DNA from: Rhytidiadelphus loreus
Taxonomy: Eukaryota; Streptophyta; Bryopsida; Hypnales; Hylocomiaceae
Assembly: GCA_947034895.1 (NCBI GenBank)
Contig: OX344764.1
Location: 56,339,348-56,403,347, forward strand
Direction: 5' to 3'
Length of the DNA stretch: 64,000 bases
The notes under the pieces were generated by a model. It saw only the letters and a list, made by a program, of their open reading frames with translations, had not been told where the DNA came from and ran no database searches. Shown one piece after another: positions 1-64,000 of the stretch; the stretch's first letter is position 1; every line of letters begins with the position of its first letter. The position numbers and the translations under genes were made by a program.

Positions 1-384
1 CAGTCCACGGCTAAGTGGTCCACAATTAAAGGTTACAATTTACAACAACAATTAAATGCTCCATCGTCCATATTGTAGTTGATGAACAGAGACCTTGCAA
101 GCGCTATTTTATCCGACTACCTTCTGATTCATCCAATGTAATACTTAATCTTGAAAAGACAACCTTCTTTTATGTCCATTTTTATGAAATTCTAATAAAT
201 AGTGTTACTTTACAAAGACATAAGCAAAAATGTGACAAAGTTAAAAAAATGATAATTATATGCGTTTAGGGGTTAAATATTGATGAAGAATGCTTGCATA
301 CGAAGGAGTATATGATTGAAAGCGAACATCATACACAAGCACGGTGGTTTTCACGTACGAGGGTTTTCATGTATGGGACCCAAT
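1..384. other. No gene seen
   Basis: AT-rich sequence without a convincing coding region or recognisable element. The short open frame over 316-564 is produced by the tandem repeat beginning at 385 and has no protein-like composition. Confidence 0.6.
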
Positions 385-562
385 GTGATTCAGCGTATAT
401 GTACCGGCGGGTATAAGCATCGGGTGGTCATGGGGCGGTCCTCGTGTGTATATGTACCGGTCATGGGGCGGTCATCGGGCGGGTATGTGATTCAGCGTAT
501 ATGTACCGGCGGGTATAAGCATCGGGCGGTCATGGGGCGGTCATCGGGAGGTCATCGGCAGT
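385..562. repeat. Tandem duplication, 102-bp offset
   Basis: A segment beginning GTGATTCAGCGTATATGTAC at 385 recurs almost unchanged at 487. Within it a GGTCATGGGGCGGTCATCGGG-like module is repeated further. The run is GC-rich against an AT-rich flank and looks like a minisatellite seed, not a gene. Confidence 0.85.
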
Positions 563-638
563 GAGTTTCCGCGGCAGTGAGTTAGGGTTTGGTACTCAGT
601 TTCTTCGTGGATATGCGATTTTGTGAGTTTACGGTGTT

Positions 639-832
639 GGGCGCGCTTTGTTGCAGTACTTCGGGGAGGTTGCAGATTCTTGGGCGCGCTTTGTTGCAGT
701 ACTTGGAGGAGGTTGCAGATTCTTGGGCGCGCTTTGTTGAGTACTTCGAGGAGGTTGCAGTACTGAGAGGAGGTCGCAGACTTGGATGAGGTCGGTTCGA
801 GGAGGTTGCAGTACTGAGAGGAGGTCGCACAA
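639..832. repeat. 43-bp tandem repeat x3, plus 51-bp duplication
   Basis: The unit beginning GGGCGCGCTTTGTTGCAGTA starts at 639, 682 and 725, an exact 43-bp period. The third copy leads into a second module (TTCGAGGAGGTTGCAGTACT) at 745 and 796, offset 51 bp. Open frames on both strands here are repeat artefacts. Confidence 0.9.
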
Positions 833-1036
833 CTCGGACAAGGTCAACGAAAGGGGGACGAGATGCAAGTTGGATGAGGTCAGCGCAACTTTTCAAGAAA
901 GAGGTACATGATTTTGAAATTGTGCTCCTCATCCATGATCGCCTTCCTGTAACAGCTCGCTCGTGTCGTTTAGGGTATCTCCAGGCCGCTTTGTGGTCCT
1001 AGAGCTTCTTTTTTGATTCATCTTCTGTGTTGATTG

Positions 1037-1252
1037 AGGTCGCGTGAATTTGAAAAATCTTGCGTGCTGTGTTGAGTGGGGTCGCATGAATTTCTTATTG
1101 CTGTGTTGATTGGGTCGTGTGAATTCGCGGGAACTTGGGGGGAATGAATTGTAAGTCCACAGTAGATTGGGGTCGCGTGAAATTGCGGAAAGTTGGAGTG
1201 GGGGAATTGTAAGTTAACAACGATTTTCCAGCAGATTGGGGTCGCGTGAATT
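1037..1252. repeat. Dispersed GGGGTCGCGTGAATT repeats
   Basis: Five near-identical 14-16 bp copies of GGGGTCGCGTGAATT occur at about 1037, 1077, 1112, 1169 and 1238, each embedded in similar TGTGTTGATTG/CAGATTG context. Related GGGGCCGCGTGATTT copies follow near 1430. No coding signal; 833-1036 between this and the previous repeat is also empty. Confidence 0.75.
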
Positions 1253-2276
1253 AGCGTGAAGTTGGGAGGGTTTCGAATTGTAAATTAACAAGGATTTTCG
1301 AGCAAGATGCTTGCTTGCTTGTGATGCTTGCTTGTGATGCTTTTGAAAACTTAAAAAAATAAGCTCAGCAATGTCCCTAGGGTTTAGCATCAGTTGTAAT
1401 TGTTGTTGTTGCTGTGTTGATTGGGGCCGCTTGGGGCCGCGTGATTTTGCGGAAACTTCCGTGAATGCGGAATCTTGCAGAAACTTCTGTGAATGCACAA
1501 TCTTGCTGTGAATGCTGAGCGTGATTAGAATAATTGACAGAGTGTTTTTTTTATTTGTTTCAAATTTGACACGTGATTGTTTTGAACGTTGCGATCTTGT
1601 GTATTCAGTGGTATTTTGGTGATTGCTTTGTATGTCTCGTTTGGCTTAGTTAGCACTCAATGTAGATTTAGTTCTGAATTGTTTTCCCATTCTGTGTGCT
1701 TTGCTAGATTTGAGAATACAGCACCAGCGTTGGAGCACTGTTAGAGGACTTGGAGAAGCTGGGAGATTTCGGAGGAGGTTGCAGGGCTTTGAGGAGCTCG
1801 GTGTACCAGCTTTTAGGAGTGTTAACAACCTGATTTGTCAGGTACTATGCAGCTCTTGTTATTTGTGGATTTGTGATGAAATTTATGGGAACTTCATTTT
1901 TCTTGTGAATTAGTCGTAGGGCTTCGATTTGCTTTGCACAGTTGTTTCTTTAATGTTGTGAATCATGCGAGAATAATCAGGTTGGGAAATGATGCAAAAT
2001 GTAAATTCTGAAAGTATTGTTCAGTTCATGAGTCTACTAAATTCTGAGGCATGTCATCACTCCCGACCTACTGTTGCTGTCGTTGCACTGGTATACATTA
2101 GTTTCGAGTAGTTGTTCTATCGATATTTATTGAATTTCTATAGCTGAACTGGAAACCCTAAATTCCTAGAGTAACTTCCAAACGCAGGGTCGACATTAGA
2201 AATTTGCACAGCCATGTCGTAGAAAAAGAAACCCTAATCTGAAAGCAGAGTCTCTCAGAAAAACGCACTCGTCATC
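1253..2276. other. No gene seen
   Basis: Plain AT-rich sequence. Short open frames (for example near 1650-1910) lack start context, splice continuity and recognisable composition. Confidence 0.55.
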
Positions 2277-2770
2277 TTAGCGCGAGTCGTGCTAAAACGC
2301 AGGGCATGGCGTTTAAACAAGTAGCTTCAGAAAAGACCACCAATCGAGAATCTCAGTATCGCAAAAAACGAACAGCATTGTGAATTACCATTTAGCGCGA
2401 GTCGCGCTAACACACAGGGCATGGTCATCAACTTAGCGTGAGTCGCGCTTAAATGATGAGCATTGAGATAAATAGAGTAGTTTAAAAAAATAATAAACCG
2501 AGAAGCTGAAAATCGTGAAAATGCGAACATTTTAAACCAATTACAAACTAGCGCGACTCGCACTAAACGGTAGGACATGGATATCTACTTAGCGCGAGTA
2601 GCGCTAAAACGCTAAGCATGAAAACTTGGCGAGTAGCTATGAAAGAATAGTCAACCAAGAAGCTCAGTCAGATAAACAGCAAAATAGAAAGTTAAATATA
2701 CAACTTGAAGAGAGTCGTGCTTAAAAAACGAGTAGCTCAGAAACGCAGGCTGGCGGGAGTAGCTCAAAAA
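2277..2770. repeat. Diverged 156-bp tandem repeat carrying a 19-bp palindrome
   Basis: Palindromic motifs of the form TTAGCGCGA-N-TCGCGCTAA start at 2277, 2392, 2433, 2548 and 2589, with decayed copies near 2705 and 2750. The spacing alternates 115/41/115/41, so the true unit is 156 bp with two palindromes each. Surrounding text also aligns between units: an ACGCAGGGCATGG-like follower and a CCAATCGAGAATCTCAG-like block. The copy at 2548 has C at its centre where the others have G, as expected for an inverted copy. Confidence 0.85.
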
Positions 2771-2830
2771 CGCAGGCTATAACGATTAAACGAGTAGCTT
2801 TCGAATAATATGAGCTAACGGACAGTCATC

Positions 2831-3012
2831 TTAGCGCGAGCCGCGCTAAAAGACATCAAACTGAATGCCTCGCTCTCGAAACAACAACTAAGAAGAAATA
2901 CACATAAACATAAAGAATAAAAACTCAATGACTCCACGGCTGAAAAAAGATGAATGGCGATATTATTGATTAATAAACAAATAAGATGACTGTTTAGAGC
3001 GCAGCGCGCTAA
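2831..3012. repeat. Two more 19-bp palindromes upstream of gene A
   Basis: TTAGCGCGAGCCGCGCTAA lies at 2831-2849 and a decayed TTAGAGCGCAGCGCGCTAA at 2994-3012. These sit outside the 156-bp spacing, so the palindrome also disperses on its own. Confidence 0.8.
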
Positions 3013-3518
3013 ATTGCAACAATAGCTCAACTGACATTCCACCTCTCGTGTCCATTCTGCAGAATGGATAATTAGATTGACGCTCTGGAGATGTATTTCA
3101 AAAGGTGTGAAGTGCAGTTTCCTGAGGACGACAAAAGTGCAGATGACCACCTCATTGAAGGAGAGTACTGGGAGTTTAAAGAGCCTGAACGAGTAGAATC
3201 ATGGAGTCTTTTTATGATTCCGTTTATAAACCAATTTTGTTTCGCCTATAAGTTCAGAAATGCACAATGCTTCCTACAACTCTCATTCCACGAGAAGATC
3301 AAGGATGTAGAAGCGGACACGCATCCGATGATCAAAGTGAAATGTATGACGATCATACCTGGAACCAGCAGACATGAGCAATACCACTTTGCAATCTGCC
3401 TAAACTCCGTTCTTATACCGTTCCATCTGAGCCCGTTCCTCTCCAGTCTTGAACCTACTCCCTACAGCGACGAGATCAAAGTGCTTGAGAAGAAGCTCGA
3501 CAACAATGAGTGGAATAA

Positions 3519-3735
3519 CACTATAAGAAACCCATGTTTTCGGTGATGTTTTGTAATTTTTTAAAACGGATTTTAGGTGATGTCCATTGCAACAAGCCCA
3601 TGTTTTTATGTCAACATTGATGTTATGTTGAACGTATTGTTGACATAAAAACATGGGCTTGTTGCAATGGACGTCACCTAAAATCTGTTTTAAAAAATTA
3701 CAAAACATCACCTAAAACGTGGGTTTCTTCTAGTG
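3519..3735. mobile_element. CACTA-type MITE in the coding exon of gene A
   Basis: A 217-bp foldback element. It begins CACTATAAGAAACCCA and ends TGGGTTTCTTCTAGTG, with arms of roughly 100 bp that pair almost perfectly. It is flanked by a 3-bp TAA duplication (3516-3518 and 3736-3738). CACTA ends with a 3-bp TSD are diagnostic of the En/Spm superfamily, and there is no coding capacity. Subtracting 217 bp plus one TSD (220 bp) puts the 3091 frame in phase with the frame at 3788, so it inserted into a continuous coding exon. Confidence 0.93.
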
Positions 3736-4735
3736 TAACACCAATGGAACGCTGCTATCCTGGAGAAAACTCTGCACTAAGATTCGAATGCTTTTCAACG
3801 ACTTCCACACGCTAAAGGGCAAGCTCGAGATGCAGCAGGAGAATAACAGACCGCGATCAGTCTCAAAGGAGATTATGAATCAAGGCGTCAGCCAGAGCTC
3901 CAAGATCAAAGTGAAGCAGGAGTCCAGTGCAAGCCGAGGTCAGAGAAACCCTCTTACACCACCGTCGAGGGCACAGCCCCAAAAGGGAAAACAACCTGCT
4001 ACCCCAACGCCCAAAAAATCCAAGGTAGCGAAGGAATCAGAGACTTCAGAAGTCGAGGAAGGAAGCTACGTGGACGAAATGGAAAATGTCCCCCATTCTC
4101 GGGCTACTGACAAGAAACCTGACTTTGAGCATGTAAGTCAGGTGTACAAGAAGTTCTGGACCACCTGTGAAGATGCCTATCTCTTCGCTGTCGACGAAAA
4201 GAAGGAGATTGACATTTCACAGTTGATTGAGGCGCCCCCAACTTTTAACATTCGCTCGAAGGAGAATCGGATTGTTGAAGACATGGTAAATTGGATGCTC
4301 AATATTCCAGACAAGAGCACCAAGCAAACGCTATGCGTTATGCCCGTCGGTTTCAACACGAAGCCCTCAAGGTGGGAGGACATTGAGGAAGGTAAATTTT
4401 ACATTATCAACGGGCAGCATAGTGTTGAAGCCAGCAAATACATGTTTGTTGACGATAACAACGTAGACATCGATGAGAGGGAGCATTTCCGTAAGTGGAA
4501 CTGCTTCGTCGTTTGGTCAGACGACGCTGAGAAGCTGCGATCTATCTCGGCGTATTACAATCGCACGAATCATTTTGTTGCGGTCCAGCCATCGTGGGCG
4601 ACCAATATCTTGGGAGCCAGAAAAGTATGGGAGGACATGGGCAGACTAGAAAACCCAACCCCGACAAACACTGTCGGCACGCTTGTGGCTACCAGACGGA
4701 CAGTTTTGAACCGGCAGAAGCGAGAAGCATTTCAG

Positions 4736-4872
4736 GTCCGCACATTAGCGCGAGGCGCGCTAAACTGCTCTACTTGGGCAAGAATTCAGTTCATGGTCGA
4801 ATTGTTTTAATTTATTGCAGTTGGGTGCCCTTCCGCTACACTAGTGATTCTAATAAAATTTATCTGTTATAG
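4736..4872 (+). other. Intron of gene A with palindrome
   Basis: Donor CAG|GTCCGC (weak) and acceptor TTATAG|GTG. The frame is preserved across it. The palindrome TTAGCGCGAGGCGCGCTAA sits at 4745-4763, ten bases inside the donor. Confidence 0.7.
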
Positions 4873-6219
4873 GTGTTCGAGAAGGCGATGTATGTCAGGT
4901 TCTCCATGATTGACGTTGTGAAGAACCTGAAGATCTCAAAATCCAAGTCCAAAGAGGAGAAGCTCAAGCTCACAAATGAATTCCGCCTTATCACGGCACC
5001 TGACGATGTATACAAGTTGTAGAGTGAAGTGATCAGCGCTGCCGCACACAGAGAGCTCGTGAATCTTGATACGGATAAAATGTTTAACGCTAAGGCCGAC
5101 TGGAACCCGGAGAGCTGCATGCTGAATTGGGAATTTTTCAAGCACTTGGATAATTTGAGCTATAATGAATTAGCCAAACTTGCAAAACATTTGCTAAACC
5201 AGTCCAGTGGAAATCGGACTCACGCTTATCCAAAAGTCACAGTGAAAAGCATCACGTTAGTTCTGGATGATTGCTTCAGCACAAAGGAGTGGGTCGAACG
5301 TCGGAAGCGAAAAAATCTCGTGATCAAGGAGCTTCACGGCATTAAGCCAGAACTTGGGTTGATGAATGCTCGAAGCGAGATCATCAATGAAAACTGGAAG
5401 GCCTTCAAGAAGGAACGCCATTTTTCTAGCGCCACGATGGACGTCCTTTTGGATAGACCTGGAGAAGCGTACTTTGGGAGAGCGAAGAATAAATCGTCTC
5501 GAAACAAGCCGATCACTGAGCTGTCCCCCGACGCCTACAATTTCTTCAAGGTGTTCTTCGAATACAAGTCGAAATTCATGAAGCCTTCAGCATTTGCTCA
5601 CTACCAGCCATATGAATGGCTTCCAAATCATCATAAGGAATGGCCAAAGAAGGTCTGGACGGCTGAGACCAGAAATTACCTTGCCCTCGGGGTGATTGAC
5701 TTCAGGTCGCTGCTTGGGATTCAGAAAAAAGGGAGCTCCATGGTGGACCAGCCCTACTTCATTGAAGTTCTGACATCAATGGACAAGACGTTGAAGCCAG
5801 CCCTTGAAGATCTTCCGGCCTGGCTTTTCATTTGTAGAGACGAGAAGGAGCAGGCGCAAGCCCTTCAATTTGTGGAATCGAACGAGGCTCTCAATTCCTA
5901 CTTGATTTCGTACTTTATTTACTCCGCGGGGAAAAACGACCGCCTCGGAGATCTTTCAGCAGCAAGGACGCCAAAGAAAGTGTTCTTGATCTTCCTGCAG
6001 GATCCCGAGAACGAGAACAATGTCGACATTCCAGCAGAATTTGAGTGTCCGGAGACGGCACGGTACATGAAGGCGCGCGCGTACAGCGAACTGGAGTATC
6101 GCATCCACAACATCGAGTTACGAATGGAATTCTACCTCTGGTTGGTGAAGACATTCTACAAGTCTGGAATGTCAATCTACTCGGGATACGTTAGGGGAAA
6201 GTTGACTTGCGCTACCGTG

Positions 6220-6403
6220 GTAAGTACTGTGACTGCATTCTAGTGCGACTCGCTCTAAAATGCTACATTCCTGTCCATAGATATTGCGCTGAAATATCAT
6301 TAACGTTGTTGAATTACGTTCAATTGTCGTTTTAGCGCTGGTCGTGCTAAATCATCAGACCTCAGATTGTAACTGTGATGACACTATAGATTTCTCCACG
6401 CAG
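6220..6403 (+). other. Intron of gene A with two palindromes
   Basis: Donor GTG|GTAAGT and acceptor CCACGCAG|ATG, phase 0. It contains decayed palindromes at 6240-6258 (central C, so inverted orientation) and 6332-6350. Confidence 0.75.
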
Positions 6404-7584
6404 ATGAGTAACGTAAACGTCTACGCGACTGGGCCTGATACGCAATCAGATTGGTGGAAGGACATTTGTAAGAAGGCAATGACGCTTGACATAGCCGACT
6501 TCGTAGAAACTAGATACCCAATCCACACCAGTGCAGGTCCAAGTTCCACTCCGAAATCCTCGAAGAGAAAGCTGAGGTCGTCTCAGACATCCGATTTCAG
6601 TGAGCCACTGCGGAGGGAGATTCCTCTATATGAAGGGCCGGCATCTGATTCCGAATCCGATGAAGATGAGGAAGACATTGAAGACGACAGGCCTCATGGA
6701 CTTGATGAGATGCCGACTCCGACGAGCTGTCCTTCTACTGATATACCTGGTTCATCAGCGAGCTCCATGCTACCTCCTTTGTCTGGAACTCCAAAGAGTC
6801 CAGCCCCAACTGGACGACCACACAAGAAGAGGAAGCATGACACGATTACAAGTATTGCGAAGCAGTTGGCGGAGATTTCAGCACAGAATGCCGCCTCCCT
6901 AGCAAATCTGCAGCAACAAACTCAGTTGTCGCAGAAGCAGAACGAGCTTGCACTGGCTCAATTGAGGGCAGATCAGGCGAAGGAGAGGGCAGAAAACCTT
7001 GAACTTCACAAACGTAATCAGGAGTGGATGCGGTTGGAGTCCCAAACCAACTGAGAGCTTGCCCAACAAAATAGGGAAATGCTGCAGATCTTGATCAAGA
7101 AGGTGGGAGTGGAGCCGATCGCAGCATTGCCCCCTCCTCCCGAGTCTCCAGTGATGCAGCTCCAGGGTCAGCCGTCTGGATCTAACATTAGCAACGCTTC
7201 AAGCCCGACGCAGGCTTTGCCAGTGTCTCCGCCACTTCCCGATACCGCACCGGAATCTCCCACTGCCGGCCGATGATGATGTTGCTGACCCATCTGCTCC
7301 TGTGTCTCACCAAGAGTTGCCAATCACGAGTCCCCGTCTCGGGGAATGCTGGTATGCGAGCGTGGAGCGTGGAGCGGGGATCGGTGAGCGGTGAGCGGGA
7401 ATATGGAAAATTTATTGAAGAATTTGGAAGAAAAGTATGAAGAAATTGACGTAAATTTAAGAGAAAATGGATAAATTTATTGTCAAAGTTCATGAGAGTT
7501 TTAGGAAATAAAGGATGAAAGTTTAGTAAAAAAATGTAAAGACAATTACGAGACAGTGGATGGAAGTAGTTCAATGAAATGGAT

Positions 7585-7735
7585 CGAATGGGATGAACAA
7601 ATCGGATGAACAAAATGGATGAACAAATTGGATGAATAAAATGGATGAATAAATTGGATGAACAAAGTGGATGAAAAAAATGGATGGAAAAAATGGATGA
7701 ATAATTGGATGAAAAGATTGGATGATAAAAAACAG
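7585..7735. repeat. GGATGAACAAAAT minisatellite, 12-14 bp unit
   Basis: About ten imperfect head-to-tail copies of GGATGAA(C/T)AAA(A/T)T. It lies in the non-coding part of MULE-1 between its left end and gene 1. Confidence 0.85.
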
Positions 7736-10466
7736 TTTTCAATCTCAGATTTAATAAACTGTAGAAATGCTAAAGAAGAGAAAACGTATGCAGTGAAAAT
7801 TAGAAAAACGGTGCATACCACCAGAAATGGGCACCATATTTGGGTATAGGCTCTTTTCATTAATTCCTAATGGACAATTGTCCATTGAACGAACAATTAA
7901 AAATCTAGTCAGGGTTCCAATGAAGCAAATTTTGGGATTATGTTCACGAAATATTGACACAGGATCAAGATATGTACCTTTTTATTGGAAATTTCATTAA
8001 TTTTGTGATTGGTTTAAGCAATCAAAAGTTATGCTACCCTGCACTTTTTTGCCAGCTTAGGCACCTTCAGGCTGGTTTGAAAAACTCCTCTTTTACTTTT
8101 GATATTTGAATTGAGTTTGTAACTTACATCATGCTAAGCCCAAATGGTAAAACAAACATGTGAAGTGTACCAATCTCACTCTAAGAATAGTTTTAGGCTG
8201 CTGGCCCTGTTGAGCAAGGTCTGAAAATAAGAATTTTTCCCTTGAAAGTCCACCTGATGATGGGGCATGCCCATTGGACTTAGAATTGTTGCCCTTCAAC
8301 GCGTTTGGCAGTGAATGACAAACGCATGAATGACTCATTTTTGAAAACAAAGATATAAATAATCCAATATAAAAAGATACTACAAGATATTGTAGACAAG
8401 TGCGTTCAACGGTCAAAGAGGATAAAAGTTTATTTTATTCATAAACAAGAAACACTACCAACAAATGAGCATTCTTTGGTTTTACAAAGAACCCACTTCG
8501 AAAAATGCCATGGAGTTCCATTGAAGCATAATCAGTGCAGCGTCTGTAGTAGACCAAATTAAAAGACCAACTACATTCAATGATTGTAGAAGTCCAGGTC
8601 CTAGCTTTTACCAGAAACACTATGGAGATGAAAACCCTTGTGCCAAGGAAGGTGATGATATTGAAGACTCATTCAGTGTCCATGAGCGCACCGACTTCTT
8701 GTTAAATACCATGCATTGCCTTCGCCCCATTGTGTAAACCCCCACTAACACCGTTGAACTAAAAAATTGTGTGCTTGCCTAATCATAATGTTTAGACGCA
8801 ATTTGGAGGTCATATTTTTTCATCTACTTCCAATATTGAGTTGGACCCTCTTTGCGTTGTCATTAAGTAGAACAACAGTTCAATATTTCAAAAGCGGTAG
8901 TGGAGAATTACACAACATGGCTGAAGAAAATGCATGATGATTGACATGGAGTGGGTGGTCCTATAGGGCAATGTAAATATCCGTTTTCAACGACATATCT
9001 GAATGTTGTTGCACATGGAAGGATGGACAGTGTGAGGATGTTGGATTATGAAAAAGATGAATGTCTACCTCTCCCAGACCTGTTGGACCTTAACTATAGA
9101 AGTTACAAATCTAAATTAAATCAAATCCAACTATACACAAGTACACAACTATAAGAATATCATGAATACAGAAAAGGAAATTGAACTTACAAAATCGTTC
9201 AATGTTTGTGGCACAGTTGGTTCATCGCTACCTTGTCCGAACTCTAGGTGCGTCTCATCCACGTAAGGAAGAACAAGGGAGTGGTATATGTAGCCGCAGT
9301 AAATGGACTGCCAAAATATTTGGGCTAGAAACACTGAACGATGGTCTTAGAGAAATGATGGAAGAAAAAATTCGTTGCCTATGTGCAAACCATGATGACA
9401 CAACCATGGTGCACAACCAAAGGAAACCAACCTCTCCTCAAATTCACGCCCTGACGACCATATTGACCATGGAAACAAGACCTCATGTCGCATCGTCATA
9501 AGAATCGAATGGTTTGCGGTAGAGGAGCCCTTCTCCTTTATTACAAAGAGTACCGTCCTTGGGCTAGACACGTTGGGAGTTCAACGAGTGGACCATCTTC
9601 GTTTGGGTTGGAGCGGATAAGAGATAGGTTGCTCATCCAATGGACATGCAGATCCTAATTTGGGCACAAATGTCGTCCACAGAACAAGCAAACCAATAGG
9701 CGGGGTCGCTTCAATGATCCAAAAAGCGTGCCTAGGACCTATATAGACTCTTCTCGGGTCTGAGTGGCATTTAGGACCAAGTACCATGTAGAAAAACATT
9801 TACTATACAAAAAAATGGAATAATTGTAATTACTAGAGATGCATTATATATAATAACAAAAAATATTTGTACCTACCAAAAATGCAGATATAGTTTTGTA
9901 GGCAAAAGAAAAGACAACCAAGAGTAATAATGTAGGATGTTCTAAAAGTGCCCATCTTCTTTAAATTGCTCCTATTTTGAGGTGAAGAATAGAGATGGTG
10001 TGATCCTAAAACGGACCACTGTAGCACTTGAATGAATTGGGAAAAGGTACTTTTTCTACTACAAGAAAAATTCAGTGTCTTCCAGTTCGGCACATCTCTT
10101 TACAAGTTGCAAGTAGACGTATTTTGAGAGACGTATGTTCGCAACTTGGTGGCTTTCACTTGAATCTTTGAAAATTTATTAGTAATTAAAAAAGTCTTTG
10201 AAAAATACAAAACCGACTATAATAGGTTCGTTCTCTTTTTGCCTTCCTCTGAAAACTGATATAAAAGCATTTCAGTCCAATCCAGCATAAAAAAAAAGTA
10301 AATCATCACATGAATGGTTGCTTTTAGAGCATGTGAACTTAGATAGAGAAGGATGCGCCAAAGTAATACAAAGTAAGCAGAAAATATAAGTGAATTAGGA
10401 AAACGAGCAACCACAAATCAAAAGTACGCTGTGGGAAGAACAAGCAAAGTTCAGTAGCTAAAGAGC
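7736..10466. other. No gene recognised
   Basis: AT-rich sequence with scattered short open frames on both strands, none with splice continuity or a recognisable motif. The equivalent interval of MULE-2 is only about 0.9 kb (22479-23365), so about 2 kb here may be later insertion. A CTACTACAAGAAAA string at 10058 resembles a CACTA end but no partner was found. Confidence 0.5.
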
Positions 10467-13387
10467 TCACATGGAGCTACCCTCACTATCAGATGTATGA
10501 GAATCAGACTCCATTGCATGATCATCTACAAACTGCAGTGCGTGAGGATCTATCGAACATGCCCTCGATGATGGCTGTGGGTTTAGGGCGACGAAATCCC
10601 GGGAGAGAGCCTCAGCATACACAGGCAACACAAAAGGTTTCGGTGGGCTCCGAAAGAAGTCAGGATTCGCATAAAAAGGTACGTGCCTTCCAGAAGTCAC
10701 TTTCTGGCCTTGCCTGCACAACAGTAAACAATGTTTTAGATCACTGGAAGTTCATGGAAACATGTTGTATCAATAAAGGAGCTCAATGGATGACTTACTT
10801 ACTGAATTGGTTGGTCTTCTGGACTTTCTGGATTACTATATCCTCCTCCTCCTCACCTCCTAAGGCTACCATAGAGGTGTCTTGTTATGGCTGATTAACC
10901 GCAGCTGGTCGTAAAATTGGAGCAATGACGGCATCAAAGATAGCCTTATCCTCTTCAAATGCCAGAATATGACGACGCGTAGCCCGGCATACGTGAATAC
11001 TGGAACCTGTCAGATAAACATTCACAAGAGTGTTAATTTGAAATTGCGCTTGGTATAGTGCGAATAAGAAAGACGATTTCATGTCAACAACTAACCTAAA
11101 CCTGCGGTGCAGTCAACAACCACATCCCCTAGTGCACAAGAAGCCTCGACAAGCATCTGCATGAACTCTCGGCCTTTTTCACGAGGCCCACGCCAAGGTA
11201 TGTCTCCATTCATGGTGACATCTTCTTTGAACAACATGTTCCGGAGAATGTCGTCCTTAGCAAGGTTTACACCCACTGCGTCATGGGACGGAACAAACTA
11301 GAATGGATAGTCTTCAAGGGTCTTCGGACCTGACTCCTTCACAAGAAGGGAGACGGAGAACCTCATAGTCTGCATGAAAAAAATGTTAGAATATCTCAAA
11401 CCATTATTAATTGTAAAAAAAACAAGCAAGTGAATAGAATGTGAATTACCGTTCTCGAAGCGTCTGCTGGTGACGTTGTATGTAGATGATTCGTGCCAAA
11501 ATAAGTATAGAGTATGCGAAACTTGTATTCCTTGCAACATCCTAGAATGTGGCTTTTGTGTGCAGGAGAAGGGCTTGGATACATCAAGAATAGACCACCA
11601 CTATCATGGACGTACTCCTGAGCAAAATCAAAGACTGGAAACAAGTAGTCGGTTTTAAACACATTCCAAGATGGAATGGGCTGAGGTGGTAATGAAACGG
11701 TAGGAACATGGAGTCCTTCTGGCACATCAACAATCATCAGGTCCACTGCCGGCTCTGATCCAATGACTCCATTGAAGGAACGTTTCTTGTCACTGGAATG
11801 CTGCATTATATTTGCAAATCAAAATGCATTAGAAGACAAACTAATATGACAAGCATCGTTATACATATCCCCTTAGGTCTAAATCAATAAAACTATTATA
11901 GTTATAGGGAATGCAAAAACTCATATTCAATACATAATGTTAAAACATGTAGAGACAACTAAACTGAAAAAATGATTGAACGGCCTTACCATGGCCAAGA
12001 AGGCTTCAACGTCCTTGAAGGACTCAGACATCATATCAAGAGTACCCAACGAGTAGTTCAAAATACACTCATCAACGTCAAGTACAGTGTCCACACTCCT
12101 AGTTGTTGGCGTCAAACGATGCACCAAACGCTCCTGGGTAAGTGAAAAACTGGATGTTGAGATGTTCACGCCAGCTACGCTTGTAGCTGGCTCAGGTATT
12201 GGAAGCTCATCCTTTCTAGTACGGCGTTTCTTCCTCTCCTTCTCTTGGGTTTTCTCAGTCTGCACGGCCAGTCTTTTCTTCTTGTTCTCTTCAGTCTTCT
12301 TCTTAGCCTCCTCCAATTTCTCCACCTTCTTTTTGTCGGCTAACTCCCGTTTCTTCATGGCCTTGTCACGGGCCTCTGGATCAAGTCCCGCAAACTCATC
12401 GAACACCGCGTCAGCCCCCACTAACTCGTTCAGCTTTTGAAACAAGGCCTCTTCCTCTAGTGGAGTGACACCAATGGAGCACTCGAGATACCAAGGGCAT
12501 GCTTGGAGATGAGCACTAGTCTACTTTTGCAACTGTGTTGAGGAGAACATACAGTCTGACGAGGTCCGATCCAACCAAGTAGTAAGGAAAGGTGGTAAAT
12601 CCTCCCTCTTAATGGCCTTCTTCCCATACAACTCAAACTTGAAGTACCTATACATAGTTATAGTGATTCATGGAACTTAGTTTCAGTGGAAATAGACAAC
12701 ATGAGTGCTTGGCCACAAAAATTAATTCAACTAATAAATAGTTTATTGCAGACACGGTACAATAGATTAAATCTTGGAAGACACGGAGATATTAGAATTA
12801 ATTATATGCAAACCAAGACAATAGAGATGCGTATCGTGGTTCTGAAAAAAATACAAAGAGAAAACCACTATGTTACCTATAAATCACTCGACGGACTGTC
12901 TGTTGGGACCCCCGGTATAGTGCAAATGTATCCCATTTTTTAAAGGCATCAATGCCCTTAAACGCCCTTGTGTAGGCCTGATCCCACAGCTTCATCCGCC
13001 ACGCCTCAATATACTCGAACAATGACAGTGGCTTAGTGGGGACGGTCATGTTGATTGAAATATTGTCTGCCTTCATGATGGAGTCAAACATCTCCAGAGC
13101 TTCCTCTTCAAGCTGAAAAATACATGAAATCATCAAAATTGTTGAATTCAATTGTACTGAACGATTGTGCAGGTGATATAAGAATTACAACCTATGCTAT
13201 ATGAAACCCTGAATTCGGATATTCAACATTCGTTGAGAGAACATACCCCCGCATAGTAACATGCCTTTGCAAGGAAGACCCATAACTTGTCCTCATTCAC
13301 AGGGCACGGTGGGAATCGGCGTGCCTCCCTCGTGGCTGCACTGGAGTTCATCCATTTCAACCACTTCACCTTATACTGTGGACTCAC
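10467..13387 (-). pseudogene. Gene 1: methyltransferase-like C-terminal half
   Basis: Seven exons read on the - strand: 13387-13247, 13112-12877, 12648-11990, 11800-11450, 11369-11096, 11006-10803, 10713-10467 (TGA). Exon order and residues follow gene 2. First comes a helical part (KVKWLKWMNSSAATREARRF). Then a conserved block (MKLWDQAYTRAF, RVIYR|YFKFELYGKKA), a Lys/Glu-rich coiled coil, and a motif-IV-like DLMIVDVPEGLHVP. Next are an X/I-like block ending ALGDVVVDCTAGLG and a II-like RRHILAFEEDKAIF. This IV-then-I order is that of beta-class amino-methyltransferases; the canonical DPP[YW] is replaced by DVPEG. The tail is acidic and Ser-rich. In-frame stops: TAG 12521-12523, TAG 11298-11300, TAA 10885-10887. 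The 5' half is missing because the gypsy LTR starts at 13388 inside the first visible exon. Confidence 0.65.
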
Positions 13388-13879
13388 TGTCGTACGCGCA
13401 GTCTAGGCGTAGGTATCTTTTAACACCACAAAAGCGTTAAGATGACATGAGTTATCGTCCTAGGGAATTCCAGATGTTGTCGTGATAGATAAGTATCCAG
13501 AACTACGGATCTACCCGGAAATGACAATCCGTTGTAGGATCCGGCACAACACAAACACTAAGTTCCGGAAATATTGTCTTCTGGAATCAAATCCGGATCC
13601 ACCTTGATCCGGATTTCTACTCTCACTATCCGTCACACCGGTTTTTGGTACCTCTGTTTTACCCTCAGAGGGTCCTCACTTGCTCTTTCCGAGGGGTGGG
13701 GAACATCACCACTCAAATAACACACGTATTACCTCCTAAACAACAAACAACTATCCGTCCTCAAAGTTCTCAGTCCGGTAAGGAGGAAAGATGGTCCCTC
13801 TCACAACATTCCGGGTGGCCACCCGGAAGGTAGGTTACGTAGAGGTACACCCTCACTCGCCCTTACTACAATGACACTC

Positions 13880-14345
13880 AGCTATTTTACGGATCAAGCT
13901 TTCGCCTATTCCTGAGGTTGGCAGACCTTTATGTGGTTTGGGAATATTCCACTAGGCGGTTGCCGACTTCCGCACGGGACTACGCTCGAGTTCCGGACTA
14001 GCTCCCTGACCACTACCGGATCCCACCGGATCACCGTTCCAACGATTTAAAGGCACCACGCACAGCTCCTCACTCGTAAACTAAACTCAACCGCAAAACA
14101 ACCGCGGATAGTTGGAATCCGGAACTAAAGGACTTACTTCCTAGCTATCGACTGTTCTTGAGGTTGACAGACCTTCTGATGGTTTGGGAATGTTCCACCT
14201 GGCGGCTGCTGACTTCCGCACGAAACTACTCATGAGTTCCGGATTAGCTCCCTAACCACTACTGGATCCCACCGGATCACCGTTCCAGCAATTTAAAGGC
14301 ACCGCACGCAACTCCTCAAGTTCAATCTAAACTATTCTGCAAAAC
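13880..14345. repeat. 246-bp tandem duplication inside the LTR
   Basis: The segment around GAGGTTGGCAGACCTT (13914) recurs at about 14160. The following ~170 bp match closely, including CCCACCGGATCACCGTTCCA and ATTTAAAGGCACC. The repeat lies near the 3' end of the LTR on the - strand. Confidence 0.85.
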
Positions 14346-14749
14346 ACCTTCAGCCGGATCCCGATACCAACCAATCCGGATTCCTACCTTGCGCACTCTC
14401 CCGGATACACCCTCACACAAGTAATCAAGACGCGATACGCAAGATAATGATTCCCAAGGTATTTATTCTTGGGTGCTCAGATTGAATGACACAAAATGGA
14501 ATGACAGGCCACAAGCCGGCCCACCCTTAAAAACCAAAACAACACGACCAAAACGGTCCAAAGAAAAAGCGGCCAATGGCTAGCTGAAAATTCGGACAAC
14601 GGCCAAGTGACCGTTTCGGGAAAAATGGAAAGCCGTTAAATTCCTAGAAATCCAGAACTACTTAGCATTCTGGATCAGCGGATCCCACATCCGGAAAACC
14701 CGCGATGAAGACAAAACACTAAAACTATCAATCCAACTACGCAACCTAG

Positions 14750-16678
14750 TCATTTACCCTTCCGCGCCTTCTTCGCTGATGTTCCGCCCTTCGAAATCCG
14801 GGTTGGCGCCTTCTGCCGGATCTGCTTCGGCGGGGTGGACTTCGTTGCGGACCGGGTCCTTGGCGGACTCGGATCCGTCTCCGCATACTCCGACTCAGAG
14901 GACGAGTTCGTTACCGCCTCCTCTTCATCCGACTCGAGAACCTCCTCCGGATCGCTGCTAACCTTCCGCCTGGTGGCCTTCTTCTTCTCCAGGTCAATGA
15001 TCTCGATGGGGGTCGTCGGTGGCGGCCGCGGAGGAGTCTGCTGCTACATGTGTGTGAACTCCTCCGGAAGGGTCCGGGCCGGATTCTGAATTCCAACCGG
15101 ATCCTCCATCATCGCCATTACTTCTGTAGTGGAATCCGGAATGGGTGGGAAGAGGTTTACCGAAGTGTTCCGGGGCGTCAAAACCGGATCCGGAATCCTC
15201 CTCCCATCCGTAATCTCCTTCTGTACCGAGGATCTTCCGGGTGCTTGCTGGGCCGACGATCGTGCTCCCAGGTTGAGCTATGTTGTCTCCTGGAACTCTC
15301 CTCCAGGTATTTCCGGAAATAAAGAGGCGTCCAATCTGCTGAGCGGATTGAAGTGGCCGACCAACTGGCGCATCTCCTTCAATGCGACCTCGATCCGCGC
15401 CTCAAACTCTACCAAGATCTTTACAACCTTGGTTCCGGAAATATGACCTTCCCAAGTCATCTGGTTGTTCCAGAGCGCGGATCTAGTGATGATATCCGCT
15501 GGCGGGTCGATGAGGTCCCTAAGCTTCCGGACCAGCTCCGTCGCATCCGTCGCGCGTTTGTTGGCGGTGTTCATCTCCCTCTCTGCCCACATTGCGCGGT
15601 TTTGAAGATGATCGCGTTCCGCCTCCACTGCCCGGATCCGTCCCTCCAGCAGGCGAATCATCTCCGGATCCGGTCTGCTCTTGATCGCCTCCACGATCTC
15701 CGTCTCGTCCGCTACCTTCAATACCGTGCAGACTCTCCGGATCAGAGTGGCCATCCGGTCGTTTGATGCCTTCTGACTCCGTAGCCAGGAGATTGTCGAC
15801 TCGAAGATATCTAGATCCGGATCAGTGTTCCGGGATGGAATAGGGTCCGGAAGTTGGCTCTTCCCTCTTGATTCCGGATCCGTGCTCTTCCGGCGGGAGT
15901 CGTGCCTGTCCGGCGAGTCTTGCTTTGGTTCCGGCTTCTCCTCCTCTTCCGGCTCCTCATCTGTCGGATCCGAATCCGGAGGAAGACCGTACCGGAGCAA
16001 GCTATCTCCCTGCCGGTAGATAATGTCTTCCGGATTGCTGAGTACCTCCTGCTTGTGGTACAAGTGGAGGAGGTACAGACTGATGGGACTCGATTTCTTT
16101 CCCACCAGGTTTCCGAAAAGCTTATCCACTATCGACTGGATAATGAGCCCCTAGCTAACTGGTCTAGGGGCCGGTTTCCCTCTTTCCCCTAAAGCTCCAA
16201 AGACTGTGTTTGCTAGGGTAACTGTAATCCGGCTGGGCTTTTCCGGATACAAGATCGGGCTGAGAAACTCTAGGAGTCTCTGATCCCTAGGGTTCCGACA
16301 GTCAGACGCGGTGTAACCTTCCTTCAGATCCGCCGGGTTCCGGAACCTATCCGCAGCGAATTTCTTTATCCGGCCGGCCCATCCGGATCCTCTAGTGGAC
16401 GCGAAATAGACTCTGGCCCATATTTCTATTGTCCAGGACTTTGGACGACCCCTAACGGTCAGGTGATACTAGTTCAGAGCACCGTAGACTAGCTCATCTA
16501 TCATCTCCTCGCTCCGGATGTTCCAGGGTCTCTTCAGAAACCCTAGACACCCCATATCCGTTAAGTCGTCCTCCAGTTGATGGTGGTGTTCCGGATTCTC
16601 AGGGATTTCCGGACTGATCATCCGAGCCGTGATCCCTGACTTCCGTAGCACACTGGGCCCTGCCATAACCACCGACAT
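14750..16678 (-). pseudogene. LTR-encoded ORF, decayed copy
   Basis: A single frame from ATG 16678 to TGA 14750 (about 642 codons) holds four in-frame TAG codons at 16469, 16151, 15278 and 15044. It is homologous to the intact solo-LTR ORF (24877-26772): HHQLEDDL/LRHLEDDL, GFLKRPWNI/GLLKKPWNI, FLSPILYPEKPSRITVTLAN/FLLPILYPDKSSRVTVTMAN, LYLLHLYH/TYLLHLYQ, and a shared KGK C-terminus. The 16469 stop falls where the other copy has Gln (GALN*Y against GAPNQY) and the 16151 stop where it has Trp. Domain order: helical N-terminal domain, acidic Glu/Pro linker, coiled coil, Ser/Thr-rich tail. Resemblance to plant 'putative transposon protein' domains is an impression only; function unknown. Confidence 0.8.
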
Positions 16679-17204
16679 ACTCTATCCTCACTTCCGACTC
16701 ACTTCCGCTAATGTTTCCGCTAAGTTTCCGTTAAGTTTTCGTCACCTGATCCGCTAAGTTTCCGCTAATCTTCCGTCCTACTTTCCGGTGCAATCAGCAC
16801 CAGCCTCCCCTTCTCTCCCTAACGCGTTCCTATCTCACCACACTTTCACTCACTAAGCGCCATCGCGATAATCACGTGGAAAAAGAGGAAGAATGAAGGA
16901 GACAACGGGGGTTAAGTAGTTTTTCGGCCTGGCGTTCCCGTAAGTTCTCTAGCCGGACTAGGCTCTAGGGCCTACTCGGCCGGAACTTTCCAGTTTCCGG
17001 ATTAGGGTTAGGGTTTCCGGATAGGGTTTCTGGATCCGACTGTAACCCTAATTACAGTTTAAGGTTTTCCGTAAAGGCTCTAATTCCTATTTCTGGTTTT
17101 AGGCTTCCTATTCCCTACCTATTACGGAAAATTTGAAATTTTCTACTCTATATATTTATTATTTACTATTATTTATGTTTATCTAGATGTTGCGTACTTC
17201 CACA

Positions 17205-17217
17205 TGACCCCTTTTTC
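17205..17217 (-). promoter_or_regulatory. Polypurine tract of gypsy element
   Basis: On the - strand GAAAAAGGGGTCA directly precedes the LTR start and follows the integrase stop by a few bases. This is the expected plus-strand priming site. Confidence 0.75.
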
Positions 17218-18493
17218 AAATGTGAGAGTCCCCGCGAACATCATCTTCTTCACTAGTTGACTCTAAATCCGGGTCGTATTTCTTGACTCTGGATTTGTTG
17301 ACTTTGGTGTCAAGCCATACTCCCTGAAGATTCGTGAACTGTATGGATCCGTTAGAATAGACAGACTCTACTCTATACGGTCCTATCCATCTAGTGTGGA
17401 ACTTACCCGGAAAGATTTGGTACCGGCTATCATAGAGGAGTACCAGCCCTCCTACCCTGACGCCATGGTCATTTAGTAATTTCCGGTCATGATCCTCCTT
17501 CCTCCTCTTCTGCACTTCCTTGGTTTGTTCTAGAGCTTCGTCTCGGGCCTCCTCTAAGTCTTCAAGTGCCATAAGACGGATTTCCGGATCCATATTCCGG
17601 ACTGCATTCCGGTATGTCATGACTCGGTGAGTTTCCACTTCCAGTTCAATTCCATGCATAGCTGTCTGTCCAAACACTAGGAAGAAGGGGCTTCTTCCGG
17701 TCGTATTTTTCTCAAATGTATTATAAGCATGGACGGCGGATGGGAGTTTTAAATCCCACTCCGTCTTGTGTTCAGAAATAATCTTCTGTAGGGCTCTCTC
17801 TACAATGCCGTTGGCTCTTTCCGTTAATCCGTTTGCCCTTGGATTGTACGGTGTAGTCTTCCGGTGCTTGATCATGTATTGATCCGTAATGTCTTGGATG
17901 ATATCGTTGAGGAAATGCAATCCCCGATCACTAACCAGCTCCAACGGGTGCCCAAACCTCATTATAATTTCCGTAAATAAGAAGTTAGTAGCTGTCTTGG
18001 TGGAATTATTCCGGGTCGGACGAGCTTCTACCCACTTCGAGGCATAATCCGTAGCAAGGATTATGTATCTCTTCTTCCGGGCGCTCATTGGAGAAATGGG
18101 GCCTATAAAATCAATCCCCCATTTTTCGAATGGTGCTATCGGAATGATGGGAGTTAGAGGCCAATGGTTCCGGAAGGAAGGAACTCCCATCCGTTGACAC
18201 TGGTCGCAACTCCCAATATATGCTTTGACATCGCGTATCATATACGGCCACCAATATCCGGCTACCCGGATCCGGTATACCGTAGTCATGGTAGCAAAAT
18301 GGCCTCCAGACGGTCCGGAATGCAAAGCCCTCATTACTTTCCTCCTTTCATTTGGCTCCAAGCACCTCCTGAGTTGGTCATCCGCCTCCATTTTAAATAA
18401 GGTCCCTTTGATCAACGAGTAAGGGGCTACCTTATTTTGGAAGATACTTTTCTCCTCCCGATTCAGTCCATCGGGATACCTCTGCTCGGTGAG
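17216..18493 (-). CDS. Ty3/gypsy integrase (3' part of pol)
   Basis: The frame is open from the insertion junction at 18493 to a stop at 17216. It carries the HHCC zinc-binding region (LHSGPSGGH ... CDQCQ) and the DDE core, with D in WGIDFIGPI, D in LVSDRGLHFL and E in NGLTERANGIVER. A GPY/F-type module (WIGPYRVESVYSNGSIQF) follows near the C-terminus. No chromodomain is visible. It would catalyse insertion of the cDNA. It starts in mid-pol: the codons before the junction (TEQRYPDGLN) continue RNase H-side sequence ending NPSEF*DIIVYLT at 38747-38790, with 20.3 kb inserted between. This segment has no internal stop. Confidence 0.93.
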   Translation of the reverse strand, partial: LTEQRYPDGLNREEKSIFQNKVAPYSLIKGTLFKMEADDQLRRCLEPNERRKVMRALHSGPSGGHFATMTTVYRIRVAGYWWPYMIRDVKAYIGSCDQCQRMGVPSFRNHWPLTPIIPIAPFEKWGIDFIGPISPMSARKKRYIILATDYASKWVEARPTRNNSTKTATNFLFTEIIMRFGHPLELVSDRGLHFLNDIIQDITDQYMIKHRKTTPYNPRANGLTERANGIVERALQKIISEHKTEWDLKLPSAVHAYNTFEKNTTGRSPFFLVFGQTAMHGIELEVETHRVMTYRNAVRNMDPEIRLMALEDLEEARDEALEQTKEVQKRRKEDHDRKLLNDHGVRVGGLVLLYDSRYQIFPGKFHTRWIGPYRVESVYSNGSIQFTNLQGVWLDTKVNKSRVKKYDPDLESTSEEDDVRGDSHI

Positions 18494-20149
18494 TGTGGGC
18501 GCTTAATTACCCACCCTTGGTAATTAATCGAACACAACCAGGTTCTAGGGGTTAACTAATTCTAACCTAACGGGTGACTAAGCGTAGGTCCATTGTGCCT
18601 TCCAAGCAATGGATCTTTTTTCCTAAGTTCCTAATTTTCGCAAGTGACAACGGAGTTGCCCCAATTGGCGAGGAAATATTCCAAGCTAACTGTCCCCTAA
18701 CGGTAACCTACACGGACTACTACCGAATCTATCCTAATCTATGGGAATCTAAGTTTGATCGACCTTTCCTAACACTGGGGGAGGATTCCTAAGTCCCGTC
18801 CATGGTTTCCTATGTCGATTGGATGTGCTTAATTTCTTGAGGTAGTTGGCTAACCGGACTCCTAAACTTAATGTTTCTTCTCTATCTAATCTTAACTCGT
18901 GATTCAACTTAAATTCCAACTTAAAGTAGACCCTTAGTTTAACTCTTCGGATTTAGGCTAAACCTAATTTCCACTTTGGTTTCCTAACCTAACCGGTTGT
19001 TTGCTACTCTAATTTGTCTTTTAATCTAATTTAATTGACCTCCTAATTTAATTTATCCTCTAATTTAATTTCCCTTCTAATCTAATTTGATTGATCTTCT
19101 AATTTAATTGATTCCTTCCCCTAATTTAATTTACCTTTTAATCTAATTTCTCTTTTACTTTCTACCCTTGACCCTACGTCTTTATCACCTAAGGTAATTT
19201 TGATTTGCTAATTTAACCTTAACTCCTAATTGGATTATTTTGTCCTAATCTAATGTTTAACTTCTTGGTTGAATTTTGACCCTAATGGTTACTAATCCCT
19301 AGTCCTATCCTATCCTGTTCTACCTTGTTTTGTAATCTAATTCCTATCCTATCCTAATCTAATTTGGCTGCTTTTACGGTCAACTTCTATGTATGAGAGG
19401 GGTTTAGATACTTCTAGCCCTATCGATAAACTTCTATGTCTAAACTTAAGGTCCACCCTAATTCCTATTTGCTAATCGACATTAATCACTACTTAACAAA
19501 ATTTAGCACAAATTAAAAGAAAAGCACTGGGGATTAATTTACTGACTCACCTGATCATTGTTGGCATGCGCGACATTTTCCTCCATACCCCCGGCCGCGT
19601 GCTCGTATTCCATAGTAGAGACGTATTTTGAGGGGTTCAAATGCCTACGGCTTAGTTGTAGAAAGAAATATTACACTCTAGTACCCTAAGGCGTTCTTCC
19701 TTCTCCTTATCTCCTCCTTTCTTTTGCCTTGGTACTATTCCCACCCACCCCTTAATGGGGGTCTTACAACTATGACGCTAACTTCTTGCAAACCTAACTA
19801 CCACCTTACATTGTCATCTTTGCGTCATCCTAATCCTCCTTCTAATGGCCGTGGGGAACTTTGGGAGATTTCCGTGCACTCTAACCAAGGCTACTCTTGG
19901 TCATCTTCTTCCTTGCCTTCCTATTTAGCCTCTTATCTTCCCTAACCTTCTCCCATTAGATGTTGGAGTGATGTTGTGGTGAGGACGTGCGTGCAGGTTG
20001 GAGTTCTTGGAGTGGAATCTTCCTCTTATGTTCCTCTTCCCTTCCCTTTTTTTCTCATTCCCTTCGGCCAAGGGCCCTTAATTCCCCCCTCCCCCCTCTA
20101 ATTCCAACTTCTTTTTCCCGAACTTTATTTCCCCCCAAACCCCCTTGAA

Positions 20150-20560
20150 TTGGACTCTCTACGAGCAAGACCACCCGACTTGGACTAGACTCTCTACGAG
20201 CTGGACTGGACTCTCTACGAGTTGGACCACCTTGACTGACCCCCCGACGCTGGTTACCCGAACTGACCTCCCCGACGCTGGTTACCCGGACTGACTCCCC
20301 GACGGGCTGGACTCCCCCCCTCCGACAGGCTGGGTCCCCTGACTGACTTCCCCGACGCTGGTTACCCGAACTGACTCCCCCCGACACTGGATACCCTGAC
20401 TGACTCCCGACGGGCTGGTTACCCAGACTGACTCCCTCCGACGGGCTGGGCTTGCCCTGACCTGGACTGGACTCTCTTACGAGTTGGGCTTACCCCGCCT
20501 GATTGGATTCTCTTACGGGCTGGGCTTATCCCAACCTGGACTGGACTTCTCTTACAAGTT
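20150..20560. repeat. Minisatellite of about 30 bp units (GACTGACTCCCCGACG...)
   Basis: Repeated GGACTCTCTACGAGTTGGAC and CCCGACGCTGGTTACCCGAA modules alternate about a dozen times. The + strand is strongly C-rich. The open frame on the - strand (20055-20387) is a repeat artefact. Confidence 0.8.
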
Positions 20561-20663
20561 GGACCACCCTTAGGGGCTGGACCCACTCTTTTCTACAATC
20601 TCCTTCTTCCGGGTTCCCGTATGGGAACCCACTCACACAAATAAAATCGGATGGTGCAAGGTC

Positions 20664-20970
20664 AAAGCTTCGCCGTCGTGGAAAATAAGCTAGAAATTTT
20701 GAAAAAAAGGCTACTTGTGACGGGGGTTCTTTTCTACACCTTTCTACCACCTAAGCACTCTTGGGGGCTAAACTTTGTCTTTTCCCAAGAAGGTCTTGGG
20801 AACTAAACTTTGGAACCAAAAATACTGGGGGTGCAAAGCTTCGCCGTTGAATTGGTTTTGACACCAACTCTAAGACTTATGATGCCCCCGGGTCCAAAGC
20901 TTCGCCGTCTATGGCCTATTTTGACACTCACTCTAAGACTCGGGAAAGTCACAGGTTCAAAGCTTCGCCG
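20664..20970. repeat. Four AAAGCTTCGCCG repeats, about 62-bp unit
   Basis: AAAGCTTCGCCG occurs at 20664, 20835, 20896 and 20959. The last three are 61-63 bp apart and share a TTGACAC-NN-ACTCTAAGACT block. The ordered spacing inside an LTR-like element suggests a repeated regulatory module. Confidence 0.8.
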
Positions 20971-22469
20971 CCTCAAGGGCGGTGGGGCCCACTCACAAGC
21001 AACACAACAAGGGTGACTATGGTTAGGATTTACACAAGAGGCAACCGGATCCACAAAGCAAGCATAAACAAGGCAATACTCACATGCTAAAGGCCCCCCA
21101 AAGCGGCATCGCCAAGGTACGGTGGGGGGTAACTTTAGGATTAGTACAAGACACACGGCAGTAGACGCAACCCTCTTGACTCGCAACAAGTACAAGGTAA
21201 GATGGGAGGACCTCAAAGGACCTCCAAAGAGCTTGTAATAAAACGACAATGGGAGCCAAAAGTGCTCCAAAAACACCGTAGAGGTTTTTTGGCTTGAAAC
21301 GCCAAAAATTCCAAGATAACTTGGACCCACAGACCCAAAACAAGTATTGGGGGTGTTTTGGAAGAGAGAAGGGCCCCCTTTTATAGGTTTCCAAGGTCCC
21401 ACTCCCCCCCTCGACGAGTAACCTCATCCATCCGGATTTTCATCCAAATTTGAGATTTTCACCTAATTTTGGGTTTTACGCTGGTCCTAACCTCTAACTT
21501 TTGGAGTTTAGCTCGGAATTGCAAATGGATTGCGCCAATGGCTTCAGAATGCCATTTTTAGCCTAAAGGATCCCCTACCCCCTATTTCTATCACAAAAAA
21601 CCCATCGGAATCTAGTGCCAACTAGAGCCAATTAAAAGGGTAAAAACCTAACTTTTGGGGTTTACCTCTTTTGGCTTGGGTAACTAGCTAGGGTTGTTGG
21701 GGAGGCTCTAGGGAGTAAGAAAAGGCTCCTTGATGTCTTCATTCCGACTTCGTACGCTCCCGGGACGCCGGTCAACCCCGCAAAGATCTTGCCGTAATTA
21801 TTAATTAGGGGGATGTCATCAGTTTCGGCTGCTTCCCGCTATTGGAACACCATGAAATTTGTCGGGGCGCGTTATTAACGTAAAAGATGCTAGTCTAATT
21901 TTTAGTGAGATTTTACCACGGCCTGGGTATTTTCCATGAATTTCCCAACGTGGCCTTTGGTGGTTGACTGCTCGGAAAAAGATCCTTTGGAGATCAGAAA
22001 AAACCGAGATTCTTTGGGGAACCTCTCATGGAGTCCCTCAAGCCACGTGCCAAGTCTTGGGCTGTTCTGGCACACAGTTGGTGGCGAGGTGAAAACTGAC
22101 TTCGGTTGAATCACCGACAGTCAGGGAATCTTTCACATGTGAGGGAATCTTGGCGAATGGGTTTTGCCGTGGACACCCCGACATGTTCTAGATCCAAGAA
22201 CACTATCCGGCGGCTGTGGATTCCTCCATGCGCCTTGTCTGGGACAAGTAACACCTGCAAGCTAACAATTTGGATTTCTAATGTTTCGTCGGTGGAATGG
22301 AGAAACTAGAACCTATCTTTGGAGATTTACGTGGGGACCTCCCTCCCTCTCCTAAGACTTAATTTAGCCTATCATGGTCACATGCACTAGGTTTTGGGCT
22401 ATTTTGGGTAAGTTCCCAGTAGCCCTATTGTTTCCCACTAATTACGGGTTCTAACCTATATACAAGTGG

Positions 22470-22478
22470 GTTTTATGG
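22470..22478. repeat. Left 9-bp TSD of MULE-2
   Basis: GTTTTATGG here matches GTTTTATGG at 38568-38576 exactly, 16.1 kb apart. Nine base pairs is the Mutator-superfamily TSD length. Confidence 0.9.
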
Positions 22479-22600
22479 GGGACGATGCTATTTTGCGTGC
22501 GGTGAGCGTAGAGCGTAGAGCGGTGAGCGTACTTTTGCGAGCCTAAGGCCCTCCCAAAATGTGCATATTTTATAAAAGTAAAAGTTTAAAATGAAATGTA
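22479..22600 (+). repeat. Left terminal inverted repeat of MULE-2
   Basis: Outer 25 bp are conserved with the right end. These are followed by GTGAGCGTAGAGCGTAGAGCGGTGAGCG, a heptamer-like run that could be an array of transposase sites. Confidence 0.85.
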
Positions 22601-24772
22601 AGCCAAAAAAAATGTAAAATAGAAAACTAAAGTACAATAGTAGGGCCCTATAGCCGTGTTTTTTGTTCGAATGTGAGAAATAATTGACCACGGTAATAGG
22701 CCACAGAAGTGGTTAAATGGTAAACTAAAGCAATTTATTGAATAAACCTATTAGTTATCCTATGGCCGTGGATACCCTATAGCCGTTGTTACTCGGAGGC
22801 CACGAGAGGAGTTCCTTAAAATAAAGTAAGGTACCCCTGGATATTATCACACCATTATTCCAAATAGAACCATTTCATATTCTTTAAAAAAATTGCAACC
22901 ATGACTCTATGAGGCAGTTTCCAACAGTTAAACAATAATTGGAAATTATTGTTGAATTATTCATGTACTGAAGAGAAAAGAAATGAACTCCGCAAATATG
23001 CATTCATAAAAATTAAATTCTGAATGCATTGTCCGATGATAGAGCAAACAGATTGCAATATAAGTTAGAGACTAAGTGACAATTCAAATCAGGGAGACTT
23101 CACATAAAGTTCCTCAAATTTTGGAGGGTTCGAGTTTCAATGCAGTGTATGTTAAATTATTCCACAGTATTTGAGAGCGTAGCCCAAGGCAGAAAGACTT
23201 TGAAGAATTGAGATATTTAAGGTGAACAATTCAATTCAATTGCACTTTGAATGGACACTAAGAAGAACCATTACATTGACATATACAGATGCTGAGCATT
23301 ACAAATGGAAACGTAAGATGGGGAAAAAGAATTCAAACAATAAATCCGGGTGATATTTAAATTATCAAAATGAAAAAGAGGAGGAACTGCCAGAAGATGC
23401 TGGTCTTGGTTCCATATCAACGTCTGCCTTGTCATCAATAAAAAGATAAAGGCGTCGAATAGAACATCGAGCACTAGTCGTGGAGGTCGAAGAAGACTCT
23501 GCCGCTTGCAAGTTGGCGACATCTGAGTCCCACGGCGCCATAAAATAGTCTTTGGGCGGAGATCGGAGTGCAGTCATCAGTTTGAACCAAAGGAGTTTGT
23601 GTTAGTGAATTGATCATGAAGTGAAGAATGAAAGATGATAGGATCAAGCAAGAGACGTACTTACTAAATCTGTTCTTCTTCGTGATATGCCGAATAGGGA
23701 CGTCCAGTGCAATCTATGATGGAGGCTCGGAAGCTTCAGGTTGCATTGGAACTAGAGCTTCGACCTGTTGGAGCTGGTGCAACTTAGCCTGGAAGATCAT
23801 AATGTCGTCTTCGAGGGCCGCAATGTGTCGTCCAATAACTTTGTAAGCTTGAATAGCATTACCTGAATTGGAAAGAAGGAATTTAGTATTATACATGACC
23901 CGGAAAATGCGAAATTCATCAGAAGACAGTAGAGTACTCACCAAGAGAAGCAAATGCATCGAGGATGATAGATCCCGGCTTCGTGAATGCCTCGATCAGC
24001 ATTTGAAGGAAGACTAGATCTTTCTCACAGGCGCCTCTCCACGGAACAGATCCATTCATGGATTGAGTGGCTACAGTTGTGAAATTGAATAACACATCAG
24101 ATTCAGCAACTCCCATTCCAAACTCCGCAAGTGATTGGCCGGCCGCTATTGTGAATTCGCTAGCATCCATAGCACGGTGAACGAAGAGTTGAATCCGGAA
24201 TCCTCTGCTTTGGAAATGGAGATAGCGATGAAACATTATGAGAACTTGCCAAAACTGAATTACAATCCAGTGAATTCAACAATGGAACTCAAATAGTAGA
24301 CAATAGTTACCTTATTTGATGCGTTGTAAAACGATGCAGAGGGAAGGTCATTAATTCCCCACCACTCTCGATGCAGAATGAAGTTGTATCCGTTTGCATA
24401 GGAGAGCACATCAGTCCGAATCTTTGGAACATCTGGGACAAACAACAAAATGGCACACGCACTGTCGGAATCCATAATAGCTTAGTACGGACCTTAATAG
24501 ACTAAGAAAAATTAAAATAGATCAAATTTGAAAAAAATTAGTTTAGGCATAGACTAGCGGAAACAAATAAATACTTAGAATTAGTTTAGACTTCGTTCCG
24601 GAACCAGTACGGAAGCATGACGGAACTTGACATCCGGGTGGACGGATTCAGAAGCCGGAACGCAGGCATTAAATTCAGTAGCTTGCGGCGGTAGACTAGG
24701 GATACGTTACGGCATTCCGTAGCCTGCGTTCCCGTTACAGTGAATGTTGGGCGCAGGAATTCTATATAAACT

Positions 24773-24780
24773 GAGTTCCT
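24773..24780 (+). promoter_or_regulatory. TATA box of the solo LTR
   Basis: TATATAAA lies 97 bp upstream of the ORF ATG at 24877 and about 310 bp into the LTR. This position fits LTR transcription starting near 24805 and reading through the ORF. Confidence 0.65.
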
Positions 24781-24876
24781 CCTCATTTCTCGCCCTCTTT
24801 CAGTTGCTCCGCATCTGGCTGATAGTGAGAGAAAGTGTGGTGAGTTAGGGTTACCGCGATAGGAGAGGTGAGACGG

Positions 24877-26772
24877 ATGGCAAGGGTTAATACTTGGTAT
24901 ACAGTACCGGCCCGGAAGATTAGTCCGGTATATCCGGAAGATCCGCTGCACTTGCGGCATTTAGAGGACGATTTGGTTGTATTAGGTTGTGCAGGTCTGC
25001 TGAAGAAACCCTGGAACATCCAGAGCGACCAGATACTCTGGGAGTTGGCGGCAGGTGCTCCGAACCAGTACGACCAGACCGTACGTGGGCATCCGGACCA
25101 GTGGACGGAGGAGCTGTGGGCGGAAGTGTACGGGTTTACCCAAACCGGAAGCGGATTCGCTGCCCGGACGGACCAGTACCACCAGCACAAGTTCGTGAAC
25201 CCACTACACACGAAGGAGGGCTACGCGATCAAGGACTGCCGGGACGAGAGGCACAGGCGACTACTGCGGTTCCTGCTTCCGATTCTGTACCCGGACAAGA
25301 GTTCCCGGGTTACGGTAACCATGGCCAACACGATCTTCGGGGCGTTTCAGGACCGGGTCGTGAACTGGGGCCGGATCGTGGCGAGCGTGGTGGGGCGCTG
25401 CACCGGAAACTTGGCGAAGAACAAGCCGAACCCGCTCAGCACGTACCTGCTCCACCTGTACCAGCACCGGGAACTCTTGACGGAAGACGAGGCGACGGAT
25501 TACGAGACCGGGCTCATCATGCTCCAATGCCACTGCTCTGACGACGAGGAGCAGGAAACGCAGGAGTCTGAAGATGAGGAGGAAGAAGCCAAGTCGGAAG
25601 TCAAGCCGGAGATCAAGGAAGAGAAGCCGGAACCGGAACCGAAGCAGAGGGAGAAGGAGGAACGGGAGCAGGCGTCGGGAAGCAAAAGACGGAAGTCGAC
25701 ACTTCCGGCTTCCAGAGGTAAACTCCCGGGTCCCTTTCTCATCCAGGATAAACAAGAGTGGGAAGGACCCCGCTTCTTCGAGTGCGGAGAAGACTGGATC
25801 CGGACCGCGAAGGATTACCACGACAGGCTCACGGAGATCGTACTCCGGTCCGCGGAAGTGGTGAAGTGCGAACCGGAGAGCCTGGTGGACGCGTTGAAGG
25901 CGTTACCGGCCGAGTCGGAATGGAACGAGATGAGGACGGAAATCCGGAACCTGAAGACGGAACGGGACGCGTTCAAGGGGAAGCTGATCTGGACGGAAGA
26001 AGAGCTGCACCAGTCTCAAGGGGCGACGCAAAAGGCGTACCAAGCGTTCCAGACCTTCCAGAAATGGATGGTCAGTCCGGCGGATCTCTACCACAAGGCG
26101 GCACTATATGACGAGATGCAGAAGACGTCCGCGGCCCTCACCAACACGAAGATAGTCCGGGTGATGGTGGAGATGTCCGGAAGGATGGAGGCATCGTTGA
26201 AGGAGTTCCGGTCCATGATGACGAACATGGATCCGAACAAGCCTCTCGACTTCGGGGGATTTCCGGAAGTTCCGGATGTCATCGCAACTCCGGCAACGCA
26301 ACCTCCCATCTCGCCCATCAAACGGACAGGTCAGTTTGGGTCACTGATAAACATCGTCACTCAAGGGGGGCACTCTTCCGGATTTCTGGGACAGGATATG
26401 CCGGTCCGGAGCAGTTTGGATGCCCGGATCGACCTTGTCCAGAATCCGGCACGGACGCATCCGGAGCAGTTCGAGGATATCGAACCTACTCCACCGATGC
26501 CCTTACCTACACCGGATCCCATCGAGATATCGGAGGAGGCGGAAGCGGAGGAACCGGAAGCAGAAGAAGCAGAAGTGGTGGAAGATCCGAAGTCGTTGGA
26601 GAAGGCGGACCGGTCTCTCGTCCATACGGACGAGACGGATTCTGACAGTCCTCCGGTCCGGAAGACGTCGATCATCACCCGAGCGTCCCTCCGTACACCC
26701 CAAGGCAAGACCAGCACCCGGGGGCAGTTAGGGTTTGACAGTAGTTCAAAGAAACAGCGGAAGGGAAAGTAG
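24877..26772 (+). CDS. LTR-encoded ORF, intact
   Basis: About 632 codons from ATG 24877 (MARVNTWYTVPARKISP) to TAG, with no internal stop. The alternative in-frame GTG at 24868 is less likely. The N-terminal ~200 residues form a folded helical domain with LHLRHLEDDLVVLGCAGLL, ILYPDKSSRVTVTMANTIFG and NPLSTYLLHLYQHRELL. Next comes an Asp/Glu/Lys linker (about 210-290), a coiled-coil half (NLKTERDAFKGKLIWTEEEL), and a Pro/Glu-rich tail ending KKQRKGK. I see no zinc knuckle, protease or RT motif, so it is not an ordinary gag-pol. It is encoded wholly inside the LTR downstream of a TATA box. Its homologue occupies the same place in the other LTR copy. Function unknown; the N-terminal part vaguely resembles plant 'putative transposon protein' domains. 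Confidence 0.8.
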   Translation: MARVNTWYTVPARKISPVYPEDPLHLRHLEDDLVVLGCAGLLKKPWNIQSDQILWELAAGAPNQYDQTVRGHPDQWTEELWAEVYGFTQTGSGFAARTDQYHQHKFVNPLHTKEGYAIKDCRDERHRRLLRFLLPILYPDKSSRVTVTMANTIFGAFQDRVVNWGRIVASVVGRCTGNLAKNKPNPLSTYLLHLYQHRELLTEDEATDYETGLIMLQCHCSDDEEQETQESEDEEEEAKSEVKPEIKEEKPEPEPKQREKEEREQASGSKRRKSTLPASRGKLPGPFLIQDKQEWEGPRFFECGEDWIRTAKDYHDRLTEIVLRSAEVVKCEPESLVDALKALPAESEWNEMRTEIRNLKTERDAFKGKLIWTEEELHQSQGATQKAYQAFQTFQKWMVSPADLYHKAALYDEMQKTSAALTNTKIVRVMVEMSGRMEASLKEFRSMMTNMDPNKPLDFGGFPEVPDVIATPATQPPISPIKRTGQFGSLINIVTQGGHSSGFLGQDMPVRSSLDARIDLVQNPARTHPEQFEDIEPTPPMPLPTPDPIEISEEAEAEEPEAEEAEVVEDPKSLEKADRSLVHTDETDSDSPPVRKTSIITRASLRTPQGKTSTRGQLGFDSSSKKQRKGK

Positions 26773-27874
26773 ATAGTTAGACTGATAGTGTTTTTAGTTA
26801 TCTTTTTGTTAGACTTAGAGTTCCGGGTCTTAGTCAGAACCCGGATTCCGGATTTTCAGGGGTAAGTTTCAGTTAACTTATCCACCCGGATTTTTAGGGC
26901 AGTTTAGGATGGTGTTTAGTGGCACTTTCCGCGGGTTTTACGGCATGTTGTTTTGCTTATAAAAGGAAGGGACCGCTTGTGGTCTTGGATTCCTTTTTCT
27001 TGCTATTCCTTATTTTGAGCAGTAAATATATGTGTGCATTTTTTATTGTCTTTTTACTCATTGCCTTAGTTTTCTTTGTGGGTCCTTGGTTTCCTGTTCT
27101 TTGGGAGGTTGAAGGTTGCTTGGGCGCTTGCTTGAAGGTTTTGGCTACAGAGTAGAGAGGTGGTAAGGAGGAGTCCGGATTCAGAGTTTCCTGGGTCTGT
27201 GAACTGTGTGTTGTCCAGGGAAGCAGTTCTAGCGTGTGTAGGAAGTGGTGCGGAGTCCGGCGTTGGTGGTGTGGGTGCGAGTCCGGAAGGCCAGGGAGGG
27301 TTCCGTGCGGAGATAAGCAACCGTCTGTGGAAAACCCCCGCTCACCCGGAAAGTTCCGTCCGTCTGCAAAACACAAGTTGGAGTGCTAGTACCGGACCCC
27401 GTCTCAGTTTCCGGGTAAGTCTTGTATTTGTCGTTGTAGCAAGGGGAGTCGGGTTGTATTCTGAGTGACCTGCTTCTGGAGAAATCCGAAGTTGTGAGGG
27501 TCAGCCAGTGTGTTCCTTGTTTGTGACGGAAAGATCTTTGGGTACGTGTCATTAGAAAGTTAGAGTTAGTGAAATACAAGGAGTGGTGTTGTCCTTACCC
27601 CTCCGGAAAAGTCAGTGAGGACCCTCTGAAGGTAAAACAGAGGTATCGAAACCGTGTGTTAAAACTACGGATCTGGTGTTTGTGATAATCCGGATCCGGT
27701 AGAGAGTCCGGATAGAGATAGAATCCGGTTGAGGAGTGAAAATTGAAGTAGTTACAATAAACCGGATTAGACGGAATTTAGAACACCCTCTGGGGTTCCC
27801 TGGGACGATATTCCGTGTCATCTTGCCACGTTTTTGTGATTAAGAGCGCTTACTACAGTATTACGTGTATGACA
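26773..27874 (+). other. 3' part of solo LTR, non-coding
   Basis: CCGGA-rich sequence with no believable gene. Short open frames at 26919-27579 have biased composition only. Presumably the 3' untranslated/R-U5 portion; it aligns with the end of the other LTR copy. Confidence 0.6.
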
Positions 27875-30039
27875 CGCACCATGAAGAAAATGTTCCGCAA
27901 ACTCGAACACACTTTCAGTGTGTTGCTCTGAGTACTCATTCCAAGCAGGGACATCTCCGGGGTTCACTGAAATGGACGGAACCCAAAGGCCATCTTTAAT
28001 ATCACCAAGAATCAAATCAAAGCCACTATGTGGACATGACTTATTCAAAGCCTTGGCACCGTCTTCTTTCTTAACCTGAAGATAAAGAAGATGGAAAAAA
28101 TTAGTTAAGAATGATCCCAGAAAAATGAACTAAAATTGGCATTTGCCTCACGCTGTACAGAAACGGAAAGATTGTAGCACCAACACGACGTGGACACCAA
28201 AGATGAAGAATCACTTGAAGCCAACATACGGCAGTGATTTTGAAGCGTGAAATGGCAAGGCATCAGAACAGCAACAAACCATAACTCAGCATCCTAATTT
28301 AGAGGAATACATAAGTGTAACAGGTGAATAAAAAGGCTAACCTTCAGAACGAATTTGTTAAGCATCTCGAGGCAAGAGTGCACCTCTGGAAGAGCCTCCA
28401 TAATCTGATAGAGGCTAGAATTTTGAACACACACCAGCGATTTCTGGGATGATCCAAGTGACGAAGCTGCTTTCTGAGAGGCCACTGTGATTTTCAACTT
28501 TTGCGTAGTAAACGACAAGGGGCTTGATTGCCCATGAGGAGTAAGAACATCCAGATTTCGAGAATCACGAGGAGTTGGTTGCGGAGCTCTAGGCTTCACC
28601 ACCTCCAACACTTCCATATCCACATCTGGCAACGGATTTGCAGACAGTCCAGAAGCCTTCTTGGCACTCTCTTGTGCGGCCACTGCCTCTGAGTCAGCCT
28701 TCTTCTTGGCACTCTCTTGTGCAGCCACAGCCTCTGAGTCAGCTTTCTTCTTCGCTTCTTCCTCGGCCTTTCTCTTTGAGCCCCTAGTCTTCTTTGCAGG
28801 TGCCTCCTTCCGAGGTGAATCATGGACCGTCTTCAACCCAACCAGATCCGGTTGCACCTGGTTCCTCAAGTCAATCTCAAAAGGAGGAGGGTTGTTTAGA
28901 GGGCAGTCAATGTACCACCCACAAACTTCCCAATGTTCCTTCTTCCACTTCTTGGCGATCTCCTCCGATATCATGCAATTCTCCGCTCGAGTGTCCAAGT
29001 AGCTTGGAAAGAACGATGGCGTCTTTGATGTGGCGTTCTGTGCATACAACACGAACTTGAAATATCGATAGAGGACCCTGGCCACAGCCTTATCCAAACC
29101 GACCTGATACTCAGGAGGATGATTCTTGTGAACTCCCTTGCCATCAAACTCATGGGCAAATGCGGTGTCCCAAAGCTGGATCCGATTCTGCTCCACATAA
29201 TCAGCGATGCTAGGAATAGGACTTTCACCAAATGGTTGGTAATTGATTGTGACGTCCAGCTCAGAGAGCGCCGCATCGAATAGTTCCTGCACAGCACTTG
29301 CCAACTATAACAGGGAATTAATGACAACTCTATCGAGTGCAGTATCAAATCCAAAAAGATGAAGTGAAGGTAGGATGAAGTACCTGAGCCCACCAGGTGG
29401 CTTTGTGAAGCCACTCCGGAAAAGCATGATCAGGAAACTTGGTTTTGGGGAACCTCATTGCTTCCCTAAGCAAGGCAAGCTTGTTCCATCGCTCCAGCCA
29501 TTTCACTTTCATCGCCGCGTCCATGACCGAGGTTGACAGATACCACAACTTTTCTTGCGACATCTCTGGATCGTCTTCCCGGTTCTCATAGTGAATCCGA
29601 ACTTGCTCCAGGAATTGCGATGTTTGCCTTGGATCAGCAATTGGTAGTTGTTTCTTCACATCAGATGACATGTCCTTCTTTACTTTATCCACAACCTTCC
29701 CAATGACGTCGTACAACTTTCCAGTAGTCCATTCACTTGACTTCTCCGGATATTTCTCCTTGAATTTCCTGGTCGCATGAGCTACTGCCTCACCCAGCTC
29801 TTGCTGCAAGACCAAAAAGAAGCCCAAATACGAAGTTAGCAGTGGAGAAATCACGGTCAAATGCCCGAGGACAACCACGAAAAAAAGAATGCAAAATATG
29901 GCGGTTGATAAAACTAGAGTGCCGACATCGGCAGCCAGTTCCACAGCAAGCATCGTCCTCCACTAACTCGTTTGGCTTGTCCACAACCAACGGAGGTTCC
30001 GATATCGGCACTCCATATTAAGACCCCGAAAGGAAACTA

Positions 30040-30405
30040 CTGTCGCCACTAAGGAGCAACTAAGTACCGACTAAGGAGCGACTCAAGCAGCAACTAAGTA
30101 GCGACTAAGCAATGACTAAGCAACGTCTAAGCAGCAACTAAGCAACGACTAGGCAGCGACTAAGAAATGACTAAGCAACGTCTAAGCAGCAACTAAGCAA
30201 CGACTAGGCAGCGAATAAGCAGTAACTAAGTAGCGACTAAGTAGCGACTAAGCAACAACTAAGTAGCGACTAAGTAGCGACTAAGCAGCGACTAAGCAAT
30301 GACTAAGCAACAACTAAGCAACAACTAAGCAGCGACTAAGGAGCGACTAAGCAGAGACTGAGCAACGTCTAAGCAACAACTAAGCAACGACTAAGCAGCA
30401 GCATC
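30040..30405. repeat. 11-bp minisatellite (AGCAACGACTA) in an intron of gene 2
   Basis: About 32 head-to-tail copies of an 11-bp unit such as AGCAACGACTA / AGCGACTAAGC. A block of five variants (CAACTAAG, CGACTAGG, CGACTAAG, ATGACTAAG, CGTCTAAG) repeats as a 55-bp higher-order unit between about 30115 and 30225. It lies between exons ending 30440 and starting 29803. Confidence 0.92.
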
Positions 30406-31580
30406 TTGCAAATCACTGAAGCATACAACATGAAAATACCTGATAAAGAACCCCAATTAAGCCGTCTAACGTCAAGGTGTACCAAGTTCGAGTCTTTGAT
30501 TTCTGCTTCTTCTTGGCGTCAGCTAGCTCTTCCTTGGAAACTAGATTCTCGTAATACGATAGGGGTTGGCCAGCAATACTTTGAAGTCGGTAGAGTTTAT
30601 GGACAAGATTCAACTTCACATGGCACGTCTGGTTTCTCCTGTTTCAACACACTGATGTTAGAACAGAATAACAATCACACTTCCCACATAAGCATTATCA
30701 AAACAGATCTATGACTTGTGGATTACCAGTTTACTTGGTGCAATGCGGTGAAAAGTGGCCCGGTCTGGCTGTTGACCTCCAAAACTATTGATTCAACCGC
30801 ATAATGCCATGCTGGATCGTCTCCATGGTCTCTGTTAATGATTGGCAGCCAGGCCGCGAGCCAATGGTTACCATCCCAAACGAAGAACATTTTACCCGAG
30901 AATTGCTTCCACGCGTCTTCCTTCTGGAGCTCCCTCTCAAAGTTCTCGTTTGCAGCAACCCATAACGGACTCCAGTTGGCTACCTCGGCGTCGGTCACAT
31001 CCTGTGTTTTTCCCTCGTTGTCCTGCAAGGCGACATAGAAGACCCCATGGCCATCCATGTATCCGGTACTAACGGAATGTGCGCCAAGTGCCATCACATC
31101 GTTTTTCAAGTATGGGCGCACAGCAGCTAGAGCTTTCATTCGGCAGAGCGGGATGTTGAGTTTGGACTTCTCCCTTGGCTTGAAACGAAGCTTGTCCAAC
31201 ACCACGTTCGTATTCACCGACTCCTGCACGACCATCTTGTCCATTTCCTTGCCAAGCTCCTCGGCTGTCATCTCCGTCGTTGCCTTATCAGCCTCATGAG
31301 CGTCTTGGGAGGTCTGCACATCCTCGTTGTCTACTTCCTCTGTAAATACAAACTTCGTTAGCAACGGGGCCGCAAAAAAAAATATCTTAATAAAACATGT
31401 TTAAAGATACTCACCCGACTCGAGAATGTCAGGCTGTGATGATGATTCCAGGCCAGACCTTAAAGGATTCCTTCCAGCATCTGTCATATCCTCCGATTGA
31501 CCTACACAACGACAAAATCTCAGTACAAATGACAAGTGTAACCAGTTGTCAGTGGTTCCAGAATGAGGTAGGACGCAAAC

Positions 31581-31836
31581 AGAATCCCTTTGGAGGGAGT
31601 GCCGCCATCGGCACCCCTTCCAAAGGGGTGCTGCTTGCGTCGACAGAATCCCTTTGGAGGGAGTGCCGCCATCGGCACCCCTTCCAAAGGGGTGCTGCTT
31701 GCGTCGACAGCACCCCCTTGGGAGGGCTGCCGATGGCGGCACTCCCTGCAACGGGGTGCTGCTCGCGCAATTGGTACCCCCTTGGAGGGAGTGCCGATGG
31801 TGGCACTCCCTCCAACGGGGGGCCAATTGCGAGATG
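31581..31836. repeat. Four 64-bp self-complementary tandem units in an intron of gene 2
   Basis: Units start at 31581, 31645, 31709 and 31773, an exact 64-bp period. Each contains an inverted repeat (CCCTTTGGAGGGAGTGCCG against CGGCACCCCTTCCAAAGGG). The array lies in the intron between exons ending 31861 and starting about 31507. Open frames in several registers are artefacts of the repeat. Confidence 0.9.
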
Positions 31837-32394
31837 ATAAGTAATCCATTGCAGGGATTTACCTCCTGTGGTCGTCGTCGTCTCCTCTTGATTCTTCTCG
31901 TTCCCTTGCCCCGTTTGCGCCTCCGTTGTAGTCATTGGGGTAAGATTCGGCACTTCCTCGTCCGCTTTTACGGCGCTTTCCGTGGTTTGTTTCCGCCTTG
32001 TAGCACCTGCTGGAATCCATAATGCAAATGTCAATGCGATCTTGGACGTCAGTGGTCAAGTGGACTAGATGCGCATACATTAACTTCTGTGCTTCACGTA
32101 TCAAAGGCGATTCAAGTTGACAGGAGAGATTGAGAAAACTAAACTGTCGCGCCTCCGAAGCCTTTAAGCAACCCCGTAACCGATCATTGAGTCCTTAACC
32201 CCGAACGCCATTATAGACGCTACCTTAGAGCTCAGACACTGTCGGAACCCCTAAACCCTAAATTTATAAATCCCGTGACCCTTCCGTGAATCCTAATGCC
32301 AGTCCGTAAATACAAACCCAATCTTGGAGGTCAAACTCTGTTGCGACTGTGAAACCATGGCGGAAAAAGAAATGCCTGCCTTGTATTCTGTACC

Positions 32395-32580
32395 TCCCAA
32401 AATAATGCAAATCCCGTCGCGGATGCAATGCTCTCACCGGAACCCAGAACCCTGCCGCGTAATATAATTCCCGTCGTGACTGCAATGCACCCGCAGAAAA
32501 CCAAAATCCAGCCGTGTAATAAAACTCCCGTCGCGGCAGCAATACACTCGGGGGAATCCAAAACCCTCCCACTCCACTTT
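32395..32580. repeat. Three ~58-bp tandem units in an intron of gene 2
   Basis: CCCGTCG-NG-NNTGCAAT-type cores recur at about 32412, 32471 and 32528 with CCGCGTAATA/CCGTGTAATA companions. Open frames of 60-100 codons on both strands follow the repeat. Confidence 0.75.
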
Positions 32581-33248
32581 AAACTCAATTTTGGGTTCTT
32601 CGGAGAACACTGAAAACAAACTTCCTCTCGCAGGTCACGGTTTTGGGTTCTTTAATGAAACAGATGTCTTTGTCTCTAGACAGTTGCTTACAGGGCAATC
32701 GGACCGCGGAATTCGAGATAAAAAATACGGTGTCCCTCGGTGGACAAAAAAAAAGTCTCGTAGTCTAACTCATTACTCTACACACGACGCAATGAAATTG
32801 TATAACACATCTTCTGCGTGACTCAAAAAGAAAAGAGGTGCCCACAAGACGCAAGCTGGGCCAATACGTAAACATGATATGCTGGAGTAATACCCTTTAC
32901 CCAATGCAGAAGGTAATGCGCACTACACCTTCATGAAATCCAACAATGATGATAGGAGTCTAACCAAAAATTAGAGCATTTCGCATTACCTCTCTCTGGA
33001 GTGGTTTCTCTACTCGATCCTTCTGCATGATCACCAGCATCCTCATCAGGTGTACTTCCGCTTTCGCTGCGGGCTGGGGGGGAACTCTCTGGAAGTCCTT
33101 CCCCCATCGTCTCCTCTGCAATTCTGGTAAGGCTAACTGATGGAAGACCCTGAATCGTGCTAACTGATGGTTCTACACCAGCAAATTCTAGGACCCTTGC
33201 AGTCTCTCCAACATCGGCTATCCTAGCATTTGATCGCAACTCCCTCAT

Positions 33249-34137
33249 AATCCGAGACTTCTTCAAGCGCTTCGGGTTTGTAAAATACAAAGCTTGTCAT
33301 TTTCTTCTCTTTGGCATTCTAAAGGATGTAGGAATTGATTACCATTTCCACTCCTCGCAATACTAATTACCCTACTCCATTTTATGTATGATAACTGCTA
33401 GTCACGTTTTATTTCAAGTGCGGGCGGCAGAAAGACCTAGTAACTTAGTCCGACGGGGTGTTAAACCCGTCGGACATGCCAATAAACACGAATGATTGCA
33501 AGTTTAAAATTCAAGTTACAATTACTCATGGCATCATTCCATTCTTGCGGGCCTCTTTTGAATAATGGATGGACGGTCTCTAGAATTCGTAGGGCTGCCA
33601 AGGCTCATTTAAAATGAAGCTGAAAATCATTGAATATTCTGACACATCTATTGACGGTCAACCGCCGGCAGTACAATAAACGGGATGAAATGTAGTTATG
33701 GGCCTACAGGCTCCAAATTACATTTGGAATACTTCAATCTGTTCAAAGAGTGTTTCTCTATTCCATAATAAACATAGGGACTGCGCATACAACCACGCCT
33801 ACTTTTAACATCTAGTCTAATTAAATGATTGTAAGTTGTGCATTTAAATATCATCCTAGTTGCAACTACCTACGGATCGTATTGTGTTCACTATAATTGG
33901 GAACAGATACTAATTGAATTGAACGTGTACCATCAGGCTTGGTTCAGTTCTACATTGCCTTCATGAACGACTACATGGCGGCTTGTCTGGAGTTATGACA
34001 TGGGCAGATTGTATTGACGTAGTCTTAGAACCCTACATTATTTATGCAAGGAATTCAGTACCTACATTTAACTTGTTCCGCATTTTGCACCTCGGTTACA
34101 GGTTTGTTGTATTGCGTCCTCTTGAGATTAGGTTGCC
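33249..34137. promoter_or_regulatory. Divergent intergenic region of MULE-2
   Basis: About 0.9 kb separates the ATG of gene 2 (-, 33248) and the transposase ATG (+, 34138). No ORF of interest. It contains the perfect hairpin listed next and should hold both promoters. Confidence 0.6.
33448..33475. promoter_or_regulatory. Perfect 10-bp hairpin GTCCGACGGG/CCCGTCGGAC
   Basis: GTCCGACGGG (33448-33457) and CCCGTCGGAC (33466-33475) are separated by an 8-nt loop. It is GC-rich in an AT-rich region, 0.2 kb upstream of gene 2 and 0.66 kb upstream of the transposase. Confidence 0.7.
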
Positions 34138-37100
34138 ATGGCTACCTCGGTCGTTGCCGTCCCTAATGCGGTTCTAATTCGAGGAGATGGAGCAACAGTG
34201 CCTATTTCGTTCGTAGTGGGGGAGGATGGCTTCGCTAGAGTTATTGGGTCTCGCTTGGCTTCTAGGTTTCAGATTATGGAAGGTACTTTGCATTTGGATC
34301 TGGATGTTATGAACCCAGTCTCGAGGCAGGTCTCTCACACTGTAGCGTAGTTGTCATGTGACTCTCTTGGCGGTGAGGTGTGGTCTTTGTCACCCGGAAA
34401 CTATCGCGTGTATGGAATGAAGGACAATGTAGTTGATTCTACAGCTAGACGTGGGATGACATTGGATGTCACCCCAATGCTTCGGAACGTCAAATTAGAA
34501 CATGTCGACAGTCCTGTCCTTGTTCTTAGTGATGATTCTGATAGTGATTGCATCCTTCCCATGCCTGATTTCACTGCTCCCGACCTTGTAGGCCCCCCGG
34601 TTGAGCGTGCAGCTTCCGTTCCTGAGTCATGTCCTGCCTGTCGTTCAACTCCATCCATTTGTAAACCTCCCTTGCCAGCTGCTGAGAGTATCATCCACTG
34701 CCTACGCCAATTGAATACCAACAAGGGCGCTAGGTCAATTCTTAGCAAGTTAGATTACAATTCAATTACGATAGAGAAGGTAGAATGTCTACCCCCAGAT
34801 TTTAATGGCAATATCATTTTTGAGCTCCCTCCAATGGATAAGTATCCGCTATCCACTAAGGCCGGTCAGCTGCATGGCATGGATAAAAAGGATGACGGAC
34901 ACGCTTGGACTCGAACGGCTACTACGTATATCCAATCCTTATCACAATTTTCGTTCCGATTGTCTAATTGCTTGGGACATCTACGATGCACAAATAGTGC
35001 TTGCGAATATGTAAGTCGGCCCAATCGTTTGTCTTCGTCAAATGAAACTGAGTGGGATGGTCTTGCCTCCTCTGTCTTCGTTCCCGGATCGGATCCCCCC
35101 TCTAATTCTACTGTCGTGTGTGCCCTCTGCCTTGTGAAGCCTACTTGCCTAGATAGCTGCCCTGCAAAGATATATTATGTTTACGGCCCAAGTCACATGA
35201 CCCGTGCATGTATTCATCTGGGATTCCATTCACATCCTGTGAGACAAGGAAATTATCGAGAGTCAGATTCCAAACTCCGTAGTCTGATTGGCGAACATGT
35301 AGAAAGGACTCCCTCGGCGACAAACTCTGCCATTGTCCTGGAGGCGACTAAGGAGTACCTAGGCGAAATTCTTTTGTGTCCGGATGGTGTGCCTCAAAAG
35401 ACTCTAGCAATCGAGGAACTAATCCCTGTCCTAGACAAATTTAAGCAAATGTCATCTCCGAGTATTCGAAACCAAGTCACCACTTTCCGATACCTCCGTC
35501 GTTTTGGAGTCCTCGATAGCATCACTAAACTGAGAGGGTCTTGCAATTGGGCCTTCATCCAAGAGAACAGGTTTCCGGGACAAGGAGCGGACTCTGACAA
35601 GGTCTTCATTTTCAAAATGGCGGAAGTGGGCGCCGGAAGTGGGGTCGACTTGGTTAGGCGTATGCAACCTGGAGGTGACTTGGAAAACGCATGGATGATG
35701 TTCGACCATGTCAAACGGGTGAAGTTATGGACCACAATGGCTTGTCACGTGTATGACTCTATATATTGCCGAGTCATGACTATTGCTGTTTGCGATATGC
35801 AATCTGAAGATGTGGAAGCTCAGCAAGTGTTCTGGAAGAATCTGAATGTTGTGTCTTCTAAACATGATATTACTAATCCAAATTTTAAAGGGTTCATGGC
35901 GGACAGTGCACAAGCAAACTGGAATGCTGTTCGTATTGTGTACGGCTCTGGTGACTCAACAATCCCCATGGTCAACCGCGAGAGGACTTGCCTTTTTCAT
36001 TGGACCCAATCACTGGAGAAACACACTAAGGCAGATATCAGAGCAGACCTACAGGATCAACATCGACGCCTCTGTAAATAGTATAAGAACTCCGCATCAT
36101 TAGAAGAGGCTCAAAGTAGGTATTTGGCGGTCCGTGCATGGTGGTTATCATCTGGAGCTTCAACTGATGAAGGACTTCCAAGACTCGACTTATGGCTAGC
36201 ATTCTAGCATTTTAGATACCGGCAATGGGGAGGGTTCATGGAATTGGTAAGTGCAAGCTTAAGTTGGTTCTTCTCTTTGTTTTGCCCACCCTACAATCGT
36301 CATGCCGATATCGGCACTACTCCATACATATCGGCACTACTACCAAAGACAAAGTTCCTGCATCTCTTCCTCTCAATTCACCTAATGTTTCATATTCTTG
36401 TTCTTCGTTTCAACACTCATCATGTAGGATTGCGTGCAGGACCTTTCACCAACCGAATTGGCCGAAATGCCATCATGTAATTTGGCGGAGTCGGTCCACA
36501 ACAAGTGGTTGCAACAGTTAGGCAAAAGAGGGAATGATCTGTACGTTGCTTCCGTCGATGACATGGTCAGAGCATTCATGCAAGTTGTTGCTTACTACCA
36601 ATTCCTCAAGGGTGGAAAGCCAGGTACTGGGCCATCGAAAGAAGAACTCCGTCTTCGTACAGCCCAACGCACTGCTCAACGCTCCGGAAATTCAAAGGTT
36701 CTTCATGCCGCCCTCGCCAATATGCCTAATGCTGAGGTCTTCTGCACACGTGATCCGCATCTGGAGGGGGAGGAAGTTTTTGTTTCTTTGAAGCGAAAGG
36801 CAGATCTCCCTGTGGGATCAGAATTCGACTCGCACCGCCCTGACAAGATCAGTGTTTCCCGCCCAAGGCGCAAGGCCCAACGACTTGATCCGGACATTGT
36901 TGATGTCACTGCTGAGGATCCACCATCAGAATTCGAACTTGGCCTAGGAGAAGGCACTGCTCCCTTACTGAAATCACCATTGACTCACTCTCCGGCAATG
37001 CATGTCAAATCAGTTCAGGAGACTATTTGCGATGAGCAGCAATGGCATATTGCGAGACTCCCGAGGACGTCTGCAAAGGCTTGCTTTGCTATGTAGGTGA

Positions 37101-37888
37101 AGACCAAAAAGAAATGTGTGGCCAGGATTGTGCAGGACAATCGAAGTACAACTGCCCCTACTTACACCGGATTGATGGACAATTACAAGAAAGTTAGATT
37201 GGAGAAAATGCAGTTCTTCTTCTGCAATGATGACATCAATCGCTGTGTCAATGGAACACGTCGGAAATGGGTAGTTTCTAAACCTATCGTCCCTGATGTT
37301 TGGCCTGTTAAAATGGGCACAAACTTGACAAGGAAAGAGATTCTAAGTCTCGAAAACGCCGGATTCCACCTTATGGAGCATGTCGAGCTATCCCCTCGAA
37401 AGCTGTTTGGAGAAGCCATTTCTGTAAACTTGGGCGACTATCCTCCTTCTCCAAATCCTTCAGATCACCCCACCAAGCGGTACGGGAAGAACATTCGAAG
37501 GAACCCTGCCGCTCCAACAACGAAGCACCACAACAACTGCGCTTCTGCTTTGTCCATTATCGGGGAGATCTGCAGTATTCTAATGGTTCCTCCTCCAGCT
37601 CTCGGCTGCATTGTTACATTGGAGTCTAGAAATATTTCTAAGGTATCTAAGTATTTGCTAACGATTGGTCAATTCCCAAGCTGCGACTGCCCAGCGTTCA
37701 AAGACATGTCACAAAAGTCACTGGGCAAGCGAGGAGCATGGACGTATTGTAAGCACCTGTATTACATATTTGTCATTGTTTGTGGGTTAGATCCCGAGGT
37801 CAATATCTTTACGCACGCTCCAAGTTTTAGCTGGATTGAGATAAAACAGGTTCTACAAATTCTGCTACTGAAACACTACGGTGCATAG
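34138..37888 (+). pseudogene. MULE transposase with GCM/WRKY-like and SWIM zinc fingers
   Basis: ATG in good context (GCCATGG). Exons 34138-36246 and about 36428-37888, GT-AG, phase 0. After a disordered N-terminus comes a Cys/His cluster resembling WRKY-GCM1 fingers (CLGHLRCTNSACEY ... CPAKIYYVY ... HLGFHSHPV). Then a MULE DDE-like region: VYDSIYCRVMTIAVCDMQ, FMADSAQANWNAVRIVYG and the C-x2-H of RTCLFHWTQSLEKH. The C-terminus has a SWIM finger, CDCPAF ... YCKHLYYI. This order is typical of Mutator-like transposases. Four in-frame TAGs interrupt it (34348, 36079, 36205, 37094), all readable as former CAG codons. Its place 0.7 kb inside the right terminus of MULE-2 makes it that element's own transposase. 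Confidence 0.85.
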
Positions 37889-38444
37889 CGAGCATGAATA
37901 GTCCTATTACTGCAATGTGATCCTCTCCACTATTTTAAAGAGAAGGTGGTGAGACTTGAAGGGCCACCGCCAGAGTTTGTGCACGCAGCTTTTGTTGTTT
38001 GACTCTCTAAACCCATTTCTGCTGTCGGGACAGACTTCTTTTGCATTCCAAGTGTTTTGGAATCACCCTAAACCCCTGAACCACCAAAAATATGTTCCTC
38101 TACCACCATAGTAGATGCTCTCTCTCACTCCTCCGCGTTCATTACCCATCACAAACTCTCCTTAACTTTTGCAATCCCCTAAACAAGACGTCGTCACTCT
38201 CACTCGGCTTTCCTTCCACTCTTCTTCTCTCTTCAATTCTGAACCACAGATATTATATCTTCTCCCCTCTTCTAACCCCTATCACCACGGTTATAGGACC
38301 CTGTGACCGATACTTGCGACTTCCGTCTTCTTGATGGTACGTGTACTGACCAAAAAAACTCCTCTACACCATATTCCTACAACCTACTCCACGGTCATAG
38401 GTCCATCATTATTATAAATTTCAGGTGTATCCACCCTTAAAATG

Positions 38445-38567
38445 TTCTATAACTTTTACTTTATCGCACACATTCCAAAAATTATCTAACTTCTAGCGCT
38501 CTACGCTCGCAAATCTACGCTCTACGCTCTACGCTCACATCTCTACGCACGCAAAATAGCAATCCCC
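38445..38567 (-). repeat. Right terminal inverted repeat of MULE-2
   Basis: The reverse complement begins GGGGATTGCTATTTTGCGTG and continues into GTGAGCGTAGAGCGTAGAGCG, matching the left end. GTTTTATGG (38568-38576) follows. The stretch 37889-38444 between transposase and this repeat shows no gene. Confidence 0.88.
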
Positions 38568-38576
38568 GTTTTATGG

Positions 38577-38746
38577 GTAATCTATGGATAAAAGGCTATT
38601 TATGACCAAATGCTATACTGGTACGTGACATACCTATTTTGGTTCTACACTCTTTTTTGGGCTTTTTGTAGTACTTTATGCCTTAATTTGTAATAAACTA
38701 AAAAAAAGAAAACAATGAGTCCCAAGTGATGAATTTGGGGCTCAGA
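38577..38746. mobile_element. Right remnant of the long LTR-like element
   Basis: Continues the element broken by MULE-2 at 22479 and ends CTCAGA immediately before GTGAG (38747-38751). Confidence 0.65.
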
Positions 38747-39715
38747 GTGAGGTAAACGATGATGTCCTAAAATTCGGAGGGGTTCCTTCCATCCAGGTGG
38801 AAGACCATCTCTTCCTTAGTTTCTGGAAACTCATCTGGAAAATCAGCAGAAATATCCTTCAATGCACTCGTCCCTCTTTGTCTTGACAAGAAATCGGCAT
38901 TCGTGTTTGATTTTCCGGATTTGACCTTGACCTCGTAGTTGAACTCCTGAAGCAACAACACCCATCTTGCGATCCGTCCAGAAAGATCCGGTTTGTTCAC
39001 CAAGTATTTCAAAGAGTCATGATCCGTATGGAATACAATCCGGTATCCGAGTAGGTAATGCCTAAATTTCTTTCAAGCATATACCACGGCCAAGGCTTCC
39101 CGTTCCGTGGTTGTATACTTCCGCTCAGCCAAGCTCATCTGTTGGCTAGCATAGTATAAGGGACACTCCCTTTGGTCATCGTCATATTGCCAAAGAATGG
39201 TTCCTAAGCACCATCCGGAAGCATCCAAAGTCACATGGAAGTCTTTCGTCCAATCCGGGGAAGACAGAATCGGAGCTTTTACTAAAGCCGCCTTCAGGCT
39301 TTCAAAGGCCTGTTGTCTTTCCGGATTCCAACAGAAGTCCGTATCCTTCTTCAAGAGTTCCGTCAAGGGGATGGCCTTCCGGGCATACCCTTCAATGAAA
39401 CGCCGGTAGTATCCTACATAGCCAAGAAATCCACGGATCTCTCTGACACATGTAGGGGGTGCCAAGGCGACCATTGATTTCACTTTGTCAATATCCACCT
39501 TCAATCCTTTCTGGCTCACGACATGTCCTAGCAGAATTCCGGATAACATTCCGAAGAAACATTTTCCCGGATGTAGTTTGAGATTCGAGTCCCTACATCT
39601 TTGAAAAGTCCGTCGTAAATACTCGAGGTGAACCGCCTTGGAACTGAATACTGCAAAATCATCAATGAATACCAGGGTTGTCTTGTCTGACAGAATTTCG
39701 AATTCTTGTGTCTAA
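38747..39715 (-). pseudogene. Gypsy pol: end of RT and RNase H
   Basis: Read on the - strand from about 39715. The RT palm has FIDDFAVFS (the [YF]xDD box), then LHPGKCFFG, GHVVSQKGL, and the connection GFLGYVGYYRRFIEGYARKA. RNase H has LDASGWCLG and EREALAVVYA, then FHTDHDSLKYLVNK and SGKSNTNADFLSR. Two stops: TGA 39073 where these proteins normally have Trp (VVYA*KKFRHYL) and TAG 38767 (NPSEF*DIIVYLT). The frame leads across the 20.3-kb insertion into the integrase at 18493. Upstream RT, protease, gag and 5' LTR are absent, because sequence of another kind begins near 39716. Confidence 0.88.
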
Positions 39716-39849
39716 TAGACGTCGCATGTCGCATGTCGAATTGTCGAGTTGTCGAGTAAGGGCAGTTTTTGTTGTCGTGTACGGATTTCGGATTTCAAAT
39801 TTTTTTACCCCTTGGTAAAACAGACTGTCCTACGTGGCTGTGACGTGGC

Positions 39850-40030
39850 GTGCTTCTTGAGGGGCGACCGCGGGTAGGGGCGACCACGGGTAGGGGCGAC
39901 CGCGGATAGGGGGGCGACCACGGGTAGGGCGACCTCGGGTCCAAGATCCTGGGCGACTGCGGGTCCTAATCCAGGGCGACCGCAGGTCCGAAATCCAGGG
40001 CGACTGCGGGTCCTACTTCATGGGCTACAA
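39850..40030. repeat. GGGCGAC-NN-CGGGT array, 3' of hAT gene
   Basis: About eight copies of GGGCGACCGCGGGT and variants (ACCACGGGT, ACCTCGGGT, ACTGCGGGT) at irregular 15-25 bp spacing. It lies 0.5 kb beyond the stop of the hAT gene; 40031-40536 holds no gene. Confidence 0.88.
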
Positions 40031-40536
40031 GTCTGGGGCCCCCACAACATTTTTTTTCCAATATTTATTCTTCAACCAACACATTCCACGGCAAATCGGC
40101 AATATATAAGCATTGAATTATATGCTCGGTACGTACCAAAGCAAATGAACATGCATTATGTAATGATATATCATGGGACAATCAATTCATAAGCCTAAAA
40201 CATAATAATTATAAAAACAAACACAATAATCATATTAATTTAAATGGAACTGCGTACATACATAGGAATGATCTTCACAATTGAGTACCAAGACCACTCC
40301 TGTTTGAAATTGCACACTTATTTGCAAAAAATACGAATACCTTCATTAATCATCATCGTCAACACCAAAGTACCTTTTACAATCTTCTTGACTTTGTGAA
40401 GCCAAGTGATGGACTACACAAAATTCAAAATCTACCTATTTCATTACAAGCTTTGGCAACAAATCTTCACTACAAGGCATTGATGTTAAATCCTTATAGT
40501 ACTATTTGAAGGCCTCCACATCTATAATGCAACACA

Positions 40537-43500
40537 TTACATTGTGAAGGTAGAATCGCTTTCCGCTTCATCTGCATTGGGGTTGGTGTCTTCATGTGGC
40601 CCACTACTGTCACTAGCTCCTGAGACCTCGTTTTCATCATCCTCTCTGCTTGTAGGTTGAAGGATCACCTCACGTTCCACCTCAGAGTTCAAATTTCGCA
40701 CTTGCGTTTCTAAACCACCAACAACTTCGGCTAGCACTAATCGCTTTGTCGGCCTCGATGCATCAGTGGTTCCATTGATAATAGGGCCTATCGGTCGCTC
40801 AAGCACCTGCTGTCCAACATGTTGACGCTCTGCTCTCGCTGCTGCGCTTGATGGCCAAGGATTACGAGTGGAATTTCGTTCTCCAATGACAAATGGATGG
40901 ATCGCATGGTTTTGACGCTTGGCGTTCCGTGTCAGTCTGTCTTGCGTCTTGCGGGTTTGTTTATTTCCTGATTTGGAGTGTTCGCGCGATCGCCTGGATG
41001 ATTCTCCAGGGCCTGACATCAACGAGGCCGGAGTAGGTTGTGGAGCTGAGCCATGCACTCCTTCATCAACGATTTGTCGTAGATCATTATGTGTCGGCGA
41101 CCTTATTAGAGGAGTTGGTACTATCCTCGATGTTGTGGCAATGTCTACACTTGTAGGGCGATTGGACCCACGGGTACGGGTCTCGTTGAATACCACTTGC
41201 AATGGCGCATCTGAATCGTACACCCTAGTTTCTGTTGCAGTGTTGTTGGACGGTGCTAAACTTGGACGAACTGCAGGTACCTCTTCAATATGCGACACCT
41301 CTTCTTGCCTTTCACCCTGTACATTAACTCGTGCACCACTTCGGAGGTTCATTGGCATACTAGGCGGCAGACATGTGGCAATTGGAGACCTTACAAGCTC
41401 CACTTCATCTGCCACTGGAATATCTGCACCGTCATTGTTGTCATCAGGAGTTCTTTCCCTCGTTGGGTCTGCATTGATTACCGGAAATGCATCCCAAGCC
41501 GACACATGAGGGGCTTCGTCTCTACGGTGGTGCGACGCCTCTGGAGAGCTCAATCCATCATCATCACCCACGAAAGTGTTGTGGTATCGTCCTCGTGGAG
41601 GACTACCTACACGGGGCACCATACCAGCCCACCTATTTCCACGGAGGCGTTCTTCTACTACCACACGTCTCTGTTCTTCTCTCAAATCTCTAAACCTAAC
41701 TTCATCTTCGTCCCTCGAAGAATATGGTTCCTCATTCTCTTCATCTGTATCTCCATCTACAAGGTACTTTTCGTAGAATAGTGCTGGATTGTGTCCTTGT
41801 TTTTCACGTTCCAATTTGCTGTTGGTGTAGATATACACCAACATCTCAGCCTTCTTTGTGGCTACGCGATTACGCACTTTATCGTGTACAAACGAATACA
41901 TGCTCCAGTTTCTTTCACAAGATGATGCTGAGCATGTCAGAGACAAAACTCTCCTTGCTATTTTTGGAAGAGCGTTCCCACCCACACGATTCCACCATTG
42001 ATGAGGCAACAAGTTACATCGAGTAACATCTGGAGCCTCTTGTAATGGATCAAAGGGACCCGACTTCTCTTCAAATTCCGTCAACTCAGCAATTGCTTCA
42101 TCTTCATCCACATTCAATGGTCCGCTCAATTTTCTGATGACTCGATTCAATGCCCGCTTTGCCTCTCCATTGTTATGAAGCTCTTCCACATCTGTCAAAT
42201 ACGGGTTCAACAATGCCCCTGCATAATGGAGGTCCGTGCGCATCAACTTCCAACGAGCATCAAATTGTTTTAGGAACTTCGTCGCGGTCTGCTCATCAAG
42301 AAAGAACGGAGCCTCCTTTAAAGTGCACACGTGCTGACGAAGGCTACTCATTATTATCCAAGCTTTCGGCATCGCCGGTATTTTGCCATCGAACTGGCGC
42401 AGAGCAAGAATCACTGGAAGAACCATGTGCTGGAAATTACCGCATTCCACCCAAAACACTTCCGAAACTATGTCCTCTCGCGCTTTACGGGCCCGTTCTC
42501 TTGTAATGAGTCTGTTTGTTCTGCTGACCAAACTATTCTCAAATGGCATATACGTCTTGTCCCCCACCACGAATTGAAGCGCTTGTTTGCACTCTACCAA
42601 ACGGTCTATCATGAGAAAATGCACTGCGAAGCGTGTGGCCACGGGAAGTCTCAATGACTTCTTCGGCGAGTACTTACGGAAAAGACCCAAAGTCAAGTGG
42701 TATTTCTTTATAAACTTCACAATTGCCCTGGCCTTATCCACTAGATCTTTGATCTTTTTTTCCTTTCCCCAGTCTTCCAAAAGTAAGTCCAATATATGTG
42801 CGGCACATCCTTGCGTATACATGTGGGGATACCTTGCTTGCAACTCGCGCATTGACCCTGTCATTACGGAAGCATTGTCTGTACACAATTAGACAATATT
42901 TCCTGGTCCCACCTGCTCTATGTAGGTAGCCATTGTATTCACCGTATACGCCATGTCTTTCCTCTCTCCTGTGGTGTCAACCGATCCTAGGAAGACATCA
43001 CCCGCAGGGCAAACGAGCATCATATTCAACAAGGGACGGTGATTCGTATCTGACCATCCATCTGAACAAATAGTGGCTCCATATTGGGTAATAGAACTCT
43101 TTGTTCGACTACTGACCATTTTCGTAACAGACTCCTTCTTCACATCAAGTAGTTTAGTGCGCACCGCATTGTACGATGGCGGGGAATATGGAAATCCACA
43201 TGTCGAAGTTGCTTTCACAGCATTCACAAAGGCTAGGTGCCGCACCACATTGAATGCAATGTTAGCCTCATAAAAGAAAGAAGCCCATAGTCTGTCCAAG
43301 TTTTGTCTTTCATTGACCCGGAATGATTCATCCATGCTTTGTTGACGAGAAATCGAGGTTGAGCGCATCCTTCTCACCGTCACAGGAATAGAATTCGTTG
43401 AATCTGGATTACGAGGCGGTGCATTAGGTGCTTCTGTCCTGTCGCTTGGGTCCACAGACCCTTCCACTGATGCATCCACAGTATACCCTACAACGGACTC

Positions 43501-43824
43501 AGCAACAACATCAACCTCAAGATCTACTCCATGCATCTCCTCCAAACTCATTTCTTTTGGTACAATCCCTTCACAGTTCCTGAATAATTCGAGGACTACG
43601 GATGGAATACGTTTACAACGTTCCACTGTTGATGTACGGGGGTAACCAAAGTGACCAAATGCCCGCTTCCGCACGAAAACTTTGTTCCAACCATAAAAAA
43701 TACAAGTCCTCGTATTTGCGGAACGAGCGGGGTTTGTTTCAATAACCAACCAGGGATCCCACTCCTTTGTGGCTCTTCGAGTATCATTTATGTTCGTCCT
43801 CCTCCCCGCTCCTCGGTTTGCCAT
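40537..43824 (-). pseudogene. hAT-superfamily transposase, one in-frame TAA
   Basis: Frame from ATG 43824 to a stop at 40537, interrupted only by TAA at 42889-42891 (GPGNIV*LCTDNAS, probably former CAA). The N-terminus has a degenerate BED-type finger (CIFYGWNKVF...GHFGYPRT...CKRIPSVV; the second Cys looks replaced by Tyr). A DUF659-type core follows: GATICSDGWSDTNHRPLLNM, then CTDNASVM and CAAHILDLLLEDW. The C-terminal dimerisation region is HQWWNRVGGNALPKIARRVL ... SCERNWSMYSFVHDKVRNR, at residues about 295-357 of the second half. About 400 further residues are disordered and Arg/Ser/Glu-rich, an unusually long tail. Terminal inverted repeats and the 8-bp TSD were not located. Confidence 0.88.
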
Positions 43825-44045
43825 ATTGTTTATCTGATATGCGTTATTCCAAACCGAAACGTATATGTACCCAAGTGCTTCGGAAAAAAAAATTATGACA
43901 AAGCCACCGCTTCGAGTAGTTTTCTAACCACTCAAAGCAAGGTTGTTGCCCTCTGAAGAATATAACATTGCATGAAGCCTCTTGAGAAGATCCAAGCCAT
44001 ATGTTCATCAACAGAGCAATGGAAATCCAATGTTGTTCCTCTACA

Positions 44046-44095
44046 TTTATAGTGCTTTCGGTCTTCCCTCCACACGCTCCAAGGATGGTTTTAGG
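44046..44095 (-). promoter_or_regulatory. Promoter of hAT gene: CCATCC module and TATA
   Basis: On the - strand CCATCCTTGGAGCGTGTGG is followed by CTATAAATG, about 220 bp before the ATG, directly downstream of the GGGCGAC array. It weakly resembles the module before the kinase and the 59.1-kb gene. Confidence 0.45.
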
Positions 44096-44104
44096 GCGCC
44101 GCTA

Positions 44105-44445
44105 CCAAACTGTATTACACCCGAGGTCGCCCTACCCGACCGTTGGTCCACCTCCAGGCATATGGAGGCGCGCGCCTTTGCAGTAGTCGACTTCGGGTCA
44201 CATGGTGCGAACGCGGGTTCCGGCAGGCGACTTCTGGTCCGAAATAGGGCGAACGTAGGTCCAGGGAGGGCGACTTCGGGTCTCAGATGGGCGACTTCGG
44301 GTTTCATGGGAGACTTCGAGTGCCATAGGCGAACGCGGGTCCAGGGAGGGCGACTTCGGGTCTCAGATGGGCGACTTCGGGTTTCATGGGAGACTTCGAG
44401 TGCCATGGGCGACCTCGGGGGAAAGAAGGGCGACTTCATGTGCAT
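44105..44445. repeat. GGGCGAC-NN-CGGGT array, 5' of hAT gene
   Basis: About a dozen copies, mostly GGGCGACTTCGGGT, including a ~90-bp duplicated block (GAGGGCGACTTCGGGTCTCA at about 44268 and 44347). Copies near 44120 are inverted. Confidence 0.88.
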
Positions 44446-45620
44446 AAAGATTAACTTAACCCCTAAAGGACCATTGTCCCCTCAAGGGACAAAATGGATT
44501 TTGGGCAAGTTCCTATGATCTCAATTTTTAATGAATTTTTTGGAAACTATCTCATAATATACAAGAGCTTATTACCTTTATGGGAATATAAATTTTGTTG
44601 CAATTGGTATCCGGGATTCCGGGAACAAAAGTTATGGCATCTTTAACATAATTTGTAAGGAACGTCTCAGGGCAGAAAAAGAAATCTTTAATAATTTGAA
44701 ATTAATTTTTTAATTTTTTTCTTCTTAAAGGTCATATTTTTGTCTACATGTGTAGCTTTGATTCATTCCATTTCGATTAGTAATGTGAAAGTTATGAACA
44801 ATATTGTTTGGCAAGCAATCAAAATGAAATGATTCAAAGTTTTTCACATAGATATAAATCATAAGAAATTAAGAACCAATTTCAATATCAATTTTGTTAT
44901 TGGAAATGCCTTGTCATTTGTGAAGAATATCATTAATTTTTCGGGGGACCAACTGAATGCTAAGTATTGAAAACTACTTATCATACAAAAACATTTGAAC
45001 CACGTAGTGAGAAGTTCTAAAATTTGGTAGGCTTCGAATTTAATCCTTTAAAAAATGTTGTGCTAAAGGAGATACTACAAATTCTATTCATGTTTCCCTT
45101 CTAAATATCACTATGATGCCAAAACAAACTATTTCAGTCCTTACGGGTTTAGGATTTAGGAATATCTTCAAATCTATAGTAAACTTTATTTATTTTCACA
45201 TCGTAGGAAGATCTTGCAATTGATGTACATGGCAAACTAGAAATTGTATGAAGTTGTTCAAATATAAATAATTGTTTGGATGTTCGGTATGAATTTCTTA
45301 AAAAGACAATGGTATTATTACATTGTTGGTATTTTGTGTAAATGAAAGCACAAAAGTCTATGTAGAAAACTGACCTACAACACATGCAATAAATGTATTT
45401 GACATGTGTCTAATCATCAAGAATTAGATCTTCAAAACACATAAAGGCTAATTCATATAGAAATATTTATATATCTTTATTGAAGAAACAAAACATGGAC
45501 CCCATTGTACAACATGAGGTGGTTCTAAAGGTCAAAGCAACCCTTCCGATACACACAAGTTTAGAAAAAACAACTACCTATTAGTCTATTATTTACTAGA
45601 AGACTACCTCTAGCCCAAAA

Positions 45621-47198
45621 TCATGCAACATCCATATTGGCCTCCTCTTCCCTTTTCTTCTTCATGACTTCAAGCTCATGGTCCGCAATTCTATAAGCAC
45701 TCTTCAAAAGGGGTAGGTCATGGTTCCACATCTTGTTTTTGATCCAAAAATTCTTGAACGTTCTCGCATAACCGATGTGTGCAATCCGGAAATCTATGTG
45801 CTTCTGAAACTGGTGTTCAAGCTTCTTCAAAGAAACTAACTTCTGCTTCAAGGAAGCTACCTCTGATGTCAGCACACAATGCTCTTCATCTACTAATAAT
45901 GCATCCAAAGCCATTGGAAGGTCAATGGGGCCTACAACCGTGGTTTCTTTTAGGTCATTCAACCTTGACTGCGCCTCTTCCACAGCTTTCCTTTCGGTAT
46001 TCAATCGGTTTTCTTCTGCCAAACACTCTTCCATTATTTTGGCCATTCGTTTATCCAAGAACGGGGTGGAATTTGAAGTAGAGCCTCCATCTTTGCCTTT
46101 ATTGAATTTCAAATAAAATTGCTCCAGCTCGTCCATTTCCTTTTGTTGAACTGACAAACGAACTTTCCCGCTTATGATTAGTGCTTCAAGGGTGTGCTCA
46201 TCGTTGTCCTCAATGTCACCACCAGTGCGTTCACGCTGCCTTTCACATTCCATTCCTATTTCTACCAGTCTACCAAGAATAGCCTTCAACTGGGCTTTAT
46301 AAGCTTCTTTTCCTTGCCTCCTCGTGTCTTCAAGATATAATACTTCCCTTCCTGCTTCTTGAAGAGGTAGTTCTTTACATGAATCAAAAATCACCAATGC
46401 TTGTTCAGCATCTCGTTGCAACCCGATCTCGCCCTCCTCCTTGTCTTCCTCCATTTCTCGCATGCGTGCATATACATGTTGAAGAACTTCGTCTTCCTCA
46501 GGATGACGGAAGTGCATTGGCTCCAACGATCTAAGAGGCGCGACATGCAATACTACTGCCCCTTCTGAGTCTCCAACAAAAGGTACCACCACTGCCATAT
46601 TTTCTTCAAGTGTTGGATCTTCATTTGGGGGCATGGGGTCTGCAATGTCTTCTTCATCCGAGTCGGTGGAGGTGGACGACTGGCCCCAATCGTAGTCTTC
46701 ATCCGACACTTCTTCTTTGAAATGTTTTTTGGGCCCTAATCCATCCCTCGGATTATTTGATGGATCCGCCCTTGGAATGTCTTTGGTAGTGGGAACTATG
46801 CTATTGGGTTTTTTCTTAATGGTCCTCCAATCCACAGTTCATCGCAATTGTAGCTTTGCATAGACCATTTGGCATATACCCAATGAAACTTGACTCCCCT
46901 TCACTGTTGGTTTTTGATATAATGTCCGATAAACTTCAATGCACCGTTGCACAAATGCATCATCTCTGCAGTAGTGAAGATTAGCATTGTTTTGGCTGAT
47001 ATGGACATCGTGCCGGAAGTAAGGGAATAGCTTATCGATATGGCACCACCCTACGTAGGCCTTGCAAGTGTTGAACGTCCAATCCGATTGTACGTTTTGC
47101 CAATTTGGAAATGCCCTTGCTGTTGGGTCCAAAAGGATGGCTACATTCCGACTATGGCGCTCTCCTTTCTTCTTTGCCTTCTTAAAGGAGGGGGCCAT
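45621..47198 (-). pseudogene. Unrecognised gene, left-arm copy (one TGA)
   Basis: ATG 47198, about 525 codons, single in-frame TGA at 46836-46838 (KLQLR*TVDWRTIKKK); the other copy has Lys/Arg there. Homologous to 59096-60589: NVAILLDPTARAFPNW/RVAILLHPKIKAFKGW, YVGWCHIDKLFPYFRH/YVDWCHISKLFPLCRH, FVQRCIEVYRTLY/FMRRCCEVWTLLY, MVYAKLQL/MVYAEVVL. Layout: basic start, ~120-residue conserved globular domain, acidic disordered region (DEEDIADPMPPNED), then a long coiled coil. No enzymatic motif is seen. Intronless. Function unknown. Confidence 0.75.
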
Positions 47199-47304
47199 GG
47201 TGAATATAGGATGTGTTGGTATCCTCCAAATGCTCAGAAAGTATGGTCTTCCACAATCGACGACAACACAAAAAGTGTCCTAGACACAAGATTCCAGTGC
47301 ACGA

Positions 47305-47355
47305 ACACGCATCCAGACGCTTGAAAGCATATGGAAGCCGATGCACAGCACTGGA
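47305..47355 (-). promoter_or_regulatory. Shared promoter-like segment, left copy
   Basis: On the - strand GGCTTCCATATGCTTTCAAG followed by CGTCTGGATGCGTGT corresponds to the 58.8-kb segment GGCTGTCATCCACCTTGAAG followed by TGGCTGACTGCATGTGCGTG. It lies between the array at 47380-47545 and the ATG at 47198. Confidence 0.5.
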
Positions 47356-47379
47356 AAAGAAAGTGGCAGCTCGCGTCCG

Positions 47380-47545
47380 TGGCGACCGCATTTGTACCCG
47401 AAGTCGCCCTGGGCGCGTGCGGGATCAGGGGTTAGGAAGGCGAGTGCGTTAAGTGGGGCGACCGCGGGTACAGGGAATTTTGGGCAACCGCGGGTCCAGG
47501 AAGGGCGCGTGAGGCTTCAGGGCGACCGCGGGTCCAGGGAAAGGT
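47380..47545. repeat. GGGCGAC-NN-CGGGT array upstream of left-arm gene
   Basis: Degenerate copies of GGGCGACCGCGGGT and GGGCAACCGCGGGT, plus inverted CCCGAAGTCGCCC, about 180-350 bp upstream of the ATG at 47198. Confidence 0.8.
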
Positions 47546-48529
47546 AGCAGACTCAGGAAATGCACAGGGAGAATTGACCCCCTCATTGCCCCCGTCAACT
47601 TAGATTTGAAAAAAAAGCCCCCTATATTCTGCCAATTTTTGGGTAATTCTTGCATCTCCTAGAAGTAATTTGGGGCCTCTGATTGCAAATATGATTTCAG
47701 AATTCCCAAAAAAATTAAGCAGTGCAAATAATAAATTCTAGGGCAAGCCCTGGATGGGCAATGAGGGAGTCAATTCACCCTGGCCCTCACAAATGGCTCA
47801 TCTCAAGACTGATCTCCCTTTTTCATGTATTTACTTCAATGAAAATATTTTTAGATCATTTTTCAGACAAAGAAAAATAAAAGAGGAATCTAACACAAGT
47901 GATTTCATTTTTTTTAAGTATTTTTTAATTAATTGTAAATTTCCAAAGGACTTGTGTCATAGGTCCCTACTTATGCCCCTAGGTCTCCCGTAAAACATTC
48001 ACTTGCAACTTCTAAAGAAAAATGGGGAAGTAAAGAGAATGAATTGGCTTTTACAATTGATAATTTTTTTTTCTCGAATCATTTAATGATTATGGAGGTC
48101 AATTTATGAACTACAGTTTGTCCATTTCAAAGCCACTTATAGAGTCCATTTCTAATGCCCACTCCATTTTAGAGCCTTCTACCTTATATTTACTTTCACA
48201 TCCTCACAAATGGAGAAAGGAAGTACAATTTATGTATCAATGAATAGGTGGTAGTAAAATCGTGGGCCACCGCAATTAAAAATATTCCCAACATGTAATG
48301 AGTTTAATAGCTTTTTCAAGTGATATTAAGTTTTGGAAGAGAACATTTTAGTGTGCCAATATAATTTGTAGTTCTTCATTTCAACTCCAATCCCAAATTT
48401 ATTTTTATAAGCAATACACTCAACCATGAAAAAGTAAATTTGGTAGGTTATCATCTCACAACTCTTATCCAATATTGCACCTTCAGGAAACGTGCATACT
48501 AATACACAAGCTAATTAAACATTCCTATG
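47546..48529. other. Non-coding inverted-repeat arm
   Basis: AT-rich; pairs with 58.1-58.56 kb. 47817-48160 matches the reverse complement of 58230-58560 closely (for example GACTTGTGTCATAGGTCCCT). No gene. Confidence 0.65.
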
Positions 48530-49960
48530 GTTAGGTTCTTGTTTCATAAAACTTGCTTCAATGGAAATAACTATAAGTCCATGCTCTTTTCATAAAGGAA
48601 AAATACAGTTGGAAAGGCATAGGCACTTAGGGGTTCATTAGTAATGCATTCTAATTGTTAAGCTAAACTTATCTTTTGACTCTAAATAGATTATGCAAAC
48701 ACCCCTCTTCTAAAATCAAATTTCATTCGCAAGTACATCTTCGTCATTGTCCATAATGACGAACAATTCTAATTAAATAATGATTTAGCACAAGTGAATT
48801 CTAAAATACTGTATATCATTACGAATTAGTTACTTTAAAGTTTCAAAAACTCCCGTAAAGACTTGAGTATAGGCTAGGTGTCGTGCTTCGAAGGTTTGAC
48901 CAAAGACCTCCTCGACCTCTGCAGTGAGATGTTTTCTATCGCACTGCGGAGGTCGAAGAGGTCCTTGACCGAACCCATAAGCCCAAACCAGAACCTCCTT
49001 TATCATGTACACCGGGTTGGGAATCGAACCGTAGACCTCCCAGACTCCACTTGAATTCGAAGAAGTCGACCCTTGTCTGAGAATCCCTTCCACTACTTCA
49101 CCTTCTCGTTGGTCACATCGGGAATCACCTTCGATGCACCACTCCTTGTCCATCCCATCTTTATTCATTTTTTTCTTTGATTCTACGGGGCTTCAAAATA
49201 CCATCAACCGCCCAACAAAAATTAGTCTCCCCGTTTTGGACCCGAAGTCGCCCCACCCGAAGTCGCCCTACCCGAGGTCGCCCAAGTCCCGAAAAAGAGG
49301 AAATTTCAAATGCGTGAGTTTTTCCCTCCTCTCTGGACCCGCGGTCACCCCACCCGAAGTCGCCCTACCCGAAGTCGCCCCAACCGTGGTCGCCCCAGCA
49401 CCGCTGAAGGAAGTCCCCAATTTCCCCCTTCTCTGGACCCGCGGTCACCCCACCCGCGGTCGCCCCTACATCAGTATTTGAAAGAGTCACTTACAGAAGA
49501 CTGCTGTCATGGTAGGTGAGATCATAGAATATTTTCTACATAGCTTACAATTATAACACATGATCATTTTATTAAATGGTCCCTAACAAGGCTTCAATAT
49601 CCTCAAGCCCTACAGTCATAAATTCCAAACCCTACAAAGCCCTCGCAAACTAGAACCCATACCCAAACCTAAACCCTTGAATGCCCAACCCATTTTAGGA
49701 TGTTTTATGAATGTGCTTTAACATCAACAAGAAGCCAACATTTTGAATTATAGAATCAATTTCTTTGTACTTCTTCATTTTTCCTCCAATGCCAAAAAAC
49801 TTTATTTGTGCAAATTATCAAATTGTTGTGGAGGGGGATAATACACTTGAAGTAAAAAATGTACATTTCTCTTATTCTCTTGTTATAATCTTACAACACT
49901 TACGCAATTTTGCACTCAAAATTAACGTGCACACTAACAAGCAAGTTCTTTAAACATTCA
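48530..49960 (-). repeat. ~1.43-kb repeat unit 1 (tRNA-like B box, hairpin, GGGCGAC array)
   Basis: Starts with GGTTAGGTTC...ACTTGCTTCAATGG. It carries a TTCGTCATT/AATGACGAA hairpin (48740-48763) and a long hairpin (48902-48965). A B-box match GGTTCGATTCCC lies on the - strand at 49019-49030. A GAAGTCGCCC-type array is at 49230-49465, then an AT-rich tail. The next copy follows head-to-tail. Flanking the B box, ATCGAACC with CCTCCCAGACTCCACTTG resembles a tRNA T-arm and long variable arm, suggesting a tRNA-derived, SINE-like core. Confidence 0.75.
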
Positions 49961-51540
49961 TACGGTTAGATTCAAAAATAAATAGGAAACTTGCTTCAAT
50001 GGGAATTACTATAAGTCCATGCTTTTTTTTAATAGGACAAATACAAGAGGGAAAGGCTTAGGCACGTAGGGCCTAATTAGTAATGCACTCCACTAGTTAA
50101 GTTAAATTTATCTTTTGACACTAAATAGATTATGCAAACATCCTTCTTGTAAAATCAAATTTCATTTACAAGTATTTATTCATCATTGTCCATAAAAATG
50201 AACAATTCTAATTAATTAAAATTTTAGCACAATTGAATTCTAAAATACTCTATATCATTACAAATTAGTTACTTTAAAGTTTCAAAAAATCCCATGAAGA
50301 CCTGAGTATAGGCCAGGTGATGTACTTTGTGGATTGGGCGAAGGACCACTTTGAAATGAGAAGTGAAATGTTTGTCATTGTCCATAAAAATGAACAATTC
50401 TAATTAATTAAAGATTTAGCACAATTGAATTCTAAAATACTCTATATCATTACAAATTAGTTACTTTAAAGTTTCAAAAAATCCCGTGAAGACCTCGGTC
50501 TAGGCCACGCGACGTGCTTCGAGGATTGGGCCAAGGACCACTTTGAATACAGAACTGAAATGTGTTTTTCATCTCAGATCTGAACTCAAAGTGGACCTTG
50601 ACCGAACCCATAATATTCAAGCAGATCCTCCTTTATCATGCACACGGAGTTGGGAATCGAACCGCAGACCTCCTAGACTCCACTTGAGTTTGAAGAAGTC
50701 AACCTTTGTGTGAGAATCCCTTCTACTACTTCACCTTCCCATTCGTCACATCGGGAATCACCTTTGATGCACCACTCCTTGTCCATCCCATCACTACTAG
50801 AAAATTCTGTTTTTTTGTTGATTTGGACGTGTTGATTTGGACAGAAATCAACAGTAAAGTGTTGATTTGAACAAAAAACTGTTGATTTCTGTCCAAATCA
50901 ACACGTCCAAATCAACAAAAAAACAGAATTTTCTAGTAGTGCATTTTTATTCATTTTTTTTCTTTGATTGTACGGGGCTTCAAAACAACATGAGCCGCCC
51001 AACACAAATTAATCTCCCAGTTTTGGACCCGAAGTCGACCCACCCGAAGTCGCCCAAGTCCCAGAAAAGAGGGAATTTCAAATGCGTGAGTTTTTCCCTC
51101 CTCTCTGGACCCGCGGTCGCCCCACCCGAAGTCGCCCCACCCGAGGTCGCCCCAGCACCGCAGAAAGAAGTCCCCAATTTCCCCCTTCTCTGGACCCGTA
51201 GTCGCCCTACCTGCGGTCGCCCCTACATCAGTATTTGAAAGAGTCACTTACAGAAGACTGCTGTCATGGTAGGTGAGATCATAGAATATTTTCTAGATAG
51301 CTTACAATTATATCACATGATCATTTTATTAAATGGTCCCTAACAAGGCTTCAATATTTTGAAGCCTTACAATCATGAACCGAAAACCCGACAAAGCCCT
51401 CGCAAAGTAGAACCCTAGAATCCAAACCGTAACCCTCAAATGCCCAATGCATTTTAGGATGTTTTATGAATTTGCTTTAAATTGTACAAGAAGTCAACAT
51501 TATATGTGCCTACTAACAAGCAAGTTGTTTAAACATTCAT
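49961..51540 (-). repeat. ~1.43-kb repeat unit 2, with MITE and partial duplication
   Basis: Same order as unit 1: start GGTTAGATTC, hairpin 50533-50590, B box 50652-50663, array 51020-51220. Lengthened by a ~190-bp internal duplication (about 50190-50375 repeated at about 50376-50560, the first copy truncated within the hairpin) and by a 150-bp CACTA MITE at 50792. A third unit begins at 51541 but breaks off near 51680. Confidence 0.75.
50792..50941. mobile_element. CACTA-type MITE in repeat unit 2
   Basis: 150-bp foldback beginning CACTACTAGAAAATTCTG and ending CAGAATTTTCTAGTAGTG, with ~62-bp arms and TSD CAT (50789-50791 and 50942-50944). The other three repeat units have the uninterrupted site (TCCATCCCAT then TTTATTC), proving insertion. 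No ORF. Its ends differ internally from the MITE at 3519, so it is a second family. Confidence 0.95.
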
Positions 51541-51680
51541 ACGGTTAGATTAAAAAATAAATAGGAAACTTGCTTCAATCCCAACTACTATAAGTCCATG
51601 CTTTTTTTTCATAGGAAAAATACAAGAGGGAAAGGCTTAGGCACATAGGGCTTAATAATTAATGCACTCTTATTGTAATG

Positions 51681-52427
51681 CACTTCAAGATTTTTTCTCA
51701 AAGTAGCCAAAGTGACGGTTTTTAGTGGTTCTGAACCTATAATGGCCTTCGAACTTCAGGGGTTAAATTCACATCTAAAGAAACTTTTATTAGTTTTCGA
51801 TTATGGCTCAAACATATAGATCTTGCAAGAATATTTTGACCTCGTATTCAATAGTAATGAACCTTGAAGAAGCCTTCAAGGTACTCTTTGTAAAAATGTT
51901 TTGTGAAACATTAAAAGGCAAATTCAAAATTTAATTTTTAATTTGTAGACCAAAATGGTTTTGTTGAGAGAAAACGTAATTTCTACATATAAAGGTGAAA
52001 TTAATTTCACCTAAAAATGGTGTATTGCATTTAACCCTTATGTCCCCATTTTTTCTGGCCCATTCAAACCAATTGAGAAATGTCGTTTTTATTGCCAAAA
52101 ACCTATTAAGATTATAAGAAAGTCATCCTTTTTTGCCGGATGAACCAATACAAGTGCCGATTGTCAATGCTTTTTAGAAGGAAAATGGGCTCCATTATTC
52201 CAAGGCTATATATCTTACTGTAGGATATCTTACTGGAACATTGAGCCTATTTAATTCATTCATTGCAGCAAAATACAAACATTGATATGAGAGATTCAAT
52301 ACAACATACCATGAAGAATAGATCCACAATATTGCCAATTTGGGGAAAATGGCACTTCATATTAAAATTTGATTACATGTACTAGAAGTACTACTCCAAA
52401 ATGATACTATGGTATTCTTCTATCACA
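51681..52427. other. No gene seen
   Basis: AT-rich, single-copy within the window; 3' flank of the kinase gene. No feature recognised. Confidence 0.55.
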
Positions 52428-54068
52428 CTACAACACGGAGTCCCGAAAAACTAATTCTGGAGGCTTCATATTCCAGGGTGGAAGCATGAGTGAAGCTACC
52501 ACCTCAGAGCATGTGAGTCTCGTCTGTAAGTCAAGATCCATAAGCGCACGTAACTTCATTGTAAAGAACTTTCCCAACTCAAGGTTTTTGAATAGTTCCC
52601 TGTCATATTCACCCATATAACCAATTTTCATGTTCCAAATCAATTTACCAATAGAAAACGAATCAGACTTAACCGTATACTTGTGCTTGGCTTGCATCTT
52701 GTCAAGGCTCGTTTCTGAACCCTTTGGCCCAAACACATAGAACAACTCTGGAGCCACCCACCATCTGCCTTTCAACATGTCATCCTTCTCTTTCGTGGTT
52801 TTGTATCCAAAATGTGAGGGAGCTCCCTCTTGTATATGACTGGCAATTCCCCAATCGCAAATCCCAATGTTTATAACATCATCCGAGTACGGCGGATAAT
52901 GGATTAATATGTTGTTGGGAGACAAATCGTTGTGTAGAACACCTTCATTGTGTACAAGACTTGTCACATAAACAAGGGCCCATGCCAACTTCGCCTTGTG
53001 CCTTCGAAAGAGGCTAATTTGCTTCACCTGCTCTTGTTGAAGTTCCTTCACCAACTTGATTTCGTGCCAATCGGCATGTGGCACGACCTTCTCATTCAAG
53101 CGAACAAGTTTGTTCAAATTACCACCATTCCACCACAACGTGTAGGCCTCCATTGTATTGGCGTGGATAGCCACAAATTTAACAATGGCTGGGTGATTTA
53201 AAGGACACACCAAGGCCTCAATGGATCGTTCATATCTCGCATCACGCGTGTTCGTTTGCTTTGACACCTTCCCCGCAAAATGTACATGCTTGGGTATTGT
53301 AGACATGCCATCAATGTATACCTTACGCACCTTTCCATACCCCCCTTGTTGGTCATATCCACTAAGCGGAACCACTTTTGCACTAGAATTGATCCACATG
53401 AGAGACGATCCACTGTTTTGAGAAAGAGCAGCCGTCAATGCGTCCAACTGCCACCCCATCGCCCTAGATACAGTCTTCGATAGTCTAGACGCCGCTTTCT
53501 GCCACCATGCCATTTTTGCGTGGAATTCGATGGTCTCCTTATTTTCACACCCAAGGACTATAGGTCGGTGCTCTACAATGATTTTTTTGGTATTGAAAAT
53601 GATTTCCATGAGCACGTTCTCCATCCACTTCTCATAGTTGCCAAAGTACGTTTCATCCACGTCAGCATATTTCGGGGATTCTTTGCACTTTTTTAGAATA
53701 AAAGTGCTCAAATCTCTCTTCAACTTAATGATGCCTGATTCTTTATGCCTCAAGTATGTAGACTCTAGGAATTCCACAGTGCGTCCCTCGTACCATTCGA
53801 AACACACTCGCTGTGCAAATATTGAATAATCACGTGGAGGATAAGTTGGGTCCTTATCATGTGCCGTCTTTGACTTCTTCGACTTTGATGATGACTCTCC
53901 ACCCGTTGACTTGTACGAGTCAATAGTCACTTGGAACTCCGCGGGGTTGTCAAGGTCGGTGCCCCTTACATATTTCCTTGTAGCATTCTCCCATTCCCGG
54001 GGGTCATCGTGGTTAATATCCCATAGAGACGGACGCATTGTACTACTCCCTTCTCCTGGATTAGACAT
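52428..54068 (-). CDS. Protein-kinase-like gene, intronless
   Basis: 546 residues from ATG 54068 (MSNPGEGSSTMRPSLWDI) to TAG. Residues 1-230 form an unrecognised domain with a short Ser/Lys linker. The kinase-like domain follows. It has a Gly-rich loop GGYGKV at 242-247 and Lys267 in HFAGKV. The catalytic loop LHNDLSPNNIL has D381 and N386, with HND replacing HRD. DWG is at 405-407 in place of DFG, APE-type APEL at 439-442, and D469 in VKSDSFSIGKLIW. Key Lys, catalytic Asp, Asn and the DxG Asp are all present, so it may be active; the missing HRD Arg suggests no activation-loop phosphorylation control. Substrate unknown. It lies at the centre of the 17.5-kb inverted repeat and shares an upstream segment with the 59.1-kb gene. 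No stops or frameshifts, unlike its neighbours. Confidence 0.85.
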   Translation of the reverse strand: MSNPGEGSSTMRPSLWDINHDDPREWENATRKYVRGTDLDNPAEFQVTIDSYKSTGGESSSKSKKSKTAHDKDPTYPPRDYSIFAQRVCFEWYEGRTVEFLESTYLRHKESGIIKLKRDLSTFILKKCKESPKYADVDETYFGNYEKWMENVLMEIIFNTKKIIVEHRPIVLGCENKETIEFHAKMAWWQKAASRLSKTVSRAMGWQLDALTAALSQNSGSSLMWINSSAKVVPLSGYDQQGGYGKVRKVYIDGMSTIPKHVHFAGKVSKQTNTRDARYERSIEALVCPLNHPAIVKFVAIHANTMEAYTLWWNGGNLNKLVRLNEKVVPHADWHEIKLVKELQQEQVKQISLFRRHKAKLAWALVYVTSLVHNEGVLHNDLSPNNILIHYPPYSDDVINIGICDWGIASHIQEGAPSHFGYKTTKEKDDMLKGRWWVAPELFYVFGPKGSETSLDKMQAKHKYTVKSDSFSIGKLIWNMKIGYMGEYDRELFKNLELGKFFTMKLRALMDLDLQTRLTCSEVVASLMLPPWNMKPPELVFRDSVL

Positions 54069-54164
54069 AGCTCTTCCTTCACAAAGTTACCTACAATCGA
54101 TGAATAAATAGAGTCGTGGAAAAAAAGGGCAACAAGTCCACCCCCCAATCACCGCCTTGGCCCA

Positions 54165-54212
54165 CAAGCTCGCATTCAGCCACTACAAGGTGGATGAAAG
54201 CCGTAGCACAGG
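54165..54212 (-). promoter_or_regulatory. Shared promoter-like segment, kinase copy
   Basis: On the - strand TGTGCTACGGCTTTCATCCA continues as CCTTGTAGTGGCTGAATGC. It matches about 80% of the segment at 58808-58855 and lies about 100 bp upstream of the kinase ATG, next to a GGGCGAC array. Confidence 0.65.
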
Positions 54213-54224
54213 ACCAAGACTGGC

Positions 54225-54600
54225 GAATGCGGGTGGGGCAACCGCTTAAGTACCTGCGGTCGCCATAGGGGCGCATGCGGGTGACAGGGCGCGTGCGGGT
54301 AAGGGCAACCGCGGGTACCAAAGCGGTCCTGAAACCTGAACCCGAGGTCGCCCCCTACACCCGAGGTCGCCCTGGAACTTGGGACTTCCAGCTTTTTTGG
54401 TGCTGGGGCGACCTCGACTGGGGCGACTTCGGGTGGGCGACTTCGGGTGGGGCGACCGCGGGTCCAGAAGTCGTGAAAAATTCACTCATTTGTAATCCTC
54501 TTTGGGGGATTGGGCGACTTCGGGTGGGGCGACTTCGGGTGGGGCTATGGAGCCGTGGGGCGACTAGGAGACTATTTTGTGTTGGGCGACTTTGGGTATT
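54225..54600. repeat. GGGCGAC-NN-CGGGT array upstream of kinase
   Basis: About fifteen copies in both orientations (GGGCAACCGCGGGT, CCCGAGGTCGCCC, GGGCGACTTCGGGTGG). It bridges the kinase promoter and the third 1.43-kb repeat unit. Confidence 0.88.
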
Positions 54601-55760
54601 TTGAAGCCAATAGAATCAAAGAAAAAAAGGAATAAAAATGGGATGGACAAGGAGTGGTGCATCAAAGGTGATTCCCGATGTGACCAACAGGAAGGTGAAG
54701 TAGTGGAAGGGATTCTTACACAAGGGTCAACTTCTTCAAACTCAAGTGGAGTCTGGGAGGTCTGCGGTTCGATTCCCAACTCCGTGTGCATGATGTAGGA
54801 GGTTATAGTTGGGTCTTACGGGTTCGGTCAAGGGGCACTTTGAATTTCGCACTGAGATGAAAAACATTTCAGTGCGAAATTCGAAGTGCCCCTTGGCTCA
54901 ATCCTCGAAGCACGTCGCGTGGCCTATACCGAGGTCTTCACGGGATTTTTTGAAACTTTAAAGTATCTAATTCGTAATGATATAGAGTATTTTAGAATTC
55001 AATTGTGCTAAATCTTTATTTAATTAGAATTGTTCGTCATTAGGAACAATGACGAATAAATACTTGTGAATGAAATTTGATTTTACAATACGGGGTGTTT
55101 GCTTAATCTATGTAGGGTCAAAAGATAAGTTTAACTTAACAATTAGAGTGCATTATTTACTAATGAACCCCTAAGAGCCTATGCCTTTCCAAGTGTAAGG
55201 TAGGAGGCTCAGAAATGGTGCACCTAAGGGCTGGTCTGCCTTTTTCGTGTATTTCTTTGGACGGGAATATTTTTAGCTCATTTTTCAGACAAAGAGAAAT
55301 TGATGAGGAATCTAACCCAAGTGGTTTCATATTTTTCCAAAGATTTTTGAATTACTTATGAATTTTCAAACGAGTTGGGTCATAGGTCCCTATTTGTGAC
55401 CCTAGATCTTTCATGAATGGTTCACTTGCAATTCTAAATAAAAATGGAGAAAACACAGAGAATGATTGGCTCTTCCAATTAATAATGTTTTCTTCCTTGG
55501 TTCATTCAATGAATGTATTGGTCAATTTCAGAACTTTAGATGCACCATTCCACAACCATTTATAGGAGCCATTCTTAATGCCCGCACTCTTTCACAACCT
55601 CCTACCTTAGTTTTTCTGTTCTGAAAAGAGCATGGACTTGTAGTTATTCCCATTGAAGCAAGTTTCCTATTTATTTTTTAATCTAAACGTATGAATGTTT
55701 AAACAACTTGCTTGTTAGTATGCACATTCATTTTGAGTGCAAAATTGCGGAAGAGTTTTA
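54601..55760 (+). repeat. 1.43-kb repeat unit 3, inverted
   Basis: Reverse-oriented copy: B box GGTTCGATTCCC at 54766-54777, long hairpin 54830-54894, short hairpin 55033-55056, then AT-rich tail with GCATGGACTT...GAAGCAAGTTTCC at about 55630. Confidence 0.75.
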
Positions 55761-56815
55761 AGATTATAACAAGAGAAATGTACATTCTTCACTTCGAGTG
55801 TATTACCCCTCTCCACAACCATTTTAAAGTTTGCAGAAAAAAAGTTTCTTGGGATTGGAGGAAAAATGAAGAAGTATACAGAAATTGATTCTATAATTCA
55901 AGATGTTGGCTTCTTGTTCAAGTGAACCCCTAAGTGACCCCGAGGACAGGATGGGTCCTCAACCAATTTCCTAAGTTAAACAAAACCTTACCAAATTACT
56001 ATATGTAGTAATTCATATTTTTGGAAAATTCTTTTTGAAGTTTAGTTTTAGCTTCAAAAATCTGATTTTGAAAATGATTGATTATGATTTTTCTATTTAA
56101 GATTTTGTGCATGGATGTACACTTGCAATCTTGACTTTTTGTAGTGTTGAGGGCTCTTAGGAATGAGCCTCAAACACACTAAATCTTTGAGAAAATATCA
56201 CATTACAAATGAAATTTAAAAAAATGATAAAGTAGATTTTGAGAAGTTATAAATTGATTGGGTTTATGCACCTTAGGCCCTTTAAGCTCATATTTTTTAG
56301 GTGACGAACTTTTTAGATTTCACATTTGAAAAGAGGATTGAAATACTTCAAATCACTTTCACAGATTTAACACCCTCATGATAAAACATTATAATCTTTC
56401 AATAAATTAGAGGTATTGTTGTGTTTTCTTTTCTAATGTGATCTCTAATACGTCTAGTTTGAATTTACACGGTTACAATTCAAAAAGAATGGATAGAACG
56501 TATCAAAATGTCGGATTTTTGTTCAATTTAGAGCAAATTCTAGAAGCTTAGCAAATTCCAGGGTCATTTTGGGGTTCAAGCAAATTCATAAACCATCCTA
56601 AAATGCGTTGGGCATTTCAGGGTTTAGGTTTGCGTTTCTGGTTCTAGTTTGCGAGGGCTTTGTAGGGTTTTTGGTTCATCATTGTAGGGCTTGAGGATAT
56701 TGAAGCCTTGTTAGGGACCATTTAATAAAATGATCATGTGATATAATTGTAAGCTATCTAGAGATTATTCTATGATCTCACCTACCATGACTGCAATCTT
56801 CTGTAAGTCACTCTT
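55761..56815. other. No gene; repeat tails
   Basis: AT-rich sequence. 56560-56800 matches the tails of units 1 and 2 in reverse (TAGGGACCATTTAATAAAAT). The part between 55920 and 56560 has no counterpart noticed. Confidence 0.55.
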
Positions 56816-57060
56816 TCAAATACCAATGTAGGGGCGACCGCGGGTGAGGCGACCGCGGGTCCAGAAAAGGGGGAAACTAGGGACTTCTTTCTGCGGTGCT
56901 GGGGCGACCTCGGGTGGGGCGACTGCGGGTAGGGCGACTTCGGGTAGGGCGACCGCGGGTCCAGAGAGGAGGGAAGAACTCACGCATTTTTGCTTCCCTC
57001 TTTTCTGGGACTTGGGCGACCGCGGGTAGGGCGACTTCGGGTGGGGCGACTTCGGGTCCA
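56816..57060. repeat. GGGCGAC-NN-CGGGT array of repeat unit 4
   Basis: About ten copies alternating CCGCGGGT, CCTCGGGT, CTTCGGGT and CTGCGGGT. Mirror image of 49230-49465. Confidence 0.88.
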
Positions 57061-57800
57061 AACGTTGAGACTATTTCGTGTTGGGCAGCTGATGGTATTT
57101 TGAAGCCCAATAGAATCAAAGAAAAAAAAGAATAAAGATGGGATGGACAAGGAGTGGTGCATCAAAGGTGATTCCCGATGTGACCAACAGGAAGGTGAAG
57201 TAGTGGAAGGGATTCTCACACAAGGGTCAACTTCTTCGAACTCAAGTGGAGTCTGGGAGGTCTACGGTTCGATTCCCAACTCCGTGTGCATGATATAGGA
57301 GGTTATGGTTGGGTCTTACAAGTTTGGTCAAGGACCACTTTGAATTGCGTACTGAGATGAAAAACATTTCGGTGCGGAATTCAAAGTGGTCCTTGGCTCA
57401 ATCCTCGAAGCACGTCGTGTGGCCTATACCGAGGTCTTCACGGGATTTTTTGAAACTTTAAAGTAACTAATTTGTAATGATATAGAGTATTTTAGAATTC
57501 AATTGTGGTAAATCATTATTTAATTAGATTTGTTCGTCATTATGGAGAATGACGAATAAATACTTCTAAATGAAATTTGATTTTACAAGACGGGTGTTTG
57601 CTTAATCTATGTAGGGTCAAAAGATAAGTTTAACTTAACAATTAGAGTGCATTACTAATAAAGTCCTAAGTGCCTTAAGCCTTTCCCTCTTGTATTTTTC
57701 CTATGAAAATTGAGCATGGACTTATAGTAATTGCCATTGAAGCAAGTACCCTAAACCCGAAAATCTAACCGTATGAATGTTTAATTAGCTTGTGTAGTTG
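57061..57800 (+). repeat. 1.43-kb repeat unit 4, inverted
   Basis: B box at 57266-57277, long hairpin 57330-57394, TTCGTCATT/AATGACGAA hairpin at about 57533-57556. It mirrors unit 1 across the centre of the inverted repeat. Confidence 0.75.
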
Positions 57801-58555
57801 TGTATTAGTATGCACGTTTCCTTTGAGTGCAAAATTGGATAAGAGTTGTGAGATGATAACCAAGAAAATTTTCATTTTCTTTATTGATTGTATTGCTTAT
57901 AAAAGAAAATTGGGATTGAAGGTGAAATGAAGAACTACAAATTATATTGGCACTCTAAAATGTTCTCTTCCAAAACTTAATATCACTTGAATAGCTATTA
58001 AACTCATTACAGGTTGGGAATATTTTTAATTCTGGTGGCCTACGATTTCACTACCACCTATTCATTGATACATAAATTTTTTTGCTCAGGCAAGGGTGTG
58101 CATTGAAGCATTTGACACTCAAGGAAACACTATCGTAAATATTTTTTTAGTTGGGGAGTTTCTCCAAATCCGACGTCCATTGGATTTTAAAGAGGGTTCA
58201 TTTCTCCATTTGTGTGGATGTGAAAGTAAAGATAAGGTAGAAGACTTTGAAATGGAGCGGGCATTAATAATGGACTCTATAAGTGGCTTTGAAATGGACA
58301 ATCTGTAGTTCATAAATTGACCTCCATAATCATTAAATGATTCGAGAAAAAAAAATTATGAATTGTAAGAGCCAATCCATTATCTTTACTTTCCCATTTA
58401 TGTTTAGAAGTTGCAAGTGAACATTTTGCGGAAGACCTAGGGGCATAAATAGGGACCTATGACACAAGTCCTTTGGAAATTTATAAGTAATTATAAAATA
58501 CTTCCAAAAATATGAAACCACTTGTATTAGATTCCCCTTTTATTTGTCTTTGTCT
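57801..58555. other. Non-coding inverted-repeat arm
   Basis: Reverse complement of 47.8-48.4 kb. The 70-codon frame at 58096-58308 is not conserved as a frame in the other arm and is not called. Confidence 0.6.
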
Positions 58556-58559
58556 GAAA

Positions 58560-58760
58560 AATCACCCGAAGTCGCCCAGGGACCCGCACCCGAAGTCGCC
58601 TAGGGACCCGCACCCGAAGTCGCCCAGGGACCCGCACCCGAAGTCGCCTTGTGGACCCGTGGTCGCCTGGGTACCCGCAGTCGCCCTTGTTCGGTCGGGG
58701 GACCCGCACTCGCCCTAATTGGAGGACCCGCACTCGCCCTCCCGCGACCGCTAGTCCCAG
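58560..58760. repeat. 24-bp tandem form of the GGGCGAC motif
   Basis: CACCCGAAGTCGCCCAGGGA recurs with an exact 24-bp period (four copies, about 58562-58650), then degenerates into CCGTGGTCGCC, CCGCAGTCGCCC and CCGCACTCGCCC forms. It is the array upstream of the 59.1-kb gene. Confidence 0.9.
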
Positions 58761-58799
58761 TACAAATGGGGTGGGGTGGACTTGCGGTCATTAGTCCCC

Positions 58800-59095
58800 C
58801 TGCTTCTGTGCAAAGGCTGTCATCCACCTTGAAGTGGCTGACTGCATGTGCGTGAGGCAGGGATTGGGGAATGAAGGAATTTCATTCTTCTCATTCCATG
58901 CATGTCTAAACCGCGGTTTTTCGTAAACTTGACCCTATCCGCTACGATCTTTGAACCTTGAACATCTACTTTTGCTTCGATATTTGTAAATGTATCACAC
59001 GTATGATTACTAGTTTCACTTAGTTAGAGTAAGTATTTTGGCATCAAGACTTTTATATAGTATATATTGTTTAGTTATACATATGTTGTTAAAAC
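58800..59095 (+). promoter_or_regulatory. Shared promoter-like segment and TATA of right-arm gene
   Basis: GGCTGTCATCCACCTTGAAG (58815-58834) followed by TGGCTGACTGC is shared with the kinase upstream region. A TATATAGTATATA run near 59057 lies about 40 bp before the ATG, so it may set the start or be leader sequence. Confidence 0.55.
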
Positions 59096-60589
59096 ATGGA
59101 GCGTACGACCTCGCCATCTCCTCCTACCATACCTACTCCATTGACTCCGCAAGAGAAAAGGGCGATGAAGGACAAGGGTCGAAAACCGTCAAGTAAGAAG
59201 CACAAGAAGCGCGTGGCCATATTACTTCATCCGAAGATTAAGGCTTTTAAGGGTTGGAGGGATGAACCAGAGCCTTGGAGTTACCGGACTGTTGCGAAGT
59301 ATGTGGATTGGTGCCACATCAGCAAGTTATTTCCGTTGTGTCGTCACCCTTTGCACGTTCAAAACCAAAAGGTTAACCTTGCGTATGCTACGGACACAAG
59401 GTTCATGCGTAGATGCTGCGAAGTATGGACCCTTCTATATTTGGAGACCAAGGTGTATAGAAACGATAATTTCAGTTTCTTTCTTGTACGAATGGTGTAT
59501 GCCGAAGTTGTTTTGAAGAAGGTAGTCGATTGGACAACACTCCCAGAAATGCCTATTGCGGTCCGTCCGGACCAAAAAGAGTGGGAGGAAGCCTCCAACT
59601 TGTGGGCAAAGTATCCTCTTGATATAAGCAAGATGATGACACCGATTAAGCGTGGAGCATCATTTGTTGCTGATGAAGAAGTAGTTTGGTCTTCCACTTC
59701 TTCCTCAGACGAGCACACCCATGAGTACAACGGATATTCCTTCTCTAGCGATGATGAAGATGTTTTTGTCACCGAGTCCAAGAAGTCTTTGGATGTGGGC
59801 CTTCAGAAGAAGAAAGATCGTGGAAAAGAGCCCATTACCTCAACTAGCCATGAAGAAGTCTTGGAAAAAGTTGACCCCATGGAAGTGGAGGACTTTTCCA
59901 CAGAGGAGTGTGCGATGCTAGAAGGTGATAGTGATTCATCAGACAATGAGGAGACCTTGATTGCCAAAATCGAGAGTGCACGTTTATCGTTGAGTACAAA
60001 GAGTGAGGAACTGAAGAATTTGAAGGAACGCGAAGTGTCTTCTCCCACTGAAGCTTATTTGAAGCAACAATTGAGGTCTCTCAACCAAATACTCAAAGAG
60101 AGAGATGACGATTTTGTTGCTTTTAAGAAGAATGGAGACCAGTATTTAACTAAGCAGAGCACCGGGAAATTGTCGCAAGCTGACCATTGTTTATTGTGGG
60201 AATCAAAATTAGAAACCCTGCAACGCAGACGTAGGAAAGCAGAGAATGAGCGGCGAGCACTGTGTGTTCAAATTACCGAAGAAGAAAAGAAATATTACGA
60301 AGCGGCCAAAAAACATGTCAAGGAGGTGGACGTTTTGGCAACGGCCTCGACATACGGTAATCTTCCAGAGGAGTTAGAAATGCTTCGGAATTTGGTGAAG
60401 TTCCATGAGACTAGAGTACAAGTGTTGGAAGACGAGTTTGTGGATCTGAGAGCCGAAAGCGAATATTATACGCAGTGGATGAAGTGGATGAAGGATACAA
60501 CGGGAAAGAGAGGTGAAGAATACGAGAAAGTGGGTCCTCCTCCTAATATGAGTGACTTCCTAAACCAAAAAGAGGTTTTTAGAAAGTAG
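59096..60589 (+). CDS. Unrecognised gene, right-arm copy, intact
   Basis: 497 codons, ATG (AACATGGAG) to TAG, no interruption. Residues 1-45 are Pro/Lys-rich (SSKKHKKR). Residues 45-150 form the conserved domain shared with the left-arm copy: RVAILLHPKIKAF, WCHISKLFPLCRH, DTRFMRRCCEVWTLLYLE, VRMVYAEVVLKKVVDW. Its regular hydrophobic pattern and conserved Trp/Cys/His suggest a real fold. Residues 190-300 are acidic, and 300-480 form coiled coil (KIESARLSLSTKSEELKNL, RRRRKAENERRALCVQITEE). No catalytic motif. The head-to-tail logic (array, shared segment, gene) is identical to its mirror copy. Could be an accessory protein of a mobile element; function unknown. Confidence 0.8.
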   Translation: MERTTSPSPPTIPTPLTPQEKRAMKDKGRKPSSKKHKKRVAILLHPKIKAFKGWRDEPEPWSYRTVAKYVDWCHISKLFPLCRHPLHVQNQKVNLAYATDTRFMRRCCEVWTLLYLETKVYRNDNFSFFLVRMVYAEVVLKKVVDWTTLPEMPIAVRPDQKEWEEASNLWAKYPLDISKMMTPIKRGASFVADEEVVWSSTSSSDEHTHEYNGYSFSSDDEDVFVTESKKSLDVGLQKKKDRGKEPITSTSHEEVLEKVDPMEVEDFSTEECAMLEGDSDSSDNEETLIAKIESARLSLSTKSEELKNLKEREVSSPTEAYLKQQLRSLNQILKERDDDFVAFKKNGDQYLTKQSTGKLSQADHCLLWESKLETLQRRRRKAENERRALCVQITEEEKKYYEAAKKHVKEVDVLATASTYGNLPEELEMLRNLVKFHETRVQVLEDEFVDLRAESEYYTQWMKWMKDTTGKRGEEYEKVGPPPNMSDFLNQKEVFRK

Positions 60590-62551
60590 TGTACCGCATT
60601 TTGGTGAACAATATTGTAAATTTGTAAGTAAGACCCAATTTTGGATATTGCGGCTCTCTCGTGATTTAATAAAGAATATGCTACAATTTTTTTGGCATTC
60701 AAAGTTCACGTGGTTTTTTAATAATTATTGTACACTTTGTAATGTGTATTGCAGATTTCTGAACTTAGTGTATTCGCGAAATATTTAGTCACAGCTTTTG
60801 AAACCAATGTAGTACAAGAACAGAAGACCTAATGTTGCTCAAATCAGTTTTGTTATGTCATTTTATTCTGGATTTGTACTAGAAATGTTTATCTTGATAT
60901 TTATTGGGTGAAAACATAGTCCTAAAGACCTAACCCTCTACAATTAAAATAACCAATTGCTTCTTTTTCTAGCTAATTTCCATCGCTACTTACATGGCTT
61001 GGTGAATTTTCAAATGATTCCAATAGGTTTTTTCCATTTTCAGTGTTTTTCTAAACCCATAAAGTCCGAAGGCCATTTTTAGGTGAAGAAAAAATCAAAA
61101 CTGTCATTTCTATAATTCTATTGTGTTTGTCCAAAGAAAAAACTAAACTTTTGTGGAACTGAAGCTGAGGATCTTGAACTTCACTTGTTTAAGATTTTGT
61201 GGTTAAAATTGTACGATGTTTGACTGTACAGATTTAGAGATATGAGCATTCAAAGTTGAAGAAGCAATTTTTTTGCAACACTGGACTACACTTTCAAACG
61301 ACTTTGATTGCTATTTCTTCCAAAAATGTGCACTATGGAATTTTAATTTAAAATTTATTGTGTTGAAGAATTGAGTTGGGAGTGTAGGAAAAAAAATTCA
61401 AAAAATAATAACTTCCTTTTCATACTTCAAAAAATTGTCAAGTAGAAGTAGATCCAAGGTTAAAAGAAAAACTAAATTGATAATAGCTCTTACATGGGAT
61501 TGGAACACAATAATCCGTTAGTCCCAACGGTGAGATTGTTGTAGGAAGCAAACTTCTCTTTTAAAATAAACTAATTAGAGAAAATTTGAAAATTGCATTT
61601 TCAAATGAATTCTATAAGTTATTTTTTGAAATATTTGTTTACATTGCCTGAAAAAGAACAGGGTTCTTAACTTGCACATCACTAATGAAAATGGAATGAA
61701 TCAAATCTTTTTATGTAGACAAAAACATAATGTTAGCAAAAACATGAACAAAATTAAATCTATTTTGGATTTTTGCAATGTTTTTTGTACTGCCTGCCGA
61801 GTTTAGTTCTAGGTATTTTGTGGCGTAACTTTTGCTTCCGGACACCAATTGAAATAAAAATTATATTCCCTCAAAGCTTATCAGATTTTATCTTTTCACA
61901 AAAAAATTCAAAAAATTAGGGTACAATTTCAACCTATAGAAACTTGCCCAAATTCCAAATTGTCTCTAGAGGGGACAATGGGACTTAAGGGGTTCATCAT
62001 GTTCACTTTTTCTGTTTATGGAACTAAAATGATAACAATTACAATCTTCCATGAAATGAATTGAGATAATGAGATTGCTTACAATGATATACAATTTTGA
62101 ATTCTAAGTAATAAAATTTAAAGTTTACAGTTGAATTAATTTTAGAAGCTTAAATGTCAATGCAAATGACAATGTCAAAGTGAACTTCAACTTTAATAGC
62201 TCTTTGATAATAAACTTCATACAATCAGTTGTACCACATATTTGATTTTGTTCGAAGATAGTGAAGTCTTTGGAGTAGAAAATAATGTAGAATATGTTTC
62301 AAAAATGAAGGCACTGTAATATTCTCGGTAATATTGCAATACAAATGTGTAGCATACAATCATAGAAGGCTCAAAGTTGGCCTATGTGGAACAAAACAAA
62401 AAGATTGAGAGCTACACGCTTCTACCATATATAATACGCTTCTATATACTAGGGGTTTGACATTATATATCCTTGGACGTAAACCAAGTAACCAAAGGAG
62501 AAATGAAGTCCATCATTAAATTCTCAGACGTCAAATCCATTTGGATTGTTT
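60590..62551. other. No gene; outer right arm
   Basis: AT-rich. 61640-61990 mirrors 44450-44800. From 62000 to 62551 nothing is recognised and the mirror symmetry ends. Confidence 0.6.
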
Positions 62552-64000
62552 TTACTTCTTAGAAGAACTTGCTTCACCATGTGAAGGTTGAAGTGCCTCT
62601 TGAAGGACTATCTTCTTCTTTGCACGAGTTCGTGAAGCTGGCCCTTCCGCATTCAAAATGAATTCCAGGACGTTGGAATCTTGGAGAGCTTGTAGGGTCC
62701 TTGTGGTTTGTGGAGAATGTGCTTCCAAAAGATAGTCCAATGCTTGACTTTGGTAATAAGGTCCATACGTAGAGTCCATGCAAGCCATGTTAGTCATGTC
62801 TTCAAGAGAGGCAAATTGATTGCGATCGGGTCCCCTTTTACCTTCATTATCCCAACGGTGTCCTTCTGGATGAGGACCCCATTTGAATTCTCCCGAGCTC
62901 TTCTCAAAGTATCCACCAAGGCATTGGTAGAAGAATGCCCTTCTCCCTTCATTGTATGGACCTTTTCCCATCAACTTCGGTGCCACTTTGACAATCTCCG
63001 CCGGGTCAGTTTCCCAGTTCAATTGAGAGCTACTAGGTGCTTTTTCATCATCATGTAGCCCTTGACGCCAGCTCCAAACGAGGTCACGACCCCACAGTGT
63101 CGTATTAGTCGTCGTTTCAACGCTATGTTCCCAAGAAGGTGGCATGTACGTCATCAAGTTGAATATGGCATACAAGCGATCATGGAATGGTGCTGAACAA
63201 AGTACACAACGTCGTCTAATGAGGCATCCCATAAGGAGGCATTGAGGATGGTACACATGTGCACATGACCCGAGAGCCCAACCACCTTCAGGGCCAAATT
63301 GCTCTTGACAAATGGGGCATTTTGTATGGTCGAGTACGAAAGCTGCAGGTTGTGGCCATAGTAGCTTTTGGTCCTTCACCTCCATGTGACTAGACATTTG
63401 CTTTGCATGGTCCCAGCCCTGTTGTGCCCAATCTATAATATTTGTGTCTGCCAACATCGGCATGTTTTCAGGAAACATGTCATCTAAGAGTGCCCAGGAT
63501 GTGAGTCCATTCTCACGTTTAGGTAAAGCTGCAACAAAATTCTTTGAAACCTTATCTAATTCCTTGGCTATTTGCTGCGATCTGTCCACGGAGAGAATGC
63601 ACGCCACCTTCCAATGGTAGTACGTGGCAACCAATTGATCCAACCGTTGTTGAAGCTTTTCGTTCTGCTTTTCAAGGTCTCTTTCTTTGTCACTCTGCCT
63701 TGATTGTTGAACTGTTGGAAATGAAAGTGAATCTTGGGTCCCATGAATATCGTTCGTGTCAGTGGTCGTGTCTCCGCCAATCGTAGTGAGGAACGCACTT
63801 CGATTATTTTGCAAAACCTTAGCACGCTTGGAAGGTGGTGGATGGCAAGGAACATCGTCGGTAAGGTCCCCCACAACTTTGTCTAGATAATGTGGATCAT
63901 GGTCAACAAAAGCCTCATCCATATCTGACAAAGTGAAAGCGCCAGCCTGATTTTCTCGCAGGGCTTGAAGCTCGGTAGATTGTCGTGCAATGAGAGCATC
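62552..64000 (-). CDS. RING-H2 zinc-finger protein, 5' end beyond window
   Basis: The frame stays open from the window edge (DALIARQSTELQALRENQAG...) through 63931 to TAA at 62552, so the start is outside; an internal ATG at 63922 is less likely. Counting from 63931: a coiled coil at about 75-105 (KERDLEKQNEKLQQRL), then a RING-H2 finger. Its ligands are C205, C208, C223, H225, H228, C231, C242 and C245 (CPICQEQF ... GSCAHVYHPQC ... RRRCVLC). The region after it is Trp-rich and unrecognised. RING-H2 proteins usually are ubiquitin E3 ligases; here that is inference. No lesions. It lies just outside the inverted repeat. Confidence 0.82.
   Translation of the reverse strand, partial: DALIARQSTELQALRENQAGAFTLSDMDEAFVDHDPHYLDKVVGDLTDDVPCHPPPSKRAKVLQNNRSAFLTTIGGDTTTDTNDIHGTQDSLSFPTVQQSRQSDKERDLEKQNEKLQQRLDQLVATYYHWKVACILSVDRSQQIAKELDKVSKNFVAALPKRENGLTSWALLDDMFPENMPMLADTNIIDWAQQGWDHAKQMSSHMEVKDQKLLWPQPAAFVLDHTKCPICQEQFGPEGGWALGSCAHVYHPQCLLMGCLIRRRCVLCSAPFHDRLYAIFNLMTYMPPSWEHSVETTTNTTLWGRDLVWSWRQGLHDDEKAPSSSQLNWETDPAEIVKVAPKLMGKGPYNEGRRAFFYQCLGGYFEKSSGEFKWGPHPEGHRWDNEGKRGPDRNQFASLEDMTNMACMDSTYGPYYQSQALDYLLEAHSPQTTRTLQALQDSNVLEFILNAEGPASRTRAKKKIVLQEALQPSHGEASSSKK

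Follow-up and report, generated by a model that had tools for sequence, protein, structure and literature searches.

Does a transposon of a moss carry, as a regular part of its make-up, a DNA-binding protein of its own, and which DNA would such a protein recognise? The question is raised by a Mutator-like element (MULE) of Rhytidiadelphus loreus that lies in the window analysed here, i.e., the whole stretch of 64,000 nucleotides. The element holds two divergent genes, one encoding a transposase and the other (gene 2) a protein with a ParB-like and a methyltransferase-like domain, and the initial annotation had taken the second gene for a conserved component and not a random capture.

The element and its two genes

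The element spans positions 22480-38567, limits that follow from a 10-bp target-site duplication (GTTTTATGGG) at 22470-22479 and 38568-38577; an exact 9-bp duplication had been described before, and we correct its length here. The matching termini described at the same time are confirmed, since the window contains exactly two occurrences of the outer 15 nt (GCTATTTTGCGTGCG), inverted relative to each other (22487-22501 and 38546-38560); two matches with up to two mismatches were reached in none of 100 shuffles. The left terminal inverted repeat (22480-22552, plus strand) contains GAGCG-type subterminal repeats and the right one lies at 38495-38567 on the minus strand; the arms measure 67 nt with 79% identity, and the element thus has the terminal inverted repeats of a MULE. 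Its duplication, like that of nine of the ten further copies described below, is within the 8-11 bp given for MULEs in the available part of PMC6446971.

The transposase is encoded on the plus strand by two exons, at 34138-36246 (with stops in the window copy) and 36428-37888. A SWIM-like CxC..CxH near the end of exon 2 and a C..H after a conserved D were read by eye, motifs of the kind expected in a MULE DDE transposase with a SWIM finger; no Pfam model came above cut-off at E up to 1, and the assignment of the transposase by its domains is tentative.

Gene 2, on the minus strand, is a real gene: its exons have canonical splice sites and join into one open frame, which bears out the divergent multi-exon gene with ParB-like and permuted methyltransferase-like domains that had been annotated. 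Exon 1 (31863-32020, start codon tentative) and exon 2 (31415-31501) are followed by exon 3 (30727-31339) with the ParB-like domain, exon 4 (30440-30638), exon 5 (29384-29803) with a helical region, and exon 6 (28342-29304), in which the helical region continues together with a charged linker. Exon 7 is read in two parts, the first (27880-28075) with an altered motif IV (GDIKDG) and the second at 24311-24456, while exon 8 (23942-24254) encodes motif X/I of the permuted methyltransferase-like domain and exon 9 (23714-23862) the C-terminal end, which is tentative. The two parts of exon 7 are split by a 3.4-kb stretch (24463-27871) with a gag-like ORF; its reading as an intron was dropped after comparison with the ten other copies, all of which lack it, and it is an insert. 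The window copy is therefore a damaged one, with this insert within an exon of gene 2, DGNHW at the ParB box and stops in the transposase frame. The gag-like ORF of the insert is 642 aa long, 7-8 bp of exon sequence are repeated on both of its sides, no long terminal repeats were seen in it, and the minus strand of the window has, at 14.7-16.7 kb, an ORF that by eye resembles the gag-like one. Intron 4 also holds a tandem array of approximately 11-bp units (CTTAGTCGCTG type, 30049-30429), in which alignments with other copies are multiple and shifted.

In the gene 2 protein a ParB-like domain with the motif DGNHR is followed by a helical region and then by a permuted methyltransferase-like domain of the beta class. 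The motif DGNHR, presumably the GxxR box of ParB, is also present in two distant families (F4 and F5, see below) and in 18 of the 24 rows from the liverwort Riccia that cover this position, and the fold match to ParB is modest. Fold searches with the middle helical region gave no convincing partner, and Pfam scans of parts of gene 2 and of some Riccia homologues returned neither DUF1985 nor DUF287. The methyltransferase-like domain has a fold match to beta-class enzymes, a recognisable motif I and the permuted order (motif IV before motif I) of beta-class N4/N6 DNA methyltransferases. The catalytic (D/N/S)PP(Y/F/W) of these enzymes is replaced in every member read: by GDIKDG in all ten copies of the window's family, by DVPEG, DIPEN and DMPEG in three other members, and by DMPSG, DMPTG, DIPTG or DLPTG in Riccia. 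Methyltransferase activity appears doubtful because of this replacement, and with it the modifying part of the putative DNA-binding/modifying protein that had been proposed.

The initial annotation had also pointed to a second terminus at 7341, followed inward by a homologous minus-strand gene, and had counted it as an independent element. The left end (7341-7400, plus strand), that of a related element, and the homology of the gene at 10888-13402 on the minus strand (tblastn E down to 2e-12) hold; however, this gene is without its ParB part, which is missing where other repeats begin, a pattern search found no inverted second end, and the window gave no transposase hits besides those of the first element. 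Within the window there is thus one end with a truncated gene, and the reading as an independent complete copy was dropped. Just left of this terminus, and outside its element, ends a third multi-exon gene (3076-7262, plus strand) with an INGQHS motif (DGQHR/ParB-like by eye), which is split by a 221-bp foldback at 3518-3736 and is unrelated to gene 2 by BLAST. Elsewhere in the window there are hAT-like transposase ORFs (by eye; 40537-43923, minus strand) and long inverted and direct duplications, mostly of 75-92% identity, at 47786-51676 and 54399-58562.

Copies, relatives and the pairing of the two genes

The searched genome comprises 407 Mb, and five contigs (C1-C5) carry all places listed. 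A 322-bp query from the left end found 31 near-full matches, the window included, and nine further places that match the terminal repeat alone; four of these nine lie 2.9-5.1 kb from transposases of 67-74% identity, which suggests that related elements probably share ends of this type. As copies of the window's family (F1) we compared 20-kb stretches at the ten left-end matches that ranked directly behind that of the window. All ten have both genes in the same divergent order within 12.6-13.1 kb, and this was also the outcome, run in part, of the check for both genes in full-length copies that the initial annotation had proposed. Their long segments are mostly approximately 98% identical to the window copy, with a 156-bp deletion in the transposase of one and a 214-bp insertion in that of another. 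In nine copies 10-12 flanking bases are identical, which agrees with a 10-bp duplication after assignment of the G/C bases at the termini; for the tenth, whose alignment ended before the right end, no duplication was found. Subterminal repeats of the GAGCG type are common to F1, F5 and the 7341 end. For F4, terminal inverted repeats were looked for and not found, and for F5 the left end alone was seen, so that what is said of ends and duplications concerns F1.

In all ten copies gene 2 has nine exons and a coding length of 3250 nt. It is free of stops in five, a sixth has a single stop at the last codon, and four look intact when splice sites are also counted, while the transposase frame is uninterrupted over exon 1 in three copies and over the two exons together in a single one; a copy with both genes fully open is not among the ten. 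The ParB box reads DGNHR in nine copies and DGNHQ in one. Selection on gene 2 within this young family is weak: amino-acid-changing or stop events number 116, whereas mutations of the same types would be expected to give 129.5 (z -2.1), with pN/pS 0.43 by a simpler count, no signal in the methyltransferase part (z 0.05), and z of -0.3 and -1.2 for the transposase exons in six copies.

Copies of the terminus without the gene had been named beforehand as a sign of chance capture. Two more distant left ends are of this kind. One belongs to an internally deleted derivative in which the ParB exon is almost entirely gone, as is most of the transposase; all that the other has in common with the family is terminal sequence and an inversely oriented piece of the transposase with 70% identity. 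This is as expected of non-autonomous derivatives, and the gene is present in every one of the ten full-length copies.

Beyond F1, gene 2 looks like a very large family in this genome. With the ParB exon as query, 1331 candidates came up at first look, of which 150 were scored; these have 100 to 34% identity and are spread over all five large contigs. A query from F5 brought 1382 candidates (150 scored), and a transposase query 1533 (76 scored). In the full comparison, 300 ParB rows were merged into 240 places and set against 76 transposase places, with neighbours taken up to 15 kb. Among the places listed, 24 neighbouring pairs are divergent versus one in another arrangement (same strand, 13 kb apart); an earlier comparison of 67 ParB and 44 transposase places listed had given 23 divergent neighbours and no other. 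Again among the places listed, 216 of 240 ParB places and 52 of 76 transposases are without a divergent partner, the latter including most of a group of 57-60% identity. At least four such places, F4 (C1:55655169), F5 (C4:7787818), C2:59278631 and C3:24303111, proved on direct reading to have a divergent partner, so that pairs are missing from the places listed. F4 and F5 keep the divergent two-gene layout at only 26-45% identity in gene 2 and 45-54% in the main segments of the transposase (27% in one N-terminal segment). Gene 2 is thus a conserved accessory component of this group of elements, as had been claimed, on the strength of the ten copies, the two distant families and the 24 divergent neighbours versus one.

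In protein searches, the only gene 2 relatives among the approximately 8000 word-sharing candidates scored per search were 41 proteins of the liverwort Riccia sorocarpa. Three of these homologues (P0009, P0036 and P0041) bear the UniRef label Trimethylguanosine synthase, probably due only to the methyltransferase fold. Relatives of the transposase numbered 22 (P0042-P0063, 49-66% identity; ENA, JGI and other sources), of which P0042 is an uninterrupted 1278 aa; from these 22 no tie by locus tag between transposase and ParB genes of Riccia could be established.

Palindromes 5' of the ParB exon

Seven of the eight families read have a family-specific palindrome immediately in front of this exon, mostly as a tandem array. 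Counts were compared with first-order Markov re-draws, which are not exact dinucleotide shuffles. In F1 the array is of the GGAGTGCCGccatCGGCACTCC type and lies in intron 1 (31574-31820 in the window), with two more such palindromes in intron 4 of gene 2 (29921-30009) and a further one in the transposase intron (36304-36315). The number of units differs between copies, and three copies have 5, 6 and 11 sites within two mismatches (re-draw maximum 1-2). In F2, at 77% ParB identity, a single long near-perfect palindrome centred on GCCGATGTCGGC was read by eye only; at locus L037 the script found no long perfect palindrome (longest arm 5), and the long one read there by eye has a central mismatch. 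At 58% ParB identity, F3 has eight GCCGTTAACGGC sites within one mismatch (re-draw maximum 1), followed by F4 at 44% with six CCTCGTTGACGAGG-type sites within two mismatches (maximum 0) and F5 at 41% with twelve GTCGGCGCCGAG-type sites (maximum 3). Two relatives of F5 have motifs of their own, namely L040 (80% to F5) with eight TCGGCGCCGA within one mismatch (maximum 2) and L041 (75%) with five CTCGGCGCCGAG within two mismatches (maximum 1), while L039 showed no palindrome in the 1.2 kb 5' of its ParB exon. The five 16-nt palindromes of L041 are dispersed in flanks of only 22-44% identity, which argues against simple tandem duplication.

The excess concerns the family motifs, whose counts at one or two mismatches are well above the re-draws. 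For exact palindromes of any sequence, observed and expected numbers are 44 and 29 in the window copy, 59 and 34 in F4 and 49 and 29 in F5, the F1 copy C1b shows no clear excess (27 versus 24 expected), and no arm is repeated beyond what re-drawn sequences reach.

Across the genome, the 15-nt F4 site occurs 107 times (53 and 54 on the two strands) versus none for its reversed control. Of 100 sites listed, 95 lie 970-1934 bp 5' of F4-type ParB exons, all on the same strand, and the listed sites cover 28 of the 30 ParB exons typed as F4; the two remaining exons are one that falls outside the part listed and one that is nearer to F5 (81%). GCCGTTAACGGC occurs 915 times versus 9 for its reversed control, often clustered at approximately 63-bp spacing (e.g., C1:7972593-7973046), and for the 50 sites listed, the ParB and transposase places listed are all more than 15 kb away.

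Possible roles of the accessory protein

Bacterial ParB binds palindromic parS sites that are clustered near parB. The moss gene resembles ParB/parS, Noc and KorB in its modest ParB fold match and in the clustered palindromes near the gene, and differs from them in being a gene of a eukaryotic transposon linked to a methyltransferase-like domain. MuDR (mudrA/mudrB) is likewise a two-gene Mutator element with terminal inverted repeats, and we know of no ParB or methyltransferase domain in mudrB. CcrM, MboIIA and M1.HpyAVI share the permuted order, motif I and the fold with gene 2, but they keep the catalytic motif that it lacks. VANC of the Arabidopsis VANDAL elements, as far as the available text of PMC5735166 goes, is an extra transposon gene that acts on family-specific motifs, often tandem repeats in the introns of the accessory gene, and these motifs evolve together with the protein. 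This is the likeness to the present case, whereas the domains of VANC are DUF1985/DUF287 and not ParB and methyltransferase, and its motif is a short, non-palindromic YAGTATTAY. The closest counterpart by description, which is how it was compared, is Sola1-1_Ec32 of Ectocarpus, whose accessory gene on the strand opposite the transposase encodes a protein of 1104 aa with a ParB-like DNA-binding domain and a 4mC/6mA-type methyltransferase, suggested to bind and modify its own transposon; similar proteins are mentioned for transposons of red and green algae (PMC12477816, in the part available). Ectocarpus is a brown alga and its element of Sola1 type, while ours is a Mutator-like element of a plant with 10-bp duplications, and neither arrays of palindromic sites nor an altered catalytic motif come up in the available description of the algal protein. 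Other extra genes are named in MULEs, and the word methyltransferase is absent from the main text of PMC6446971 as available. In the open-licence literature we found no such genes described in Mutator-like elements or land plants, and no palindromic sites described for them. A transposon with its own DNA-binding/modifying protein, which had been thought new, is therefore of a kind partly known from algae, although its Mutator-like, plant form was not found described; the palindromic sites and the altered catalytic motif seem to be the new part.

We lean, by a modest degree, towards a Mutator-like group with a conserved divergent accessory gene whose ParB-like protein binds the palindromes of its own family and keeps the transposon expressed or mobile. 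The arrangement itself is that of a transposon that encodes a site-specific DNA-binding protein with sites beside the gene. The protein would bind these palindromes as a dimer, like bacterial ParB on parS, and may then load or spread on the element; its methyltransferase-like domain, given the altered motif, would serve as a SAM- or DNA-binding scaffold sooner than as an active enzyme; and the element would thereby acquire a nucleoprotein state specific to it, in which the transposon stays expressed or mobile, as VANDAL elements do through VANC. The fuller version is offered tentatively: a parS/ParB-like self-recognition in plant Mutator-like transposons, in which a protein of ParB and altered methyltransferase domains would co-diversify with matching palindromic loading sites, recognise only its own copies, and protect them from silencing or help them to transpose.

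It is unlikely that the protein is an active methyltransferase and marks these palindromes with 4mC or 6mA. Such activity has been proposed for the similar algal protein (PMC12477816, as available), palindromes would suit a mark on two strands, and the permuted order and motif I are those of the beta class, but the loss of DPPY/DPPW extends from all ten F1 copies to three other members and Riccia. Just as improbable in our estimate is a helper of transposition, mudrB-like or an architectural factor of the transpososome, that acts on the ends with the internal palindromes incidental: the divergent layout recalls mudrA/mudrB, extra ORFs are known from other MULEs (PMC6446971, in part), and the GAGCG-type subterminal repeats are shared, yet it does not account for the similar position of family-specific palindromes in seven families, and the ends of F1, F5 and 7341 are alike while the palindromes differ. 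We also give little credit to arrays that are RNA hairpins or mere intron minisatellites unconnected with the ParB-like protein. Their place in intron or leader sequence, the prevalence of tandem arrays with varying unit number in F1, the family without a palindrome in the stretch read and the GCCGTTAACGGC clusters away from listed ParB places would all agree with it; the L041 palindromes in unrelated flanks, the similar position in seven families and a motif that follows ParB relatedness do not. Although MULEs often capture genes, a host gene taken up by chance in one element was rejected as very improbable, the layout being kept in ten copies and in distant families.

For the algal transposons with prokaryote-type DNA-binding or marking proteins, the recognised sequence is not given in the available part of PMC12477816. 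The present elements offer candidates for it in the short, family-specific palindromes beside the gene, which vary with the protein and make the specificity between protein and site, the spreading and the effect on silencing directly testable. If the self-binding reading is true, these elements would be a second example, structurally unrelated to VANC, of a transposon that recognises its own DNA.
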